Shown one piece after another: positions 1-64,000 of a DNA stretch of 64,000 nucleotides (positions are counted from its first letter, which is position 1; every line of letters starts with the position of its first letter). The translations under genes were made by a program, and so were the position numbers. This DNA comes from a virus: positions 1-64,000 of IMG/VR virus record IMGVR_UViG_3300025645_000002; one strand, given 5' to 3'. The notes under the pieces are model-generated. The model had not been told where the DNA came from. It worked only from the letters and a program-made list of their open reading frames with translations, and ran no database searches.

Positions 1-491
1 ATAAAAACGAAGCGCCGGAAGACGGTTATTTAATCCGCAAGAGTGGTGTTTTCTATCGCCCTGATAGCTGCGGATATACCAGAGCAAAAGCAGAAGCGGG
101 GCGTTATAGCTTGAAAGATGCAATCGATATCACGCACCCGAACGGACCAGACGGGCCGCGAGACAATATGCGGTATATACATGAAAGCGAAGTTCTTGAT
201 CCCCGCGCCGACCTATCCGACGCCAAGGACAAACGGATTGAAGAACTTGAGGCGCTGGCGCATAAACTGGCGTCCGATCCCGACTACACTGCGGCCTATG
301 TGGCTGGTGTAGCTGACCAGAAAGCCACCATTGCTGAACTTGAGGCGAAGCTGGCGAAGGCGGAAGAGAATAAGCAGCGATTGGTCGGTATTTTGGACCT
401 CGCATTAAACGAACCATCTAACGAACCATCGGCGCTTTGGGTGCCTGACGCCCGCGCCACCCTCGAAGAACTGAAAGGAACAGACCGATGA
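1..491 (+). CDS. Hypothetical protein, 5' end cut by the window
   Basis: The reading frame is open from the first bases of the window to the TGA at 489-491. The TTG at 111 is unlikely to be the true start, because the frame upstream of it continues with a plausible protein sequence (KSGVFYRPDSCGYTRAKAEA). The visible product of about 160 residues has a charged, probably coiled-coil segment in the middle (KRIEELEALAHKLA, then IAELEAKLAKAEENKQ). I recognise no family. It overlaps the next gene by 4 bp (ATGA), so the two are probably translationally coupled members of one plus-strand operon that begins outside the window. Confidence 0.75.
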   Translation, partial: KNEAPEDGYLIRKSGVFYRPDSCGYTRAKAEAGRYSLKDAIDITHPNGPDGPRDNMRYIHESEVLDPRADLSDAKDKRIEELEALAHKLASDPDYTAAYVAGVADQKATIAELEAKLAKAEENKQRLVGILDLALNEPSNEPSALWVPDARATLEELKGTDR

Positions 492-1138
492 CCTCCGAAG
501 GCATCCAGAAGTATCTCCCTAATCGACAGAAGCGGGTGCATTACGCCATAAAAGCCAAGCGCCTCACTGGGCAGTATATCCCCTCCTCTGGCCCAATCGA
601 AGAGGGTGAGCGTATTCTCACCTCCATGCACAACCAACTCATCAACGCCCGTGCCGGCCAACATGTCGATACAAGCTCCGTCGATAATCTTGTCATCTCC
701 CTGGCCAGCTCCTCAGCACCGCATAAATCTCTTATGATCTTTGCTGAAGGAAACGGTCCCCGGCGCCGCAAGATGACAGCCCGCCGTATCGCTTACCGCT
801 TAGGTCTGATTCCCGACCGTGCAGACCACGCTGAGCGTCACAGCCGGGATCTTGCCATCTCTGCAAAACAGACATCGTACACCGTCAACATCGCAATGGA
901 TGCCCGTGTCTATGGCTCAATTACTTTCTACGCCGATAGTCCTAAGCATGCATTGAAAATGATGACGGCCCAGTTTGTGGCAAAGAACTTCGAACCACAC
1001 GGTGGGAGCGGTGATATCGACTATGACCACCCCAGCGACATCGTCATCACGGAGTGCTACGAAGAACTCTCTTGTATCAATGTTGATGAGTTTCCCGTCG
1101 AATACGATGTACCCGACGGTCCTTGGATGTCACGCTGA
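488..1138 (+). CDS. Hypothetical protein, 216 aa
   Basis: The ATG at 488 overlaps the stop of the preceding gene as ATGA, and GAAAGGAAC sits just upstream as a ribosome binding site. The product starts with a basic region (YLPNRQKRVHYAIKAKR), continues through a basic segment around GPRRRKMTARR, and ends acidic. I see no signal peptide, membrane segment or catalytic motif, and recognise no family. It is the last plus-strand gene before the convergent fibre and lysis cassette: only 5 bp separate its stop from the stop of the Rz gene. Confidence 0.7.
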   Translation: MTSEGIQKYLPNRQKRVHYAIKAKRLTGQYIPSSGPIEEGERILTSMHNQLINARAGQHVDTSSVDNLVISLASSSAPHKSLMIFAEGNGPRRRKMTARRIAYRLGLIPDRADHAERHSRDLAISAKQTSYTVNIAMDARVYGSITFYADSPKHALKMMTAQFVAKNFEPHGGSGDIDYDHPSDIVITECYEELSCINVDEFPVEYDVPDGPWMSR

Positions 1139-1143
1139 ACCAA

Positions 1144-1602
1144 CTACTCCCGATTCAGCGTAGCGATCTCTGCCACATAACTCTGCAACCCTATGACATT
1201 GGCTCTGAGCTTGTCAGCTGCGCGCGCCATGTCTCTATATCGCGCTGCGCAACTGGCAAGTAAGGCCCCTGTACTGGCTGCATCAGCGACGCTGGTGCCA
1301 TTGGTATCTGCACGGGTTTCGGCGTCACTGATGGCTGTGCGCAAGCGGCTAACAGCATCATTGGCAGCAACAAGACGACTCTCAATGTTTTGGCGTTCAA
1401 TCTCAGCATCTTCTGCAACCTTCTCTACGCCCCGTATAAGGGCTCGTTGTGTTTCTGCGTTCTCGCGTTCGGCTTCTGCCAAGGCGGCCGCATGGACCGC
1501 CCCTGACGCTGCATAGCCCTTAGCGTAGCCAATCCCCTGGCCTGCCCAGAAGGCTGCACCACAGACGACGATTGCGCCCAGTATGGTTGTGATCTGGTTC
1601 AT
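1144..1602 (-). CDS. Rz: Rz-like inner-membrane spanin
   Basis: The 152-residue product has one N-terminal membrane segment (ILGAIVVCGAAFWAGQGIGY, residues about 7-26) followed by a long alanine- and glutamate-rich coiled coil. That is the layout of i-spanins, which bridge to an outer-membrane lipoprotein and fuse the membranes in the last step of lysis. The ATG at 1602 overlaps the endolysin stop as ATGA and is preferred over the GTG at 1608. A second gene for a small lipoprotein lies inside this one in another frame, the classical Rz/Rz1 arrangement. The family assignment rests on architecture and context, since Rz sequences diverge fast. Confidence 0.85.
   Translation of the reverse strand: MNQITTILGAIVVCGAAFWAGQGIGYAKGYAASGAVHAAALAEAERENAETQRALIRGVEKVAEDAEIERQNIESRLVAANDAVSRLRTAISDAETRADTNGTSVADAASTGALLASCAARYRDMARAADKLRANVIGLQSYVAEIATLNRE
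1191..1418 (-). CDS. Rz1: Rz1-like outer-membrane spanin lipoprotein, nested in Rz
   Basis: The 75-residue product (or 72 from the second ATG) has a short basic N-terminus, a hydrophobic stretch and a lipobox (LLAAC), then a proline-rich mature part (QPSVTPKPVQIPMAP). This is the usual make-up of o-spanins. It lies wholly within the Rz gene in a different frame on the same strand, which is the textbook overlap for this gene pair. After lipidation the protein would sit in the inner leaflet of the outer membrane and meet the periplasmic coiled coil of Rz. Confidence 0.85.
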   Translation of the reverse strand: MQKMLRLNAKTLRVVLLLPMMLLAACAQPSVTPKPVQIPMAPASLMQPVQGPYLPVAQRDIETWRAQLTSSEPMS

Positions 1603-2150
1603 GCGCACTCCTTACCCAGGAACGCCACCGCACCGCGGTAATAGGCTTCCGCCAGCTCATCCATGTTCATCTGTGCTGTCAGGCATTCTGCGGCATTCGA
1701 ACCAAAGTAAGGCTCGACCAGAACAGCCGGGGCCCTCCCCTGCCATAGCGATCGGCCGCCTCGTTCATGCCGCCTTTTGATCTTGATGCCGCGATCAGTG
1801 TTCCGCATTATATTTGAGACACGCAATCTGATCTGCTTTGCAAGGGCCATAGATCCTTGGCTCCCGCTTGAGAGAGTCTCGCCACCATTCGCCTTCGGGT
1901 TATTACTCCCATTGAAGTGCAGTTCGATGGACGCATTAGCGCCCCATGCATCAACCTTCGTATAGACGCGATCGATCTCTGCGCTGTACCCGCCACCACG
2001 CTCACGGCGAAATACCCGCACACAGTCGGGGTTGTGCTCTGCGATCAACCCAGCAAGTTCACTGTTCCAATCAAACTCTGTACGTCCATCCGTTGTACGC
2101 ACAGCACCTTGAGCTTTGGAGTTATGCCCAATTACAATTGCAATCTTCAT
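1599..2150 (-). CDS. Endolysin, N-acetylmuramoyl-L-alanine amidase (Amidase_3 type)
   Basis: The frame is longer, but the ATG at 2150 starts the recognisable domain (MKIAIVIGHNSKAQGA). The product of about 183 residues shows the zinc-amidase pattern: IGHN near the N-terminus, an ELHFN segment (E-x-H) in the middle, and VEPYFGSN towards the end where a catalytic glutamate is expected. The family cleaves the bond between muramic acid and L-alanine in peptidoglycan. It has no signal peptide, so it would rely on a holin from this cassette. ATGA overlaps tie it to the membrane protein upstream and to Rz downstream. Enzyme class is fairly secure; substrate detail is by family. Confidence 0.85.
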   Translation of the reverse strand: MKIAIVIGHNSKAQGAVRTTDGRTEFDWNSELAGLIAEHNPDCVRVFRRERGGGYSAEIDRVYTKVDAWGANASIELHFNGSNNPKANGGETLSSGSQGSMALAKQIRLRVSNIMRNTDRGIKIKRRHERGGRSLWQGRAPAVLVEPYFGSNAAECLTAQMNMDELAEAYYRGAVAFLGKECA

Positions 2151-2431
2151 ACTGTTTTCTTCCCAAAATTCATGATGTGCTTTGTGTAAACTAAATGAGA
2201 TACCCCACATCCTAAGCTGCCTCCTATCGCGGCACTTAAGAAGGTGAGTACAGGCGTACTTGTCGTCGCAACCGCCCAAATGAACACAAACTGCGTGACG
2301 CTTATGAGCCATGAATTCAGCATTGCCAGCTTCCACCGGTCATCCCGGAGGAGCTTGCTGTTCATGACCAGTGCGAAAACAGCGCAAAACTGTGCGCAAA
2401 ATACGATAGGGAGCATCCACATAGGATTCAT
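2147..2431 (-). CDS. Small membrane protein, holin candidate
   Basis: The 94-residue product has three predicted membrane segments: MWMLPIVFCAQFCAVFALVM, then a second around WLISVTQFVFIWAVA, then a third around LTFLSAAIGGSLGCGVSHL. It lies immediately upstream of the endolysin and overlaps its start by 4 bp (ATGA). It also overlaps the metallophosphoesterase stop by ATGA. Position and three-segment topology fit a holin, but the sequence matches no holin family I know, and two other small membrane proteins in the cassette are also candidates. Confidence 0.7.
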   Translation of the reverse strand: MNPMWMLPIVFCAQFCAVFALVMNSKLLRDDRWKLAMLNSWLISVTQFVFIWAVATTSTPVLTFLSAAIGGSLGCGVSHLVYTKHIMNFGKKTV

Positions 2432-3570
2432 GCCGCTTCCTTCCGGAAATTACTCAAGTTAAAGCTTGTCCGGCTGATCTCTCCGAGATCCTTATGCACC
2501 GTCATTGCTGTCAAAGAACCACGGGCAAGTAGCCCTTTCGCACGTGCCCAGTTATTCGCCGGGTGCAGTGTCCTGAAGTGCTCTGCGCTACAGCCCAACA
2601 GATCCCGACGCTTGTCATGGTGGAAGTGCGCCGTCATCACGTGACGGTGTGACTTAGCCGCTGCCCACTCATCCGGATACTGGTCTGCAAAGACATCCTT
2701 CAACCGTTCCCAGTTGATCGTATCTCCGTGGTGAGGGAATGCAGCACAGGCACCCCACTGGATAACACGGAACTCTTCGTCACTGACCACAACCTCGATC
2801 CGCGGATTGTCTGCGAAGTGTGCCTCCATCGCCAGCATCACGGCAATGTATGACGTCGGATCATGGTTCCCTTTGATGAAGTGCATACGGACAGTCTTGT
2901 GAGTCTCTAGCAACCGGCACGCTGTACGACGCATCATCTTGATTGCAAGCTGCGTATTGGTCAGGTGACTGTCTTTTTTCACATCCAGGGGATTCCCTGA
3001 ATTCGGTGTGACGCCTTTGTGATCGTTGGCTTCCAACAGATCCCCCAGCTCAATCAGCTCCGCATGTTCTGCAGCAGGTAGACGTGACACGATATCATCG
3101 ACCGCTGCATTGAAGTCCTCCTCCAGCATCGGATCACCGTAACTTCCCCCGACATGGAGATCTGCTACAGCGAGCCAAGTTGCCTTATTGGCTCCATCTT
3201 GAACTGTTGGCTCTGGGATCGCCGGTAGCTTGGGAATATCCGACAGTATCTCCATCATTGCATCTGCAAAGTCGATCTTCTCGCCATCGGGACCAAGGAA
3301 GAAATACAGGGATGAGCCCTGACCATTCGCATCCTTGTCAATGAGCCAACCTGAATGAAGCCCTGCGAGGTCCGTCAGACCCTTCTCTGCCAGTTGGGCA
3401 GCTAGAGCCGGGTCAAGCATCTCACGCTTACGTGCGCCGGCCAACCTGCGCCGTGTGGCTGCATAGGAGAGCTTCATGACACTTCCGATCTCTGCGATGG
3501 TCTTTCCTGACCGTTGGAGAAGGAGGCATTTGTCTTGTTCTGCGATAAGCTGTGTCTGGGCAATATTCAT
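2428..3570 (-). CDS. Calcineurin-like metallophosphoesterase with N-terminal HTH
   Basis: The 380-residue product begins with a helix-turn-helix-like segment (SGKTIAEIGSVMKLSYAATR, residues about 17-36) and then carries the full metallophosphoesterase signature: ADLHVGG near residue 135, ELGDLLE near 176, KGNHD near 230, PHHGD near 279 and TAHFHH near 312. These residues bind two metal ions in phosphatases and nucleases of this superfamily. The HTH suggests a nucleic-acid substrate, possibly a DNA nuclease, which is inference. It sits in the fibre and lysis operon with ATGA overlaps on both sides, an odd place for a nuclease. Confidence 0.8.
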   Translation of the reverse strand: MNIAQTQLIAEQDKCLLLQRSGKTIAEIGSVMKLSYAATRRRLAGARKREMLDPALAAQLAEKGLTDLAGLHSGWLIDKDANGQGSSLYFFLGPDGEKIDFADAMMEILSDIPKLPAIPEPTVQDGANKATWLAVADLHVGGSYGDPMLEEDFNAAVDDIVSRLPAAEHAELIELGDLLEANDHKGVTPNSGNPLDVKKDSHLTNTQLAIKMMRRTACRLLETHKTVRMHFIKGNHDPTSYIAVMLAMEAHFADNPRIEVVVSDEEFRVIQWGACAAFPHHGDTINWERLKDVFADQYPDEWAAAKSHRHVMTAHFHHDKRRDLLGCSAEHFRTLHPANNWARAKGLLARGSLTAMTVHKDLGEISRTSFNLSNFRKEAA

Positions 3571-3947
3571 TCTACATGGCTTCCTGCTCTAAGCTTCCAC
3601 CACAAGCGACGTGGGTAAAAGACGGCGGTGATTATGTTGAAGTTCTTGCGGTCCTCATCAGGCAGCAGTGCATGAAATCCGCGCAGTGCATGGAGGAGAG
3701 CAATTAACCCTAGCGTGTTCCAGAATAGGTTTGTTTGGATACCCAACCCAAACCCCCGGAATACATCCCACCAGATCATACGACCAACTGTCAAAGCAGA
3801 GAGCCAAAACAACGCAGCACCTAGATGCGCGACTGCTGTTCCCTTCCGCGTAATTGCGTGCGCCCTGAAAGCGATCATCACGAGAACGCCAAAGACGCCC
3901 AAGATAAATCCCACTGCGGCATGTGGTTCTGGTATAAAGTCGTTCAC
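3567..3947 (-). CDS. Membrane protein, 126 aa, possible holin or antiholin
   Basis: The start is GTG at 3947, which overlaps the stop of the upstream small ORF as GTGA. There are three hydrophobic segments: one around AVGFILGVFGVLVMIAFRA, one around GAALFWLSALTVGRMIWW, and one around TNLFWNTLGLIALLHALRG. The tail is basic (RRLWWKLRAGSHVE). No family is recognised. It is embedded in a chain of overlapping small genes between the fibre and the endolysin, so a lysis or membrane role is plausible but not shown. Confidence 0.65.
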   Translation of the reverse strand: MNDFIPEPHAAVGFILGVFGVLVMIAFRAHAITRKGTAVAHLGAALFWLSALTVGRMIWWDVFRGFGLGIQTNLFWNTLGLIALLHALRGFHALLPDEDRKNFNIITAVFYPRRLWWKLRAGSHVE

Positions 3948-4108
3948 TCTGTGCCTCTTTTTTTAGGTAGAAATTCTAACACGGTAGCTGCAAATACTCG
4001 ATGCAGCTCCGTGGTCTTCTGTGCCGATATCGCAGCGTCTTCCTTTCTCGCTCGTTCGGACTTCTTAAGTTCTTCGATATTGATTCTTCTGAAAAACGGC
4101 CGCTTCAT
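3944..4108 (-). CDS. Small basic protein, 54 aa
   Basis: A short frame reads MKRPFFRRINIEELKKSERA at the N-terminus and ends with FLPKKRGTE. Its ATG overlaps the upstream gene's stop as ATGA, and its TGA overlaps the downstream GTG start as GTGA. Overlaps at both ends are the main evidence that it is translated. It is highly charged and basic with a probable helix, and no membrane segment. Function unknown. Confidence 0.6.
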   Translation of the reverse strand: MKRPFFRRINIEELKKSERARKEDAAISAQKTTELHRVFAATVLEFLPKKRGTE

Positions 4109-4335
4109 TTGGACCTCGCATACTCTTTGATAAGATCGGTTACAGTCACCAGCATCTGGTGGGTTATAATTTCACGACGCTCACCCTCTCGGATGAGATC
4201 ATCTTTTCGATCCATCAAAAGTGATGTGAGGGCTTCATTCTTGGTTCGCTCTTTCCAGAACAGAAAGCCTAGACCAGCGACCATTACGCCAGCCGGGCCA
4301 CCGCCAAGAAACTCAACGAGAACGGTCCAGTCCAT
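4105..4335 (-). CDS. Single-span membrane protein, holin-like
   Basis: The ATG at 4335 (MDWTVLVEFLGGG) is chosen because a GGGAG sequence lies just upstream. The frame could also start at 4365, but that would overlap the preceding gene. The 76-residue product has one membrane helix (GPAGVMVAGLGFLFW) followed by a charged helical tail (KERTKNEALTSLLMDRKDDL). Short N-terminal spans with charged coiled tails are common in small phage holins and in accessory membrane proteins. It overlaps the next gene by ATGA. Confidence 0.65.
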   Translation of the reverse strand: MDWTVLVEFLGGGPAGVMVAGLGFLFWKERTKNEALTSLLMDRKDDLIREGERREIITHQMLVTVTDLIKEYARSK

Positions 4336-4337
4336 GC

Positions 4338-4733
4338 TTAACTCCCTTCTCCAAATATGCGGCACCAGATTCTTACCAACGTCCCAATCAGTATCTTCAG
4401 CATCACGGCTGGCGGCAGGATGATGAATGGCAGCTTGCGCTTGTAGCCCACGTCAGCCCGCCACTGAGGCTTGATGTTGTCGATGTAGCCCATGCCTCTG
4501 CGGTGCAGCACGATGTGCGTCACGCCCTTCTCAGTGACCACGCGGTGATAGCTGTTCTTGAACGTCCACAGATCGATGAAATCACGCAGAGCAGAGCCAG
4601 ATGTGATCCTCGCCGCTGTCCGTGTAAAGTCATCGCAGTCGCCCTTGTATGGCGGCTTGTTGATCAGGTGGTAGCTGTCGATCTTGCCGTCAGCTTCCCA
4701 CACAAATCGTTCTATGAATTGCTCTAGGGTCAA
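4338..4733 (-). CDS. Transglutaminase-like cysteine peptidase-type protein
   Basis: The 131-residue product contains YKGDCDDFT near residue 30, which resembles the catalytic Cys-Asp region of bacterial transglutaminase-like (BTLCP-type) proteins. A histidine (THIVLHR) and an aspartate (YIDNI) follow at suitable distance. The C-terminus is hydrophobic and basic (FIILPPAVMLKILIGTLVRI), suggesting membrane association. Short phage proteins of this type occur near fibre and lysis genes; their substrate is not settled. The start overlaps the stop of the upstream gene. Confidence 0.6.
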   Translation of the reverse strand: MTLEQFIERFVWEADGKIDSYHLINKPPYKGDCDDFTRTAARITSGSALRDFIDLWTFKNSYHRVVTEKGVTHIVLHRRGMGYIDNIKPQWRADVGYKRKLPFIILPPAVMLKILIGTLVRIWCRIFGEGS

Positions 4734-5530
4734 TAGTTGTTACCCCCAAGCCAGATATGGCCAGGTAATCCTTTAGACGATAACCAAGCGTTAACCTGAT
4801 CAGGCTGGAAAATCTTAACCCCGTCAATCTCTGCGTAGTCCAATTGACCCCCACCAGTTTGACCAATCGTGCCGTTACGCTTGGCCCAGCGAACAATCTT
4901 TGACTTGGCCGCTTGACCTGTTTCTGTTTCGTCTGTCTCGCTGTCCTCATCTGCGACATCGAAAGACAACCGCACAAGGTAAACAAGCCCAGCGAGATAC
5001 TGTAGGTCGGGGGTGTAGAAGCTGATTGTGTCACCGACCTGCGCCGTACCTGAGAACACTGCAAACGGCCCTTGTTTGCGTAGGAAGCGACCCACGAACA
5101 CAGAGCCATTGTAAGCCATTGTGGTTTCATCAACCCACGCTGGCAGGTTAGCACCCACCCTTACTCCGAACTCAGCCTGTACGGCAGGGACAAACGCTTG
5201 TGTCTCAGTTTCCTCGAAGGTCTCAGGGTCTATATCGACAAGACGTGGTACGGCAGGTACGAACTCTTGGATTACCTCAACGTCAAGTGATCCGCGAAGG
5301 TCTTTATTCTTCGATAGGAACTTACCTGTGCCAGCCCAAGGGGAATACTCAAAGCCGCGACGTTGACGCCACCCATTATCGATTGTCTCAAGTACGTCAC
5401 CAAACGTAGGACTGTCTGGGTCTGTGTCTGTGATAACCGTGTCAGGGTTCTTGCGGATCAGGCCGTAGTTTCTTGCGAATTGCACAAGCGTCTGAGCGTC
5501 TGGTGCGTGAAGGACTAGATCAATGCTCAT
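4730..5530 (-). CDS. Hypothetical protein downstream of the tail fibre
   Basis: The 266-residue product begins MSIDLVLHAPDAQTLVQFAR and overlaps the end of the large fibre gene by 4 bp. It is acidic, rich in beta-forming residues, and ends with a short glycine-rich tail (WLGGNNY). It has no membrane segment or catalytic motif that I can identify. Its place directly after the fibre suggests a baseplate, fibre-tip or fibre-assembly role, but that is by position only. Confidence 0.65.
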   Translation of the reverse strand: MSIDLVLHAPDAQTLVQFARNYGLIRKNPDTVITDTDPDSPTFGDVLETIDNGWRQRRGFEYSPWAGTGKFLSKNKDLRGSLDVEVIQEFVPAVPRLVDIDPETFEETETQAFVPAVQAEFGVRVGANLPAWVDETTMAYNGSVFVGRFLRKQGPFAVFSGTAQVGDTISFYTPDLQYLAGLVYLVRLSFDVADEDSETDETETGQAAKSKIVRWAKRNGTIGQTGGGQLDYAEIDGVKIFQPDQVNAWLSSKGLPGHIWLGGNNY

Positions 5531-8500
5531 GCGCTTGTCTCCTCCATGCCTGCATCTGAGATGTCACCCTCATCACCCACCCACATGATGAATTCTTGGA
5601 TCACCCCGTTAAAGATAGGGGCAAGCAGAATATCCGTCGTGGATAGGTCAGGGAAGCCGAGGGGTGTAGTTTCCGTGAGTGCTGTACCATCTAGCGCGGC
5701 ATTAATGAATGTTTCGCCGTGGCGTGATGCGATTGAGAGCGGTACGTTGACGCCGGGACTGTAGTAGGTTTTTCCCGTGTTCACTAAGGCAAGGCCGGCG
5801 GCAACTTCTTGAACGAACAACATCCGCCCAGTATCAACTTGGGAAAACGACGTACTCATAGCCGCGTAGATATAATTTGAGGCGTCTAACGTCCACGTAA
5901 ACGGAACAACTGCACCGCCAACACCGTCACCAACAACTCCTACATCTGCATACGCATACGTCATCAAGCCCTTCATCCCGAAGCTGACTGTTAGGGGTTT
6001 GACTTCTTTTAGGCTTATGTTGTCGGCCTCGACGTAGGTTCCCGCTGTACCGTACCCACCATATACATTGATATTGTGTGTTGTCATCGTGGCAATGAAT
6101 GCCAATGAGACATTCGATTGGTCCGAGAAACCGTATAAACTGGCAACTCCGGGTATTCCGTTGCTGGTGCCCTGTAAGGGACGGACGCCAGCCGCGCCAT
6201 TTGTACCCTTCAATATCGTCCCGACGGAAAGCAAGTACATCGCCCCGACTGTCAATCCAGTTATTTCTTGCTGTGCTCCTGGCCCAGTTCCAGTAACCCC
6301 ATCTGGGCCATATGTGACACGCAATCTGCCATCAACTACTGACAGTATTTCATCGCCAATATTAACCACCCAACCTGTAGTCCCGTCACCAAAGTCACCA
6401 TTCGTGACCAACTCAATGCCAGTCACTTCTGTCCGTGTAGGATAGGTTACATTAGCAATAGGGATTGTCGCCACGTCAGCAGCACGAACCACTGTAGAAC
6501 CAGCCGTGGGGATGTAGCTTGTGGGCTTGGAGCCTGCTTCGAGTTGTACCCCATTAAAAGCAACGTCCCCTATTTCGTTAAGTTCCCAAATAGATACTGT
6601 ATAATCTTTCGCAACGCCTGAACTATTGGTTACTGCAAGAGAAAGCCGCCATATACCTGCCGACACCTCTACAGGGTCGAACTCGTGCGCTAGGTCAATT
6701 CCCGTGCCGCCAACACTTGCAGGCACTGTCGTTAGTGTTGTGCCGCCAATCGTGCAAAAAACTCTGACGCGCTCTGAACCAGGAGTGCCTACCACAAACT
6801 CAAATTGAAAATCGTCAGATTGGTTTGCGTCGATATAAGCAGATCCGCATACTGTATCCCCATTCGCGATAGATGCTACGGCTGGATACCCTCGTGCTGA
6901 CGAGGTGTTGAGGAGATTGAGTACACCCCAGTTTGGTAGCCCAAGAGGATTTGATCCAGCCGCAGTAAAAGTTGCACCAGACGCCGCCGTCCATTGTGTG
7001 TAGTCTTGCGATTGAGTGATCAGATTAGTCGCCGCTGCACTCTCGTGGCGGTAGCCATTTATAGGCCATGAGGCCGCTGTGTTCAGCGTGGCAGGTACTG
7101 CTGTGGCTGTGGTGGGAACGTATAGCCCTGAGACAGCATTGCCCGAGTTGGCTACAACACCGTTGAGGTCGGAGCGGTATAGATGCAGACCACCCAAAGC
7201 TATTGAACCACTGTCGTTACTGTCAGTACCAACACCAACTCTTAAAGGGCCAATCTCGCCACCTGCCCAAGTAAATGTTTTGGTAGCTTTCCCATCAACC
7301 ACATCGCTTTTATACATGGCAGATCCTGCACTTGCCATCGTGAGGTATGCAAAAGGTCGGCTTAAAGAACCAGAAAAGCTATCCACATAAACTTCAAAAG
7401 TATAAGTACCTGCGGGTAAATCACCTGTAAATACTTGGTAAAATTCTCTGGCCGTTGATGCCGACATGACGTAGCCACCAAGACCATTAGCAAGAGTTGT
7501 TGGCGTAGATGTGCCGCCTGTACTTGGAATATAGTTATCTACAAAAGTCTCAGAATACGGCAGATAGTTATGCGCATTCCAAGCCGCTGTGGTAGGGTCG
7601 TAAACCTTGTGATTACGCCGTGGGAGATACACCGCCGCTGTCGTTGTTGGTACATAGGTTTCAGAGCCAGCCACACGGTCAGCTAAGGGAACAGGGGCCA
7701 TGCCGCCAAGGTCGGAGCGGTAGATGCGCAGGTTGTCTGTTTTATATTGAACAGTACCAGCACTCTCTGAAGTAATAAAAAGCGCAAGCGACGTGGCTGT
7801 CGTAATCACATCAGACTGTAAGGTAAATAAAGTTGGCTCCTCTGGAACTAAAGTGGTCGAACCAACTGTGTTTGCTTGTCCGCTCATGGAAACAGCCGTA
7901 GAGAACGACTTGCCGACATCCTCTGGACGTGCTGCCCACAACCGAAAAGCAACCGTGTATGTTGCGTTGACTGCTGGAACAACTTGGGAACCAGACTTAG
8001 TTTCTAAACGCTGCCCCGTACCTGTCGATTGCCAAGTATTTGCGTCTATATTTGTAGCTGATGTATACTTCCACGCCACCACTGTTTCAGAAATATCATC
8101 TGACTGAAACTGAAAGTTATGCGGTCCCCACTTCAGCAGCCCATCGCTGTCAGTCATGGTCGCCAAGGATGTGCGGGTCTGCGTCACAATATCAGAAAAC
8201 TTATCGCCGACCGTCCCGGCCTTGGCATACCGCTCATTCTGCATGTCCAAGATTGTCTTCGGCAGAATGCTGTTTGCTACATAAATGTAGGCGACATCGT
8301 TTGATAGAATTGCGCGAGTGGCTGTGCCAGACAACAGACGCTCCGTGGTGTCGTACCAACCATCAGGAATGGATGTGAGCCGCAAAGGCCATAGGATTTC
8401 CGCATTTACTGGCGTGACAAACCCATTGACCAGAGCCGCCGCAGCCACCGCGTCAGAAACAGATGCAGCCGCCACAATCGCGGCGTCAGAAACAGATGCA

Positions 8501-9408
8501 GCCGCCGCTGCTGCGCTTGTAGATGCCGAAGAAACATTCGCGGTTGTCGTGACCACATCAGCGCTCGTAGATACGACATCAGCGTTAGTCAGAGCCAGAT
8601 CAGCCGCCGTATCGATTGAAGCCTGCGCCGCAGTTGCGGCATCCGCAGTTGTCTGAGCCACGGCACCCGCAGCAATCGCGGCGTCGGCGTTGGTGCTTAT
8701 GACATCAGCCGCTGTGGCCGCCTCACTGCCTGCGATACTGACAACATCAGCAGCAGTCGCAGCAGCATCAAGTCCTGTCTGGACCAGGTCAGCCGCCGTA
8801 TCCAGCGTGTCTTGATTGGTTGCAGCCAGATTTGCTGCTGTCGCGATAGCATCTGCAGCTGTAGCCCCGGCATCTATGGTAGTCTGAGCCAAATCAGAAG
8901 CTGTGGCTGCTGCGTCAAGGCCTGTCTGTACTCGATCCGCTGCTGTGGCTACGGCATCTAAACCGGTCTGCACGCGGTCTGCTGCTGTGGCTGTCGCGTC
9001 AGCTTCTGTATCAAGTGTGTCTTGGTTCGTAGCTGCAAGATTTGCCGTTGTGACGATGACATCTGAACCAGTGGAAAGAGCATCAGCTGCTGTCGCCGCC
9101 GCATCCAACCCTGTCTGTACACGGTCAGCGGCCGTCGCTAATGCATCCGCTCCTGTGGCTGTCTCGCTTGACGCTGCAGCTGCTGCTTCGATAGCTGCTT
9201 GCGCTTCACTGCCCAAAGCACCTGCTTCAGAGGCTGCTGCAGCTTGTGCAGACGCCAATGCCTCCGCTGCATATACACCAGCCTCTACGGTGCTTGCACC
9301 GGCGTCCCCTTTCAGTCCTGTTGGACCGGTCGGGCCTGAGATACCCACCTCTTCAATAACGACAGATGTCCCGTCAGCAGTGGTATTTACTGTAATATCA
9401 GCGCACAT
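5527..9408 (-). CDS. Long tail fibre with collagen-like and alanine-rich repeats
   Basis: The 1,293-residue product starts with a short head, then a collagen-like tract (GPTGPTGLKGDAG), then about 270 residues of degenerate repeats of the type AATAADRVQTGLDAA, which would form a long trimeric coiled coil or helical shaft. The rest is beta-rich with several carbohydrate-binding-like modules (repeated blocks around LRIYRSDLGG and LHLYRSDLNG). This is the architecture of a host-recognition fibre. The gene overlaps the small upstream gene, which probably forms the attachment segment. It is transcribed against the flanking early and middle operons. Confidence 0.85.
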   Translation of the reverse strand: MCADITVNTTADGTSVVIEEVGISGPTGPTGLKGDAGASTVEAGVYAAEALASAQAAAASEAGALGSEAQAAIEAAAAASSETATGADALATAADRVQTGLDAAATAADALSTGSDVIVTTANLAATNQDTLDTEADATATAADRVQTGLDAVATAADRVQTGLDAAATASDLAQTTIDAGATAADAIATAANLAATNQDTLDTAADLVQTGLDAAATAADVVSIAGSEAATAADVISTNADAAIAAGAVAQTTADAATAAQASIDTAADLALTNADVVSTSADVVTTTANVSSASTSAAAAAASVSDAAIVAAASVSDAVAAAALVNGFVTPVNAEILWPLRLTSIPDGWYDTTERLLSGTATRAILSNDVAYIYVANSILPKTILDMQNERYAKAGTVGDKFSDIVTQTRTSLATMTDSDGLLKWGPHNFQFQSDDISETVVAWKYTSATNIDANTWQSTGTGQRLETKSGSQVVPAVNATYTVAFRLWAARPEDVGKSFSTAVSMSGQANTVGSTTLVPEEPTLFTLQSDVITTATSLALFITSESAGTVQYKTDNLRIYRSDLGGMAPVPLADRVAGSETYVPTTTAAVYLPRRNHKVYDPTTAAWNAHNYLPYSETFVDNYIPSTGGTSTPTTLANGLGGYVMSASTAREFYQVFTGDLPAGTYTFEVYVDSFSGSLSRPFAYLTMASAGSAMYKSDVVDGKATKTFTWAGGEIGPLRVGVGTDSNDSGSIALGGLHLYRSDLNGVVANSGNAVSGLYVPTTATAVPATLNTAASWPINGYRHESAAATNLITQSQDYTQWTAASGATFTAAGSNPLGLPNWGVLNLLNTSSARGYPAVASIANGDTVCGSAYIDANQSDDFQFEFVVGTPGSERVRVFCTIGGTTLTTVPASVGGTGIDLAHEFDPVEVSAGIWRLSLAVTNSSGVAKDYTVSIWELNEIGDVAFNGVQLEAGSKPTSYIPTAGSTVVRAADVATIPIANVTYPTRTEVTGIELVTNGDFGDGTTGWVVNIGDEILSVVDGRLRVTYGPDGVTGTGPGAQQEITGLTVGAMYLLSVGTILKGTNGAAGVRPLQGTSNGIPGVASLYGFSDQSNVSLAFIATMTTHNINVYGGYGTAGTYVEADNISLKEVKPLTVSFGMKGLMTYAYADVGVVGDGVGGAVVPFTWTLDASNYIYAAMSTSFSQVDTGRMLFVQEVAAGLALVNTGKTYYSPGVNVPLSIASRHGETFINAALDGTALTETTPLGFPDLSTTDILLAPIFNGVIQEFIMWVGDEGDISDAGMEETSA

Positions 9409-9682
9409 TGATTATCACCTCTGGTGTAGCTAACGTGTTTCCATCAGTTCCTAGTGCCCGGACACTAAACGGATAGTCCCCCACGATAAGAGGCTCCGTC
9501 CCTTCCAACTTCACGTCGAAAGTCCCGATCAACAGATCGATCGGGATCACGGAGAACTGGAGCGCAGGGAATTTACAAATAACAGTGACTTCAGACACTT
9601 CCAGGGGTGCCCCTACTGCGTCTGTCCATGTGAAGCGCATGACCTTGTCCGCGCCCCTGTAAACGGTGATTCCTGACGCCAT
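9398..9682 (-). CDS. Small fibre-associated beta-rich protein
   Basis: The ATG at 9682 (MASGITVYRGADKVMRFTWT) is chosen because GGAG lies upstream. The longer frame runs into the divergent promoter region and reads poorly. The 94-residue product looks like a small immunoglobulin-like or beta-sandwich domain (WTDAVGAPLEVSEVTVICKF, later FSVRALGTDGNTL). Similar small proteins precede fibre genes in other phages and probably act as an adaptor. It is the first gene of the minus-strand cassette. Confidence 0.7.
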   Translation of the reverse strand: MASGITVYRGADKVMRFTWTDAVGAPLEVSEVTVICKFPALQFSVIPIDLLIGTFDVKLEGTEPLIVGDYPFSVRALGTDGNTLATPEVIINVR

Positions 9683-9790
9683 CTGTGCACTCCGCCATTT
9701 CGTTTTTGTGGTAAATTCTCCGCTATGATAGAGGAAATTTTCACACCAAACCAAACCACACCACAAACGACTATAATAGGGAATGTCATC
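9683..9790. promoter_or_regulatory. Divergent promoter region with CA-rich motif and TATAAT
   Basis: This spacer separates the minus-strand fibre cassette from the plus-strand middle operon. It carries a CA-rich tract on the plus strand (CACACCAAACC followed by AAACCACACCACA, 9742-9765) and a TATAAT box at 9772-9777, about 14 bp before the ATG at 9791. No good -35 box is present at the usual distance, so the CA-rich tract may stand in for it as an activator site. That is inference. Confidence 0.5.
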
Positions 9791-9997
9791 ATGAGATTAC
9801 GCACTTCAAAGCTCTTCGCTCTCGAAGGCGCTGCCGAAGCATTTATGGGCAGTCTGCCCGCTGGCTCGGAGCCTCTCATCATCCCCAACGTCAATGCTGA
9901 AGACAAAGCTCGGGCATACCCAAACCCACGCATTGAATCTTTCAAGGTTGCGTATTGGGACATCCCGCAAGCATTCCTCAAAGGAACACCAACATGA
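9791..9997 (+). CDS. Hypothetical protein, 68 aa
   Basis: ATG at 9791 follows an AGGGAA site, and the stop overlaps the ThyX start as ATGA. The product (MRLRTSKLFALEGAAEAFMG at its N-terminus) is small and soluble with no motif I recognise. It is the first gene of the plus-strand operon that includes thyX and the gp24/gp25-like pair. The longer frame starting at 9725 is less likely because it crosses the promoter region. Confidence 0.65.
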   Translation: MRLRTSKLFALEGAAEAFMGSLPAGSEPLIIPNVNAEDKARAYPNPRIESFKVAYWDIPQAFLKGTPT

Positions 9998-10983
9998 CTA
10001 TTTTCAAAGGCCCTCAAGAAATGGAAGTCGAGGTCATTCTCGCTTCCAGAGCAGACGGCTGCCAGCCGCTCTACACTGTCCGCTGCCGCTACCCCCGCAT
10101 CATCCACGGCGAGATCATGACGCACCGCGATTTCTCTCGCAACGCCCGCAGCTCTCGCGCTGTACCAATCAAGACCATGCTCAATGAAGTCCGCAATTCC
10201 CCCTTTGTCCCTTGGCATTGGGGCAAGAACCAAAAAGGGATGCAAGGCGCCGGTGATCACAACCAGCCTGTCATCATCCCTTATGGTTTTGTCAACGATT
10301 GGGACTTTGACACGCCTATTTCTCGTGAAGACGCCTGGCTCTACGCACGCGACCGAGCTGTTGAAGTGGCCGAAGCCTTTATGACGGCAGATTATCACAA
10401 ACAGATCCCCAACCGTTTGCTCGAACCTTTCTCTTGGATCGACACACTGATCTCCTCCAGTCGCTGGGACAACTTTCTCTGGCTCCGTGAACATGGAGAC
10501 GCAGAACCCCACTTTCAGGATCTGGCAAAGCTTGTCGGTTTGGCTATCAAAGATGCTGAGCTTCAAGAGCTTGAGCCAAATCAATGGCACCTGCCCTACA
10601 TCACAACCGAAGATCGTAAATTCGTCGAAGGTAACGGGATGACCGCTGCCTTCAATGTTAGCTTTCTGGCCAAAATCTCTGCCGCCCGTTGCGCACGCAT
10701 CTCCTACAAGCCTTTCGACGGAGATGCATCCTACGAGCGTGAGATTGAACGCTACGATAGCCTTCTCAGCTCTGACCGTGTCCATGCCTCTCCTCTGGAG
10801 CATCAGGCCACACCAGACCACATGATAACCATTGAAGGCATGATGCTGGACAAAGAAGGAAATGACATAGAGCACCTTGGTGTTCGTGATTTCTGGAATA
10901 GTCCACGACTTCACGGCAATCTCCCTGGCTGGATCCAATACCGCAAGACGGTCCCCGGCGAGGTCTACCGAGACCCTGTCTGA
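9994..10983 (+). CDS. thyX: Flavin-dependent thymidylate synthase ThyX
   Basis: The 329-residue product carries the ThyX signature as THRDFSRNARSSR (residues about 43-55), matching the family motif RHRxxSxNxxSxR apart from the first residue, and a second conserved part near the C-terminus (ARISYKPFDG and ASPLEHQATP). The enzyme makes dTMP from dUMP using FAD, NADPH and methylene-tetrahydrofolate. The start at 9994 (MTIFKGPQEMEVEV) overlaps the upstream stop. It is longer than free-living ThyX (about 220-270 residues) because of an insertion between the signature and the C-terminal half. Together with the dCTP deaminase it would raise dTTP supply for phage replication. Confidence 0.9.
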   Translation: MTIFKGPQEMEVEVILASRADGCQPLYTVRCRYPRIIHGEIMTHRDFSRNARSSRAVPIKTMLNEVRNSPFVPWHWGKNQKGMQGAGDHNQPVIIPYGFVNDWDFDTPISREDAWLYARDRAVEVAEAFMTADYHKQIPNRLLEPFSWIDTLISSSRWDNFLWLREHGDAEPHFQDLAKLVGLAIKDAELQELEPNQWHLPYITTEDRKFVEGNGMTAAFNVSFLAKISAARCARISYKPFDGDASYEREIERYDSLLSSDRVHASPLEHQATPDHMITIEGMMLDKEGNDIEHLGVRDFWNSPRLHGNLPGWIQYRKTVPGEVYRDPV

Positions 10984-10992
10984 TCTCCAAGT

Positions 10993-11023
10993 GTTCGCAC
11001 CATTCTTGTTTTTTGGTGCGGAC
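10993..11023 (+). terminator. Hairpin with T-run in the loop
   Basis: The arms GTTCGCACCA (10993-11002) and TGGTGCGGAC (11014-11023) pair over 10 bp with one G-T, around a loop that ends in five to six T residues. The T-run lies inside the loop rather than after the stem, so it is not a standard terminator. Similar elements occur at 16661, 23141 and 26373, each upstream of a middle gene. Confidence 0.5.
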
Positions 11024-11060
11024 ACGCATTTCATCATTAACCCTTAAAGGAGGCACGCAC

Positions 11061-12119
11061 ATGTCCACCATGTTTGGCTGCTCACTTAAATCCGCATATC
11101 AAATTTGCGTTGATTATCTCATGGCTGGCATCACGCCCTCACTTGAATCCAGTCCCGGCCTTGGCAAATCTGCCCTTGCCAAGAAGATTGCCAAAGACTT
11201 CAACCTCAAGCTCATCGACATCCGTTTGAGCCAAGTCACGCCAGAAGATCTCATGGGCTTACCTATGCGGAATGAAGCAGGCCGTGCTTACTACGCCACC
11301 ATGGAGATGTTCCCTCTCGAAGGGGACCCCATCCCTGAAGGCTTCGACGGTTGGCTCCTCTTCTTTGACGAGTTCAACTCCGCGGCCAAATCTGTACAGG
11401 CTGCGGCCTACAAACCTATTCTCGACCACATGGTCGGCCAGGAACGTCTGCACGAGAACTGCTATGTCATGTCGGCAGGCAACCTCCAAACTGACCGGGC
11501 CATCGTTATCAACGGCGGCACGGCCATTCAAAGCCGCGTCGGTCACATCACCATCGAGCACAATGAACCAGAGTTCATGGAGCACATGATCGACGCTGGC
11601 TTCGATTACCGCGTCCGTGGCTTCATCGACTACAAGCCGGAGTACGGGCATTACTTTGACCCCGATCACCATGACCGCACGTTCTCTTGTCCCCGCACTT
11701 TGGAGTTCCTCTCGGACTACGTCAAACCCAAGGCGACTGAAGACATCACGGCCACTGGTTGTGCCGGTCTGGTCTCTGACGGCGTTGGTGTCGAATTCGT
11801 TGAGTACATCAAGGAATACGCCAATCTCCCTAAGTACGGCGCCATCGTTGCACACCCGGATTCTACAGGTATCCCGCAACGAGGAGCCACGTGCTTCGCG
11901 GTGACGTCAATGCTGATCGAATACTACGATCGCGCAGACTTCAAAACTGTCTCGAAATACATTTCTCGGTTCTCGCCTGAGTTCCAGATCCCGTATTACC
12001 GCGCAGTCAAAGTCAAAGACCCAGCAATCATCAAGGACCCGCAGTTCAAAGCACGTATCGGCGAACTCACGCGCTTCTTGAGTGACTCTGAACTCACCGG
12101 TCTCCACGAGGCCGCATAA
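11061..12119 (+). CDS. MoxR-type AAA+ ATPase, N4 gp24-like
   Basis: The ATG at 11061 follows AAAGGAGG. The 352-residue product has Walker A PGLGKSALAK (residues 32-41), Walker B LLFFDEFN (about 107-114), and a sensor region AGNLQTDRA. These belong to MoxR/RavA-type AAA+ proteins, which usually act with a VWA-domain partner, here encoded directly downstream. The same ATPase-VWA pair is a hallmark of N4-like phages (gp24 and gp25), where its role is not well established. A chaperone-like or maturation function is the family expectation. Confidence 0.85.
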   Translation: MSTMFGCSLKSAYQICVDYLMAGITPSLESSPGLGKSALAKKIAKDFNLKLIDIRLSQVTPEDLMGLPMRNEAGRAYYATMEMFPLEGDPIPEGFDGWLLFFDEFNSAAKSVQAAAYKPILDHMVGQERLHENCYVMSAGNLQTDRAIVINGGTAIQSRVGHITIEHNEPEFMEHMIDAGFDYRVRGFIDYKPEYGHYFDPDHHDRTFSCPRTLEFLSDYVKPKATEDITATGCAGLVSDGVGVEFVEYIKEYANLPKYGAIVAHPDSTGIPQRGATCFAVTSMLIEYYDRADFKTVSKYISRFSPEFQIPYYRAVKVKDPAIIKDPQFKARIGELTRFLSDSELTGLHEAA

Positions 12120-12136
12120 CCAATCTGGAGCATCCA

Positions 12137-13321
12137 ATGGATCTTGTTACCCTTCCCCAATACGAACACGTCACCCCGTTACCGGAAGCGCAACTGGACA
12201 AGTTGCTCCAGAAAACCAAAGGACGTTTGTTCTTCAAGCACAACTCCGCATTTGTCGCACGTCTCTTGTGTGACATCGACATCTTCTGGGATTACTCCTG
12301 CAAGACTGCATGGACCGACGGGGAGCGTATGGGCATCAACCCGGCGCTGTTCACTTGGCTTGAGCCAGAGGAACGCGTTACGCTTCTCGTCCATGAAGTC
12401 TGGCACCCAGGCTTCGGTCACGTCATTCTTTCCCGTATCGGCAAACGCGTCTTTGATATTTGGAACCAAGCAGCTGACCATGTGATTAATACCATGCTGC
12501 GCTCAGAGGGATTCACGTTTGGTCCCAAACTTATGTCCCTCAACCCATGTATCGACATGCGTTTTCACAAGATGTTCACCGAGCAGGTCTACGACATCCT
12601 GTATAACGAGCAGCCTCCCTGCCCTGAAGGAATTCACGGCTCAACGGAACCCCTAAGCGGTCAGGACATTGTCCCCTTTAAGGGAGAGAAAGGCATCATC
12701 GAACGCAAGATCGTCACAGCACAACAGGCGGCCAAAGCGGCGAACCAAGCAGGCAGCACTCCGGGTGAAACCACCCTCCTTCTTGATGAGTACCTGCATC
12801 CAAAACTGCCTTGGGAAGTCCTTGTCCAGAACTGGTTCACTGCGCTCTCCCATGACGATTACTCCATGCGGCGCCCTAACCGACGCTACGAGGACATGTA
12901 TCTCCCGTCCCTTCTCGCCAATGAGGGTCTCGAGCATCTCATGTATTTCTGGGACATCTCTGGCTCAGTTTCAGATCAGGACATCGCTCAGTCCAACGCT
13001 GAACTGCGTCACGTCCATGATAACCTCCAGCCTGAGCTCATGTCGCTTGTCACATTCGATCATGAACTCCAGGATTTCTACGAATTCGAACGGGATCTTC
13101 CCTACGATAAAGTCGAAGTCACTGGCCGGGGTGGCACCTGTTTGAAGCCTGTGCTTGCACACATCAAAAAGCATCGTCCAACAGCGGCCATTATCTTCTC
13201 CGATCTTCACTGCGCGCCCATGAGAGAGGACCCCAAAATCCCTGTTCTCTGGATCGTCCTAAATAACCCCGATGCCACAGTCCCCTTTGGACGCATGGTT
13301 CACCTCGACACGCAAAGCTAA
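12137..13321 (+). CDS. VWA-like metallopeptidase-domain protein, N4 gp25-like
   Basis: The 394-residue product has HEVWH (H-E-x-x-H, about residues 88-92) in a putative metallopeptidase domain of the DUF2201 type and a C-terminal von Willebrand A-like domain with a MIDAS-like DISGS (about 272-276), followed by a segment with TGRGGT. It lies 17 bp after its AAA+ partner with a GGAG site. In this family the ATPase probably remodels clients bound by the VWA protein. The pair is conserved across N4-like phages. Confidence 0.85.
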   Translation: MDLVTLPQYEHVTPLPEAQLDKLLQKTKGRLFFKHNSAFVARLLCDIDIFWDYSCKTAWTDGERMGINPALFTWLEPEERVTLLVHEVWHPGFGHVILSRIGKRVFDIWNQAADHVINTMLRSEGFTFGPKLMSLNPCIDMRFHKMFTEQVYDILYNEQPPCPEGIHGSTEPLSGQDIVPFKGEKGIIERKIVTAQQAAKAANQAGSTPGETTLLLDEYLHPKLPWEVLVQNWFTALSHDDYSMRRPNRRYEDMYLPSLLANEGLEHLMYFWDISGSVSDQDIAQSNAELRHVHDNLQPELMSLVTFDHELQDFYEFERDLPYDKVEVTGRGGTCLKPVLAHIKKHRPTAAIIFSDLHCAPMREDPKIPVLWIVLNNPDATVPFGRMVHLDTQS

Positions 13322-13330
13322 GGAACCAAC

Positions 13331-13852
13331 ATGTCTACAGTCAACGGACGCTCCCTCATCGAAGCAGGCCCCATCGCAAACATGCTTGAAGTCAAAGAGC
13401 GCCTTCATGGTGTCTCGCACGGCTTGACTGAAGCCGGATACGACATCCGTCTCAAGCAGGCCATCAAGTTCTCCCGCAGTGTCGGGGGCAGACCAATGGT
13501 TGAGGTTGACGATGCCTACGGTCAAGCAGTGCACACTGCCCGTGGCCGCTTTGTCATTGCTTCTGCCATGGAACGCTTCACCATGCCTGACGATCTCGTC
13601 GGCGTGGTCCATGACAAGTCTACATGGGCACGCCAAGGCGTGTCTGTCTTCAACACCGTCATCGAGCCAGGTTGGCAAGGCTTCCTCACACTTGAGATCG
13701 TTTTTCACAGCGAGACAGAAGTCATCATTCCTGCTGGTGCAGGTATCGCACAAGTTCTCTTCTCACGTGTTGAGAACCATGCTAAATATGCGGGCAAGTA
13801 TCAGGATCAAGCAGACGAACCAGTCTCTGCCATCCTCGAATCCTCCTCATAA
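13331..13852 (+). CDS. dcd: dCTP deaminase / dUTPase-family protein
   Basis: The 173-residue trimeric-fold protein shows the conserved HDKSTWARQGV (K-S-x-x-A-R) and VIEPGWQGFLTLEI segments of the dCTP deaminase and dUTPase superfamily. The glutamate in VIEPG aligns with the deaminase-type position, so dCTP deaminase, giving dUTP as a precursor for ThyX, is the first choice. Some members do both deamination and dUTP hydrolysis. AAGGAA precedes the ATG. It is the last gene before the plasmid module. Confidence 0.85.
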   Translation: MSTVNGRSLIEAGPIANMLEVKERLHGVSHGLTEAGYDIRLKQAIKFSRSVGGRPMVEVDDAYGQAVHTARGRFVIASAMERFTMPDDLVGVVHDKSTWARQGVSVFNTVIEPGWQGFLTLEIVFHSETEVIIPAGAGIAQVLFSRVENHAKYAGKYQDQADEPVSAILESSS

Positions 13853-13853
13853 A

Positions 13854-13912
13854 GTTGCCTCCCCCTGTGCCTGTGTCCTCGAACGCTTACCCAGCGTTTG
13901 GCAGGGGGCAAC
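13854..13912 (+). other. GC-rich nested hairpins after dcd
   Basis: A GC-rich arm pair GTTGCC...CCCCTG with GGCAGGGGGCAAC (13900-13912) encloses a small perfect hairpin AACGCT (13882-13887) with AGCGTT (13893-13898). It directly follows the dcd stop and precedes the strong terminator at 13913. It may be part of that terminator or the start of the structured region downstream. Confidence 0.5.
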
Positions 13913-13947
13913 TGTCTGGTCAGTTCCTATGCTGATCAGACATTTTT
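13913..13947 (+). terminator. Rho-independent terminator of the middle operon
   Basis: TGTCTGGTCAG (13913-13923) pairs with CTGATCAGACA (13932-13942) over 11 bp with one G-T, and TTTTT follows directly. It isolates the plasmid replication module from readthrough of the thyX-dcd operon. Confidence 0.8.
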
Positions 13948-13949
13948 AT

Positions 13950-14310
13950 TCAAGAATATGGTTGTAGATCGTGCCATGGGTAGCCCCCTAACGGTCTTGC
14001 TTGCAAGGCAACCGTACCCGACAGCTCTGATTCCAGTCCGCCGCAAGGACGTTACGAGATGATGAGTTGTCGGGATTAATCCCTCGGGACGCCGGCTTGC
14101 TAGGTCGGGGTATAAAACATCAGTAAGCAGAGAAGCCCGGGCACATACTCGGATATCTGCTAAGTCGTCACGGCATAAGGACCTGCAAAGTCTGGACCCA
14201 GGGCGCAACCTCATAGCCCAGCCAGCGGTGGCTTTATAACACTGCGCAGCCAGAGGGGGTAGCTGCCATGTGGCTTCTCCGGCCTAGTCTAATCCGCTAG
14301 GTTACTCCTG
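13950..14310. ncRNA. Candidate structured non-coding RNA or regulatory region
   Basis: About 360 bp without a convincing gene but with many local stems: ACGGT-CTTGC (13991-14000) with GCAAG (14003-14007) and ACCGT (14011-14015); CCCGACA (14017-14023) with TGTCGGG (14068-14074) enclosing GTCC/GGAC (14036-14039, 14047-14050); TCCC/GGGA (14080-14089); GCCA/TGGC (14221-14232); GCAGC/GCTGC (14246-14266); and CCTAG/CTAGG (14283-14301). The GC content is above that of the flanking intergenic DNA. It lies just upstream of the replication initiator, where copy-control RNAs often occur. I recognise no known RNA family. Strand is undecided. Confidence 0.45.
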
Positions 14311-14319
14311 ATCTGGTAC

Positions 14320-14348
14320 GTGTGTGGGGGCTTATCACCCCCACACAC
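14320..14348. terminator. Strong perfect hairpin upstream of rep
   Basis: GTGTGTGGGGG (14320-14330) and CCCCCACACAC (14338-14348) form an 11-bp perfect stem with a 7-base loop. There is no T-run on the plus strand, so it may be a barrier to transcription entering rep, a structural end of the upstream RNA, or a protein site. It stands 11 bp from the inverted iteron. Confidence 0.5.
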
Positions 14349-14358
14349 ACTCTTAAAT

Positions 14359-14374
14359 GTAAGGTATTCGGGGA
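14359..14374 (-). promoter_or_regulatory. Inverted iteron at the rep promoter, predicted Rep operator
   Basis: The sequence GTAAGGTATTCGGGGA is, read on the other strand, TCCCCGAATACCTTAC, which matches the downstream iteron TCCCCGAATCTCTTAC at 14 of 16 positions. It lies 40 bp before the rep start. In iteron plasmids of the Rep_3 class, an inverted copy of the iteron in the promoter is bound by Rep dimers and represses rep. That role is inferred from the match and position. Confidence 0.7.
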
Positions 14375-14413
14375 ACCCTTCCCCATCTCCCCGTCAGGCC
14401 CTAATCTACAGGC

Positions 14414-15304
14414 ATGACAAACACTCCCAAAACCTACCGAGTCCTTGAACTCAAGCCCTCGTCTGACACAGCTTCGAAACCTTCGGAGCTTATCCAGATC
14501 CGCGGGCATGATGGGCTCACGCTCAATGCACGCAGAGCCATTACCCTTCTCTGGCATAATGCTCACCGTCAGGGCATCGAAGAGAACAAGGACTATACCA
14601 TTGAAATAGACCAGCTCATGCCCCTGCGGCACAAAGGCTATGAAATGGTTGAAGAGGCTATTGAAGCCCTTATGACCACACTGATCATGGTCCCGCTCCC
14701 GGACGGCAGCACACGCCGTGTGCAAGTCCTGGGCGGGAATGATCTCACAGACAAGAACCGCCGTGCGGGAACGCTGACCTACAGCTTCGACCGGCGTCTT
14801 GTGGAAGTGCTGCGTGACAGTGCCATCTGGGGTAAGATCTCGATCCCCGAACTCATGGCCTTCTCGTACCGCTACTCCATCACGCTTTATGAGCACATCT
14901 CTCAGTGGATCGGTCTGACGCAGATGCAGGGAAAGACCTTCAATCTCGAAGAATTCCGCCATGTCCTCGGTGTCACTCCCAACAAATATAAGGCATTCGG
15001 GGGATTGAACCAACAAGTCCTGAAACCTGTTCTGGCTGAGATCAATGCATTGGCTCCATTCAATGTTGCTATACAGCCAATAAAAACAGGGAAAAGTGTA
15101 ACGCACATCCGTCTGCAATGGTGGGAGAAGTCTATCCCAGAACGCCAAGAGGCCTACGCTGAAGTCAATCGATCCAAGATCGGAAGACGTGCAAGGATCA
15201 AAGGCAACGTGGAATATGTGCTTCCTTCCGTCTCTTCACCACAACGTCTTGTGCGTGATGCTAGGAAATCAGCCACAAAGAATGATGATTCACTGATTGA
15301 ATAA
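14414..15304 (+). CDS. repB: Plasmid replication initiator, Rep_3 (RepB) family
   Basis: The 296-residue product has the two winged-helix domains of Rep_3 initiators. The first (about residues 25-150) starts with LTLNARRAITLLWHNAHRQG. The second (about 155-250) contains SITLYEHISQWIG, then FRHVLGV and YKAFGGLNQQVLKPVLAEIN, ending with THIRLQWW. Such proteins bind iterons to open the origin and recruit host helicase. The gene is followed directly by an iteron array and preceded by an inverted iteron. Only a weak ribosome site (ACAGGC) precedes the ATG, which fits low expression. A plasmid-type initiator is foreign to the N4 replication system, so this is a module acquired by transfer. Confidence 0.92.
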   Translation: MTNTPKTYRVLELKPSSDTASKPSELIQIRGHDGLTLNARRAITLLWHNAHRQGIEENKDYTIEIDQLMPLRHKGYEMVEEAIEALMTTLIMVPLPDGSTRRVQVLGGNDLTDKNRRAGTLTYSFDRRLVEVLRDSAIWGKISIPELMAFSYRYSITLYEHISQWIGLTQMQGKTFNLEEFRHVLGVTPNKYKAFGGLNQQVLKPVLAEINALAPFNVAIQPIKTGKSVTHIRLQWWEKSIPERQEAYAEVNRSKIGRRARIKGNVEYVLPSVSSPQRLVRDARKSATKNDDSLIE

Positions 15305-15475
15305 TCCCCGAATCTCTTACAGCAACTCCCCGAATCTCTTATTTTACTGCCCATATTCCTTACCGGACTCCCCGTATATCATACACTTAGTCCCGTAAGC
15401 TTTTGATTTTGTTAAGCGAATACCGCTTAGAATCTATGAATTCCAAATCAAAAGAGAATCTCCCGAATCCCTTAC
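15305..15475 (+). other. oriV: Iteron-type plasmid origin of replication
   Basis: Direct repeats of about 16 bp follow the rep stop codon: TCCCCGAATCTCTTAC (15305-15320), TCCCCGAATCTCTTAT (15327-15342), TGCCCATATTCCTTAC (15348-15363), TCCCCGTATATCATAC (15369-15384), a weak copy near 15390, and CTCCCGAATCCCTTAC (15460-15475). The first four are spaced 21-22 bp apart, two helical turns, as expected for iterons bound on one face. An AT-rich stretch with palindromes separates the last copy from the others and is a plausible unwinding site. The strand is that of the iteron consensus. Confidence 0.85.
15400..15454. repeat. Nested palindromes inside the origin
   Basis: CTTTTGATTT (15400-15409) is inverted perfectly as AAATCAAAAG (15445-15454). 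Within it TAAGCG (15413-15418) pairs with CGCTTA (15424-15429) around the loop AATAC. The block is AT-rich and lies between the tandem iterons and the last iteron, where DnaA, IHF or strand opening would be expected in iteron origins. Confidence 0.65.
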
Positions 15476-15585
15476 ACTTGTAACTCGCCAATAGCGGGAA
15501 TTTTTCCTTGTGTCATTGCCCTCTTTTTTGGTAACACCACACCACACCACACCTGTTCTCCCTCCTCCCCAGGTTCGGTGCTTCA
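15476..15585. other. Intergenic DNA with CACACC repeat tract
   Basis: No gene. The plus strand has AACACCACACCACACCACAC at 15533-15552, one of several CA-rich tracts in this genome, preceded by a T6 run (15523-15528). The rest is pyrimidine-rich. It separates the origin from the partition operon. Confidence 0.5.
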
Positions 15586-15630
15586 GGCCGGTCCAGCCTC
15601 CTCCTCCCAGAGTTCACTGGACCGGTCTTT
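15586..15630 (+). terminator. Terminator at the end of the replication module
   Basis: GGCCGGTCCAG (15586-15596) pairs with CTGGACCGGTC (15617-15627) over 11 bp with one G-T, followed by TTTTATTTA on the plus strand. It would stop plus-strand transcripts from rep and the origin before they run antisense into the par operon. The par operon ends on the other side of it. Confidence 0.7.
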
Positions 15631-15875
15631 TATTTAGGGACTTTGTTGCCTTGAACATAGTACGCCATCAGAACCCCAACCATCTCACCGTTGGTTCTCC
15701 GCTCGGTCATACACAGCTGCCGAAAGTTCTCGTAGTCGCTCTCCGGCATACGCACAGACATCTGCACAACTGGGTTTGCTTCGCGCCTGCCCCAACGCTT
15801 ACTGCGCGCTGCGACGAGTTCAGGGTTCTTTTCGGCTTCTTGAGCCAATCCTTCAAAGTTCAAACTTTTAGCCAT
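15630..15875 (-). CDS. Ribbon-helix-helix partition protein (ParB/ParG-like adaptor)
   Basis: The ATG at 15875 is chosen because GGAGG lies just upstream. The 81-residue product has a flexible charged N-terminus and a C-terminal ribbon-helix-helix fold (PVVQMSVRMPESDYENFRQL, then NGEMVGVLMAYYVQG). Small RHH proteins following a ParA gene act as centromere-binding adaptors and operon repressors, as ParG and Omega do. Its gene overlaps the ParA stop by 8 bp. The probable binding sites are the 10-bp repeats in front of parA. An alternative reading is a VirC2-like protein. Confidence 0.75.
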   Translation of the reverse strand: MAKSLNFEGLAQEAEKNPELVAARSKRWGRREANPVVQMSVRMPESDYENFRQLCMTERRTNGEMVGVLMAYYVQGNKVPK

Positions 15876-16566
15876 TACGACCTCCATCATGGTTAAGGCG
15901 AGGTTCTCTTACCCAGCCCAGAAGCTCACGCACCTCTTCTCCAAAGAGGTCGGCGTTAGCCATCGCCTTCTCAACGCCACTGACCTCAACTCTGTCGAGA
16001 TCGTGCAGCGTTCCCCCGTAATTATGCAAAGAGGAATAAGCAGTGCGGTTGTGCAATTCGATGTCAAACGCGCCTACCTTCGCTCTTACCTGTGCATTCA
16101 GGGATTTTGCCAACCGCGACTTCACCGCGGCTTGCGTACGCGCAAACAAGATCCTCACCGGGATCTCCCTACGCATCGACCGAGCCTCAAGATTTACTTG
16201 AGCCAGTGTCTCGATCGCTCCTTCGGCATCCGGCTGTTCGTCTCCCATGGGGATGATCACAAGATCACTCTCCCCCATGGCAAATGCATTCAGCCGGGTG
16301 GCCGCTCCTTCCAGGTCCAGAATAACGAAATTGAAGTCCCGGTCAGCGATCGCAATCGCATCATGGATTTCTCTCTCGCTCGTGCAAGACAGCACTCTGA
16401 TATTCTCAGGAAGATTTGCTTTCGTGGCCCACGCCTTCAAGCGTTGAGCGGGATCTGCATCAATAACGCAAACCCGGCTTCGTTGAGCCAACGTGACGGC
16501 AAGTATAATTGCCGACGTGGTCTTACCAGCACCCCCTTTGGAGGATGCAAATGTGATGATCGCCAT
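15868..16566 (-). CDS. parA: ParA-family partition ATPase
   Basis: The ATG at 16566 (MAIITFASSKGGAGKTTSA) has CTGGAG upstream. The 232-residue product carries the deviant Walker A KGGAGKTT (residues 10-17) with the signature lysine, the Walker A' region VCVIDADP (about 34-41) and Walker B NFVILDLEG. It is a small ParA without an N-terminal HTH (type Ib, near VirC1 and ParF). Such proteins form ATP-dependent patterns on the nucleoid to move plasmid copies. With the RHH gene it makes a complete segregation pair, transcribed divergently from the phage replication operon. Confidence 0.9.
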   Translation of the reverse strand: MAIITFASSKGGAGKTTSAIILAVTLAQRSRVCVIDADPAQRLKAWATKANLPENIRVLSCTSEREIHDAIAIADRDFNFVILDLEGAATRLNAFAMGESDLVIIPMGDEQPDAEGAIETLAQVNLEARSMRREIPVRILFARTQAAVKSRLAKSLNAQVRAKVGAFDIELHNRTAYSSLHNYGGTLHDLDRVEVSGVEKAMANADLFGEEVRELLGWVREPRLNHDGGRNG

Positions 16567-16630
16567 ACTCAGACTCCAGTTTCCCAATCAAAGCCGTGCT
16601 CCCACCATACACATACTTTTTTAGATTTGT

Positions 16631-16660
16631 GTATCAAATTGTATCAAACTGCATCAAATC
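16631..16660. promoter_or_regulatory. parS: Three tandem 10-bp repeats, candidate centromere/operator
   Basis: GTATCAAATT, GTATCAAACT and GCATCAAATC follow each other without gaps 65 bp upstream of the parA start. The exact 10-bp period places them on one face of the helix. RHH partition proteins bind such short tandem repeats both as operator and as centromere, so this is the likely site for the downstream RHH protein. The sequence pattern is direct; the binding role is inferred. Confidence 0.65.
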
Positions 16661-16701
16661 ACCCCAAATCGCTGCTTTCATGTAGTTTTTTGGGGTTTTT
16701 T
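16661..16701 (+). terminator. Hairpin followed by T-run
   Basis: ACCCCAAA (16661-16668) pairs with TTTGGGGT (16689-16696) and is followed by five more T residues; there is also a T-run on the loop side of the right arm. It could terminate plus-strand transcription before the replication operon. It abuts the 10-bp repeats. Confidence 0.55.
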
Positions 16702-16721
16702 CGTAAGGAAGGCCTTCTCTT

Positions 16722-17228
16722 ATGAGCTCCCCTACCGGTATTTCTACCTCACACGACGAGATACACGCACTAGCTCTCATGGTTTCTGCTTCGCTGGATA
16801 CCCCCCTTCACCTCATAAAGAGGGACGGTAAGCTCACCCACGCTCTTATGCGTGTCCGTCAGCGCATCATACGGGAAGTGCATTCTGTGGGGCGTTACAA
16901 GCGCCAGACCATTGCCGACTTCTTCGGCCTTTCAATCTGCACAGTGACGGCCTCCCTCACAGAAGAGCAGAAATGTAAGCCCCGCCCCTACACACCCGAA
17001 GAGGACGCCTTGATCGCCTCGATGCACCGTAGCGGAAGTTCGATCCCACAGATCCTCAAGCACATATCCTCCCGCTCAGCCTCCTCCATCCGCAGACGCT
17101 TGGCTCATCTCAAGAAAGGAGATCCATCGATCTCCCGTGACCACCAGCCCACATATCTGGGATGCGTCCCTCCGTTAATGCTCGAGCTTGCTCGTCGAGA
17201 GAATGAACGGATGCGGAGTAATTTATAA
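16722..17228 (+). CDS. SANT/Myb-like DNA-binding protein, possible regulator
   Basis: AAGGAAGG precedes the ATG. The 168-residue product has a first helix-turn-helix-like part (KRQTIADFFGLSICTVTASL, about residues 66-85) and a second, SANT/Myb-like part (YTPEEDALIASMHRSGSSIP, then SASSIRRRLAHL). This suggests a sequence-specific DNA binder. It stands between the partition operon and the helicase gene, where a regulator of the replication operon or of the switch between plasmid and lytic states would fit. No known repressor family is recognised, so the regulatory role is inference. Confidence 0.65.
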   Translation: MSSPTGISTSHDEIHALALMVSASLDTPLHLIKRDGKLTHALMRVRQRIIREVHSVGRYKRQTIADFFGLSICTVTASLTEEQKCKPRPYTPEEDALIASMHRSGSSIPQILKHISSRSASSIRRRLAHLKKGDPSISRDHQPTYLGCVPPLMLELARRENERMRSNL

Positions 17229-17292
17229 CTCCCCATTCCGTTTTTTTGAGGGGGTCTTCCAGAAACTCCCACTCCTCAACGAAAGACATACC

Positions 17293-18666
17293 ATGACCTC
17301 CCTCAATCCTGACCAACTGAAGGCAGCCAATGCCTTCCTAGACTTCATGCTCTCCGATGATATCTATGCCGTCATCACCGGCCCTGCTGGTGTCGGAAAG
17401 ACCTTCCTCATGGAGCACCTCTCCAACAACGGTATGAAGATGTACGCCGATGCATGTACTCTTATACAGGAAGAGCCAAAATACACTGAGACGCACTTCA
17501 CAGCCACAACCAACAAAGCCGCTGAAGTTCTCGGTACATCCATTGGCAAGCCTGTCAGCACCATCCACTCATTCTTGGGTCTCAAGATTCAACGGAACTT
17601 CGACACAGGCAAAGCCTTCTTAACCAAGTCGCGCAACTTCCATATTCGCGAGGGTGTCGTCGTCTTCATTGACGAAGCTTCTACAATCGACACCGACCTC
17701 ATGAAGTTTCTCGATATAGGCCTGCCTAATTGCAAGATTGTCTTTGTAGGTGATCACGCTCAGATGGCCCCGGTCAACGAAGACATCTCCCCCGCATTCC
17801 TTATCGGTAAGCCAGAGAACTGCTACACGCTGACCACGCCTGTGCGTAACGCCGATACCCCAGCACTCATGGCTCTTTGCCAGCAGCTGCGTGACACTGT
17901 CGAGACAGGTATCTTCAAGCCTATCGTGGCTGTCCCTGGCGTCATCGAGTACCTCACACCAGATCACATGGAAGAAGGTCTGGGGTACGTCTTCGAAGAT
18001 CCCGATCCTTCTTGCCGTGTCCTGTGCTTCACAAATGACCGCGTCAAAGACTACAACGCCCACATCCGCGAAGATGTCCGCTCTCTTCCGGCGCACCTGA
18101 CCGTAGGTGAAGCTGTCGTTGTCGGTGACTCCTACCAGCGCGGCCAACTCACATTCTCCGTCGAGCAGCAACTCACCATCACGTCTGTTGGACCTGACTT
18201 ACCGACCGGCTACGAGTATGAGGGTGAGCCTGTCATGGCTCGTGACGTCGGCTTTGGTGATGCCGACCCTGACGCACCCTTCTTTGGCGCCCCCGTCTGC
18301 ACCAACCCTCACGTCCTCAAGAGCGCCCTTGCAGTGGTCAAGCGGCGTAAGGACTGGCGCACCTTCTACGAGATGAAAGACCGCTTCCTGGATATCCGGG
18401 ATAAGGCCTCTTGCACCGTCTATAAATCACAGGGCTCCTCCTACGATTTCGTCTTCGTGGATCTGGGGAATATCGGAACCTCTTTCGATGCCCAGCAGGT
18501 AGCGCGCATGATCTATGTCGCTGTCTCCCGAGCACGCCATAAGGTCTTCTTCTATGGTGAGCTCCCCAATCGCTACAACGACTCCAAAGGAGCTCAGCTA
18601 TGGATCCCAAAGAATGGGCCGAACTCATCTCAGGAAAACTCCTCGAATACGACCGAGGCCGCCTGA
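17293..18666 (+). CDS. RecD/Dda-like superfamily 1 DNA helicase, N4 gp37-like
   Basis: The ATG at 17293 begins MTSLNPDQLKAANAFLDFML. The frame extends upstream, but that part reads poorly. The 457-residue product has Walker A GPAGVGKT (residues 30-37), the DEAS box of motif II (VVFIDEAST), a motif III-like FVGDHAQMAP and the C-terminal UvrD_C_2-type region (TVYKSQGSSYDFVFVD then ARMIYVAVSRARHK). Dda-like helicases unwind 5' to 3' and support phage replication and recombination. The 3' end overlaps the next gene by about 67 bp. Confidence 0.9.
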   Translation: MTSLNPDQLKAANAFLDFMLSDDIYAVITGPAGVGKTFLMEHLSNNGMKMYADACTLIQEEPKYTETHFTATTNKAAEVLGTSIGKPVSTIHSFLGLKIQRNFDTGKAFLTKSRNFHIREGVVVFIDEASTIDTDLMKFLDIGLPNCKIVFVGDHAQMAPVNEDISPAFLIGKPENCYTLTTPVRNADTPALMALCQQLRDTVETGIFKPIVAVPGVIEYLTPDHMEEGLGYVFEDPDPSCRVLCFTNDRVKDYNAHIREDVRSLPAHLTVGEAVVVGDSYQRGQLTFSVEQQLTITSVGPDLPTGYEYEGEPVMARDVGFGDADPDAPFFGAPVCTNPHVLKSALAVVKRRKDWRTFYEMKDRFLDIRDKASCTVYKSQGSSYDFVFVDLGNIGTSFDAQQVARMIYVAVSRARHKVFFYGELPNRYNDSKGAQLWIPKNGPNSSQENSSNTTEAA

Positions 18667-19091
18667 GTGAAAACAAAAGCGAACTGATTCTAAATCACGC
18701 AAAGTTAACCGGTAACCACACCGGTTTTCTTTTCGGGGGGAGATTCATCTCGAACTTGCCCCCGGTACAGCACCGGAATGTCGTCAAGAGCATGCTCCAT
18801 CCCCTCCTCCATGATGACGCTCGTCTGTATCTTGATGACGTCAAGCTGGCCGATCGTGAAGAGATGCAAATTAGGCAGGGCGTCTATTCGCTCCTGCAGC
18901 ACTGCAATGATTTTCAAGATGCCCGAGACGCTCTTCCTGATGCCATCGTCAATCTCTTTCAAGCTTTGTCGATGTTCAAACGTACCCGGCCTGAAGCTTA
19001 TCCCATCGCACATAGCGAGATCAAAATGCACAACTGGAAGATCATTTCAGATGTCATTTTCACCCGCTTCGCCAGTGCCCTAATCAACTGA
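18600..19091 (+). CDS. Hypothetical protein, 163 aa, overlapping the helicase gene
   Basis: An AAAGGAG site precedes the ATG at 18600, inside the helicase gene and in a different frame. The product continues with a good protein-like composition to 19091, 7 bp before the DNA polymerase gene. The C-terminal half (SLLQHCNDFQDARDALPDAI, then FKRTRPEAYPIAHS) looks helical. No family is recognised. A small hairpin at 18707-18726 followed by T residues lies in its 5' part and could be a terminator if the gene really started later. Confidence 0.6.
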   Translation: MDPKEWAELISGKLLEYDRGRLSENKSELILNHAKLTGNHTGFLFGGRFISNLPPVQHRNVVKSMLHPLLHDDARLYLDDVKLADREEMQIRQGVYSLLQHCNDFQDARDALPDAIVNLFQALSMFKRTRPEAYPIAHSEIKMHNWKIISDVIFTRFASALIN

Positions 19092-19098
19092 GGCCCCC

Positions 19099-21120
19099 AT
19101 GCAATACCAGACATTCACAGACATCGAAGCTACCACCTACCCTGTTGCTGTTCTGGTTCCTAAGCTGGAAGTAGACGGCATCGTCCGTGAGTATCTGGAT
19201 CCAAGCACAATCAATCCCCAAGACGTTGTCGCATACCAGCTTCATATCGCTGGCAAGACGACGCCTATGGTTGAGCAGAAAGCATTTCTCGATGAGATGC
19301 TGTCCATCTTTGAAGACTTGGAAACCAAGTACATCCTTGTCAGCGATCCCGCATACTTCAAAACACTCACCGGCGTGAATAAGGCAGACGCCTATCTTGG
19401 TTACGTCTTGCCAAATACCTACCCCGCTTCACAGGCCCACCGCTTCAATGTGATTTTCATCCCCAACTTCCGTCAGGTCTTCTATGACCCGCAGCGGACA
19501 CGGAGCAGAATCACCCAGGCTCTGGACGCTCTTCACAGCCACAGGAACGCGCATTACAGGCCCCCGGGCGATTCCATCATCCACTTCGAGGCCTACCCCA
19601 GCACAGTCACTGACATCGCTGCTTGGCTCCAGAAGCTCATGGACATGCCGTCCCTCACAGCTGACATCGAAGCCTTCTCTCTGCGTCATTACGATGCCGG
19701 TATAGGCACCATTTCTTTTGCATGGAACAAACACGAAGGGATAGCCTTTCCCGTCGATCTGGGAACCAATCCAGTTGAGATACGCCGCCTTCTCGTCAAG
19801 TTCTTTCGTGAATACAAAGGCAATCTCAAATGGCACAACGGCAGCTATGATCTGACCGTCCTTATCTACCAACTCTTCATGGACGATATCTTGGACCAAG
19901 AAGGCCTGCTCACAGGTCTCGAAGTCATGGCGCAGCGCGACTGGGACGACACCAAGCTCGTCGCCTATTTCGCAACCAACTCCTGCGCCGGCAACAAACT
20001 CAGCCTCAAAGATCAGGCGCAAGAGTTTGCAGGCAACTATGCTGAATCTGAGATCAAGGACATCACCAAGATCCCCCTGCCCGATCTCCTGCGCTACAAT
20101 CTCGTTGACTCTCTGGCGACTTGGTATGTCTGGGACAAGCACTGGGACACCCTGATCGCTGACGATCAGCTCACCACCTACACTGATCTCTTCATGCCTG
20201 CCCTCACGGACATCATTCAGATGCAACTGACAGGTATGCCTGTCGATATCAGCAAGGTCTCCTACGCCAGGGAAGCTCTTGAGATCGAAATGGCTGAGGC
20301 GGTACGCCGCATTCAGACAGAACCAGTGGTGCAAGCTTTCACGTATGAGCTTGATATGGAGCACGTCGCCAAACGGAATGCGGCGCTCAAAACCAAGACC
20401 ATCAAAATGGGCGAAGAGCCACAGGAGTTCAATCCTAACTCGGGTCCCCAGCTTATCCGGCTTCTCTACGAAGATGTCGGCTTACCTGTTCTTGAACGGA
20501 CAGACACCAAGCTCCCTGCCACTGGCGGGGAAGTCTTGGAAAAGCTCAAGGCACATACCGAAGATCTCCAGATCATCAACTTGCTCGATGCTCTGATGAA
20601 TTTCAAAAAGGTCGAGAAGATCCTGTCTTCTTTTATCCCGGCACTCGAAGGCTCCGTTCAGGGTCCTGATGGCTGGTACTACCTCTTTGGTTTCTTCAAT
20701 CTTGGGGGGACTATCTCTGGTCGCCTGTCTTCCAACAGCCCCAATCTTCAGAACCTCCCTGCCAACTCCAAGTTTGCAAAAGTCATCAAAGACTGTTTCG
20801 TTGCGCCTGATGGACAACTGTTCATTGGTCTCGACTTTGCATCACTTGAAGACAGGATCTCTGCTCTGACCACCAAAGACCCAAACAAGCTTGCCGTTTA
20901 TACGGAAGGCTTCGACGGTCACTGCCTCCGGGCACAGAGCTATTTCTCTGAAGAGATGCCTGACATCGAACGTGCGCCTGAAAATGCGCGCTGCTTTGAA
21001 GCCACGATCAATGGCTCCTCAGTCTTTTTCCATGAACATGAATCTGTGACTTACCTCGGCCAATCTATGTCCGGTGGCGAGTTATGGGATCGTCTCTCCA
21101 ACGTGCAGACAGCTGCATAA
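19099..21120 (+). CDS. polA-N: DNA polymerase family A, N-terminal part (exonuclease and motif A)
   Basis: The 673-residue product has a 3'-5' exonuclease domain: TADIEAF (Exo I, about residues 186-192), LKWHNGSYDLTVL (Exo II) and YNLVDSLATWYVW (Exo III). The polymerase part follows with GTISGRLSSNSPNLQNLP (about 537-554) and motif A as GLDFASLEDR (about 576-585). It then ends after a short insertion-like tail (FEATINGSSVFFHEHESVTY). Motifs B and C are missing here and are found in the gene at 21760. N4 gp39, the homologous enzyme, is a single chain of about 870 residues, so this is half of a split polymerase. Confidence 0.9.
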   Translation: MQYQTFTDIEATTYPVAVLVPKLEVDGIVREYLDPSTINPQDVVAYQLHIAGKTTPMVEQKAFLDEMLSIFEDLETKYILVSDPAYFKTLTGVNKADAYLGYVLPNTYPASQAHRFNVIFIPNFRQVFYDPQRTRSRITQALDALHSHRNAHYRPPGDSIIHFEAYPSTVTDIAAWLQKLMDMPSLTADIEAFSLRHYDAGIGTISFAWNKHEGIAFPVDLGTNPVEIRRLLVKFFREYKGNLKWHNGSYDLTVLIYQLFMDDILDQEGLLTGLEVMAQRDWDDTKLVAYFATNSCAGNKLSLKDQAQEFAGNYAESEIKDITKIPLPDLLRYNLVDSLATWYVWDKHWDTLIADDQLTTYTDLFMPALTDIIQMQLTGMPVDISKVSYAREALEIEMAEAVRRIQTEPVVQAFTYELDMEHVAKRNAALKTKTIKMGEEPQEFNPNSGPQLIRLLYEDVGLPVLERTDTKLPATGGEVLEKLKAHTEDLQIINLLDALMNFKKVEKILSSFIPALEGSVQGPDGWYYLFGFFNLGGTISGRLSSNSPNLQNLPANSKFAKVIKDCFVAPDGQLFIGLDFASLEDRISALTTKDPNKLAVYTEGFDGHCLRAQSYFSEEMPDIERAPENARCFEATINGSSVFFHEHESVTYLGQSMSGGELWDRLSNVQTAA

Positions 21121-21137
21121 ACCCAAAGGACTCTACC

Positions 21138-21749
21138 ATGTCTACACCCCGCCTTACCAACGACACGCGTGAAGCTATCATTTCAGGCATCATGACTCAT
21201 GCTTTTGGAAAAGATCTTCAAATCCAGAAGGATACAGAGATCCAGTTTTCCCATGATCTCTTCGAGTCTGTCTACAAAAACGACCTTGAGACATTGCGCA
21301 CTGCAGGCTCTCACATGTTTCCGGAATCAAACTCTTTCCGCATCAGTTTTGAGGGATCAACACAGCAATGCTCGTTTTATTCTGGTATTCAGAATGTCCA
21401 TTTTTACGAATCTTGTGGGATATACCCCAGTAAACCAGAAAAATCTACTCGTCGTGTGCCTGATCAGGTCAAAACTTGGCGGCCCATCACTGTTCTGGAT
21501 CCAAAGACCAAACTTGGAAAGCGTTTTGAGGCGCTTGAAAAGTCTCACGATGCTTTGCTGGAGCGCGTTGTTTCTGCTCATGCCAACGCCAAAGCCATTC
21601 TCACCAAAACTTCATCTTTCAAAAAACTCCTTGAGATCTGGCCTGAAATTGAAACCTTCGTGAAACCTTTCATGAAGAGCGAGACAACTGCTCAGGTTCC
21701 CATGATCCAGGTCGAAGCACTCAACACTTCTTTGGGTCTTCCAGCGTAA
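21138..21749 (+). CDS. Nmad5-like protein between the two polymerase halves
   Basis: The ATG at 21138 has AAAGGA upstream. The 203-residue product begins STPRLTNDTREAIISGIMTH and ends with a helical part containing SSFKKLLEIWPEIETFVKPF. This layout, short basic N-terminal helix and a C-terminal KxLxExWPE segment, resembles the Nmad5 domain family, which is found in phage gene sets linked to nucleotide modification and has no proven activity. The gene has its own ribosome site and stop and replaces the linker of the split DNA polymerase. The family call is from memory and moderate. Confidence 0.6.
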   Translation: MSTPRLTNDTREAIISGIMTHAFGKDLQIQKDTEIQFSHDLFESVYKNDLETLRTAGSHMFPESNSFRISFEGSTQQCSFYSGIQNVHFYESCGIYPSKPEKSTRRVPDQVKTWRPITVLDPKTKLGKRFEALEKSHDALLERVVSAHANAKAILTKTSSFKKLLEIWPEIETFVKPFMKSETTAQVPMIQVEALNTSLGLPA

Positions 21750-21759
21750 GGAGCCAAGC

Positions 21760-22524
21760 ATGCTGACTATCACTGATATGATCGACGAGATCTCTGAGAC
21801 GTCAGCCTCTGCGCATGACGTCGCTCGGATCAACTCTGTCGCTACTCTCTATCCAAAGCAGCGGCAGATCTCCAAGACACCTACCTTCGCGCTCACTTAT
21901 CAGGGCACCTTCGTCACGCTTATGGTCAAGTGCGGGTTCACCAAAGAACTCGCCACGCAAATCTATGATAGATTCCATGGGCTTTACCGGGTCTCTGACG
22001 AGTGGGTCGATGCGCAGCTCAAGCAAGCCTCCAACACTGGCTACATCACCGCTGCATTCGGCCTCCGTGTGCGCACACCTCTGCTCAAGCAGGTTGTCAT
22101 GGGAAACCGTGCTACGCCTTACGAGGCGGCCGCTGAAGGGCGCAGCGCAGGCAATGCGTTGGGACAGTCTTATTGTCTCCTCAACACACGGGCTTTGACC
22201 GAGTTTATGATCAAGGTCCGGGCACACCCGGAGTACCGCTACCGCATCCGCCCTATCTCTCAGATCCACGACGCAACCTACATCCTCATCCCCGATGACA
22301 TCGAGGTTCTGCGTTGGGTCAATAAGCACCTTGTCGAGGCTGTGGAGTGGCAGGACGATCCTGCCATTGCGCATGATCTCGTTAATCTGGGCGGAGAACT
22401 CTCTGTCTTCCACCCATCGTGGTCTCACGAAGCTGTCCTCAGCAATGGAGCCAGTGAAGACGACATCCGAACTGCAATTGCAGACCATCTCACCAAGCTA
22501 CAGTCCAAAGGCATTGTAGTTTAG
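21760..22524 (+). CDS. polA-C: DNA polymerase family A, C-terminal part (motifs B and C)
   Basis: AAGGAG precedes the ATG. The 254-residue product contains motif B as RQISKTPTFALTYQG (R35, K39, F43, Y47), the O-helix that binds the incoming nucleotide, and motif C as QIHDATYIL (H-D near residues 170-171), the second catalytic carboxylate. It starts shortly before motif B, exactly where the upstream gene leaves off. The two chains must associate to form an active enzyme. Together they add up to about 927 residues, in line with N4-type polymerases plus linker. There are no intron or intein features at either end. Confidence 0.9.
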   Translation: MLTITDMIDEISETSASAHDVARINSVATLYPKQRQISKTPTFALTYQGTFVTLMVKCGFTKELATQIYDRFHGLYRVSDEWVDAQLKQASNTGYITAAFGLRVRTPLLKQVVMGNRATPYEAAAEGRSAGNALGQSYCLLNTRALTEFMIKVRAHPEYRYRIRPISQIHDATYILIPDDIEVLRWVNKHLVEAVEWQDDPAIAHDLVNLGGELSVFHPSWSHEAVLSNGASEDDIRTAIADHLTKLQSKGIVV

Positions 22525-22539
22525 AACCAAGGAATCCCT

Positions 22540-22866
22540 ATGTCCAAGAAATCCCCCCTCCCTGCTGCCGAAGCAAACGCCTACCATTTTCTAGCTGCGG
22601 CTCAGGTCCGCTACATCGACGAAGATGATCAGGTTAAAGATCACACGCTGAACACCATGCTGCAGGGTACGAGCCCGCAGATTCATGCCCATGAATTGTC
22701 GGTCATCACCAAGTCCGCGCATCAGCGGGCTTGTCAGGAACTGGGTATTGCCCCGAACAAAGTGACCAATATCACAATTCTCAACATCCAGCTTCTGAGC
22801 ATCTGCCCCGAGTCTGTCTTTCACGGCACCGCAGCTGAGGCACCTCCAAAATCTGAGGTGCACTGA
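22540..22866 (+). CDS. Hypothetical protein, 108 aa
   Basis: AAGGAAT precedes the ATG, and the stop overlaps the next start (TGATG). The product (MSKKSPLPAAEANAYHFLAA at its start) is soluble and mixed in composition, with a repeated-looking segment VTNITILNIQLLS. No motif or family is recognised. Its place between polymerase and exonuclease genes corresponds to small genes found here in N4-like phages. Confidence 0.65.
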   Translation: MSKKSPLPAAEANAYHFLAAAQVRYIDEDDQVKDHTLNTMLQGTSPQIHAHELSVITKSAHQRACQELGIAPNKVTNITILNIQLLSICPESVFHGTAAEAPPKSEVH

Positions 22867-23132
22867 TGGATTACGTCACGCATATTGAGCATGCCAGTAT
22901 CTGGCTTCGCAAGTCCGGCGTCTACAAGCAGGCAAGATTGTTTGTCCGCGGTGAGGTCCTCTTTGCTGAAATGGGCTCTGGGTATATCCGTCTTCACGCA
23001 TCCGGTGCGACATCTGTTCCCACCATGCATTGGCTCGAGATTGATCCCAGCCCTGACTTCCGTCTGACCCATACGGACAGGCAACCTCCCGCCATTGAGC
23101 GGATCAGGCTTTCCACTCAGAAAGCTGCATAA
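22866..23132 (+). CDS. Hypothetical protein, 88 aa
   Basis: Translationally coupled to the preceding gene by a one-base overlap (TGATG). The product starts MDYVTHIEHASIWLRKSGVY and has a small beta-rich core (ARLFVRGEVLFAEMGSGYIR). No family recognised. It is the last gene before the long hairpin at 23141. Confidence 0.65.
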   Translation: MDYVTHIEHASIWLRKSGVYKQARLFVRGEVLFAEMGSGYIRLHASGATSVPTMHWLEIDPSPDFRLTHTDRQPPAIERIRLSTQKAA

Positions 23133-23140
23133 AGCTCTAA

Positions 23141-23190
23141 ATAGTCCCCGGCATCCATTTTTTCTGGTCAAAGCCGTTGTCGGGGGCTAT
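23141..23190 (+). terminator. Long hairpin with T6 in the loop
   Basis: ATAGTCCCCGGCA (23141-23153) pairs with TGTCGGGGGCTAT (23178-23190) over 13 bp with two G-T pairs. The loop holds TTTTTT. It lies between the small genes and the exonuclease gene. A CA-rich tract (23191-23216) follows directly. It could attenuate, terminate in part or protect the downstream RNA end. Confidence 0.55.
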
Positions 23191-23233
23191 CACCTCACAC
23201 CACACCCCACCCAACCACATCAGGAGCATTGTC

Positions 23234-24205
23234 ATGACATTGTCCAACTACGCCGAAGTAAGCCTTCCCCTCGCTGTTTGGCTGGCTGCCGATGGCTATG
23301 ACTTTCACCCCGGCATGACCCGCTCCATTTCGGCCACAGCTCTTCTTAAGCCGCCCCGTCAGATCCTCCTCAAGGAACGTCTGACCGAAGCTGATATAGA
23401 GCCAGCAGACGTATCCGACTTCATTGCCTCTCGTCTCGGCAGCACGATTCACGACGGTATCGAGAAGGCGTGGACGCACAACTACGCGTCATCCATGACG
23501 AAGCTGGGCTACCCGCAGAGTGTCATCGACAAGGTTGCTATCAACCCCCCTGTCCCACGCCCCGGCATCTTCCCCATTTACCTGGAGCAACGCACATCCC
23601 GTGACTTCATGGGCTACAAAATCTCCGGCAAGTTCGACATGATCATTGACGGCGAGCTTCACGACTTCAAATCCACGTCTGCTTACTCCGTCAAAAGCGA
23701 TGACAAGCACGCGGATTACCGCCTTCAAGGCTCCATCTATCGTTGGCTCAACCGTGACAAAGTCACAGCCGATCACATGTACATCCACTTCATCTTCACA
23801 GACTGGCAGAAAGCTTTGGCCAGATCCTCGCCAACGTATCCCCAATCCCGTCTCTTCTCTCTGCGCATCGAACTCATGCCACTCGCAGAAATTGAGCAAT
23901 GGATCGCTAACAAGATCAAATTGTTGGAAGACCATGCCGAAGAAGACGAGACTGATCTTCCATTCTGCACAGACGCTGAACTCTGGCGCTCTGCCCCTAA
24001 GTGGAAATACTTCTCAGACCCCGCCAAGGCCAAAGTACCTGGCGCCCGCTCATCAAAGAACTTTGACAGTGCTGCAGAAGCAGCTGCCCACCGTGCCTCT
24101 AAAGGCGGCGGAGCAGTTCTCGAAGTTCCCGGTCAAGTGAAAGCATGCGGCTATTGCCCTGTTTTCTCCATCTGCACCCAGAAAGATTTGTACGATCATG
24201 GATGA
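23234..24205 (+). CDS. PD-(D/E)XK exonuclease, Cas4/RecB-like
   Basis: The ATG at 23234 (MTLSNYAEVSLPLAVW) is chosen over 23177, which would include the CA-rich leader. The 323-residue product has the nuclease core GKFDMIIDGELHDFKST (D and the E/D-x-K pattern, about residues 135-152), then YRLQGSIYRWL, the QxxxY motif of RecB-type nucleases. A cysteine cluster near the C-terminus (ACGYCPVFSIC) resembles the iron-sulphur ligands of Cas4/AddB proteins. A role in DNA end processing during replication or recombination is expected. It overlaps the next gene by 8 bp. Confidence 0.85.
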   Translation: MTLSNYAEVSLPLAVWLAADGYDFHPGMTRSISATALLKPPRQILLKERLTEADIEPADVSDFIASRLGSTIHDGIEKAWTHNYASSMTKLGYPQSVIDKVAINPPVPRPGIFPIYLEQRTSRDFMGYKISGKFDMIIDGELHDFKSTSAYSVKSDDKHADYRLQGSIYRWLNRDKVTADHMYIHFIFTDWQKALARSSPTYPQSRLFSLRIELMPLAEIEQWIANKIKLLEDHAEEDETDLPFCTDAELWRSAPKWKYFSDPAKAKVPGARSSKNFDSAAEAAAHRASKGGGAVLEVPGQVKACGYCPVFSICTQKDLYDHG

Positions 24206-26363
24206 TTTCAATACATTCGCTCACCACCCGACCGTAGAGGAGATCTCCGATGTCCTCTGCGCACGCACAGAACGGAAAGCAAAACCCTTCTTCCGCATCC
24301 TAACCCTGTATTATCTCGGCATCGCTGCAAGCTGTATGCGGGCCAAGATTGACAGCCCGGTCTATGGCGAGATCCCGATCAATAACTATGTCGTGGCTCT
24401 TGCCACCTCTGGCTTCGGTAAGGGTAAATCCACAGGTTTCATGGAAAATGAAATCATGTGCGACTTCCGCAACAGCTTCCGTGACTTCGTTCTGCCAACA
24501 CAGATCGACGGTCGCATCGAGCAACTCGCATCCCGCTTCGCAGCCCTCAAGGGCACAGAAGAGGACAAGGAGCGTGCCTCCCTGCAACGTGAGGTCGCGA
24601 CACTCGGTGAGTTCCCATTCGTCTTTGACGGTGGCTCTGAATCTGCAATCAAGCAAGTCCGCCAACTCCTTCTCATGGCTGACTGCGGTGCCTTGAATCT
24701 TCAGATCGATGAGATCGGCCTGAACCTAGAGAAGATTGGAACCCAAGAAGCCATGGGCGCTTATCTGGAGCTCTATGACCTTGGCATGATCAAGAACAAG
24801 CTCCTGAAGAACACCTCTGACAACAAGCGAGCCAAAGAGATCGAGGGCAAGACGCCCGCCAATATGCTTTTGTTCGGTACGCCAACAAAGCTTTTGGATA
24901 GCGGCCCTCTGGAAAAGAAGTTCACCTCTATGCTCGAGACCGGTTACGCACGTCGGTCCCTCTTTGCATGGACAGACATTTCTGGCTCTGATGCCGACGA
25001 CCGTACAGTCGATGAGATCTATGACGCGGCTACAAATCCGCTGAATACTCAAGCGACAAACAAATGGCGTAACCACTTCGCTGCGCTGGCTGACCCAATG
25101 AAACTCAACTGGACAATCTCAAGTACCGAGGAAACAGACAAGTTCCTCATCGAGTATAAGTTGGACTGTATGCGACGCTCCCGCGACCTCTCCGAGTTCG
25201 ATGAGATCCGTAGAGCTGAGCTTGAGCACCGGTATTTCCGTGTGATGAAGGTCGCTGGCAGTTACGCGTTTACGGACGAGTCTATTGTTCTCACGCTGGA
25301 TCACGTCAAAGCAGCCATTCGCCTCGTCGAAGAATCCGGCGAAGGCTTCCAGAAACTTCTCAACCGTGAACCACCACACGCAAAACTGGCGCGCTATATC
25401 GCCGGTGTTGAGACTGAGCTCACACATGCCGAGCTCTTCAATGCCCTTCCGTTCTACAAATCTTCTTCTAAAGCAGAACGTATGGACCTTCTTACGATGG
25501 CAACATCGTGGGGATATCGTCAGCATATTATCCTTAAGCGTCAATATGTTGATGGCATCGAACTGATCTCTGGGGAGACTCTGAAAGAGACCTCCCTCGA
25601 TTCAGTGTCTTTGAGCTACTCCGAAGACTGGGCCTATAACTACGAGAGCGGCGAACTCGCTTTCGAAGATCTTCCAGGCCTGACCCAAGAGAATGGTCTG
25701 CACTGGAGCAACCACGGCTTCACAGACGGTCATCGCTGTGAAGAGAAAGCAATCGAAGGATTCAATCTCCTCGTCCTCGACGTAGACGGTGAAACCCCGA
25801 TGCAACTGGTTCACGATCTTATGGAAGATCATGTCTTCATGACGCACACCACCAAGCGTCATACCCCGGAGAAGAACCGGTTCCGCCTCATTCTGCCCAT
25901 GAACTATCAACTCAAGCTGGATGCAGACGATTACCGTGAATTCCAACACAACGTCATGGAGTGGCTCCCGTTCAAAGTTGACGAGAGCACAATCGATCGC
26001 TCACGCAAATGGCAGACATTCGCTAACGGAACACACCACATGAACCTCGAAGGCCGGATGTTTGACGTCCTACCTTTCGTTCCTAAGACTGTCCGCAACG
26101 AGCAGCGTGTTCAGGAGATCAAGGAGCTTGGCTCTCTTGATAATCTCGAGCGTTGGTTTGCCCAACGTATCGCTGACGGCAACCGCAACAACCAAATGGT
26201 CAAATTCGCTTTGGCTCTGGTTGATACCGGCATGTCCTACTTGGAAGTTGAGCAAAAAGTTCTCGATTTCAACGCCAAGATCAACAACGGATTGACCGTC
26301 GACGAGCTGCAAAGAACGGTCTTGGTCACTGCCGCAAAGCACGCAGACAAACTCTCATCCTAA
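24198..26363 (+). CDS. N4 gp43-like P-loop protein with primase-like C-terminus
   Basis: The 721-residue product begins with a P-loop ATPase-like domain (LATSGFGKGKST, about residues 70-81, and a DEIGLNLEKI segment) of the DUF3987-like kind. Its C-terminal third has LLVLDVDGET (about 523-532), then MTHTTKRHTPEKNRFRLILP, matching the D-h-D and histidine motifs of archaeo-eukaryotic primases. It would make it a primase-helicase-type replication protein. N4 needs gp43 for DNA replication, and the gene order with gp44 and SSB is the same here. Primase activity is inferred from motifs. Confidence 0.75.
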   Translation: MDDFNTFAHHPTVEEISDVLCARTERKAKPFFRILTLYYLGIAASCMRAKIDSPVYGEIPINNYVVALATSGFGKGKSTGFMENEIMCDFRNSFRDFVLPTQIDGRIEQLASRFAALKGTEEDKERASLQREVATLGEFPFVFDGGSESAIKQVRQLLLMADCGALNLQIDEIGLNLEKIGTQEAMGAYLELYDLGMIKNKLLKNTSDNKRAKEIEGKTPANMLLFGTPTKLLDSGPLEKKFTSMLETGYARRSLFAWTDISGSDADDRTVDEIYDAATNPLNTQATNKWRNHFAALADPMKLNWTISSTEETDKFLIEYKLDCMRRSRDLSEFDEIRRAELEHRYFRVMKVAGSYAFTDESIVLTLDHVKAAIRLVEESGEGFQKLLNREPPHAKLARYIAGVETELTHAELFNALPFYKSSSKAERMDLLTMATSWGYRQHIILKRQYVDGIELISGETLKETSLDSVSLSYSEDWAYNYESGELAFEDLPGLTQENGLHWSNHGFTDGHRCEEKAIEGFNLLVLDVDGETPMQLVHDLMEDHVFMTHTTKRHTPEKNRFRLILPMNYQLKLDADDYREFQHNVMEWLPFKVDESTIDRSRKWQTFANGTHHMNLEGRMFDVLPFVPKTVRNEQRVQEIKELGSLDNLERWFAQRIADGNRNNQMVKFALALVDTGMSYLEVEQKVLDFNAKINNGLTVDELQRTVLVTAAKHADKLSS

Positions 26364-26372
26364 AATCTTCAG

Positions 26373-26402
26373 TTCGCCCGACAGCCTTTTTTGTTGGGCG
26401 AA
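26373..26402 (+). terminator. Hairpin with T-run in the loop
   Basis: TTCGCCCGACA (26373-26383) pairs with TGTTGGGCGAA (26392-26402) over 11 bp with one G-T, around the loop GCCTTTTT. It lies 24 bp before the gp44-like gene. Same type as the elements at 10993 and 23141. Confidence 0.5.
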
Positions 26403-26426
26403 TCCCTCTAACGAAAGGACATTTCA

Positions 26427-27167
26427 ATGTCAGAAGACGTCTCAGACCAGATGAACGAACACCTTGTGTTTATCACTGGTGAGAGTGCCACAGGCAAAAG
26501 CGCATCCCTCCAGCACATCAAGAACCAAGAACGGTGGATGTACCTGAACTGTGAGGCTGGCAAGCGCCTGCCATTCCGTAACAAGTTCGACTCGTACACC
26601 ATCACTGATCCCTATGAGGTCTACGACGCAATCAAAGCAGCCTCTGAATCCGCTGACTACGACGGCGTCATTATCGATACCATCACCTTCCTGATGGAGA
26701 TGTTCGAGACCCGGTATATCGTTGGCTCCTCGGATGGACAGAAAGCCTGGGGTGAATATCAGCAGTTCTTCAAACGTCTCATGCAAGAGTACGTTGCTGG
26801 CTCCTCGAAGAGTTTCATCTTCCTCGCGCACACGCGCACGGATTATGACGAGAAAGCTCTCATGAATCGCACAGCTGTTCCGATCAAAGGAGCACTGAAA
26901 AACAACGGCTTGGAAGCCTATTTCTCCACTGTTGTTTCCACCAAGAAGATCGAGCTCAAGAACTTGGGCGAGATCGACGAAGCACTCCTGCACACCACTC
27001 CGCAGGATGAGACACTGGGCTTCAAGTACGTCTTCCAGACCCAGCTCACGAAGTCCACTCTCGGCGAGCGCATCCGCTCTCCTATGGGCATGTTTGATCC
27101 ACACCAGACTTACATGGACAATGATGCCCAACTCCTCCTCGACCACCTGAGCGCCTACTACAGCTAG
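26427..27167 (+). CDS. RecA-like P-loop ATPase, N4 gp44-like
   Basis: GAAAGGA precedes the ATG. The 246-residue product has Walker A GESATGKS (residues about 17-24), Walker B GVIIDTITF (about 78-86), and a sensor-like FIFLAHTRTD. It belongs with the phage AAA_24 ATPases that occur beside SSB and recombinase-like genes. N4 gp44 holds the same place between gp43 and the SSB. Function in replication or recombination is by family and context. Confidence 0.8.
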   Translation: MSEDVSDQMNEHLVFITGESATGKSASLQHIKNQERWMYLNCEAGKRLPFRNKFDSYTITDPYEVYDAIKAASESADYDGVIIDTITFLMEMFETRYIVGSSDGQKAWGEYQQFFKRLMQEYVAGSSKSFIFLAHTRTDYDEKALMNRTAVPIKGALKNNGLEAYFSTVVSTKKIELKNLGEIDEALLHTTPQDETLGFKYVFQTQLTKSTLGERIRSPMGMFDPHQTYMDNDAQLLLDHLSAYYS

Positions 27168-27210
27168 TCGTTCATTCCCCCCTCCCCTCCCCCTTTGAAA
27201 AGGAAATCCT

Positions 27211-27954
27211 ATGACCAAAATGTTTGGTAACCTCAGCACTGAAAACCTAGAAACAGCAACCGACACTCTTGGCGGTGGCTTTGAGCCAGTACCGTCAGGC
27301 GTTTACGACGGTACAATTGAACTGGCTTACGCTGGTATTTCCTCCGGCGGCGCTTCAAGCGTAACAGTCCACTTCAAAACTGATGGGCGTGAGGTCCGTG
27401 AAACGATCTACATCAGCAACAAAAAAGGCGAAAACTTCTACGCCGACAAGCAAGACGCCAAGAAGAAGCACCCGTTGCCCGGCTTCACAACCATCAATGA
27501 TCTTTGCCTTCTCGCTGCCGGTGAGCCTCTCGCCGAGCAGGAAACGGAAGAGAAGACCGTCAAAATCTACAACTTTGACGAACGCAAAGAAATACCCACA
27601 CCGGTGCAATGCCTGACTGCGCTGCACGGTAAAGAGATCTCTTTGGCCATTCTCCGCGAAGTCGTGGACAAAGAGAAAAAGGACGGCTCCGGCGTGTATC
27701 AGCCAACTGGCGAAACACGTAACCAGAATGCGATCGACAAGGTCTTCCATTCTGAAACGGGCCGTACTGTTAACGAGTACCTTCAGGAAGTTGAGACTCC
27801 TGAGTTCCGCGATGCTTGGGCAACCAAGCATACTGGCAAAGACCGTCTGAAAACCAAGGGCGTTGCTGCCTCTGGTGCCGGTCAAGCTGGTACGGGTCGC
27901 CCTGGTGGCGATAGCGACAATTCTGCCAAGAAAAACATCTTTGGTAAGAAGTAA
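27211..27954 (+). CDS. ssb: Single-stranded DNA-binding protein, N4 gp45-like
   Basis: AAAGGAAA precedes the ATG. The 247-residue product is of N4 SSB size and shows the mixed beta fold with IYNFDERKEIPTPVQCLTAL and ends in a basic tail NIFGKK. N4 SSB covers replicating DNA, aids recombination and activates host RNA polymerase at late promoters; as I recall, its two last lysines are needed for the activation, and this protein also ends in KK. The gene follows the gp44-like ATPase as in N4. Identity is mostly from synteny, size and tail. Confidence 0.8.
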   Translation: MTKMFGNLSTENLETATDTLGGGFEPVPSGVYDGTIELAYAGISSGGASSVTVHFKTDGREVRETIYISNKKGENFYADKQDAKKKHPLPGFTTINDLCLLAAGEPLAEQETEEKTVKIYNFDERKEIPTPVQCLTALHGKEISLAILREVVDKEKKDGSGVYQPTGETRNQNAIDKVFHSETGRTVNEYLQEVETPEFRDAWATKHTGKDRLKTKGVAASGAGQAGTGRPGGDSDNSAKKNIFGKK

Positions 27955-27960
27955 GCGTCC

Positions 27961-28443
27961 GTGCTGTTTATTGGTATAGACCCAGGGAAGAAGGGGGCAA
28001 TCGCCCTCTTCGACCCCTCTCCGCATACCCTCCATGTTGAGGACATGCCCCTCGTCCCTCGGCCGCAAGGCAAAAAGGGAGAAGATACCAATTACGCTGC
28101 CCTAGCGGAACTCCTTCAAAAACCTCCTGGAACCAAGGTCTTCGCTCTCATGGAGAATGTTTGGTCCATGCCTCGAGAAGGGGTTTCCTCAGCTCACGCG
28201 TTTGGCCGCAATAACGGCGCCCTGCTCATGGGCTTAGCTGCTGGGAAAATTCCTCACGGCCTGATCACGGCTTCCAAATGGAAGAAGTATTTCGGGTTAT
28301 CCTCCGACAAAGGCGCAAGCCGTTCTCTAGCCATCCAGCGTTTCCCTGATGCCGCCGATCTCTTTATCCGCGTCAAAGATGACGGTCGCGCTGAAGCTGC
28401 GCTTTTGGCTCTGTACGCCTTTGAGACAATGAAAGTGACCTAA
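27961..28443 (+). CDS. RuvC-like Holliday junction resolvase
   Basis: The start is GTG at 27961, 6 bp after the SSB stop. The 160-residue product has the RNase H-like fold signature IGIDPGKKGAIALF (D7), a second acidic site in ALMENVW, and C-terminal acidic residues in KDDGRAEAALLALYA. These place the three or four carboxylates of the RuvC superfamily. It would cut branched DNA to prepare replicated genomes for packaging. Confidence 0.85.
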   Translation: MLFIGIDPGKKGAIALFDPSPHTLHVEDMPLVPRPQGKKGEDTNYAALAELLQKPPGTKVFALMENVWSMPREGVSSAHAFGRNNGALLMGLAAGKIPHGLITASKWKKYFGLSSDKGASRSLAIQRFPDAADLFIRVKDDGRAEAALLALYAFETMKVT

Positions 28444-28444
28444 T

Positions 28445-28681
28445 ATGCCCCACAAATGGGAAGAAGACATGGAGAAAGTCCATGCTGCCCTCCAAGAAGC
28501 GGGGGTTGGTTTGACCAAGCGTGAAATCGCTGTGTCCGCCATGCGCCCCATAAGCGCCATCTCCACTGCAGTCACACGGCTCCAAGCCGCAGACAAGATC
28601 CACTCCGTATATCAGGATTCCACCCGCGTCTTTGGTAACCAGACCAAACTCTACGTCTACGGACCTGAACAAACGCACTGA
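28445..28681 (+). CDS. Small winged-helix-like DNA-binding protein
   Basis: The ATG follows the resolvase stop at once. The 78-residue product reads as three helices and a wing: VHAALQEAGVGLTKREIAVS, then ISAISTAVTRLQAADKIHSV, then a beta wing ending KLYVYGPEQ. This is a classic winged-helix pattern as seen in small transcriptional regulators. It might control late expression, which begins on the opposite strand, but nothing in the sequence shows its target. Confidence 0.65.
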   Translation: MPHKWEEDMEKVHAALQEAGVGLTKREIAVSAMRPISAISTAVTRLQAADKIHSVYQDSTRVFGNQTKLYVYGPEQTH

Positions 28682-28707
28682 AACCCGCATAAAAGGAACA
28701 ATACCCT

Positions 28708-29145
28708 ATGCAAATTAGCCTGAATGAGAAAGAGATCACAGAAGCTGTCACTAAACAGGTTCTGGAGATGATCTCCTTGAAAGCGAACCAAAACATCACT
28801 GTTGATTTCACAGCCGGTCGTGGCACCAATGGCCTCACCGCCAACATCGAGATCAATGACGGCGCAACCAGCTCAAAGCCAGTCCCGCGCACTGCCATCC
28901 AGGCCGTCCCTTCGACGCAAGAAGAGGAAGACACGTCTGAGCCGGAAGCTGCTGAAACTCCCGAACCAGTGAAGAAGTCACCTGTTTTCGGTAAGCCGAA
29001 ATCCTCCGGGGCGCAGGATGAGTTAACTGAAGCTGAGGCACCCGCCGAAGACTCAGAAACTGAGGGCGATGCTTCTGAAGAAGCTGAGGCTCCTGCTGAC
29101 AAGCCAGCGAACAAGTCGATCTTCGCCAAGAAGAAGGCTAGCTAG
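28708..29145 (+). CDS. Acidic-tailed protein with SSB-like C-terminal peptide
   Basis: AAAAGGAA precedes the ATG. The 145-residue product has an N-terminal domain (QISLNEKEITEAVTKQVLEM) and a long acidic, proline- and alanine-rich middle, and ends KSIFAKKKAS. The terminal IF-x-KK peptide resembles that of the SSB two genes upstream (NIFGKK), and a third, internal copy reads SPVFGKPK. The sharing suggests a common binding partner, possibly RNA polymerase or another replisome protein. No family recognised. Confidence 0.65.
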   Translation: MQISLNEKEITEAVTKQVLEMISLKANQNITVDFTAGRGTNGLTANIEINDGATSSKPVPRTAIQAVPSTQEEEDTSEPEAAETPEPVKKSPVFGKPKSSGAQDELTEAEAPAEDSETEGDASEEAEAPADKPANKSIFAKKKAS

Positions 29146-29168
29146 ACTCAAAGCGTCTTACGTCGAAT

Positions 29169-29202
29169 ACCGTCTTCCTGTTCTCAGGGAGGCGGTTTTT
29201 TT
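29169..29202 (+). terminator. Rho-independent terminator
   Basis: ACCGTCTTCC (29169-29178) pairs with GGGAGGCGGT (29187-29196) over 10 bp with two G-T pairs, followed by a T7 run ending at 29202. It stands after the SSB-resolvase gene block. Confidence 0.75.
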
Positions 29203-29225
29203 ATGCCTATATCAGAGAGGTTCCC

Positions 29226-29552
29226 ATGCTTGATCATGAAATTCTTACCCCACCTCCACCAACACCCAAGGAACTCCTTGCCGTTGTTGCAGAGATGTAT
29301 GGTCCCCCACCCAATCCCGACAACCCTTTTGAGGACACCAAAGCAATCACGCTCAAACGCCTTGCTGTAGATATCCTTGTCTCGTCTTTTGGTGATGATG
29401 ACCCGCTGTCACAGATGGCGCGTGTCTATCTCAACTCGGGGCTCAGTCCCTACCCCAGTCCCGCTGACGCAGAAGAGCGCCTTTCAGCCTTCAACGCCGC
29501 AGCTGCCTCTGTGGTCTTCCAACTCGAAGCCGCCACTGAGAACCCCTTGTGA
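29226..29552 (+). CDS. Hypothetical protein, 108 aa
   Basis: GAGAGG precedes the ATG. The product has a proline-rich start (ILTPPPPTPKELLAVVAEMY) followed by an acidic helical part. No motif is recognised. It overlaps the following membrane protein gene by one base (TGATG) and so is likely to be translated together with it. Confidence 0.6.
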   Translation: MLDHEILTPPPPTPKELLAVVAEMYGPPPNPDNPFEDTKAITLKRLAVDILVSSFGDDDPLSQMARVYLNSGLSPYPSPADAEERLSAFNAAAASVVFQLEAATENPL

Positions 29553-29710
29553 TGATGACGGTGCTCGCAGTCTTCGTCATCCTCCTTCTCGCCCTCATGG
29601 CTCTCGTCAGTGGTATTTGGTTCGTCCTCGCCCTGATCATCTTTGGCTTCTGTCTCTTGGTCATCTTCCTCATTATCGCTGTTTTCTTTGGAGACGATGA
29701 TGAGAAATAA
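29552..29710 (+). CDS. Small membrane protein, 52 aa
   Basis: The start ATG overlaps the preceding TGA. Nearly the entire product is hydrophobic: MMTVLAVFVILLLALMALVS, then a second stretch IWFVLALIIFGFCLLVIFLI, then an acidic tail FGDDDEK. It is likely two transmembrane helices. It is the last gene of the plus-strand operon, just before a bidirectional terminator. Function unknown. Confidence 0.65.
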   Translation: MMTVLAVFVILLLALMALVSGIWFVLALIIFGFCLLVIFLIIAVFFGDDDEK

Positions 29711-29711
29711 A

Positions 29712-29741
29712 AAAGACCTCCCAGAAAACTGGGAGGTCTTT
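29712..29741. terminator. Bidirectional terminator between convergent operons
   Basis: AAAGACCTCCCAG (29712-29724) and CTGGGAGGTCTTT (29729-29741) form a 13-bp perfect stem with an AAAA loop. A/T-runs flank both sides, so it serves the plus-strand middle operon and the minus-strand late operon. Confidence 0.85.
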
Positions 29742-29817
29742 GTCACTGCCGACAAGTGGGAAACTGTTAGGTATATGACCACTTCTTTATAGAGGAGTCC
29801 CTCTCACACGGCTACCC

Positions 29818-32800
29818 CTACCACGGAAGCAAATTATCCGTGATCGCGTGGAACGGGTGGAGTTGCGGTGAATTCAGCCCCATCTCTGGTCCGAAGGAGA
29901 ACGGTAGGCTGTCATCCATGTATTTACCGAACAGGGATCCTGACATAACACTGTCTACTCCGGCTGCAGGACCTACCTGCCCCATCATGACCAGCGACGA
30001 CAATGGACGTTCCCGCATCATATTTGCAGAGACCTTCATGATCCGTAGCGCATAGTTCATGAACCAGACCATGCCCATGCTTTCCAGATAATCCCGCCCA
30101 CGTCCTGGCAAGCGGTTATACTGCACGAACTCTTCCATGATGATATCAAGCACCTCGCGCTGGTCTTTACCCTGCGCAATGAGATGATCGTACAACACAG
30201 CCTTGGCGACGAAGTCACCATATTGGACCATCCGGTTCAGGCCTTTGAAGATCGCCGTATCCTTCGTGATCGCGATATTCCGGGCCACGGTGCCTGCTGA
30301 CTCTGGCAAACGATCAACCGCTTTCTCGATGTAATCCATCAAACGGCCCTCACGCACGGCTACGTCCGCCTCTGTGAGGTCTTCTGAGATCGTGGAGAAC
30401 TCACCCGCCTCAATCAAAGGAGCGATCGACATGCGCTTGTTTGCCGCCTCTAGGGACGCAATCCTTGCTTTGATCTTGTTACCCGCGTCTGTGTCTTCAA
30501 TCCGCGCTGCATAAGAAATCTGCAGTTCGCTGATCTTCTCCTTGTTGCGCACATACTCTTGGATCTCCAAGATCTTCTCGCGTCCGCTTGTTGCAATCGT
30601 GTTCACCGGTACGCCTCGCAGTGTCAGATGCAATACGTTGGAGACAATGTTGGCCGTACCCACAACCGCGGATCTGACAATGATTGTTGTCTTCGCAACG
30701 CCAACCGCATCCTGCGCAAACATCTCACCCTTCTTGAGCCAAGGATATGCTCGCTTGCCTCCGATGAGTGTGACCAGATCCTTGACCACTTTCTGGGCTT
30801 TTGGATCAAGACGCGACTGTCCTGTCCACACATCTGTGATCGACGGAGCCCGATACCCTACCACATCTTCGATGAGATCTTTACGCACATAGAACGTATC
30901 AGGCGACTCGAAGATCTCCTCTGCGTATTCCTTGATCCCAGCACCCATTGTGGCCCATGCATCCTTGTAGATCTTATCTTTGATCTTTGGATCTGCAATG
31001 TTCACGTATTCGGCGCCACGTCCTTTGGCCAAACCCTCTTTGTAATTCTCCATCACACCATCGACGAGCACTTCGTTGAATTCGTGTGCTGCCTCTTCCT
31101 CAAGAAGACGTCCTGCCCACACACCGAGCATCCGCCCCATGTGCGTGTCTTTCTGAAGACCCCGTGTTTTGGCTGGATCCATGTGACGGTCATACCCCAC
31201 AACATTCCAATCCTGATCAAAGATCGGCATCATGTACTCACCCGGAGCCAAGTTATCGAGGCTTCCTGGCTGTGCACGTGCCATTCTCTCGCCAATACGG
31301 CCCGCCCTGACGCCTTTGAGTGTCCCTGCCACTGTATCGCTGCTCAGAGCCCCTGTAAGGACGCTGACGCCGCTGTACGTCGTGTGTACGGTCTGTGCTA
31401 TGCCCTGCTTGAAGGTGGCTTTGCCTGCCGTTGTAGACTGGTAATAGCCCCGACGCTCACGCACATCCTCATCACGGCTACCATTGTAGTCACCAATGCG
31501 GACCCACCCCTGCATTTCCAGCTCTTGCTGGTTGCTGTCGAATTCCACAACCACTTTTGAATTTGGCTGCGTTGCGTTTGGCACGTACCCATGCAGTGCA
31601 TTGTGCGTCGCAATAGCCCTCTTCTCTGGATCAGCAGACAAAGTCTTTTCCAATTCCAGTGCGCGCACCGAAGCTGTCAGACCAATGACTGCATCCATTC
31701 CGGCACTCTCTTTTGCCATCAGATCGGCCATTGCTTTCTTCGATGCAGCGTCAGTCATCTGATACGCATAGAGCGCCACCAACCGATCGACCTGATCAAT
31801 CGTTGCTTGGCTCACTGTAGCCGGATCTGGCCTCCCCTTCTCACCACCCAAGTGTGCAATTGCATAAGCATTCCGCAGCAAGTGTGTGCTGGTCAGTTCA
31901 TCCGTTACACGGAAGCGCGCCAGAGCTTTTGCTTTGTCTGCGTACCGGCTTACGAAGTTTGGAGCCAATCCCTGAAGACCTTCCAGAGTGTCTGCAATTC
32001 GCTGGTCTACTGTCGCCGGGTTTGCCAGAAGTGCTTTGCTCTCAACCAGTCCCAGAATGCTCAGGCCTGTTGTGCCGATTGCCTTGTGTATCCCTGCCCA
32101 TTCTTTGCCTTCAAGCTTACGGCTGAAAGCCTTAGCCAACGTCTCTGGTGTGTTTTCGCGGAAGTCCTGACGCAGCGCATCGATCTTGGCTTTGACCGGG
32201 TTGATCAAACGCAGCAAGTTCATGTTGCTTGTGTTTCCCCCACGCAAGTCATGCAATGTGGCGCGTACTGTGTTCCAGCCCTCGATACTGTTGAGGAATG
32301 TCGTCATCGTATCACCGCGGGCTTCAGACTCTGTCTTCGATCCCATGGCTGCAATGAAACTCATTGTGTTGAAGGCCAGCTTTTTGGTTTTATTGTCCGT
32401 GGCATTTGCACGTCCACGGGTGAACCGGCTTGCCTGTGTGCTCTTTGTATCCACGTACCCGGCGACCGCTGCGTTGGCTTTGTCGATCTGTTTGCTCAGT
32501 GCACCTGAAGCTTTATCCAGACGCGTCTCGCTATCGAGCGCCGAGATCCCTTGTGACAATGCGTCCAGTATCCGTCCAGCGGAACCCTGCCGGCCGATGT
32601 CCTTGAAGCTCAATCGAGCCAAAGCAGACATGGCGAAACTACCTGCGGATTCAATCGCTGTGTCAAAGCTGCTGTACTCGAACTTCGCGCTCGGCGTCAC
32701 TTCCATGCCCGCCAATGCTTCACGGAACAATGGGCTGCTTTCGCTCAGAGCCAAGAACTTCACCATCAGCTCTGTGTCGCGACCACTTTGCAGGTACGCG

Positions 32801-35800
32801 ATCTGTGCCTTGGCTGTGTCTTCATCAATGGCTCCAGCATTCACCATGATCTCAGGTGTGATCTTTGAGAGCACCTCATCGTGAAGCGCATGCAACTGAC
32901 GCAGAAGTGCTGGGTTCAATTCAACCGCACTGCTCATGAAGGAATGCACTGACCTGAAAGCACGTTGCTGTGCCACACTCATTTTGAAACCGGCAGCCAC
33001 TGCGCGCTCAGCACCCTTACGACCATCAAGCAATAGCTTTGCAGTATCCCGTTTGATCTGTTCACGTTGAGCTGCGGTCGATTCATTGGCCCCAGTCTTG
33101 ATTGCTTTACGACGTGCTTCCAAAAACTGACGACCCCGGCGCTGATACCGTTGGTTGATGTGCCATACACGCTTTGCAGCCTCGGACTGATTTCCACTTT
33201 GGTTCATCACCAGATCCGCAGAGCTTGTTGTCTCTGCCGCATCCATCAGGATTACCTTCGTGTTGAAGCGTACCTGATCGAAGATGTCCTTTGTGGGCAC
33301 GTCACTGTTACTCAGCCCCAAGATACGCTTAAGCGCAGCCAGGCTCTGCTTCACGACACGGCTGAACCGCTGATAGGATGTCATCCCGGCTGACCAGTCT
33401 GACAAGCCTTGGTTCGTCAAGATGTACGCTACGAACTCCAGCATCTGCTCCGTAGGCTGACCTTCGTAATCATTGAGAACTTCTTGCAGTGTCGCCAGAC
33501 CTGCATTGACAGCATTCATGCCACGGACTTCAGCCATCAGACCGGTGAGGTTGTTCATGCCAAGCGTGACTTGCTCAGGAGCATTCTCAGGGTCTTTGTA
33601 GAATTCCGACACAACCGAGGCTGTCTTCGTGTGCATCATCTCATGCAGGAACGTCTCTGGCGTCTGGTTGGTTACAAATGCAATGCCCTCACCCAGATAC
33701 GTGACACCGGCTTTGATCGGGTCATTCCCCAAGTCAGGGTACGCATCTGCACGGAAAGCATTCAGTTCGGCTTCAGTTCCGAAGTAATACTGCGTTCCTG
33801 CGATCGCTGGATCTTTCCAGAAGAACTCCCCGAGGATCTTACGTTTGGAACCAGACAAAGATGTCTTCATCTTTCCGAGGGCTTTGGTCAGTGTCTTTCC
33901 CGACACGCGCCGTACGCCTGGATGACTCCCAGAAACAGGTTCACCAATCTCATTCAGCGCCTCTGTGAAGACTGGGTCCACTGGGTCAAGATACCCGTCT
34001 TCTTGGGTTTCTTCCTTGGCCATTTCCGCTTCAACAGTCTTGTTCAGCTCTGCAGCAATAGCAGCAGCATCTAGCGGAGATGCACCTGCAATGGTGCGTC
34101 CCTCCGTGCTGTGAGGCTTCTCTGCCCCTGCCATGTGGTCAACCTGCGCTGCCATCTCTGACATCGCTTTCTTGCGTGCTGCCTGTTCTTTGGCCTTTTG
34201 GTTAAGGACATCCACAACCGACTGCAAATCTGCATAGGCAGGAAGTTTCCCCTTCTCGAGGCCCATTGCACGACCGATTTCCTTCTTCGTGTCTGCGCTC
34301 AAAGAATTCCACATCTCAGGTGTCAGGCGGGTCAGCATAGCGGTGAAGCCCTCCGACACACCTTGGTACATATTGCTTTGCATCCAAGCATCCCACACCG
34401 CTTTGTTAATCGCGGGAGCCTGATCCTCAATCCTATCGATCGCCATCTCGACGCCGTCGAAGACGGCAAGAGTGGCGGTCATATCTGCCTCAATCTGATC
34501 GTAAATGTTGAGCATCATCTGCCCGTCACCAAGACCGATTGTCATGTAAGGTGAGACTTTCACAGACGCATCTGCAGGCTGAACCCCAGTCAGTTTTGCT
34601 GCGAGTTTTCCGCTAAAGCTTTCCGAGGCCACTTTGTCCAGACGGTCCCGCTCAGGCTTAGCAATATGGAAGCTTGCATCAGGGCTCTCGTAGATCGGTG
34701 CGAAGCCCATCATTTCAATGAAGCTCTCCTCCAGATCTACTTCGGACGGTATAGTACCGGCCTCGCCTGTCAGCATTCCTTCTTGGTTCTGCCTAAACAG
34801 CTCCTTGAAGATAAGCGTCTGAATGCTCGCTGCGCCTTGGATCAACTGCATGTTTGTGCGCAGTCCCCCGGTCGCCCGGTTAACCGACTGCATCATAGGC
34901 TCTGCGAAGTTTTCCTGAATCCTCGTTGATGCCGTCAAAAACGAAGCTGCATTCATTGAGGCATTCACAGGATCAGCGAAGACCTTTTGCAACTCCCGTA
35001 CATCTTCAATGTCTCCAAACAACGCAGCCAGATCCGCCATGAGGTCTTGGTTCTTTTGGAAGGTCGGGTGAGACATCCAGCCTTTAGGCAAACTGCCGTC
35101 AGCTTTACCTTTGGCGATCTCAGACATCGTCTTGTAGATCTCTTTAACAATCGCGTTCGTCAGTTTGTCGGCGATGCCTTTTTCACCCGAACCATACAGG
35201 AAGACCGTCAAGGGGTTTTTCACCAAACCTCGTTTGATCCTGATTGGATCTCCTTCGATCCCTGTCAGCTCAAAATCAGGCAAGAACGCATCGAACACCC
35301 GCATAAGCGACATGTTCTTTTCCAGCTCCGCTGGGTCAGATGTGAGACTATCTTCCAGATCTGCGGCCGCCAGGTGATATAGATCCTGCGCCCGGTTATC
35401 TTCGTTGCCTGTTACGCCAACCTCCTGCTCGATATAATCGCTCAAAGATGTTGGCTGATCTGTGAAGAACAATCCTCCCTTAGCGAACCGCACCACATCC
35501 ATTGCAGTGAATAGGCCCGTTGCCATGTTCACCATGGCATTAACTGGACCATCCGTTTTACCGTCAGCCTCGAGTGCAAGGTGGGTAATGAACTCGCTGC
35601 CCTGCTCTTGGTTCAGTTCCGCTACAGTCATCAGCGCGTGCACAAGCTTCGCTGTGGGCTCTACGCCGCCTTTGGCGATGGCTGCTGCCAGATCACCCTG
35701 ACGTAACTCGCCGGTCTCTAGCCAGTTCTCCAACACCACGACAGCATCAAACAAGGCTCCGCCTGTCGTGACCATATCCTGTGCCTCGCCAATGACGGCG

Positions 35801-38800
35801 CTGTGCTTGCTCTTCTCAACTGAGATGTCCAGCGACTGTGCAATTGCGAGCCAAAGACCTTTGACGTGAGTTTCGTTGCGCAAATCGAGCGTCGAGCGTG
35901 TCTGTGAAATAGCTTCACGCGCAATCTTGTCACCCTGCGGTGTCACTGCCCCCTGCTGCTGTAACCGGTTCACTGAAGACAGGCGCCAGGCAAAGTAAAT
36001 AGGCACACTGCTGAAGGTCCCACCAGTAGCCTGAGCAGTTTTATCCGCGGCTTGCGAATACTCTGCGACACCAGACAATCCCTGTTGCAGAGAGATATTT
36101 TTACCCTCAATGGAGCTCAGATCTTCCTTGTTGGTTACGGCGCGCACATCGTCTGTGACATCAACGTACCCAAGGATGTTTAGATATTCTGCATCACCTA
36201 GCGCTTCTATTAGATCAACCAGACCCCCGTTTATGAACGCCGGAGTATTCTGTAGCTTGTTAATAACCCGTGCTGCCTTCTTAGAGATCGGGGCCAAACG
36301 GTTCTTGATTTGGTTTGGGTTGATCTGCTTTGGGGCCGTACCAACGTACATCACATTGTCAAAACCTGCTGTCAGTGTTGCAGTGAACGGTTTTGTCAGG
36401 CTCTGTACTTTAGCAAAGTCTGCGTCCTTCTGTACGTCCTCAGACATAGATAGGCTGATCATCGTCTTCGGCGCCGCTTTACCGCCTATGTCGGTCGTGG
36501 AGAAGCGGATGCTGTTTTGGCTCAACGATCCGTTATCAATCAAGACTTCCAACGCACTGCTTGCCATTGCACGGAATAGACCCTGTGTCTCTGTGATCTC
36601 TGCTGTTGGGTCAGCCTCGATGCCCAACAGATCTTCCATGGTTTTCGCCATATCCTCGATGGCTGTCTGAAGTGGGATACCTGTTGTGGCAAACGTCCGC
36701 ATCTCTGCTGTGACTTGACCATTCCGCCCCATACCAAACATTTTCGAGACATACTCGTCATCGATCCGTGGCAGGCCACGCTTTGCTTGCCCAACAATCC
36801 AGTCCATGGCGGCCATATAGGCTGCCTGAGCAACCATTGGATCCAACTCAAAGCTGGTGCCGGTGTCTGTTGTGATCGCGTTCAGCGGCAGTGCGTTGCG
36901 GTATCCAAGGATCTTCGCAATCTTTCCGCCTCGCAGTTCGTCTCCCCATCCTTTGGAGTCGATCAGTACATTCATTGCTTTATTCAAAAGCCCGGTGAAT
37001 TCCCCGGCGCCATTTGCAATCGAAATCAGTGCCGCTTGCTCATCGATTGTCAGTTCACGATCCAACGCTTCGACACGGATCTCTCCGCTACGAATAGCCT
37101 CGGCCAGCGCTTCCTGAGAGCCCTCATACTTCCCCAGCGTTGACTTACCTTCCTTGTGACGGAATGCATTTGCCAGCACATTGCGGCCTTCCGCCGACTT
37201 CATGTTCAACTTTGCTTTGAGGTTTTCGAACCAAGTGCCCTCTACGGGTGCCGCTGGTTCTTCAACAAACTCCTCTAGTGAAGCTCGATCGACATCGGCT
37301 CCATCTGCAGAAACACTATCTTCTCCAACGCTGGAAACAACGGACTCTCCCGACTCACGCGTCCCCCCTTGAATATCAGGTTCCTGAGTTGATCCCGTTC
37401 CCACTTCGAGATCTGCTTCGATCTCCGCAGCATCTTGAGCGACTTCTGCGTCGACGGGTACTCCTCGTGCTTCCACAGCTTCTTCGATTTCTCTTTCTTG
37501 CTGGACCTCTGGCTCACGAATAGTCTCCTCGGTTGTGTCGATTTCTTCGATCACATCGACATCTTCCTCCACAACAGGCTGCGCCTCTTGCGTCGTCGCT
37601 GTCTCGCTCTCTGGGTTGGTTGGGGTTGGTGTGGTTTGGTTTCCAGTCAAACCCAATTTCTCTGCAACAAGTTTTGTTGGGAGTGTCAGACCATACGCCT
37701 CGGCCAAAGCCTCTACCAAAGCCACGGCTGTGTTTGCGTCCACCTCAACTTCACGCGCTTGAGCGATCGATCGTGGATTTGCCTCGTCTACCCAGACGCC
37801 TTTTTGGTCAAAGAAACCGCTGCCGTTATAGGCCCGGTATCCTTTTTTGCTTTTGCTTCCGCCACCTTCGGCTTTGCTTGCAGCCAGTGCCTTCAGTTTG
37901 TTGACTTGGCTCTCTGCAAAGCTGCTGAGTTCTGTCAGTGCATCCTGTGCCCGTTCCACGTGACCGCTGCTTGCTGCGTCGGACACTCTCCGGCGGTGCT
38001 GCAACAGGGATGGGAGGTTATTCGTCTTGTTGCCTGTCAGGTTCACTTCATCGCGTACGATGTCGTATGTGCCGTGAGGGCGTGCCCGTGCAGTCTTCTT
38101 CTGCTCAGGTGTCAGGTTCTCAATGGCTTTCGCCTGATCAGCGACCAGTTCCGCTTTGAGTGTATCAGCACGCTGAAACTCCTCGGCGACTGTCTTTGCC
38201 AACTGCAACTTCTTCTTCAGGCCCTCGGCTTGCTTGCCTCCACCAACTTGGTTCAGAACCAATCCAATAAGCTCTGCGCCTACTGCATCCGGGTTAATGC
38301 GCGCAATCAGCTCTAGCCGTCCTGCTTCTTCAAGCCGGTCTTCTATGGATGCATCTTTGTTCTTAATCAGATCCAAATCAATGATACCGGCCACTGTTTC
38401 TGGCGTGTATCCACGGATCTCGGCCTCGGCTTTCGCGATAGCTGGGCTGCTGTTAACCGTTTTGATCTGCTCTTCCAAACGGGCAAATTCTTCTTTGGTC
38501 TGAACATTTAGAGGATCGCTTGAATTCAGCTTGTTGATCTCGGCCCTGACGTCATCCGAATCTACAGCACTCATTTCTTCTCTCAGTTCCATGAACGAGA
38601 ATGCTGCGATTTGACGCTGTTCCTGTGTTTCGTTTTTATCATCAAGCACAGCGGCAAATTGGTTCACAACATCCAACCGGCTCAAAGGCACGTCAGGGTT
38701 TGTTGCTTTCTTCTCTGCGAGGGTAGGGAACTTTTCAGCGAATGCCACTTCTTCGTCTGGTGACAGTAAAGAAGCAGATTTTACGCGCTCCCCAACAACT

Positions 38801-40386
38801 TGCGCTTCTGCGCTTTGCTCTGGTGTGGTTAGATTTGACACCACTGCACTCGCTGCGGCCGAGATATTCGTTGCGGCTGTCTCTTGTGCAACAGACCCTG
38901 TCACAGACGTTTCATCTGCCTTCTTCTCTAGGGAATCCATGCGTGCTGTGGCTGCTGCGGATACACCACCAGCTGCAGCAAGGGCGACAGCCCCGGCTGC
39001 GGCGGGGGTTTGCATTGCGCCAGATGTCATTGCGCCGCCAAGAGCACCCAATGCCGCATTACCACCAACACCTTCAATCGGATCGATGTCTAAGCCTGCG
39101 CCAATATTCTGACCCAGATTGGATGCAAGCTGTGTATTCGCTTCCTGTAGAGTTTCTTCAACAGTCTCGCCGACCACATTGCCTGCAACTGAACCAAGGC
39201 CACGTGAGGCACCGCCCAGAGGATTGACTGTGAAGCTCTTGGAGAGGTTACCTGCGAGGAATGCACCGGGCATGGACAAGAGACCTGCCGTCGTACCTGC
39301 TTGGCTCGCCAGGGCACGCTGTGCGTCCTCATGGCTATCACCGCTGTCCCGCAACGCCACATAGTCGCTGCTCTCACCCAACTCGGCCTCAGACATGCCC
39401 ATGATCGCCTGCTGGGCCTGATTAATGCCTGCGCCACCTTCAGACAGGGTGGCCAGAACCGGTACAGCACTCTCGGCACTCTCCGTCATCATCTTGCGGC
39501 CAGCGGGCGTAGACAGGAATGTTTTTGCTGCTGCGGGGGTCATACCCCTCGATGTGAGTTCTGCCGTTGCGCGCGCTGCGCCAATACCGCGTGCTGCCAA
39601 GCTAATAGGCAAGAGGGAACCAACAGCATTGGCTGCCAAGTTCGTCATTGCCTGTGGGTTTGTTGCCGCATTTGCACCGACATCTTTGAAGTCTTCGATG
39701 ATGTTTGTGGCTCCGGGAACGAAGGTCCTCTCGAAGAACCCGGCATCTTCGGACATCCCGGCCACTGTGGCTGCACGTTCTCTGGCGTTGTCTCCCTGTA
39801 GGATCTCCGCCTCGATACCCTGTTGGCTTTCACCCTCTTGCGCCACTGTGCTTTTCGCGCCTTGCAGCGCATTGGTGAGAAAGCCTGTCGCTTCTGACAC
39901 ATACGGCGCCAGTTGTGTTTTGTCTTCTGTGCCTAGGATCTGGTGACGTAGCGCATCATACCCATCAATCGCCCCTGCAACGGCTGCCCCTGCACCCCCA
40001 AGAAGGTTGGTCGTGCCCTGCGCAACACCGAGACTTAGGTCGCCTGCAATCTGTGTCCCTGTGCGTCCACGGTTCTTGTCTTCACGCAGTTCCCGATCAG
40101 CTTGGGCAAACCGATACCGGTTCTGTTCCGCCTCGACACCATACTTTGCCGCAAAGGCAATTGGCTCCAGCGTGCGCATATCAACAAGTTCTTGGCTGCG
40201 ACTCAACTCGGAATCGACGATGACGTTGGAAGCAATCTGTCGCTGCTCTTCACGGGAACCAAAGATGGCTTGCTTCATCAAGGTGGACATTTCCACCATC
40301 TGTGCCTTCTGCTCCGTAGGGCTGGGGACATCGACGTTGTCCAGTTGTCCAATAGTAGCAAGCTCAGAAAAGTTGAATTCGGCCAT
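29818..40386 (-). CDS. vRNAP: Virion RNA polymerase, N4 gp50-like
   Basis: The 3,522-residue product is of N4 vRNAP size (about 3,500) and in the same place, last of the late operon. The central part has the T7-like polymerase motifs: FAWRLSSVN followed by GAVTPQGDKIARE (the TxxGR region, about residue 1467), EADGKTDGPVNAM (motif A with catalytic Asp, about 1612), RGLVKNPLTVFLYGS (motif B, about 1718-1732) and LAVFDGVEMA (motif C, about 1975). Their spacing matches what I recall of N4. In N4 the enzyme is injected with the DNA and transcribes early genes from hairpin promoters. Two oddities: motif C has FD where many relatives have HD, and an HEMMH zinc-protease-like motif lies near residue 2247. 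A proline-rich acidic linker precedes the polymerase domain. Confidence 0.93.
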   Translation of the reverse strand: MAEFNFSELATIGQLDNVDVPSPTEQKAQMVEMSTLMKQAIFGSREEQRQIASNVIVDSELSRSQELVDMRTLEPIAFAAKYGVEAEQNRYRFAQADRELREDKNRGRTGTQIAGDLSLGVAQGTTNLLGGAGAAVAGAIDGYDALRHQILGTEDKTQLAPYVSEATGFLTNALQGAKSTVAQEGESQQGIEAEILQGDNARERAATVAGMSEDAGFFERTFVPGATNIIEDFKDVGANAATNPQAMTNLAANAVGSLLPISLAARGIGAARATAELTSRGMTPAAAKTFLSTPAGRKMMTESAESAVPVLATLSEGGAGINQAQQAIMGMSEAELGESSDYVALRDSGDSHEDAQRALASQAGTTAGLLSMPGAFLAGNLSKSFTVNPLGGASRGLGSVAGNVVGETVEETLQEANTQLASNLGQNIGAGLDIDPIEGVGGNAALGALGGAMTSGAMQTPAAAGAVALAAAGGVSAAATARMDSLEKKADETSVTGSVAQETAATNISAAASAVVSNLTTPEQSAEAQVVGERVKSASLLSPDEEVAFAEKFPTLAEKKATNPDVPLSRLDVVNQFAAVLDDKNETQEQRQIAAFSFMELREEMSAVDSDDVRAEINKLNSSDPLNVQTKEEFARLEEQIKTVNSSPAIAKAEAEIRGYTPETVAGIIDLDLIKNKDASIEDRLEEAGRLELIARINPDAVGAELIGLVLNQVGGGKQAEGLKKKLQLAKTVAEEFQRADTLKAELVADQAKAIENLTPEQKKTARARPHGTYDIVRDEVNLTGNKTNNLPSLLQHRRRVSDAASSGHVERAQDALTELSSFAESQVNKLKALAASKAEGGGSKSKKGYRAYNGSGFFDQKGVWVDEANPRSIAQAREVEVDANTAVALVEALAEAYGLTLPTKLVAEKLGLTGNQTTPTPTNPESETATTQEAQPVVEEDVDVIEEIDTTEETIREPEVQQEREIEEAVEARGVPVDAEVAQDAAEIEADLEVGTGSTQEPDIQGGTRESGESVVSSVGEDSVSADGADVDRASLEEFVEEPAAPVEGTWFENLKAKLNMKSAEGRNVLANAFRHKEGKSTLGKYEGSQEALAEAIRSGEIRVEALDRELTIDEQAALISIANGAGEFTGLLNKAMNVLIDSKGWGDELRGGKIAKILGYRNALPLNAITTDTGTSFELDPMVAQAAYMAAMDWIVGQAKRGLPRIDDEYVSKMFGMGRNGQVTAEMRTFATTGIPLQTAIEDMAKTMEDLLGIEADPTAEITETQGLFRAMASSALEVLIDNGSLSQNSIRFSTTDIGGKAAPKTMISLSMSEDVQKDADFAKVQSLTKPFTATLTAGFDNVMYVGTAPKQINPNQIKNRLAPISKKAARVINKLQNTPAFINGGLVDLIEALGDAEYLNILGYVDVTDDVRAVTNKEDLSSIEGKNISLQQGLSGVAEYSQAADKTAQATGGTFSSVPIYFAWRLSSVNRLQQQGAVTPQGDKIAREAISQTRSTLDLRNETHVKGLWLAIAQSLDISVEKSKHSAVIGEAQDMVTTGGALFDAVVVLENWLETGELRQGDLAAAIAKGGVEPTAKLVHALMTVAELNQEQGSEFITHLALEADGKTDGPVNAMVNMATGLFTAMDVVRFAKGGLFFTDQPTSLSDYIEQEVGVTGNEDNRAQDLYHLAAADLEDSLTSDPAELEKNMSLMRVFDAFLPDFELTGIEGDPIRIKRGLVKNPLTVFLYGSGEKGIADKLTNAIVKEIYKTMSEIAKGKADGSLPKGWMSHPTFQKNQDLMADLAALFGDIEDVRELQKVFADPVNASMNAASFLTASTRIQENFAEPMMQSVNRATGGLRTNMQLIQGAASIQTLIFKELFRQNQEGMLTGEAGTIPSEVDLEESFIEMMGFAPIYESPDASFHIAKPERDRLDKVASESFSGKLAAKLTGVQPADASVKVSPYMTIGLGDGQMMLNIYDQIEADMTATLAVFDGVEMAIDRIEDQAPAINKAVWDAWMQSNMYQGVSEGFTAMLTRLTPEMWNSLSADTKKEIGRAMGLEKGKLPAYADLQSVVDVLNQKAKEQAARKKAMSEMAAQVDHMAGAEKPHSTEGRTIAGASPLDAAAIAAELNKTVEAEMAKEETQEDGYLDPVDPVFTEALNEIGEPVSGSHPGVRRVSGKTLTKALGKMKTSLSGSKRKILGEFFWKDPAIAGTQYYFGTEAELNAFRADAYPDLGNDPIKAGVTYLGEGIAFVTNQTPETFLHEMMHTKTASVVSEFYKDPENAPEQVTLGMNNLTGLMAEVRGMNAVNAGLATLQEVLNDYEGQPTEQMLEFVAYILTNQGLSDWSAGMTSYQRFSRVVKQSLAALKRILGLSNSDVPTKDIFDQVRFNTKVILMDAAETTSSADLVMNQSGNQSEAAKRVWHINQRYQRRGRQFLEARRKAIKTGANESTAAQREQIKRDTAKLLLDGRKGAERAVAAGFKMSVAQQRAFRSVHSFMSSAVELNPALLRQLHALHDEVLSKITPEIMVNAGAIDEDTAKAQIAYLQSGRDTELMVKFLALSESSPLFREALAGMEVTPSAKFEYSSFDTAIESAGSFAMSALARLSFKDIGRQGSAGRILDALSQGISALDSETRLDKASGALSKQIDKANAAVAGYVDTKSTQASRFTRGRANATDNKTKKLAFNTMSFIAAMGSKTESEARGDTMTTFLNSIEGWNTVRATLHDLRGGNTSNMNLLRLINPVKAKIDALRQDFRENTPETLAKAFSRKLEGKEWAGIHKAIGTTGLSILGLVESKALLANPATVDQRIADTLEGLQGLAPNFVSRYADKAKALARFRVTDELTSTHLLRNAYAIAHLGGEKGRPDPATVSQATIDQVDRLVALYAYQMTDAASKKAMADLMAKESAGMDAVIGLTASVRALELEKTLSADPEKRAIATHNALHGYVPNATQPNSKVVVEFDSNQQELEMQGWVRIGDYNGSRDEDVRERRGYYQSTTAGKATFKQGIAQTVHTTYSGVSVLTGALSSDTVAGTLKGVRAGRIGERMARAQPGSLDNLAPGEYMMPIFDQDWNVVGYDRHMDPAKTRGLQKDTHMGRMLGVWAGRLLEEEAAHEFNEVLVDGVMENYKEGLAKGRGAEYVNIADPKIKDKIYKDAWATMGAGIKEYAEEIFESPDTFYVRKDLIEDVVGYRAPSITDVWTGQSRLDPKAQKVVKDLVTLIGGKRAYPWLKKGEMFAQDAVGVAKTTIIVRSAVVGTANIVSNVLHLTLRGVPVNTIATSGREKILEIQEYVRNKEKISELQISYAARIEDTDAGNKIKARIASLEAANKRMSIAPLIEAGEFSTISEDLTEADVAVREGRLMDYIEKAVDRLPESAGTVARNIAITKDTAIFKGLNRMVQYGDFVAKAVLYDHLIAQGKDQREVLDIIMEEFVQYNRLPGRGRDYLESMGMVWFMNYALRIMKVSANMMRERPLSSLVMMGQVGPAAGVDSVMSGSLFGKYMDDSLPFSFGPEMGLNSPQLHPFHAITDNLLPW

Positions 40387-40489
40387 GAAAAACCCATCTC
40401 CTAGAAATGTAAAAGGGCAGGGGGTCTACCCCTGCCCAGTATCACCGATAAGCTGGTGTGACGCTACACCCAATCACACCACGGCAATT
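40387..40489. other. Intergenic spacer in the late operon with CA-rich motif
   Basis: No gene. It holds CACCCAATCACACCAC at 40468-40483 on the plus strand, similar to a tract at 49636, and a purine-rich ribosome site for the vRNAP gene. No clear hairpin. Confidence 0.4.
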
Positions 40490-42088
40490 CTACCTAGAGA
40501 GTACCCCGTTGGAAAAGAGGAGTTCTTTCTGTTCCGGAGTCATCCCTGAAAACTCTTGTTTCTGACTTACGCTCATATCTTCTAACCGAATACCATTACT
40601 CTGCGGAGTAAGGCTGCTCTTGAACATACGATCCATAATCTCGCTGACAGGCGTCTCCAGTCCAACGCTTTCCCCTAAGCTCCCAACCCCATTAAGGCGG
40701 TTATTGCTGCTCATGTCACGGAACAGCTGATCAAGGTTTGCCCCAGAATTTGCTTCCCCTGCGCCTGCTTCCTGGGCGTCATATCCCAGAGATTTCTGCA
40801 CATCCGCAATCAACTGATCCGCTGCTGCTTGCGCTTCTGCGTCAGTTCCGCCGGCCTCTTTGGTCTTTGCTTGGACCATCGTCCGTAGGGCTTCCAGATC
40901 TTTCAAGGCTGAATCGACCTGTCCTTGGTTGCCGCGGCTACTGGCCAACTCGAACTTCTCGATGACGCTGTCGAAGCTTTCACGAACTTCACGGTTCTCA
41001 CCAATCCGCCGCTCGATCCCAACGCGCTCTTGCTCAAGCTGCGCAATCTGCTCGGGTGTGTTCACCGCATCCAGCATGGCACGGATGCCACCCATTGCAG
41101 GCTTCAATCCGTTATCTCCGAGCCAACCAAGACCTGTGTTTTGTAGGTTGTTCTCGATAGCTGTGGCAATCATGCTTGCAGGGAGGTTCGGGTACTCTTT
41201 GGCAATGTTTTCGTAAACTCCTGCCAATTGGCCGGATGACCGTGCAATCATTCCTTCGGAGTCTTCTTCGTTTGGATCGATCCGTGAGTTCAATCGGTCG
41301 ATCATACCCAGCATCGGATTCTCAAAACCGTCAGCCGCTTTGACTGAGGCCGCATAGAACGACAGGCCTGGATTTGTAGATTGCTCCAGTGTCAGTCCTG
41401 AATCCAGTGCACTGAGGCTATCGCCCACAAGACCAAACTGCTCATTCAACAGGGCCGTTCCGGTGAAGTTCTCGTCTGCTGTCCATTGGTTTGCAGGCAC
41501 TTCCTCCAACGCATCCAACAACAGCTTCTGCTGCGTCGGATCTTCAACACTCGCTGTGATCCGGCGTTCTGCTTCTTCGCGCGAGAAGGTCTCGTCTGCA
41601 ATCCCTTGCGAGATCCCAAGAGCTTCAAGACGCGCTGCTTTAGCTGCTTCGCTTTCTTCCAGAGTTTCGTCTGCACGCTGATCTTCTAGCTTGGCCCGAT
41701 CAAAATCATACTGATCGCGGTTGAGGCTGAAAGCACTGTTTGCTGCTGAACGCTCGGCTGCCAGTGCCGCTGCTTCTTCTGCGCGTAGATCTTTCCCACG
41801 TCCCATAACGAAGTCCATGAGCTCGCCTGTGGCCTGCTCAGGGCGGATACCCAATGCACCAATACCTTGTGTCTGCATCGCCGTATCCCAGCTTGCAGCG
41901 TCGCCAAAGCCCAATGCTGCGTCGAGAGCCTCTTTACTGGCATCTCTCCGCTGTCGCCCTGCGACGTCTTTCATCGTTCCGCCAAACTGACTTGCCGCGC
42001 TTGCGAAAAGTTCTCCGGCTTGCCCTACGCCAGCAATCGCTGCTCGGGCATCTGGTGCGGCAACATTCTGCCAAGTGATACGTGCCAT
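40490..42088 (-). CDS. Structural protein, N4 gp51-like
   Basis: The 532-residue product starts MARITWQNVAAPDARAAIAG and is highly helical and alanine- and glutamate-rich, with no membrane segment. It holds the place of N4 gp51 directly upstream of vRNAP. In N4, gp51 and gp52 are internal virion proteins. Recognition is by position and composition, not by motif. Confidence 0.7.
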   Translation of the reverse strand: MARITWQNVAAPDARAAIAGVGQAGELFASAASQFGGTMKDVAGRQRRDASKEALDAALGFGDAASWDTAMQTQGIGALGIRPEQATGELMDFVMGRGKDLRAEEAAALAAERSAANSAFSLNRDQYDFDRAKLEDQRADETLEESEAAKAARLEALGISQGIADETFSREEAERRITASVEDPTQQKLLLDALEEVPANQWTADENFTGTALLNEQFGLVGDSLSALDSGLTLEQSTNPGLSFYAASVKAADGFENPMLGMIDRLNSRIDPNEEDSEGMIARSSGQLAGVYENIAKEYPNLPASMIATAIENNLQNTGLGWLGDNGLKPAMGGIRAMLDAVNTPEQIAQLEQERVGIERRIGENREVRESFDSVIEKFELASSRGNQGQVDSALKDLEALRTMVQAKTKEAGGTDAEAQAAADQLIADVQKSLGYDAQEAGAGEANSGANLDQLFRDMSSNNRLNGVGSLGESVGLETPVSEIMDRMFKSSLTPQSNGIRLEDMSVSQKQEFSGMTPEQKELLFSNGVLSR

Positions 42089-42097
42089 GATCTACCT

Positions 42098-42628
42098 CTA
42101 AATTGAGTTTTCTTTTGTGTAGTCAGCGGCATAGCCAGAGTCGCCGTATTGCGCCCCACGCGCCGTAGCGCGGTCAGCCACTGACGTATTGTAGCTCTGT
42201 TTTTGGTTCGCCAAGTTCTCTTTGTACGCGGACTTCTGCATGTTCAGGGAATCTCGTGCGATGCGGTTTGATTGGATACCACTCCAAAGCGTACCCAATG
42301 AGCCAAGCGTTTCTGCAAAGGAGCCAATGTTCTCCATGTTGAAACCGCCACCTTCGTTCATGAAGGTGTTAGATAGGGTGCCCATCAAGCCACCTTGTCC
42401 GCCAGCTCCAGGGGTAACAGCGCTGCCTGGTAGACCTGTCGCGTTCATGCCCTGCGCTTGCGTGACGGCATTATTCATCACACTTACAGGGGAGGGGGCA
42501 CTGATCTGGGGCAGGGCCATCGGCTGCGGCATGCCTGGTATAGTAGAGCCAAAGCCTAGATTTGGTTGGCCTGACGGCATACCGAAGTTTCCGAGACTGG
42601 CTCCGTAGCTGAGATCTTGATATGGCAT
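42098..42628 (-). CDS. Structural protein, N4 gp52-like
   Basis: The 176-residue product has a glycine-, proline- and methionine-rich N-terminal half (NFGMPSGQPNLGFGS), and a helical C-terminal half (SLNMQKSAYKENLANQKQSY). The composition is of a flexible internal virion protein. Position equals N4 gp52. No catalytic motif. Confidence 0.65.
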   Translation of the reverse strand: MPYQDLSYGASLGNFGMPSGQPNLGFGSTIPGMPQPMALPQISAPSPVSVMNNAVTQAQGMNATGLPGSAVTPGAGGQGGLMGTLSNTFMNEGGGFNMENIGSFAETLGSLGTLWSGIQSNRIARDSLNMQKSAYKENLANQKQSYNTSVADRATARGAQYGDSGYAADYTKENSI

Positions 42629-42670
42629 CTGTAAAGTCCTCGTGTGGTCGCTTTTGATTTGCGTGTTGGG

Positions 42671-44935
42671 TTAGGTACTGGCCAGCGGTAGTGTGAGGTT
42701 TATCTCAGCAAAATCGTAGACCAGAGTCCGGGTTAATTCGGCGATATCTGAGCCGGTCATTAACGTCCGTTTGAAGAAACCTTCTGAAGGTTCTTGGAAA
42801 TATTCATCTTCGTTAAGGAACATCATACCGTCAATTCCTGGTCCTGTCATTCCAAGTACACGTCGGGACAATTCCTCCATCTCTTTCATCTCTTCACCGT
42901 ACTCTTCGGCGGCCGCTCTGGAGGCTTCCATTATCTCAAGCGTGTCAGCATTGAGGAATGCATTGTACCCTTGGCTCACCGAGCTTGTCAGCTTTATCAG
43001 GTTCTCTGCTTTGGCGAGCTGTGACCAATCTACCTCGAACGTGCCTGTCTGGGCGTACGCTGAGGAATAGGACATCACGACAACCATGGTCGCAATCGCA
43101 ATCACCTGTCCCCACTTGTCTCCAAAAATCGCAACAGAGGCTGTTGAGATAAGTTGGCCGATGATCATTCCTGCGAGCGCATTCACAACAGCCCCAGCAA
43201 CAGCGGCCGCCGCACCAGCACCAAGGCCCAGCATCGCGCCTACCGCGGCATTCGTACCTAGAATTCCTCCTGCAGCCGCAAGAGATCCGCCTGCCGTCAC
43301 AACTGACAGCGCGATCGATGCAATCACCAAGAGCACTTTGAATGCGCCTGTCTGATACCACTTCTGTCTGACGATCTCGTAGCTGTTGATGACCATGTAC
43401 ATGTTGCATGTCGCAAGCTGTGCCTGCTTTGTCATGCTCATGGACTTCATGGTCGGGTAGTGCAGGGGGACAATAAAGCCAGACTCTTCCGAGTCTTCCA
43501 TTGCGTCTCCGGCATTGATTGTCACAGACTTGCTGCCATAGACTTTGTTGACGTGAACCAAGCCTCTAATGCGGAGGAGTTTGTAGCTCTGCTTTGTTAT
43601 CTGGCGCGCGATGTGCAGTGTCTTGTCGTTGCCCTGTGAGGTCTCTATATAGCCTTGGCCTGTATATGTGTTCGAGTACCAAGTGACTGTCTCACCGACG
43701 CGCACATACCCGTTCACGCCATTGTTTGCCCCGGCATTCCCCAGAACCGTCGTCTCGTCGATCTCGGCCCAAGACACACGCATGTCGTAGGAGTCCAATC
43801 CCGGCATCCGCAGATTAAACGAATTCGTGTCAGGCGCCGATGCGCCAATATTGTCTGGTGCCGCTGTCCCAAACAACGGACTCAATGAGCCCTCTGTATG
43901 CGCGTTCTTCCATACATCCAGTACAGCGTCTGCAGCCAGTGCATTTGTTGCTTGGCTCTGAACCGTACTCAGGTCAACGAACTCTTGGTTTTCCAGCATC
44001 AGTTCAAAGAACTTATAGAGATATTCTTTCCCTGCTTTGTCCTTCGTATTCAGAGATACCCCGAATGTGACAAACGCATAATCCATGTCGTCAACATTTT
44101 CATGCTCTTCGATCTGTTCCAGAAGCGTGCTGATCTTCCCACCCCGGGTGATCTTCTTGTACGCTTTCGTGACATTCTCCACATAATCTTTTGTCGATAA
44201 CGACTGGTTCTTTATCCGGATCGGGAGCGACGGGAAGAATTGGCCAAGGTACTCGGCTTCAGTCGGGGTCACTGCGTCATAGGTCGCGTTCCCTGTACCT
44301 AACCGATACGAAAACAACCTCGCCTGATCGATCTGGAGGATCTTGCTATCCTCATCCACAACCATAATCTGATAATTCACAAACAGTAGACGTCTGCTTG
44401 GGGCACCGAGACCCCATAGGAAATCGGCCGGCGCCGGGAACGACTCTTCATCCCCAGGCGCAAATACGACTGTAATGGTCTGAGCCACGCTATCATAGCG
44501 AGACAGCCATGGGTCATCCAGAGCCAAGGGACGATTATTGGTGATGTATTCCTCTGCCCAGTAGGCCTCATCTACAAAGTCGATGACGGCGCTGTTTATC
44601 TGGAGGGAGTGATAATCTTCTTGGAGGAGGGTGCTCTCAAGCTCTGCACGTATGAGCGAGGCATCCACAGACTTCTCAACAGCGATGTGTCCCGTCGGGA
44701 TACCAAGATCGTAGTTATCCACGGCCCATATGAAAAACCGTTTCTGTGCCATCGCTGAGGAGTTCAAAAGTGCAGTGCGAAAGATCTCTCCCAACTCTCC
44801 CCCAGATCCTGAACGGCCTGTGACAGCCGACAAGACCATATTGGGGACAACCTTGAATCTATCGTTGTACTCCCCAGCCATATTCCAGGCTGAGGAGGAA
44901 ACGTAGGTGGTCGACGATCCTGAGAAAAGGCCCAA
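42671..44935 (-). CDS. Large virion protein with membrane-like segment, N4 gp53-like
   Basis: The 754-residue product is mostly soluble, with a strongly hydrophobic, alanine- and glycine-rich tract near residues 510-610 (LLVIASIALSVVTAGGSLAA, then GLGAGAAAAVAGAVV). Such tracts are typical of ejection proteins that enter the host membrane during DNA injection. Position fits N4 gp53, a virion protein of similar size. Its stop lies 43 bp before the gp52-like start. Confidence 0.7.
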   Translation of the reverse strand: MGLFSGSSTTYVSSSAWNMAGEYNDRFKVVPNMVLSAVTGRSGSGGELGEIFRTALLNSSAMAQKRFFIWAVDNYDLGIPTGHIAVEKSVDASLIRAELESTLLQEDYHSLQINSAVIDFVDEAYWAEEYITNNRPLALDDPWLSRYDSVAQTITVVFAPGDEESFPAPADFLWGLGAPSRRLLFVNYQIMVVDEDSKILQIDQARLFSYRLGTGNATYDAVTPTEAEYLGQFFPSLPIRIKNQSLSTKDYVENVTKAYKKITRGGKISTLLEQIEEHENVDDMDYAFVTFGVSLNTKDKAGKEYLYKFFELMLENQEFVDLSTVQSQATNALAADAVLDVWKNAHTEGSLSPLFGTAAPDNIGASAPDTNSFNLRMPGLDSYDMRVSWAEIDETTVLGNAGANNGVNGYVRVGETVTWYSNTYTGQGYIETSQGNDKTLHIARQITKQSYKLLRIRGLVHVNKVYGSKSVTINAGDAMEDSEESGFIVPLHYPTMKSMSMTKQAQLATCNMYMVINSYEIVRQKWYQTGAFKVLLVIASIALSVVTAGGSLAAAGGILGTNAAVGAMLGLGAGAAAAVAGAVVNALAGMIIGQLISTASVAIFGDKWGQVIAIATMVVVMSYSSAYAQTGTFEVDWSQLAKAENLIKLTSSVSQGYNAFLNADTLEIMEASRAAAEEYGEEMKEMEELSRRVLGMTGPGIDGMMFLNEDEYFQEPSEGFFKRTLMTGSDIAELTRTLVYDFAEINLTLPLAST

Positions 44936-44936
44936 G

Positions 44937-46067
44937 TTACAGTCCTAGATTAGTCTTGAGGCTACCCATCAGACTGTTGATCTCTGCGTCACTCAGAGCT
45001 GTTGGTGGTGCCAGCCCTTCGTCTGTAGACTTCTGCAGCATCCACGTATCGATCACCATTTTGGTCATCTTGGTTTCAGCATCACGCTTGTAGCTCGTGA
45101 TCTGTTCTTTCTGCAGATCCTTCTGAACACCAACTGAACCAGTGACGGTTGTGGCATCGCGCCGGGTATCGAGTGTCTTTGCCCGGTTGCCTTCGATCTG
45201 CTCGTTGATGTTGTCGAGAGTCGCAGGCAGGATGAATGACCGGTTGTAGACCTTGCCTTGCGTGTCTTCCAAGACGCCTGCAACCTGAGATGTGAGCACA
45301 TCAGAGAGCTGGTAATCTTTGATCGCGTTGTCTTTTGTCAGTCCGGCATTCTGCGACGGCAGGATATTGGCGGTCTGGTAAAGCAACTGGTCGACTTGTG
45401 CGACAGACTTGGAGATCTCGGATGTTGCAATCTCGATCTGCTTATCAAGGCGAACGCCTTCTTTCGGCAAGAGATTGATGGTCTCGTATTCGATCTTAGC
45501 CACGGACGCTTCGAGCTGCTCAATCGACACAGCTTCTGTCGTCAGTTTCATCTTGGTCAGGGCGTACTGTGTCTGTGCTGTCAGTGCATTGGCTCGTGCG
45601 TTAATCACGTCAGCCCGTGTCTGCTCAACCTGCAACGCAGCCATCGCTACGTTAGCCTCAGCAACGCGTGCCTGCATCTGTGCTAGGAGAGCCTGCATAT
45701 ACGCTTGATCGCGTCCTAGGAGGAACTGAACGGCTGTCCCGAGGGCACCTGTCGTGGCTCCCACGTAGGCCTGTGCATAGTCAGCTCCTGTGATGCGCCC
45801 CTTCTTGAACTGCACTTCGAATTGCGCGTTCAATGTCTGCATCAGAACGTCAAAAACACCTGTGCCATCGACCGTGCCTGTTGTCAGGTCGTCGATCGTC
45901 AGCGCCGTAGGTGGGGTGTAGAGTGGATTGCCCAGGACAGTAGGTGGATCATAAATGCTCGCATTTAGATCAATGTCGGGAAGGGTGAGATCGACGCCAG
46001 CGGTCAGTGCCGAGAAGATCGTATTGGCGTGTCCAGTGGATTCTGTGATTTCTGCTGCGTCTGTCAT
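44937..46067 (-). CDS. Virion protein, N4 gp54-like
   Basis: The 376-residue product is rich in helix formers, with long coiled-coil-like stretches (AQMQARVAEANVAMAALQVE, then LTTEAVSIEQLEASVAKIE). It probably forms part of the neck or internal head structure. Position fits N4 gp54. The stop abuts the gp53-like start with one base between. A terminator-like hairpin precedes it at 46087. Confidence 0.7.
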   Translation of the reverse strand: MTDAAEITESTGHANTIFSALTAGVDLTLPDIDLNASIYDPPTVLGNPLYTPPTALTIDDLTTGTVDGTGVFDVLMQTLNAQFEVQFKKGRITGADYAQAYVGATTGALGTAVQFLLGRDQAYMQALLAQMQARVAEANVAMAALQVEQTRADVINARANALTAQTQYALTKMKLTTEAVSIEQLEASVAKIEYETINLLPKEGVRLDKQIEIATSEISKSVAQVDQLLYQTANILPSQNAGLTKDNAIKDYQLSDVLTSQVAGVLEDTQGKVYNRSFILPATLDNINEQIEGNRAKTLDTRRDATTVTGSVGVQKDLQKEQITSYKRDAETKMTKMVIDTWMLQKSTDEGLAPPTALSDAEINSLMGSLKTNLGL

Positions 46068-46086
46068 CGTTCTCTTCTTTCAAAAA

Positions 46087-46113
46087 AGGCGCCTCTCGTA
46101 GTGAAAGGCGCCT
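46087..46113 (-). terminator. Rho-independent terminator, minus strand
   Basis: AGGCGCCT at 46106-46113 and again at 46087-46094 pair as a hairpin, and the minus strand continues with TTTTTT (46082-46087). It lies after the gp55-like gene and would make the downstream internal virion genes and vRNAP a partly separate, lower-expressed block. Confidence 0.75.
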
Positions 46114-46139
46114 GTGTGTTTCCAATCTAGCCCAGCGAG

Positions 46140-46742
46140 TTACTCATCGTCGTTGTAATCTCGGGCTTCCTGCATGCGACCAAGCTCTTTCAACTCTTCA
46201 GCTGTCAGAGGATCCAAAATATCAATGGAGAACTCAGGGACCCAGCTCTGCTTGACAGTGTCCGGCTTTCCCAGTGTCTTTGACTTGATCGTACGGAGCT
46301 TCAGATATTTCCGGCTTTTCAAGTTGTCGTAGAGACACTTCTCGACGTGATATCCGTTCTCGGTGACTTCACCGTACGGAATGTATTTCTTCACTTCGCC
46401 GATGTATTTGTTGGCGACTGTGAAGATCTCACCGGGGACATCATTCTTCTTCGGGTTCAGGTTTGAGACACGCACACGAATCAGCTTCAGCGCTTCTTTA
46501 CGGACACGGATACGTGTCGCTGACTTGATCATGGCCGGTGTCATTTTGCTTGTGTCAGCTTCTGCAACAGGCTTCTCGCCGGAGAGCTTTTCGTCGATCT
46601 TCGTTTTCAGAGACTCGATACCAATCTTTGGGTGGTAGCCTACGCCCATCTGGTCGGCGCGCTTCTTCAACAGCGTCAGCTCGTCCGGTGCGAGGTCTTT
46701 TTCTTCTACGATTACTTCATCAGTCATGGTGTAGACTTTCAT
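46140..46742 (-). CDS. Virion or accessory head protein, N4 gp55-like
   Basis: The 200-residue product starts MKVYTMTDEVIVEEKDLAPD; a second ATG at 46727 is an alternative start. It is charged and has a basic middle (KSATRIRVRKEALKLIRVRV) of the type seen in proteins that bind nucleic acid or the capsid. It lies between the capsid gene and gp54-like gene as N4 gp55 does. No motif known. Confidence 0.65.
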   Translation of the reverse strand: MKVYTMTDEVIVEEKDLAPDELTLLKKRADQMGVGYHPKIGIESLKTKIDEKLSGEKPVAEADTSKMTPAMIKSATRIRVRKEALKLIRVRVSNLNPKKNDVPGEIFTVANKYIGEVKKYIPYGEVTENGYHVEKCLYDNLKSRKYLKLRTIKSKTLGKPDTVKQSWVPEFSIDILDPLTAEELKELGRMQEARDYNDDE

Positions 46743-46758
46743 TGGGGGGTTGTGGGAA

Positions 46759-46784
46759 GGCCCCGGGCATTGCTGCCCGAGGCC
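46759..46784 (-). terminator. GC-rich hairpin after the capsid gene
   Basis: GGCCTCGGGCA and TGCCCGGGGCC on the minus strand form an 11-bp stem (one G-T) with a 4-base loop, right after the major capsid stop. Only TTCCC follows, so termination would be partial. It may raise capsid mRNA over downstream mRNA or protect its 3' end. Confidence 0.6.
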
Positions 46785-46798
46785 GTGTCACTCAGGTC

Positions 46799-47995
46799 TT
46801 AGACCGGTGCGACTGTTTTGATCACCGCCATGCGCTCGTTACGCAAGCCGAGGAAGCCGTAGTACCACTTGATGGAAGCGAAGCCGGTCTCACCGTAAGG
46901 ATCGGTTTTGTCAGCAACTTTCTCACCTGGCATCTTCGTGATGATTTTGAACTTGAAGCTCTTACCACCCGATTGGAAACCAATGGTTGTGAACGAACCT
47001 TCGCCAACGCAGAGCATCGGGAAGATGTCGTAGTTGCCGCCGGTCGCCATGTAGCCGGGGTTCGTTTGCTCGGCTGCACCAGCGCCTTCCCAGTGCTGCA
47101 TCTCAGGAACAACAATGATACGGAATTCATCGACTGTGCCGATTTCACCGTTCATGGTTGTACCTGCAGCATTTGCATACTGGTGGACAGGGATGAAGGC
47201 CGCATTACCGAACAGGTCAGTCATACCCTTTACAGTGGATTCCAGTTCGGAACCAATGTAGAGAACACGGCCCGCAGCGATCGTTTTCGTGTCGATCATA
47301 CGGGAACCAGCAATGACCTTGGTCTGCTTCGGTGTACGGTTGTCGTTGAGAACACGGCTCAAGCGCATCAGGTCTTCGTAGGTGACGACGCTTGGGTCTG
47401 CGGTCTCGGTTGCACCACTGATTGTGATATCAGATGTTGCTTCACCAGTGTAAACAGTCACACCTGCGAAACCCAACAGGTCTTTCTGAAGCACGGCTTC
47501 AGTCAACTGGTTGGCGCCTGTGATCAGCTCACGAGAGACGTGCTGGTAAAGGTCAGCATCCGAATCAAAGTCAACGCTCTCTTGGGTCCATTCATGGAAC
47601 ATACCCATTTTCTCGATTGCGCCTTCACGCTGAATACGAGTGAAACCAACGCGGTTAACGCGGCCACCGTTCTCAGTCAGTGTTGGGATCTTGCCAGTGA
47701 TCGTACCGACATCCTTCGAGGAACCATACAGGTTACCGTCAGCAATGGTCGTACCAGCAGCATCGATACCCTGATCGTTGTCATTTCGGACATCGAGCAA
47801 AGGAAGATAGTGGTAGACTTTGATCGTCTTGCCCATGTTCTTAGGCATAGAAACGACGTCAGCAAGTGGGCTGAAGTACATCTCTTTGGTGGCTTCAATC
47901 AAGGCTTTGCGCCAGTAGAAGAAGGTATTCATTTGCGAAGAGCCTGCACCTTCGATGGTGGATTCGGTTACGCCGGGTTCATTATAATTAGCCAT
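46799..47995 (-). CDS. Major capsid protein, N4 gp56-like
   Basis: The 398-residue product is of the size of N4 gp56 (about 400) and holds its place between gp55-like and gp57-like genes. It begins [20 protein letters not shown] and has the mixed alpha-beta composition of HK97-fold capsids, with the segment [20 protein letters not shown] in the N-terminal half. No sharp motif is expected. The GC-rich hairpin after the gene fits a highly expressed message. Confidence 0.85.
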
Positions 47996-48011
47996 TTGTA
48001 AAGTCTCTTTC

Positions 48012-49244
48012 TCAGACCTTGAGGGAGTTCATTGCCATAATTTGGTCATCGGTCAGATCGAAGGGATCGATGGCCTTTCTGGCGGTTTTGCTGCCGTTGC
48101 TCGGTGTCGGTGACACTTTGCGGGCTGCTTCGCCATTCCGTACGCTGCTCTTCAGCTTGCTTGGGGAGGCTTCACGTCGGCGGGTTACTTCTGCAGTCTG
48201 CGGAACCGGGGTATCTACAGCAGCTGGCTGTGGAGCGGGGTTCGGACTCAAAAGACCTGCGTTCTGGAGCTCATTCCCGGCCTGCTTATAGGCTTCGATG
48301 AACGGCATGTTGTTGAGGCGTCCCAATATCTGCTGTCTATCAATCTCAGCGGAGATTCGGGCATACAGCCCGTTTCCTCTGTGCTGGTCGATCAAGGACA
48401 AAATTGCTGGCTCTTTGTAAACGGCCTGCTTGCTCCGCTCATCCCAGTCTTTGTTGATAACGGCGACAGTTTCTTTTCCGCCATCAGTGGCCATTACGCC
48501 ATTGAGAGCTTCTGTGAACACCATCTCGTCATCACCAATACTGTGATTCCCGGGTTTGTAGGTCGCTTCGTCGGAAGTATCGACATCCAGAGGATCGATC
48601 TTCGCATCTTTCAAAAGCTTCGCGACGGCGTCTGGCTTTTTCTTGTCCAGATCAATCAGGAAAGAAAGCTTCCCTTCGTCGAGTAGCTCATTCTTTTCGA
48701 GCATGCGGAGCAGCTTCATTTTTGGCTGAAGGCCCTGCATTTTCTTTGTATAGTTGGCCCCGAACTGCATGAGGCTTTTTACTTCCTCGGGGGAGCTCGG
48801 TGCGAAGTCACGCCCATTGGCACGAAACGGAGCCATGATTTGCTTGTAAAGCTCTTCATAGTTGACCGGCTTGTCAGACGTGTCAGTCTCGTCAGTGGAG
48901 GTTGTCTTCTCCTCCTTGTCGGACTTCTGCGTATCATCTACGGCTGGGGCTTCTTCGCCCTCACCATTACCAGCATCGGCCTCGTCCCCAGAATCATCTC
49001 CAGGCTCCACAACCGGGGCGTCGACTTCTTCGTCGGACATCGCAGCGGCTTCTTCGAGGTCGGTTTCTGTTTCTGTGGGAAGCTCAGTATCATCTTCTGG
49101 GATAACCTCTGCTTCCGTGACTTCTTCAGCCACGGCTTCCTCTTCAACGTCTTCCGTAACAGCCATCGCGGGAGAAGTCATTTGCATAAGCTCCTCGTCG
49201 CTCAGCTCATTGAGGACTCGATCGTTTGATGTAGTTCCATCCAT
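48012..49244 (-). CDS. Acidic scaffold-like protein, N4 gp57-like
   Basis: The 410-residue product begins with a long acidic part ([20 protein letters not shown]) and ends in a proline- and basic-rich segment that reaches the capsid gene. Such a strongly acidic, low-complexity protein directly upstream of the major capsid gene is typical of scaffolds. N4 gp57 is found in this place. Scaffold function is inferred. Confidence 0.7.
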
Positions 49245-49261
49245 TATCGAAATCCTCCTAT

Positions 49262-49588
49262 CTACTCGTCACCGTTTTCAATGAAATCGCGCTCACTCTC
49301 GAGATCGTCCATTGTTTGCTTCGCCATATTTGCGGCAACGCCGATCAGCTTCAGATACTGCTGTAGGTGCGAGATACCGCTGATACAGCTTTGGATCTCG
49401 TCCCAGTAATTCTTCAGGGCAGGGTCCGCAGAGACGCTGACGAGGCGCACGGCTTCATCATTGAAGTAACCATCGGTGATGATTTTCTTGAACTCGCGGT
49501 TGTTCATCAGCTTGGTCAACGCATCACCTTTAGCGACAAGTTTCCGGGCTTCGTCCATCGAGAGTTCGATCTGTTCGATATCATTCAT
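49262..49588 (-). CDS. Small head-region protein, N4 gp58-like
   Basis: The 108-residue product is helical and acidic (MNDIEQIELSMDEARKLVAK, ending SERDFIENGDE). No motif. Position between portal and gp57-like genes equals N4 gp58, of similar size. It probably takes part in head assembly, by position. Confidence 0.65.
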   Translation of the reverse strand: MNDIEQIELSMDEARKLVAKGDALTKLMNNREFKKIITDGYFNDEAVRLVSVSADPALKNYWDEIQSCISGISHLQQYLKLIGVAANMAKQTMDDLESERDFIENGDE

Positions 49589-49712
49589 CTTCTTCTGCTT
49601 TCTCTAATTGGGTGTAGCTAGAATGCACCTCCCACCCAATCACATCACACCACACCAGTCTATCTTGTAACCAGTGAGGGAAATTCTTCACAATTTGCCT
49701 CTATTTGAGTCT
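49589..49712. other. Intergenic spacer with CA-rich motif
   Basis: A 124-bp spacer in the late operon between portal and gp58-like genes. The plus strand has CACCCAATCACATCACACCA at 49633-49652, the orientation opposite to transcription. A late promoter may lie here, but no clear -35/-10 pair was found. Confidence 0.4.
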
Positions 49713-51863
49713 TTATGACGCTTTAGCTGCCTGCTGAATCGCTAATGCTGACATGATGTCCTGATCACGTGGTCGCTTCTCTGGCGCCACCAAGAGGGCT
49801 TTGCTGATCGAGTGTAGCTGGTTTGCCTCAGCCTGCGCTTCCGACTTCTGGATATCGCGGGCCTGCTTTGTTCCACTTTCCTGCTCCAGGAAGTCCAGAT
49901 CTTTGATATCCGCATTCGACGCTGTCTCGCGTGCTTTGGCTTCCAACAGACGTGCCTTGGCCTGCGTCTCTGCAATCTCGACTTCAAGCTTCGCGATCTC
50001 GAGTTCTTGCATCTTTTGAGCCAAGGGATCTGGTTGCGGCTGGTATTCCTTCAAAGCATGCAGGAGAACCGGCATACGCTTGAGGCGTGCAAACTCTGTC
50101 AGCATGATCTGCGTGATCTCGAAGGGCAGGGTGTTTCCTAGCGTCTGCATCATGAAGCCAATGTCTGCGGCTTTTGCCTCTTCGATCTCTGGTGTCGTGA
50201 TATCGACGGTCAGATCGTACTCGCCTTGGATGTCTTTCAGACGCACAGTGATGAACTCGTCATTCGTGACGCGTACCGTCTCCTCTTCGGACAGGAACGC
50301 TTGGTTCATCGAAATCATCTTCTTACCGATGCGTTCCATGCCACCTGCGAAACGTCGCAGAATGCCCATCTCACGCTTCGCCGTTGCATCCAGAATGCCC
50401 CGGATACCTGCGGCCACTTCACCGTAGGCCTCGCCGGAGATACCGCCAGAGAAGCTCTTTACGCCGGACATGGCTTCTGCTTCTTGGTTCTGGAGATTCA
50501 GCATGTTGAATGCCGACACTGGTAGCTCAGGGAAGGTGTGCTCTTTGATGCCCATGTCGGGCGTTGTCTGTGGGTTGAAGTCGTAGTCTTCGCCTCGCTC
50601 AAAGCGCCGCTTGTTGACGGTGTCCAGCATTCCCTTCATCGTGCCGCGCTGTCCGTTTGCAGAACGACCCAACAGGTCGATCATGCCCCGTGTCACAGCA
50701 CCCAGAATGTCTTGGTTGTCTTCCAGAAGAGCTGCATCAGGTTCGCCTGGGATCTGCTTACGCACTGGCATGTAGGTCACGGCAACCAATGGGATCTTCT
50801 TGTCAGGGTAGGGGTTCTCTTCCATCCGGACCAGGACATCCCCGATCCATGTGGCCACAATCGGCATCAGGATACCGGTCTTGTTGATGTCCCAGAAACC
50901 CCAGTATTCGTAGGCGATCACGGGACGACGCAGATCATCTTTGTACTGTGCGGTCTCGTCTGTATTCGTCTGGTGCTCGGAATCAGTCAGCGGCGTGTTC
51001 GAAGACCAGTTCACCTGTTTCAGGTTTGAATACCGACCATCTTTGTTCAACTTCGCTTGTGAGGTTTCAAACGAGATGATGGCAAAGTTTGCCTTATCCA
51101 CGTCACCCTGTGCAGCGGGATCCAAATGTACATTCTCGAAATCCACGATATCGAGGGTAGGGTGGTTCTTGACTGTCCGCTCTTCTTCGACCGTCTCGTG
51201 TTCAGTGATCACTGCGAGGAACGGAGCTCCCACCTCCATGGTGTACTCTACGCTTGCTTGGATCTCTTCAGGAAGTTCCCCAAAGCCTTGCGGGTTCGTC
51301 TGCATGATCTTAATAGCAGACTCGAGCGCCTCAATCTGTGCAGGGTCTTGAGTCGGGCTGTACGTGAATACAGGAACCTCGACCTCTTCGATAACGCTCT
51401 CGTAGATCCAACCGGGCTTGACGTAGACTGTACCTTCGTCGACGCCAGTCCGCACATATTCATCGATGAACGCAACGCGATTGATGTAAGTGCTGAACTG
51501 GTGGTTCAACAGTTTCTCGTTCTGAACCGCGCCTGGTTTGTCTTCCCAGCTCTTGGGGCTTACGGCCCACTGCTCTTCGGATGCAAGGAACGGCTCTGAC
51601 AACGCCGAGTAGCGCCATTCATTCTGGCGCCGTACAAGCTTCGGTTGGACCGACGACCGGTTTGGGCGCTTCTTGATTGCTTTCCCGTTGGTGACATTCC
51701 GCACGTCACGCCAGTCCTGTACCTTTTGCACAGAGGCGTCGTGGGTTGGCTTCGACATATCCAGATCTGCTTTCAGATCCATCAACGACGGTTCATTTTC
51801 CCACTCGGTCAGTTCAACCACTTCAGTGTCATCAATCTCATCATTCGTGTTGTCATCAAACAT
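49713..51863 (-). CDS. Portal protein, N4 gp59-like
   Basis: The 716-residue product is of portal size for N4 (about 760) and holds gp59's place. Segments typical of podoviral portals are ITEHETVEEERTVKNHPTLD in the wing, then an ATKREMGILRRFAGGMERIG stem helix and a long charged C-terminal coiled coil (ALKEYQPQPDPLAQKMQELE). Portal dodecamers form the channel for DNA entry and exit at the capsid vertex. Confidence 0.85.
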   Translation of the reverse strand: MFDDNTNDEIDDTEVVELTEWENEPSLMDLKADLDMSKPTHDASVQKVQDWRDVRNVTNGKAIKKRPNRSSVQPKLVRRQNEWRYSALSEPFLASEEQWAVSPKSWEDKPGAVQNEKLLNHQFSTYINRVAFIDEYVRTGVDEGTVYVKPGWIYESVIEEVEVPVFTYSPTQDPAQIEALESAIKIMQTNPQGFGELPEEIQASVEYTMEVGAPFLAVITEHETVEEERTVKNHPTLDIVDFENVHLDPAAQGDVDKANFAIISFETSQAKLNKDGRYSNLKQVNWSSNTPLTDSEHQTNTDETAQYKDDLRRPVIAYEYWGFWDINKTGILMPIVATWIGDVLVRMEENPYPDKKIPLVAVTYMPVRKQIPGEPDAALLEDNQDILGAVTRGMIDLLGRSANGQRGTMKGMLDTVNKRRFERGEDYDFNPQTTPDMGIKEHTFPELPVSAFNMLNLQNQEAEAMSGVKSFSGGISGEAYGEVAAGIRGILDATAKREMGILRRFAGGMERIGKKMISMNQAFLSEEETVRVTNDEFITVRLKDIQGEYDLTVDITTPEIEEAKAADIGFMMQTLGNTLPFEITQIMLTEFARLKRMPVLLHALKEYQPQPDPLAQKMQELEIAKLEVEIAETQAKARLLEAKARETASNADIKDLDFLEQESGTKQARDIQKSEAQAEANQLHSISKALLVAPEKRPRDQDIMSALAIQQAAKAS

Positions 51864-51875
51864 TGGTTTGTCTTT

Positions 51876-52565
51876 CTACCCTGCGTGCCGGGCTGCGTAA
51901 TCTGAGAGGGATGTGCCGTAGGCGTCAGCCGGGTTGTATTGCCCGTTTGACTCCAGATACCGCTGCATGCCGTTACGACCTCCCAAGTGGGCGATTGCCC
52001 GCAAGGAGTTCATGGAGAGTGCTGCACCATTCACTTCGCGTCCGACGTAGCTGTTGAGGCCGCGGTCTTTGATGTAGTTGTCGATGTCATTGAAATGCCA
52101 ATTCGTTGCAGCGACTTGTGCATCGTCATTTTGTGCGAACTCTTCCGCCGTCATCTGCCCGATAGCACCGCCTGCGATCGCATCGGCAAGACGGCCCCTT
52201 GAGAATTGAACCAAACCGAAGTGGCCTTTTCCGCCGGACCCTTGGACGTCATTGGTTGCTTGGAAGTTCCCGCCGGATTCTGTTTGAATGAGGCTACGGG
52301 GAACATTCTCCCCGAAACCGCGCTCGCCCCAGCTGTCTGCTGGTGCCACGGCCCCTTGCGGATTCCACGCACCCAAGGTTTCCCCATAGGACGCTGGTCC
52401 AGCTGCCAACTGCTGGCGCTCCTGCGCAGCGCCGCGTTGGCGTCCTTGCTCAGCATTAAAGGAGAGCTGTTGAGCTGCTGTTCCAATCTGCTGTTCGGAT
52501 CTCTGTTGTGCTTGGGTCACCATATCGGAGAACCCAGAGAAATCCATTTGTGGTGCTGCAAGCAT
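51876..52565 (-). CDS. Virion transglycosylase/muramidase-like protein
   Basis: The ATG at 52565 is chosen for its AAGGGAG site. The 229-residue product has a flexible glutamine-rich N-terminus and then an SLT-like lysozyme domain: RSLIQTESGGNFQATND (catalytic Glu, about residue 93), GKGHFGLVQFSRGRLADA, and ALSMNSLRAIAHLGGRNGMQ. It probably opens peptidoglycan during DNA injection, or serves as a second lysin. It lies right after the portal in transcription order. Confidence 0.8.
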   Translation of the reverse strand: MLAAPQMDFSGFSDMVTQAQQRSEQQIGTAAQQLSFNAEQGRQRGAAQERQQLAAGPASYGETLGAWNPQGAVAPADSWGERGFGENVPRSLIQTESGGNFQATNDVQGSGGKGHFGLVQFSRGRLADAIAGGAIGQMTAEEFAQNDDAQVAATNWHFNDIDNYIKDRGLNSYVGREVNGAALSMNSLRAIAHLGGRNGMQRYLESNGQYNPADAYGTSLSDYAARHAG

Positions 52566-52660
52566 GAAAGCTCCCTTTCGATCTGTTCCCACCATATTCA
52601 AAAGGCGGAAAACACTGAAACGCCCAGCGGAGGCGGGAATTGTTGATTGTACTCTCTCGG

Positions 52661-52915
52661 CTAGAACCGGTAGGTGAGACCAAGCCCGTATGGCACTGCT
52701 GATACATGACCAAATTCCTGTTGGTACACATGGGTCGGAAACCCCTGGTCATCCCTCATGTTGCCGATGTTGTCGTGGATCGATCCTTGTGGACCTGCCG
52801 GAAAGGTCATCCCGTTCACATAAAGCTGCGGTTGAAGTTGTCCTGCACCGCTGCCCAAGGGCGCGCATGCGCCAAGCATAGGAATGACCGAAAAGAGGGT
52901 GATAAAGTATCGCAT
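52661..52915 (-). CDS. Small lipoprotein
   Basis: The ATG at 52915 has AGGAG five bases upstream. The 84-residue product has a signal sequence with a lipobox (FSVIPMLGAC) and a short mature part rich in glycine and aromatic residues, ending GLGLTYRF. The last residue F and the alternation suggest an outer-membrane or surface association. It lies among tail genes, so it might alter the host surface, for instance to exclude other phages. That is inference. Confidence 0.65.
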   Translation of the reverse strand: MRYFITLFSVIPMLGACAPLGSGAGQLQPQLYVNGMTFPAGPQGSIHDNIGNMRDDQGFPTHVYQQEFGHVSAVPYGLGLTYRF

Positions 52916-52923
52916 ATTCACTC

Positions 52924-53820
52924 CTAGAATGTGGTTATGAGGAATTGGGCATCGTCATATGAAGCGTAATTGTAGCTGGCCCAGCCGGTGCTGTTCCCGC
53001 TGGCCCTCTCGCGGTCGAACTGGATTGTTGTTGAATTGATCGCGCGAATTCTGACGTTCTCCATCCATGAGGACCCGTCGATGTCGTTACGCCAGTTCGA
53101 GAAGAAGTCGCAGTTGATCCAGATGTCACTTGTCACCAGCGGCACCCGCAGTGTCTTGTCTACCACGGCACCTGTCGTGATGATGCTTTGCGCTTCTGCT
53201 GCGGTAAGGCTGATCGTGTCCCTGAATGTTGCAATCTCACGGGCGGTATCGAAGGTCAGCGCGCCTGACGGATCAAACCTGCGTATACCGTAGTTCCCGT
53301 CAGGCGTTGGGAGGTCTGTCGAAACAACCTTGTATTGCAGTGCTTCTGCCTCGGGTACATCTTTGCTCATACAGACATACGCGCCAAGGTGGGGCGTGAC
53401 CCTTTCGGTCCCCGCCTCATTAAAGTTGCAGATGTACTGTGTCGCTCTGATCAAACCGTTCGTAGGTAATTTGAAGAACACAATGTCATTGAAGTTCTCG
53501 GACGCGCTCACATAACCCATCGTCACTGACCCATTGTATGCCCATTGGATCGTAGGCATTGATGCTCCAGCGATACGGATTCTGTCGAAAGTTTCTGTAA
53601 AGCCGGTCTGTAAGTTTAGGGCTATGAGATTGTCACATTGGGTGATGTAGGAACTGAACGGGCAGAATCTCCTTTGTTGCTTGTTATTGGTTGATAGGGT
53701 GAAAGGTATGTCCGTTGAACTAAAGCATGTGCCTTCACTCTTCAGATAATAGGTAAAACCCTCGGTCTGATCGACCAAGTTGTCATTGAATTCGTTTCTA
53801 AGAGCGATGCCAAATGTCAT
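52924..53820 (-). CDS. Tail-associated beta-rich protein
   Basis: The ATG at 53820 (MTFGIALRNEFNDNLVDQTE) is chosen over a longer frame that would overlap the gene upstream. The 298-residue product is beta-rich and contains several cysteines and glycine-rich turns. It probably belongs to the fibre or appendage apparatus, given the neighbouring fibre-tip genes. No family recognised for sure. Confidence 0.65.
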   Translation of the reverse strand: MTFGIALRNEFNDNLVDQTEGFTYYLKSEGTCFSSTDIPFTLSTNNKQQRRFCPFSSYITQCDNLIALNLQTGFTETFDRIRIAGASMPTIQWAYNGSVTMGYVSASENFNDIVFFKLPTNGLIRATQYICNFNEAGTERVTPHLGAYVCMSKDVPEAEALQYKVVSTDLPTPDGNYGIRRFDPSGALTFDTAREIATFRDTISLTAAEAQSIITTGAVVDKTLRVPLVTSDIWINCDFFSNWRNDIDGSSWMENVRIRAINSTTIQFDRERASGNSTGWASYNYASYDDAQFLITTF

Positions 53821-53824
53821 GCTG

Positions 53825-54241
53825 TTACCTGTGATGAATGAACTTGATGCGGGTCGGCGGGTTCCTGTCCATGACATCACTCGAACTGGCGCCGTCGATT
53901 GTTTTTTGAGGCTCTGTGTTCGCCGTGACGGTCATTATCTTTGTGGTGTTATTCCAAGACACGACGGGGTTTCTGGACCCCATTAACTGCGGCTGCGGGT
54001 TCCCCGATTGGCTCCATGTCTCGGTATCGGCAACCGGAGACCATACCCCTGAAAGTCGCTTAAAGCGGGTCAGGTACGGGGTGATGGTCCAGAAGCCCAA
54101 GTCGCTGTCAAATGCGGGAACTGATAGTGTCCCTGACCACTGGTCTTCAATCCTTTGAGAGAAAATCAGCCGTGCCACGCCGTCCGTTGAACTGATCAAC
54201 TTCGAGCCATTTGCGCGATATGCTTCAAAGCCGTAAGCCAT
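53825..54241 (-). CDS. DUF6453-like fibre-associated protein
   Basis: The 138-residue product begins MAYGFEAYRANGSKLISSTD, the pattern of a small phage family (DUF6453-like) whose members start with AYG-x-E and follow tip or fibre genes. The body is a beta sandwich (DQWSGTLSVPAFDSDLGFWT). It overlaps the upstream fibre gene by one base (TAATG). It likely caps or decorates a tail tip. Confidence 0.6.
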   Translation of the reverse strand: MAYGFEAYRANGSKLISSTDGVARLIFSQRIEDQWSGTLSVPAFDSDLGFWTITPYLTRFKRLSGVWSPVADTETWSQSGNPQPQLMGSRNPVVSWNNTTKIMTVTANTEPQKTIDGASSSDVMDRNPPTRIKFIHHR

Positions 54242-56313
54242 TAGGTCAGGTCCCCAATGACTACGCGGAGAGTATCGGTTTCATCGTAAACCTCGATCTT
54301 TGCGTCTGATATGACTACGCGCTCACCCGTCACCGCACTAGCAAACGTCCCAAGCACAGCGGAGATCGCGGAAAGACTGGTGACGTTCATACGATCTGCG
54401 GTCACGCTCCCGGTCTTGATGGTTGCACCATCAATGACCGTGCGCCCATAATTGGCTTGGAGCTGAGATCCACCCTTATAGGTGGCCAAGATGACGCGAT
54501 CAGATCCATAGGCTGTCGCGAGCGTTGTTGTGGATACAAGAGTTGATCCACCCTGGTCCCAGTAAACGTATTGCGTACCTGCGGTCCATGTTGCAGATCC
54601 GGCTGCAATGCTTTGCGTTACTGCAGTTCCAGCATTGTCGATGTACGAGATCGTACCAGCGGTCCAACTGACTTGGTTCGCGCCCGGAGAATTGAATTCG
54701 AACTGAAGATCGGTGACCGACAAGTTCCGGTTCCCCACGGTCAGTTTGTTCGTCGCGATTGTATTTGCCGACACAGCGCCGCCGTCGATCTTTGTTGTGT
54801 CGCCGCCGCGGCGCCAATCAGACAGTGTGGTCTCACCGGAGATCGTCACTTTACCGGCTGTGATCGCCCCGAGGTTTCCCTCCTGAATGATCGCTTCACC
54901 TGTCACAGTGTGTCCCACGGATGTTGTGTAATTCGAGGCATTCTGGAATCGGTCATGTGCTCTCACGCGCACCGTGTAGGACGCGCCCGGAGCTGCTTCA
55001 GCCGACCACCTATTTGTAGCAACACCAAAGACGACTTCATTTCCGCCGTTCTGTGAAACTGCAACATCGTAGCCCACCACACCCTCCGCGGCGGGTATGT
55101 TCCATGTCGCTGAGATTTTATAACGGATGCCGTCGACATCTTCCGATGTGACGTTCACGCCCGTTGGGAGGTCTGGCGCTGTGGAGTCTATCTCATCGAA
55201 CACGGCTGCCCGCGCTTCGAAGGCTTCAGTCACATCCACTATTTCCAGTACCCCGAGGCGCAGTGTGCCGTCAGTGGCTCCGGCTACGTTTTGACGCACG
55301 AACGGGAAGATCTTGATTGCGCTGGTTGCCCCGGTAAGATCCAGAACAGTCTTTCCTGTCAACCGCGTCAAGAAGTCCGCAGAACCAGTCATGTAGATGT
55401 ACGCCTGCTGCTCACCTACGCCTGCCGTATAGGTCGTTGGAGCCAACTCGTAAGTGGTCCCTGGCTGCCATGCTGTTGCACCAAACCCGAGGGAGACGCC
55501 GCCCATTGTCCCGTTGGATGTCACACGGAACCGCAGCATCACCCGATAAACTCGATCGGGATCAAAAATCAGCCCGAGCATCGGACCAATCTTCTTATCG
55601 CCCGCCGGGAACTCGTAAGCCTCTCCGTACACAGCGTCGTCTTCGTAGAAGTCTCCGGGGACAGGGGGTGTTTTGGTACTCAATAGTGCCGCGTCAGGTG
55701 TAGTTGTCCAAAGACCAACCGGTGTCCGCATCAGCGCGTAAGACAACGGCTGTGCAATTCGCACAGCTTCTGCAACCACGGCGTCAAGGCCACCCGCTAC
55801 CGTCGCGTGCCCGAGTCCCGCGAGGGCTACATCCAACTCAGACTGTGTTGAGCTGTTCGCGGATGACAGGCTACTTATCAGGTTTGTCAGGTTTGGTATC
55901 TCTACGTTGTAGAGCTGATCATTAGTGACATTAATCGCATCTCGCTCGACACCGAATTGGGTGAGATCCGCAAGAAGATTATTCACCGTATCTGTGAACG
56001 CTGCCTCGAACGTAGGCTCGTACAGATCCACTTGACTACTGACTTCATTGGCAATCAGGCTGTTTAGGTTCACTGTGATGCTGTTGATTGAGTTGGTGAG
56101 AGCCAATCGTAAGAGCTCGACCTTTTCGTCGGTGTAGAGTGTACCGTCCAGCCCCGTTTGGAGAATGCGTGTCAGGGCCGTGTTGGCGGAGACCTGCGCA
56201 TTATCTGCATCATCCTGAGACGCATCGATCCGCACAGAGTGCAGAGCGAGCGAGTCCAGTGTCTGCTGGCTAAAAGCGGTAAACTCGTTGTCGAGCTCTA
56301 TCAGCGTTGGCAT
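54241..56313 (-). CDS. Tail tip/host-specificity protein with fibronectin-like module
   Basis: The 690-residue product has a coiled-coil N-terminus (FTAFSQQTLDSLALHSVRID), a central beta-rich domain, a fibronectin type III-like module (VNVTSEDVDGIRYKISATWN, then YTVRVRAHDRF), and a C-terminal part that resembles phage J-like tip ends (VTADRMNVTSLSAISAVLGT). This is typical of host-specificity proteins. It overlaps the genes on both sides by one base. Confidence 0.75.
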   Translation of the reverse strand: MPTLIELDNEFTAFSQQTLDSLALHSVRIDASQDDADNAQVSANTALTRILQTGLDGTLYTDEKVELLRLALTNSINSITVNLNSLIANEVSSQVDLYEPTFEAAFTDTVNNLLADLTQFGVERDAINVTNDQLYNVEIPNLTNLISSLSSANSSTQSELDVALAGLGHATVAGGLDAVVAEAVRIAQPLSYALMRTPVGLWTTTPDAALLSTKTPPVPGDFYEDDAVYGEAYEFPAGDKKIGPMLGLIFDPDRVYRVMLRFRVTSNGTMGGVSLGFGATAWQPGTTYELAPTTYTAGVGEQQAYIYMTGSADFLTRLTGKTVLDLTGATSAIKIFPFVRQNVAGATDGTLRLGVLEIVDVTEAFEARAAVFDEIDSTAPDLPTGVNVTSEDVDGIRYKISATWNIPAAEGVVGYDVAVSQNGGNEVVFGVATNRWSAEAAPGASYTVRVRAHDRFQNASNYTTSVGHTVTGEAIIQEGNLGAITAGKVTISGETTLSDWRRGGDTTKIDGGAVSANTIATNKLTVGNRNLSVTDLQFEFNSPGANQVSWTAGTISYIDNAGTAVTQSIAAGSATWTAGTQYVYWDQGGSTLVSTTTLATAYGSDRVILATYKGGSQLQANYGRTVIDGATIKTGSVTADRMNVTSLSAISAVLGTFASAVTGERVVISDAKIEVYDETDTLRVVIGDLT

Positions 56314-57053
56314 TATTTGAAGCCCTTATCCCGCAGTTTATCGAAGCCGTCGCTTTCTGTTTGGCTCATGGTGTCGTCCATGGTCATATCGCCGAGCTCG
56401 ATCTTGAACCGCTGCCAGAGTTCCTGTGACCGGAAGGTAGCGCTCTCGTTGCCAATGGCGCCGAACACGCGTGCCGCAGTGCCCAGTTCCAGCAATGACT
56501 CTAGCGTTGTGGGGACATCGATGACTTCCGTCAGATCAGCAACCTGCGACAACCGTGTCGCTGCCGCTTGGTAATCCACCCGGTAGATGTCGCCATCCGC
56601 CGGTGCTGACAGGATGACCCGATCAGCTCCGACCACACGTACACCGATCCCGGAGACGGTCTCGCGCTTGTTGATGTTGGTGATTACAGTCTCGTCGATG
56701 TTCAGCGTCGTCGCATCATCGTTGCGCGTCACTTCGAGGATCTTGACGATCCCACCCATGAACGGCTCATCCACACTGTCGCGGATATAACGCTCTGCAG
56801 TGTTGCCCGGATCGGTGTTCGAGTCTGCGAAGATGTTTGCCAGGATGTAGCTTGTTCGGGCTGCGGAAGCCTCGAATTTAACATAATCTTGCTTATACGC
56901 CATTTTCTTTGAGAGCGTATTGAGCGTTGCATTGATGTGTGTGATGACCTTCGGCTGGTCCGCATACTCGATGCGCCCCTCGCCGTCGGCGGCCAATCCC
57001 AAGCTCGAGAGTTCACCGTAGCTTAGGATTTCAAAAAATTCACCTAGTAGCAT
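56313..57053 (-). CDS. Virion protein, N4 gp67-like
   Basis: The 246-residue product (MLLGEFFEILSYGELSSLGL at its start) lies next to the large terminase as N4 gp67 does, with a similar size of about 30 kDa. It is acidic and mixed alpha-beta. In N4 gp67 belongs to the tail or neck and is required for assembly. Assignment by position. Confidence 0.7.
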   Translation of the reverse strand: MLLGEFFEILSYGELSSLGLAADGEGRIEYADQPKVITHINATLNTLSKKMAYKQDYVKFEASAARTSYILANIFADSNTDPGNTAERYIRDSVDEPFMGGIVKILEVTRNDDATTLNIDETVITNINKRETVSGIGVRVVGADRVILSAPADGDIYRVDYQAAATRLSQVADLTEVIDVPTTLESLLELGTAARVFGAIGNESATFRSQELWQRFKIELGDMTMDDTMSQTESDGFDKLRDKGFK

Positions 57054-57066
57054 TTTTGTGCATACC

Positions 57067-58767
57067 TCAAACTATGTAAGAATTTATGGGAGAGTCGGAG
57101 TGGCCCTGTGAATCTGGATCATCAAACCCCCAGACATCTTCTGCCTGTGAGGCCTGTGCATCTTCACTCGGCTTCCATGGCTTAAGGTACATCAGCATGG
57201 AGATCGTGTCGATTGCGTCATCGTGTTTGGATTTTATTCCATCCAGCGTTGCCAGTTCGATCTCTCCAATGAACTCTCCCATGATCACGGATGTCTTCAT
57301 CTCGAGCGGGAAGAACATCTTCCCTGCCTTGAACAGTGGCACGACAAGGTTAAAGCGGCTGAGCTTGTCCACTGTCGGGTTAATCCCCGGCTGGCCATTC
57401 TTGCCCTGTGCAAACGAAAACCATGTATTCCGGGTGATCATCTCTGTGGTGATCCAATCAAGGAATGCGCCCTGCTGTCCCGAGATCTCTACCCCGACGG
57501 ACTGCGGCCGGTACGATTGAACCAATCTGAAAAGATCGTTGATGTTCTTGTCCATGGTCTGTTTCTTGCAGACGCCGTCCACCCAGAACCAATCGCCATT
57601 GGCGTTGTAGGCCCAGACGGAAATGACCGAGAAGTCAGCCGACTGCTTCGCCTTCGTGGCGAAGTCAGTCGTGATGTAGAAGTTGAATTTGTGTTTGTTT
57701 TCAAGGAGCGAGGGGCGCGAATACCAGCGGATCTCTTCTGTCTGCACCAGACGCTCTTCGGAGGAGGAGATCCGAAGCATGAGCTCCTGATTGAACGCAG
57801 AGACTGTCCCTTCCAGAACGGCCTTCTCATACTGCTCTTTGACGAAGTCATAGGTGAATCGGTCTTCCCATGCGCCGTTGAACTCTTCCCGCGTGCACGG
57901 AAATCTCTCACAGACCGGCCACACGTTGACGTGCCAAGCCCCTGATTCCACTGCCTCATAAAGCACATCGCCTTTGTTGAACGGTGTGCCGTTGAAGATC
58001 GTCTTGCGGCGGGAAGGATGCAGCGCGAAGTCAACGCCCTTTGTGATGGTATCGCGGATCGACTTCATCGCGGTCTTTGACTTGGCATCATCATCTGAGA
58101 CTAGATCGTCGAGCACGCACAGCGTCGGGCGCTTACCAAAGATCTTGGTTCCGCGCAGGCCGGTCTTCGCACCAAACATCTTGACGCCCAGCCGGTTCCC
58201 CTCTTTGGATTTGAACTCCATGTAGGTATCTGTGATGTGAACATTCGCAGGGGGCAGCCAGTCTTGTAGGAAGTCACTGCTCTGCCAGCGGAACTCAATG
58301 TTCTTGCGCGCAGACTTCACACCGTTATCGATGGAGTCTGAGACGTAGATCATTCCTTCAACGCGGCCAAAGCCATCAATCTCACCAAACACTGCGATGT
58401 AGAGAACCAAGTATTCAAACATCAGCGTGGTCTTCGCCATGCCGCGTGCACAGAGGTTTGCAATGTTATTCTTCTGTCCAGCAATCTGGTCCAGCATCTT
58501 GAGGTGAACAACCGGCGTCTTGTTCTCTTCTCCGTCGCTTCCGTTCACAAGTTTGATGAAGGTTGTGAACTTCAGCGCGAAGGCGGACGGGACGTATTCG
58601 CCGGAGTTGAGTGAGTCGTAATCGACTGCGTTTAGCCATTCATCAACGGTCTTCCGTTCCCGCCCCGTACCAGCGAGCAGCTCTGCTAGCTCGTCGGTGC
58701 CGTCGGCAATGTCCTGGACCAGGACGTCCAATACGTTTGCATTTGTTTCCTGGTCCTGGAGTCTCAT
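57067..58767 (-). CDS. terL: Large terminase, N4 gp68-like
   Basis: The 566-residue product has a Walker A-like CARGMAKTT (about residues 106-114), Walker B LCVLDDL (about 216-222), and the RNase H-like nuclease part with ITTDFATKAKQSAD (Asp near 365) and KHDDAID (about 514-520). The Walker A loop lacks the usual double glycine, as in other N4-like terminases. It packages the genome into the head through the portal and cuts it at the ends. Confidence 0.92.
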   Translation of the reverse strand: MRLQDQETNANVLDVLVQDIADGTDELAELLAGTGRERKTVDEWLNAVDYDSLNSGEYVPSAFALKFTTFIKLVNGSDGEENKTPVVHLKMLDQIAGQKNNIANLCARGMAKTTLMFEYLVLYIAVFGEIDGFGRVEGMIYVSDSIDNGVKSARKNIEFRWQSSDFLQDWLPPANVHITDTYMEFKSKEGNRLGVKMFGAKTGLRGTKIFGKRPTLCVLDDLVSDDDAKSKTAMKSIRDTITKGVDFALHPSRRKTIFNGTPFNKGDVLYEAVESGAWHVNVWPVCERFPCTREEFNGAWEDRFTYDFVKEQYEKAVLEGTVSAFNQELMLRISSSEERLVQTEEIRWYSRPSLLENKHKFNFYITTDFATKAKQSADFSVISVWAYNANGDWFWVDGVCKKQTMDKNINDLFRLVQSYRPQSVGVEISGQQGAFLDWITTEMITRNTWFSFAQGKNGQPGINPTVDKLSRFNLVVPLFKAGKMFFPLEMKTSVIMGEFIGEIELATLDGIKSKHDDAIDTISMLMYLKPWKPSEDAQASQAEDVWGFDDPDSQGHSDSPINSYIV

Positions 58768-58995
58768 TTATACAGTCGCTCCTGCCGCTTTCAGGAGGCT
58801 TTGCGCCTGTGCATTTTGCACCGCTCGGCGGATCGTCTTCTCTGTCGCGTCCCCGGCTTCAAGATGGGTAAGCAGACCATCGACCATGTCATTGGTGTCG
58901 CTGTAGGCGCCGAGAACGATGTCAGGATTGAAGTTGTCCTCTACCTGCTGCATCGTCCATCCGCCGTTGGCGGCCTGTTCAAGTAAAATCCTCAT
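58768..58995 (-). CDS. Small protein between terminase and Acb2-like gene
   Basis: The ATG at 58995 overlaps the upstream stop as ATGA and is chosen over a longer frame. The 75-residue product (MRILLEQAANGGWTMQQVED) is helical and acidic. No motif. It sits directly ahead of the large terminase gene in transcription order, so a terminase-related or regulatory role is possible. Confidence 0.6.
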   Translation of the reverse strand: MRILLEQAANGGWTMQQVEDNFNPDIVLGAYSDTNDMVDGLLTHLEAGDATEKTIRRAVQNAQAQSLLKAAGATV

Positions 58996-59237
58996 ACGCT
59001 TGACCCTTTCGTGGCAGCCTTCACAGCCCACATCGCGCCCTCTTCAATGGCTGTTTGAGCCAAGGCTTTCAGGCGGCGGATCTCGCTTGCGCGTTCGGTG
59101 TCGTCTCCACCCCCCTCAGAAATCTCATCGATGATATCGATGAAGTTTGCAGACAGGGCTTTCAGATCAGAGACCAGATTCTGCTTGCTGGGGTTGAAGT
59201 TGACACCAACGCGGTATTCACCTTTTGAGATTGGCAT
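58992..59237 (-). CDS. acb2: Acb2-like anti-CBASS candidate (DUF7681-like)
   Basis: The 81-residue product reads MPISKGEYRVGVNFNPSKQN at the start, then a helix with DLKALSANFIDIIDEI, and ends with IEEGAMWAVKAATKG. The last part (A-M-W-A-V-K-A-x-T-K), together with the size and helical build, is the hallmark of the Acb2 family. Acb2 hexamers soak up cyclic di- and trinucleotides and so block CBASS defence. Binding has not been shown for this protein, and the family has members with other ligands. Confidence 0.65.
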   Translation of the reverse strand: MPISKGEYRVGVNFNPSKQNLVSDLKALSANFIDIIDEISEGGGDDTERASEIRRLKALAQTAIEEGAMWAVKAATKGSSV

Positions 59238-59266
59238 TATCGTTCGTCCTTCTTCGTTGCGTGAAA

Positions 59267-59914
59267 TTAGAGATTGGGTACGTGGGACTCGCGGCCTAGA
59301 CCGCGCTGCGCGGCCTTGGAACTAGCCTGCTCTAATGGGGGAAAGCCCTTCTTTTGTAGCTCTTTGTTGGCTTCAGCTTCTGTCAGCTTTCCTCCAAGGA
59401 TGTAGTCGACGGCCATCCCCTGCTCGTTATACGGGTCATACCGCGTTGCTTGAAAAACCGGATATCCTCCAGTAGATGCATCCCCTTTAGGTGGGGCCTT
59501 GGACATATTCCGGATCTTCGCAGCTGTGGGGTCTTTGGCGTCATTCTCGAATGTTCGCATGACCGCCTTCAATGCATTGATGTTCTTGGCTCGATCATCT
59601 TCAGCAACGCCGCGCAGGTTTCCGGAGATCAGCATCATCGCGCAGCATCCAATGTGCCACGTATGCGGAAGACCGCTCTCGTCATCGCAGTCCTCACCCA
59701 TCTCGTAAGATGCCAGATGCCGCTTCATCGCCGCAGTCACCCGGCTCACAGACAAGCCTTTGGCCCAGTTCCACGCCGCGTACTTCTTCTCGCCGTAGGT
59801 AAACACAGCAGCAATCGCCATCTCTGCGTCGCCGGGTAGCAAATCCATACGGATTTTGCCCGCATCCAACTTGGCTGCGCCTACGTTCACATCTTGATTA
59901 TCTTTCGGACTCAT
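59267..59914 (-). CDS. DUF5664 dATP/dGTP pyrophosphohydrolase-like protein
   Basis: The 215-residue product begins with a MazG/MazZ-type domain: KIRMDLLPGDAEMAIAAVFT, YGEKKYAAWNWAKG, then RVTAAMKRHLASYEMGED and DDESGLPHTWH. This is the pattern of DUF5664 proteins, some of which hydrolyse dATP or dGTP. The acidic residues around ED/DDE bind metal. In phages with 2-aminoadenine DNA the enzyme works with PurZ, but no purZ is seen in this window. A C-terminal extension of about 75 residues is not accounted for. Confidence 0.75.
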   Translation of the reverse strand: MSPKDNQDVNVGAAKLDAGKIRMDLLPGDAEMAIAAVFTYGEKKYAAWNWAKGLSVSRVTAAMKRHLASYEMGEDCDDESGLPHTWHIGCCAMMLISGNLRGVAEDDRAKNINALKAVMRTFENDAKDPTAAKIRNMSKAPPKGDASTGGYPVFQATRYDPYNEQGMAVDYILGGKLTEAEANKELQKKGFPPLEQASSKAAQRGLGRESHVPNL

Positions 59915-59919
59915 CAGGT

Positions 59920-59988
59920 TCCCTAACTGTGTGGTGTGGTGTGCTTTGGTGTAAGACTTCGCCTATCTGAGCCAGTTAAACAACTGTC
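59920..59988. promoter_or_regulatory. Leader with CA-rich tract ahead of the DUF5664 gene
   Basis: On the minus strand this spacer carries ACACCAAAGCACACCACACC, the same kind of CA-rich tract as at 9742. It lies directly upstream of the DUF5664 gene and downstream of the gp69-like gene. A promoter or translation-leader role is possible. Confidence 0.4.
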
Positions 59989-60696
59989 CTACGGTGTTGT
60001 GGTAATCGGGGTGACATCAACCATGTCAGGGTCGACGGGACGTATCATCTTCTGGTGCGCAATCTCTTGCGTCGTTGTCCCGCCTCGGATCATATCGATC
60101 TGCTTCTGTGCCAGTGCTGCCATTGTCTCGCGCAGCTCCGCCATTCCGCTGTTGTCTGCAACACCGATATCGATCTCGACCTTCTTGGTCTCAGGCTTCT
60201 TGAGGTGTGTCAGAATAGAGTTCGCGGCTTCCGCCCTCACCTTCTCGGAACTCGCAGTCATCATCAGTTCAAGCTGGGTATCGATCGCTTGCTGGTAGAC
60301 GCCTTGGTTCAGAATCCAGGCTGGAATGATAGCTTGCTCAAGCACCATGTTGACCAGTTTGTTCTTGTTGTAATTCGCCACATACGCGGAGATCTCTTTC
60401 TTGCTCCGCCCCGCCGCCACCAGCAACTGATACCGCTGTGGGAAGGTCTTCGCGTACGCGTCCTGATTGGTATATTCCATCATCTTGAAGCTGACGTAGG
60501 TACAGGCATTGAGGTAATCCTCAATCTTGAACCGGCCATCCTTCAACACAGAGCCATAGGTCACGAAGTTTTCACGAATAGTTTTCGCCACTTCAGGATC
60601 CACGGACGCCTGATTGACCTTGTCGAGAAGCTCTTGTGTTGCCGCCTTCTTCAGCTGTGGCGGCATCGCTTCGGTCAGTTCATTTAGCGTCAGCAT
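59989..60696 (-). CDS. N4 gp69-like protein, candidate small terminase subunit
   Basis: The 235-residue product is helical (MLTLNELTEAMPPQLKKAAT) with a probable central DNA- or ATPase-binding coiled part (TSSEKVRAEAANSILTHLKK) and lies at the outer end of the late operon, as N4 gp69 does. In other N4-like genomes the gene beside the terminase operon is thought to be the small terminase. That is inference from position and helical build. Confidence 0.7.
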   Translation of the reverse strand: MLTLNELTEAMPPQLKKAATQELLDKVNQASVDPEVAKTIRENFVTYGSVLKDGRFKIEDYLNACTYVSFKMMEYTNQDAYAKTFPQRYQLLVAAGRSKKEISAYVANYNKNKLVNMVLEQAIIPAWILNQGVYQQAIDTQLELMMTASSEKVRAEAANSILTHLKKPETKKVEIDIGVADNSGMAELRETMAALAQKQIDMIRGGTTTQEIAHQKMIRPVDPDMVDVTPITTTP

Positions 60697-60806
60697 TTGG
60701 GCATGTCCTGCATAATTGGCTCGGGTGCATGCAGGTACATTAAGGTATTCTGAGATCCCCTTCGATCAGCCACCACAAAGGGAAATTCCTCCACCCCAGA
60801 GGCCGA

Positions 60807-60937
60807 TATAAATAACTCTCTTCTTTTGAGGACGAGCAACGCGGTGGAGCCAAAACGAAGTGGCGTAGCGGAGCGGTAGCCACAAAGTTTTTGGTCCATA
60901 AGCTTTGTAAGGACGAGAAAGAAGAGAGTTATTTATA
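60807..60937. repeat. 20-bp perfect inverted repeat with 91-bp spacer
   Basis: TATAAATAACTCTCTTCTTT (60807-60826) is repeated inverted as AAAGAAGAGAGTTATTTATA (60918-60937). The spacer has a direct repeat of GGACGAG next to each arm. It may fold as a long stem at a DNA end or in the RNA. Confidence 0.7.
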
Positions 60938-60953
60938 GAGGTGTATATATATA

Positions 60954-61007
60954 GTATTAAAACTACTTCAGTAAATGGCTCCGCCATTTCCTTCGCAGTT
61001 TTAATAC
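60954..61007. repeat. Second inverted repeat with inner hairpin
   Basis: GTATTAAAACT (60954-60964) and AGTTTTAATAC (60997-61007) enclose AAATGGC-TCC-GCCATTT (60973-60989), a 7-bp stem with a 3-base loop. The inner hairpin has the stem and loop size of a vRNAP promoter but a different sequence from the four early ones. Confidence 0.65.
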
Positions 61008-61344
61008 AGAAGTTAACCATTAGTATAGAAGTGTTATATGTATATTAAGTAATATAAGGATAGTCTTTATATACTCTAATATATCTCTATAGACTCTACT
61101 AAGTATCTCTTAAATATCATTACAAGAGTCTCTCTAGAATATATTTCTTAGAGTATAACTCATTCCCTTAATAATAAGAGAAATCCTTATATAAATAATT
61201 TACATCATATTTTTCATGAAGGGAAATATTCATAAGTATGTCTGAGCTGTCTTCTTATAGGTTACACACTCATACACCAAGATACCCCCCCGGTACTTCT
61301 CCCCTGTAACCCTATCCCTACCCCATCATATCTCCTCCCTCTCT

Positions 61345-61359
61345 AGGGCCACAGGCCCT
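61345..61359 (+). promoter_or_regulatory. Predicted vRNAP early promoter P1
   Basis: AGGGCC-ACA-GGCCCT: a 6-bp stem with a 3-base loop, followed by three bases and GGATT at 61363. On the template strand the loop is TGT with a central G, the purine that N4 vRNAP reads at -11. Counting 11 bases from loop centre puts +1 at G61363. It lies 27 bp before the first early gene. Confidence 0.85.
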
Positions 61360-61385
61360 CATGGATTAACATAGGAGTATCCCTC

Positions 61386-61721
61386 ATGGCTAAGGTCATC
61401 ACATCATTTCGTACCGCTGCATCTGACTCACTCATGGCAGTCAGCAACTCAGTCAACGTAATCTCCAAGGCAGCATCATCTGCCTCCCTCTACATGGACC
61501 AAGTCGAAGCCCACGCTGGCTACGTCTCAGCCACAGCCAAGGCCTCTTATCAGTACAGCACTGAAGAGATCAACGCTATCGCCCGTGACAAAGCACGCAT
61601 GCGTATGGCCCAACATCGCGTAGAGCTACAATCAGAGCTCAAAGACCCAGCATTCGCTGAAATGTTTAACTCCATCAAATTCGACGATGAAATCCCTGCA
61701 GCTCCCAAAGCAGTCGCATAA
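61386..61721 (+). CDS. Early protein, 111 aa
   Basis: AGGAG precedes the ATG, 23 bp after the predicted early start site. The product (AKVITSFRTAASDSLMAVSN) is soluble, helical and alanine-rich. No family recognised. It is the first early gene after the AT-rich region and has its own promoter hairpin and terminator, so it should be expressed strongly and at once after infection. Host takeover is a plausible but unproven role. Confidence 0.75.
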   Translation: MAKVITSFRTAASDSLMAVSNSVNVISKAASSASLYMDQVEAHAGYVSATAKASYQYSTEEINAIARDKARMRMAQHRVELQSELKDPAFAEMFNSIKFDDEIPAAPKAVA

Positions 61722-61728
61722 CAACTAC

Positions 61729-61766
61729 AGCTACCTGTCCCTCGTGGATGGGTAGCTCCCCTTTTT
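61729..61766 (+). terminator. Early terminator
   Basis: AGCTACC (61729-61735) pairs with GGTAGCT (61751-61757), then CCCCTTTTT. It ends the first early unit before promoter P2. Confidence 0.7.
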
Positions 61767-61870
61767 ACACTCCGACACACCTTAACGATAGAGGTATCGG
61801 AGGTATACATCTCCCTCTCATCACACCACAGCACGTCACAGCAGCTGTATGCACGTGCATCTAGCCTGTC

Positions 61871-61885
61871 TGGGCCACAGGCCCT
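61871..61885 (+). promoter_or_regulatory. Predicted vRNAP early promoter P2
   Basis: TGGGCC-ACA-GGCCCT: the stem core GGGCC/GGCCC is 5 bp (the outer T-T does not pair). The spacing is the same as in P1: three bases, then GGAAC with +1 at G61889. Confidence 0.85.
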
Positions 61886-61956
61886 GCTGGAACTACGACC
61901 TGTGTCTGTATGGACAGCACAGCGTCTCTCATCAACTCAATCAATGGAGAACTCTC

Positions 61957-62154
61957 ATGACTACCTCAATCGTAAACACCGAAGGTTATGCCTACTTCGA
62001 AGGCGAGCCTAACAACCGTCCTCGTCTTAAGCTCGAAGTCACCTTCATCCTCGATATGGTGCCGGGAGCTTACCATCAGCCAGAAGATCTCATGAGGCAC
62101 ATCGCTTCGCATCCATACGTGGATACCGTCACCCTCGTTGAAGGAGAAAGCTAA
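61957..62154 (+). CDS. Early protein, 65 aa
   Basis: The ATG at 61957 (MTTSIVNTEGYAYFEGEPNN) follows TGGAG. The product is a small beta-rich protein ending with VTLVEGES. The stop overlaps the next gene's ATG (TAATG). No family recognised. It is the first gene of the P2 unit, with a 5' leader of about 68 bases. Confidence 0.7.
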   Translation: MTTSIVNTEGYAYFEGEPNNRPRLKLEVTFILDMVPGAYHQPEDLMRHIASHPYVDTVTLVEGES

Positions 62155-62240
62155 TGCTTGTCGGCGCCGTAATCGTAGGCTCATTCGTGAGCCTTTTCAT
62201 CACCGTGATCTTTCTGATCGTCCTTCACATCAACCACTAA
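62154..62240 (+). CDS. Very small membrane protein, 28 aa
   Basis: The ATG overlaps the preceding stop, and the product is a single hydrophobic helix (VGAVIVGSFVSLFITVIFLI) with a short polar end. AGGAGAAAG lies before the start. Too short to be sure, but position and coupling support translation. Confidence 0.55.
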   Translation: MLVGAVIVGSFVSLFITVIFLIVLHINH

Positions 62241-62255
62241 ACAAGGAGAAATCTC

Positions 62256-62504
62256 GTGTCACTAAAAGAACAAAACGTAAACAAAGCATTGCTACATGCC
62301 ATGACCGTAGGTCATCTCGATGATCATATCCTCGCTCTCGAAGAGGCTGCATGCGAGTCCTCGTACACACTCAAGTATCTCCGTCAGGAGAACTATCTTG
62401 ATGGAGAAGCCATCGACGAAGCCGTCGTTGAGTATGCCGCTACTATGGCGGATCTCCACCGGGCTCAGGCCGTCTTCAATGAGAAGATGGGGATCGCAGC
62501 ATGA
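62256..62504 (+). CDS. Early protein, 82 aa
   Basis: GTG start at 62256 after AAGGAGAAAT. The product (SLKEQNVNKALLHAMTVGHL) is acidic and helical, with no motif. The stop overlaps the next ATG (ATGA). Part of the P2 unit. Confidence 0.7.
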   Translation: MSLKEQNVNKALLHAMTVGHLDDHILALEEAACESSYTLKYLRQENYLDGEAIDEAVVEYAATMADLHRAQAVFNEKMGIAA

Positions 62505-62701
62505 ACGAAGTCTTCCTTCTTATGTGGGCTCTGACCCACAGTGACGGTGACATCATGGAAGCAAGAGCGATCCATGCAACACAGACCATCGAACAGTGTG
62601 ACGTAGCTAAAACTGTCGTCGCCGTCGCCAACAACCCTAAATTCCTCTTCTTCTGTATAGGCTCGTCAGAGCTCACTGAACTGAGGATCCAACCCTACTG
62701 A
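62501..62701 (+). CDS. Early protein, 66 aa
   Basis: ATGA overlap with the preceding gene. The product (MNEVFLLMWALTHSDGDIME) has a hydrophobic start and a second hydrophobic stretch (FLFFCIGSSEL). No family recognised. Confidence 0.65.
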   Translation: MNEVFLLMWALTHSDGDIMEARAIHATQTIEQCDVAKTVVAVANNPKFLFFCIGSSELTELRIQPY

Positions 62702-62718
62702 AATGATTGGAATATCTT

Positions 62719-62901
62719 ATGACCGGTAACACCACACCAAACCGTATGACTTGGGGTGAGCAGGCAGAGCTCACTCAAACAAACACCCGTGCTCTTCGCA
62801 AGATAGAGCGCAACAAGCAGATCCGTGACTTCCTCGGAGACCTCGTTGGTGTTGCTGCAATTGCAACCATCTTTGTCTGCTTCCTCGTCTTCACTGCCTG
62901 A
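62719..62901 (+). CDS. Early membrane protein, 60 aa
   Basis: The ATG at 62719 is chosen over a TTG at 62707. The product has a charged N-terminal helix (TNTRALRKIERNKQIRDFL) and a C-terminal membrane segment (LVGVAAIATIFVCFLVFTA), so a tail-anchored membrane protein. Its first codons include the CA-rich motif ACACCACACCAAACC. Function unknown. Confidence 0.65.
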   Translation: MTGNTTPNRMTWGEQAELTQTNTRALRKIERNKQIRDFLGDLVGVAAIATIFVCFLVFTA

Positions 62902-62910
62902 AACTTCCTC

Positions 62911-62940
62911 GTGCGTAAGGCGCTTCTGCCTTGCGCGCAC
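62911..62940 (+). other. Intergenic hairpin
   Basis: GTGCGTAAGGC (62911-62921) pairs with GCCTTGCGCGCAC (62928-62940) with a small bulge. There is no T-run, so it is more likely an RNA-processing or stability element than a terminator. Confidence 0.5.
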
Positions 62941-62970
62941 CACCCCTAAACTCCTTGAAAGGAACAACAC

Positions 62971-63153
62971 ATGGGTATTCAAATGTCAGTGCAATCCAGC
63001 CATTACAACTTTCATCCCACCAGCTCAGACGATGACTTCGATGAGTATGATGCCGAGTTAGATCAAATGCTCGAAGACTACCTCATGGACATCCCAGAGA
63101 TCACCGACAAGACCGTCCGCAAGGATGACGATCTCTACCGAGTCCTCGATTGA
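62971..63153 (+). CDS. Small acidic early protein, 60 aa
   Basis: GAAAGGAAC precedes the ATG. The product (MGIQMSVQSSHYNFHPTSSD) has a very acidic middle (DDDFDEYDAELDQMLEDYLM). Small acidic early phage proteins often mimic DNA or bind host polymerase, but nothing here identifies the target. Confidence 0.7.
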   Translation: MGIQMSVQSSHYNFHPTSSDDDFDEYDAELDQMLEDYLMDIPEITDKTVRKDDDLYRVLD

Positions 63154-63323
63154 ACCACACCAAATCACAGCGCTTGTAATTCATTGTCAGTTTGATAATT
63201 CCTCCCTAAGTGGAGGCTAGCTCAACTCAAGGAATTTTGTAAAATAACAGTTTACCCAGCGTCTCGTTTCTTTGAGAGCAACTGTGAACCAACACCATCA
63301 ACTCAGTTTCATCTCGAAGAAAG
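63154..63323. other. Early spacer with hairpin and CA-rich tract
   Basis: No gene. ACCACACCAAATCACAG lies just after the stop, and CCTCC/GGAGG (63201-63216) forms a short hairpin. The remainder is AT-rich and leads to promoter P3. Confidence 0.5.
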
Positions 63324-63338
63324 AGGGCCACAGGCCCT
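63324..63338 (+). promoter_or_regulatory. Predicted vRNAP early promoter P3
   Basis: AGGGCC-ACA-GGCCCT, identical to P1 over all 15 bases, followed by TAA and GGAGT with +1 at G63342. Confidence 0.88.
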
Positions 63339-63399
63339 TAAGGAGTTATTGCATGATGCAGTGACCCTTACCTTAACACAACTTTAGGAGACCTTACTC

Positions 63400-63777
63400 A
63401 TGGCTATTTTCGGAAATCAAAGCCCACTTAACGCACCAGCTAGCGCGCCTGCCAACAACGGCAAGCCAGAAGCGCAGATCTTTGGTAACATCGGTTACTG
63501 GGCACCAAATGAAGATGGCGAAAAAGTATTCGTCAGCCTGCCAATGGGCGTCGGCATCGATACGATGCGCCACGTCTCTGCAGGCAGCTCCAAGCTGATG
63601 CAGGCGAAGAACGCATTGCTTGATCAGCTCAACGACTTGACCAAAGACCTTAAGTCTGGCGAAGAGATGGAGATCCCTCTCCTGTTCGTCGCACGTCGCC
63701 GGTCTGACCACGAGCAGACCACTGCTGCAGACAACCCATTCATCGCAGCGATGGGTGATCTCAAGAAGACAGCTTAA
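63400..63777 (+). CDS. Early protein, 125 aa
   Basis: TAGGAG precedes the ATG. The product (MAIFGNQSPLNAPASAPANN) has a low-complexity start, then a compact domain (GNIGYWAPNEDGEKVFVSLP, later DLTKDLKSGEEMEIPLLF). No family recognised. It is alone between promoter P3 and a terminator, so it is likely made in large amount early. Confidence 0.75.
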   Translation: MAIFGNQSPLNAPASAPANNGKPEAQIFGNIGYWAPNEDGEKVFVSLPMGVGIDTMRHVSAGSSKLMQAKNALLDQLNDLTKDLKSGEEMEIPLLFVARRRSDHEQTTAADNPFIAAMGDLKKTA

Positions 63778-63786
63778 CCCCTGTCA

Positions 63787-63822
63787 GCGGCCTCACCAGA
63801 GATGGTGGGGTCGCCCCTTTTT
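63787..63822 (+). terminator. Early rho-independent terminator
   Basis: GCGGCCTCACC (63787-63797) pairs with GGTGGGGTCGC (63804-63814), two G-T pairs, followed by CCCTTTTT. It ends the P3 unit 28 bp before promoter P4. Confidence 0.8.
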
Positions 63823-63849
63823 CCTCACCGATAGTATTGGCAATGTATG

Positions 63850-63864
63850 ACGGCCACAGGCCGT
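63850..63864 (+). promoter_or_regulatory. Predicted vRNAP early promoter P4
   Basis: ACGGCC-ACA-GGCCGT: compared with P1 and P3 the second pair is C-G instead of G-C, a compensatory change that keeps the stem. TTT and GGGTG follow, with +1 at G63868. The gene it serves lies beyond the window. Confidence 0.85.
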
Positions 63865-64000
63865 TTTGGGTGTTCATCAATGGATGAACGCTAACGAGAC
63901 CTATTGCCTAACACAAACTTCATGAGACTTCTCCGACGTACTTACCCTGTATGTCTAAAGTCCTGAAAGTGAACAGTTTTGGCTAATGGTTACCTACATC

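What the first reader, a model, noticed from the sequence alone, without database searches (positions are those of the whole stretch)
13853..16701. A complete plasmid replication and partition module inside an N4-type phage
A Rep_3 initiator, an iteron origin, ParA and an RHH adaptor stand between dcd and the replication operon of a genome that otherwise has N4 gene order, vRNAP included. N4 phages are regarded as strictly lytic. The module is bounded by terminators on both sides (13913 and 16661), as expected for a self-contained cassette. If functional, the genome can persist as a segregating plasmid, without any integrase seen. I have a vague memory of plasmid-like N4 prophages in roseobacters but cannot verify it.
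Basis: partly seen in the sequence, partly recalled or inferred. Interest (0 to 1): 0.92.

Follow-up and report, generated by a model that had tools for sequence, protein, structure and literature searches.

The report
A clade of plasmid-equipped N4-like phages
This bacterial virus belongs to the N4 group, long thought to only kill its host, yet it and at least 16 related viral contigs carry a well-preserved plasmid copying-and-sharing kit, so the whole group may be able to live on inside bacteria as a plasmid.

Summary
Between dcd and the replication genes of a 70.7-kb N4-like phage genome lie a Rep_3 initiator, an array of iterons, and a divergently oriented ParA plus a small RHH-like protein. 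The genome has vRNAP, RNAP1/2, the N4 primase and portal, and no integrase or resolvase was found. It is not an assembly joint: two contigs of the same species from other metagenomes span both edges at 99.9-100% identity. Nor is it a one-off. I found 14 more N4-like contigs with the same ParA at the same place; Rep is present in all 13 of the 17 contigs that reach its position. On a primase tree the carriers form one side of a fully supported branch, and 20 N4-like records outside that branch lack Rep. Phage Rep and ParA are each monophyletic and sit among alphaproteobacterial plasmid homologues, so one acquisition followed by descent is the simplest reading. dN/dS is 0.02-0.08 for nearly all pairs. 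In every member tested, an inverted iteron upstream of rep matches that member's own iterons. The best explanation is a lineage of Schitoviridae phage-plasmids. Extrachromosomal persistence is inferred; no host carrying this clade was found. Integrase-bearing N4-like proviruses are published, but I found no report of plasmid-type N4 phages.

The parts
14414..15304 (+). rep: Rep_3-family replication initiator, 296 aa
   Evidence: Pfam Rep3_N and Rep3_C above cut-off; 58-62% identical to Reps of alphaproteobacterial plasmids; 54-58% to Reps of other N4-like contigs
14356..14374 (-). single inverted iteron upstream of rep, presumed Rep autoregulatory operator
   Evidence: matches the window's own iteron matrix at 23.6 bits, highest of 300 shuffles 12.9; equivalent site in all phages (9 others) and 4 plasmids tested
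15305..15387 (+). origin: four direct iterons (15305, 15327, 15348, 15369), consensus about TCCCCGAATNTCTTA, 22/21/21-bp spacing
   Evidence: same array in the same place in plasmids of Paracoccus sanguinis, Acuticoccus, Acidibrevibacterium
15460..15478 (+). fifth, outlying iteron
15400..15454 (.). AT-rich stretch with inverted repeat CTTTTGATTT/AAATCAAAAG, possible unwinding region
   Evidence: function is inference
15630..15890 (-). small RHH-like centromere-binding partner of ParA (ParG/CopG-like), 86 aa
   Evidence: conserved overlapping parA in the relatives (42-49% identity); helix pair 50-63/67-80 in the model; top though non-significant structural matches ParG 1p94 and CopG
15868..16587 (-). 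parA: small ParF/VirC1-type partition ATPase; likely start at about 16566
   Evidence: Pfam AAA_31/VirC1, PHROG ParA-like, nearest solved structures a plasmid ParA (5u1g) and ParF of TP228 (4dzz)
16629..16670 (-). 10-bp direct repeats (TTTGATRCA) upstream of parA, presumed centromere/operator
   Evidence: 23/30 matches at lag 10, none of 300 shuffles as high; related TTTGRTGYG motif upstream of parA in most relatives
13913..13942 (+). terminator-like hairpin after dcd
   Evidence: fold
16660..16701 (+). terminator-like hairpin before the replication operon
   Evidence: fold z -5.5 followed by T-run
13331..13852 (+). dcd, left neighbour
   Evidence: Pfam DCD
17188..18666 (+). RecD-like helicase, start of the N4 replication operon, right neighbour
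   Evidence: Pfam AAA_30 and UvrD_C_2
29818..40386 (-). virion RNA polymerase (3522 aa), N4 hallmark
   Evidence: PHROG 2206, 1845 bits

Best explanation
The module is a working low-copy plasmid replicon that the ancestor of one clade of N4-like phages took from an alphaproteobacterial plasmid. Rep binds the 21-22-bp iterons just downstream of its gene to start replication, and binds an inverted iteron upstream to control its own synthesis. The RHH protein binds the 10-bp repeats upstream of parA, represses the operon and, with ParA ATPase, moves copies apart on the nucleoid. A genome equipped in this way can be kept in dividing cells as a circular phage-plasmid without integrating, and can switch to the N4 lytic programme (vRNAP, own polymerase and primase). 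Shown from sequence: the genes, iterons, operator, their conservation and their single origin. Inferred: DNA binding, plasmid maintenance and the switch. Unknown: what holds the lytic genes off, since no classical repressor was found.
For: The full set of parts is present. Seventeen contigs including the window carry ParA at the same place, and Rep is found in all 13 that reach its position. Carriers form one side of a 100%-supported branch of the primase tree. Twenty N4-like records without the module lack Rep anywhere, and 19 of these 20 lack a ParA match too. Rep and ParA of the phages are each one clade (support 95/91 and 97/99) among plasmid homologues. dN/dS for Rep is 0.017-0.075 and for ParA 0.018-0.080, with one pair at 0.22 resting on very few changes. 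The upstream operator matches each member's own iterons even where the iteron sequence has changed, e.g. L018 and L035/L036. parA-RHH runs against the surrounding phage genes in all members. No integrase or resolvase. An independent parallel: a circular 75-kb A. baumannii 'plasmid' (pRBH2-3) is an N4-like phage, 98.4% identical over 95% of the 20 kb compared to Schitoviridae phage vB_IME_Ab2712, and carries its own ParA.
Against: No bacterial genome or plasmid record with this clade was found, although only one scan of species-representative genomes with strict patterns was possible. End repeats of 118 bp do not separate a circle from collapsed terminal repeats of a linear genome. No CI-type HTH_3 repressor, toxin-antitoxin pair or multimer resolvase was recognised. 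Injected vRNAP would be expected to start the lytic programme at once. The RHH assignment rests on a weak family hit and a mediocre model. The 10-bp repeats are clear in about half of the members only.
Confidence: 0.75

Rival explanations
1. Rep and the iterons serve only as an extra origin during lytic growth, and ParA/RHH position phage DNA in the cell during infection; there is no carrier state.
For: No lytic repressor recognised; the module sits beside the replication operon in all members; no carrier host found.
Against: N4-like relatives replicate without it. A partition system has little use in a lysing cell. Rep, iterons and ParA most resemble complete replicons of low-copy plasmids.
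Confidence: 0.13
2. The module is a weapon in competition: iterons and parS titrate or displace resident plasmids of the same incompatibility type, or exclude them.
For: Iterons match those of alphaproteobacterial plasmids, so incompatibility would follow if functional.
Against: Titration would not need an intact rep and parA kept under dN/dS of 0.02-0.08 with co-varying operator.
Confidence: 0.06
3. Recent or decaying cargo from a plasmid, or an assembly joint, without function in the phage.
For: The parts do resemble plasmid genes at 50-62% identity.
Against: Independent contigs span the edges; shared by a whole clade; purifying selection; iteron-operator co-variation.
Confidence: 0.03

Closest known systems
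Alphaproteobacterial Rep_3 iteron plasmids (Pukyongiella litopenaei p4, Paracoccus sanguinis pPspOM44, Thioclava p5, Acuticoccus p4, Acidibrevibacterium unnamed3)
   Same: Rep 56-62% identical, iterons of like sequence and 21-bp-multiple spacing after rep (clear in four of five), inverted operator before rep (in the four tested), parA plus small partner nearby
   Different: no phage structural genes seen in the stretches inspected; the gene order and orientation of parA relative to rep vary
TP228 ParF-ParG partition (type Ib ParA with RHH partner)
   Same: ParA nearest solved structures include ParF (4dzz, E 1e-33); partner's top structural match is ParG (non-significant)
   Different: other host group; sequence relation distant
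Schitoviridae (N4-like phages)
   Same: vRNAP, RNAP1/2, primase, portal, MCP, TerL, SSB and gene order; portal up to 55% identical to Achromobacter and Erwinia members
   Different: 20 other N4-like records lack the Rep
N4-like proviruses with integrase (PMC10654107)
   Same: claim of temperate life in N4-like viruses
   Different: integration by integrase/transposase; plasmid-type replication and partition not mentioned
Acinetobacter baumannii pRBH2-3 / phage vB_IME_Ab2712
   Same: N4-like genome recorded both as a circular plasmid and as a phage, with a ParA
   Different: distant ParA in a trio (ParA, about 102 aa, HTH_36 protein of 248 aa); no Rep_3 found; not in this clade
Roseobacter phage-plasmid of Tritonibacter mobilis (PMC10090143)
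   Same: phage kept as a plasmid with a par system in Rhodobacterales
   Different: 42 kb, P4-type primase, C1-type repressor; no N4-like features described

Membership tests
Schitoviridae | giant virion RNA polymerase | tested here: met
   PHROG 2206 over residues 50-3515, 1845 bits
Schitoviridae | N4 portal, MCP, TerL, primase, SSB, two small RNA polymerases | tested here: met
Rep_3 iteron replicon | two winged-helix Rep domains | tested here: met
   Rep3_N and Rep3_C above curated cut-offs
Rep_3 iteron replicon | direct iterons at two-turn spacing next to rep and an inverted copy at its promoter | tested here: met
Rep_3 iteron replicon | DnaA box in the origin (common, not universal) | tested here: not met
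   no TTWTNCAC[AC] match between 13853 and 16730; a CTGTGGATA motif (DnaA-box-like) recurs beside the iterons in relatives L019/L022
Type Ib (ParF-ParG) partition | small ParA with deviant Walker A and no N-terminal HTH | tested here: met
   239 aa, KGGAGKTT, ParF-like over its length
Type Ib (ParF-ParG) partition | RHH centromere-binding partner | tested here: inconclusive
   Pfam RHH_5 below cut-off; model pLDDT 66 with ParG/CopG as top but non-significant matches
Type Ib (ParF-ParG) partition | direct-repeat centromere upstream of parA | tested here: met
   10-bp repeats in the window; binding not tested
Phage-plasmid | phage structural and packaging genes together with plasmid replication/partition genes | tested here: met
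Phage-plasmid | maintained extrachromosomally in host cells | not testable with these tools
   no host genome with the clade found; needs an isolate
Integrating temperate phage | integrase | tested here: not met
   no PF00589 in G000, G002, G003; no PF00239 in G000

The most novel reading that the evidence does not exclude
A deep, diverse clade of N4-like phages (Schitoviridae), probably infecting alphaproteobacteria, are all temperate phage-plasmids that inherited one plasmid replicon. Other N4-like lineages, including one recorded as a circular plasmid in A. baumannii, gained different ParA systems independently, so extrachromosomal persistence evolved repeatedly in a family regarded as lytic.
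Probability: 0.6. Interest if true: 0.85.

Novelty: new variant of a known kind. Interest (0 to 1): 0.78.

Why it matters
N4-like phages have been considered strictly lytic (PMC10654107), and phages of this group are studied for phage therapy partly for that reason (general knowledge). A clade-wide, selected plasmid replicon would mean part of the family can persist as plasmids, which integrase-based lifestyle predictors would miss. It also opens the question of how a phage that injects its own RNA polymerase can stay silent, and gives ready genetic tests (replication of the rep-iteron fragment, partition by ParA/RHH).

Tried and rejected
Assembly chimera: rejected by two independent contigs. 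Recent transfer or decay: rejected by the clade distribution, trees, dN/dS and co-varying operators. Finding a host: one genome-contig scan with the portal gave only a 69-kb N4-like contig in a metagenome bin, with no Rep and only weak partial ParA matches in that bin; Rhodobacterales genomes could not be set as a search centre. Rep against phage records gave only distant hits. The 13.9-14.4-kb structured stretch as part of the module: no match in Rfam, plasmids, phages or relatives. Literature: ten searches on N4/Schitoviridae with plasmid, phage-plasmid, ParA, lysogeny and roseobacter terms gave no report of this. The 'excisionase' PHROG hit at 61386-61721 is weak (E 5e-4), without Pfam or NCBIfam support.

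Full report
WHAT IS THERE. The window is bases 1-64000 of a 70,741-bp virus record whose ends share an exact 118-bp repeat, so the map closes. It is an N4-like phage: virion RNA polymerase (1845 bits), two small N4-type RNA polymerases, major head protein, portal, terminase, N4 primase and SSB. Between dcd and a RecD-like helicase stand a Rep_3 initiator with both Rep3 domains above cut-off, an iteron array, and, on the opposite strand, ParA with a small overlapping partner. Terminator-like hairpins lie at 13913-13942 and about 16660-16701. No tyrosine integrase, serine resolvase or HTH_3 repressor was found.

IT IS REAL. Two contigs from other metagenomes, 99.9-100% identical to the window over 15.8-20.9 kb, contain the module with both edges. 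One of them differs from the window in the long minus-strand gene at 5527-9408, presumably a tail fibre, and still has the module.

IT BELONGS TO A CLADE. A ParA scan of viral contigs gave ten further N4-like contigs, with ParA 65-71% and RHH 44-49% identical and, where the contig reaches it, Rep 55-59%, next to the helicase and polymerase genes. Rep and primase scans and a wider ParA scan brought the total to 17 contigs including the window. All have ParA at this place. Thirteen also have Rep; the other four end before the rep position. Two other members are long (72.5 and 66.6 kb) and share the N4 core with the window. On a primase tree of 81 rows the 14 carriers used are one side of a 100%-supported branch and the 21 non-carriers the other. 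Whole-record searches found no Rep in 20 other N4-like records, and a ParA match in only one of them, G022. The tree was a quick one with a warning on long branches, so its inner order should not be trusted, but the branch between carriers and non-carriers is fully supported.

ORIGIN. The nearest Reps outside the phages are in plasmids of Rhodobacterales and other alphaproteobacteria (best 61.6%), where rep lies within a few kilobases of parA and a small partner gene. The phage Reps form one clade (support 95/91) and the phage ParAs one clade (97/99), each placed among plasmid sequences. One acquisition followed by descent is the simplest reading. Related ParAs of other plasmids sit beside a gene annotated as replication initiator protein A, so rep and par seem to be exchangeable blocks in plasmids yet stay together in the phages.

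FUNCTION KEPT BY SELECTION. Close pairs give dN/dS of 0.017-0.075 for Rep and 0.018-0.080 for ParA, apart from one ParA pair with too few changes to judge. The window's iterons are spaced 22, 21 and 21 bp and start at the rep stop codon; the same kind of array stands after rep in plasmids and in most relatives, though L023 gave no array above chance. Upstream of rep, every member tested (10 phages, 4 plasmids; L023 left out) has a single inverted iteron that scores above shuffles with the member's own iteron matrix. Where the iteron has drifted (CTGATTTCCTCACAG in L018, CCCCAGATTNGTTA in L035/L036) the operator has drifted with it. This is co-variation of two separate DNA sites read by one protein, and I consider it the strongest evidence that Rep still works. 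I placed the iteron starts by eye, so the matrices are not blind. Upstream of parA the window has 10-bp repeats (TTTGATRCA) with 23/30 matches at lag 10, none of 300 shuffles as high; several relatives have weaker forms.

HOW IT PROBABLY WORKS. Rep fires the iteron origin and represses itself. ParA resembles ParF of TP228 and its partner resembles ParG, though this match is weak. Together they would segregate copies. This is the equipment of a low-copy plasmid, so the phage most likely has a carrier state as a phage-plasmid. How the lytic programme is held off is unknown.

PARALLEL CASES. The only N4-like plasmid in PLSDB that the portal finds, A. baumannii pRBH2-3 (75 kb, circular), carries another ParA with two further genes, one an HTH_36 protein. 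It is 98.4% identical over 95% of the 20 kb compared to the Schitoviridae phage vB_IME_Ab2712 from hospital sewage, whose record is marked UNVERIFIED. A 74.5-kb IMG/VR contig whose identifier looks like that of an isolate genome has an identical ParA and a 127-bp end repeat. A metagenomic N4-like genome (G022) has a similar trio between its two RNA polymerase genes. These are different systems and suggest repeated gain, but a plasmid label in an assembly may also come from a phage-infected culture.

LITERATURE. A 2023 survey reports integrase-bearing N4-like viruses and integrated proviruses and says the group was considered strictly lytic; the word plasmid does not occur in it (PMC10654107). 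Roseobacter phage-plasmids are known, but of another type (PMC10090143). No paper found describes an N4-like phage with Rep, iterons and Par. The library lacks most subscription journals, so priority is not proved.

VERDICT. Observation confirmed and extended to a clade. The interpretation as a phage-plasmid is likely but unproved in cells. New variant of a known kind.

Noticed in passing
window 13915-14400: GC-rich noncoding stretch between dcd and rep that folds better than shuffles (z -4.3 for 13855-14415); no match in Rfam, plasmids, phages or the relatives. Candidate structured RNA of unknown function.
   Followed up: partly
window 15504-15633 (+): Two anti-Shine-Dalgarno motifs CCTCCTCCC (15561, 15600) and a strong terminal hairpin downstream of rep; weak resemblance (E 0.065, below cut-off) to the alphaproteobacterial sRNA ar14. 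Possible phage-borne sRNA.
   Followed up: partly
window 19099-21120 and 21760-22524: DNA polymerase A is broken into two genes with about 0.7 kb between; the first part ends in a conserved tail of about 42 aa that starts with Cys at the break. Also broken in L021 and L045, intact in G002, L017, L018, L023. Fractured gene or split intein, unresolved.
   Followed up: partly
L021 about 12410-14359 (-): ThyX interrupted by an in-frame insert that looks like an intein with an HNH nuclease (CLAGDAML ... VVHN/S).
   Followed up: partly
L138 9346-10997 (A. baumannii pRBH2-3); L139 10994-12722 (G022): Other N4-like genomes carry a different partition-like trio: ParA, a protein of about 105 aa, and an HTH protein of about 249 aa (HTH_36 in pRBH2-3).
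   Followed up: partly
L190 (IMGVR 3300035670_000470) 4455-5048: A further contig with N4-like polymerase and helicase matches and a distant ParA (30%) away from them.
   Followed up: no
L002 3979-4893 and 8046-9287 (genome 63979-69287): The two small N4-type RNA polymerase genes stand about 3 kb apart with several small genes between.
   Followed up: no
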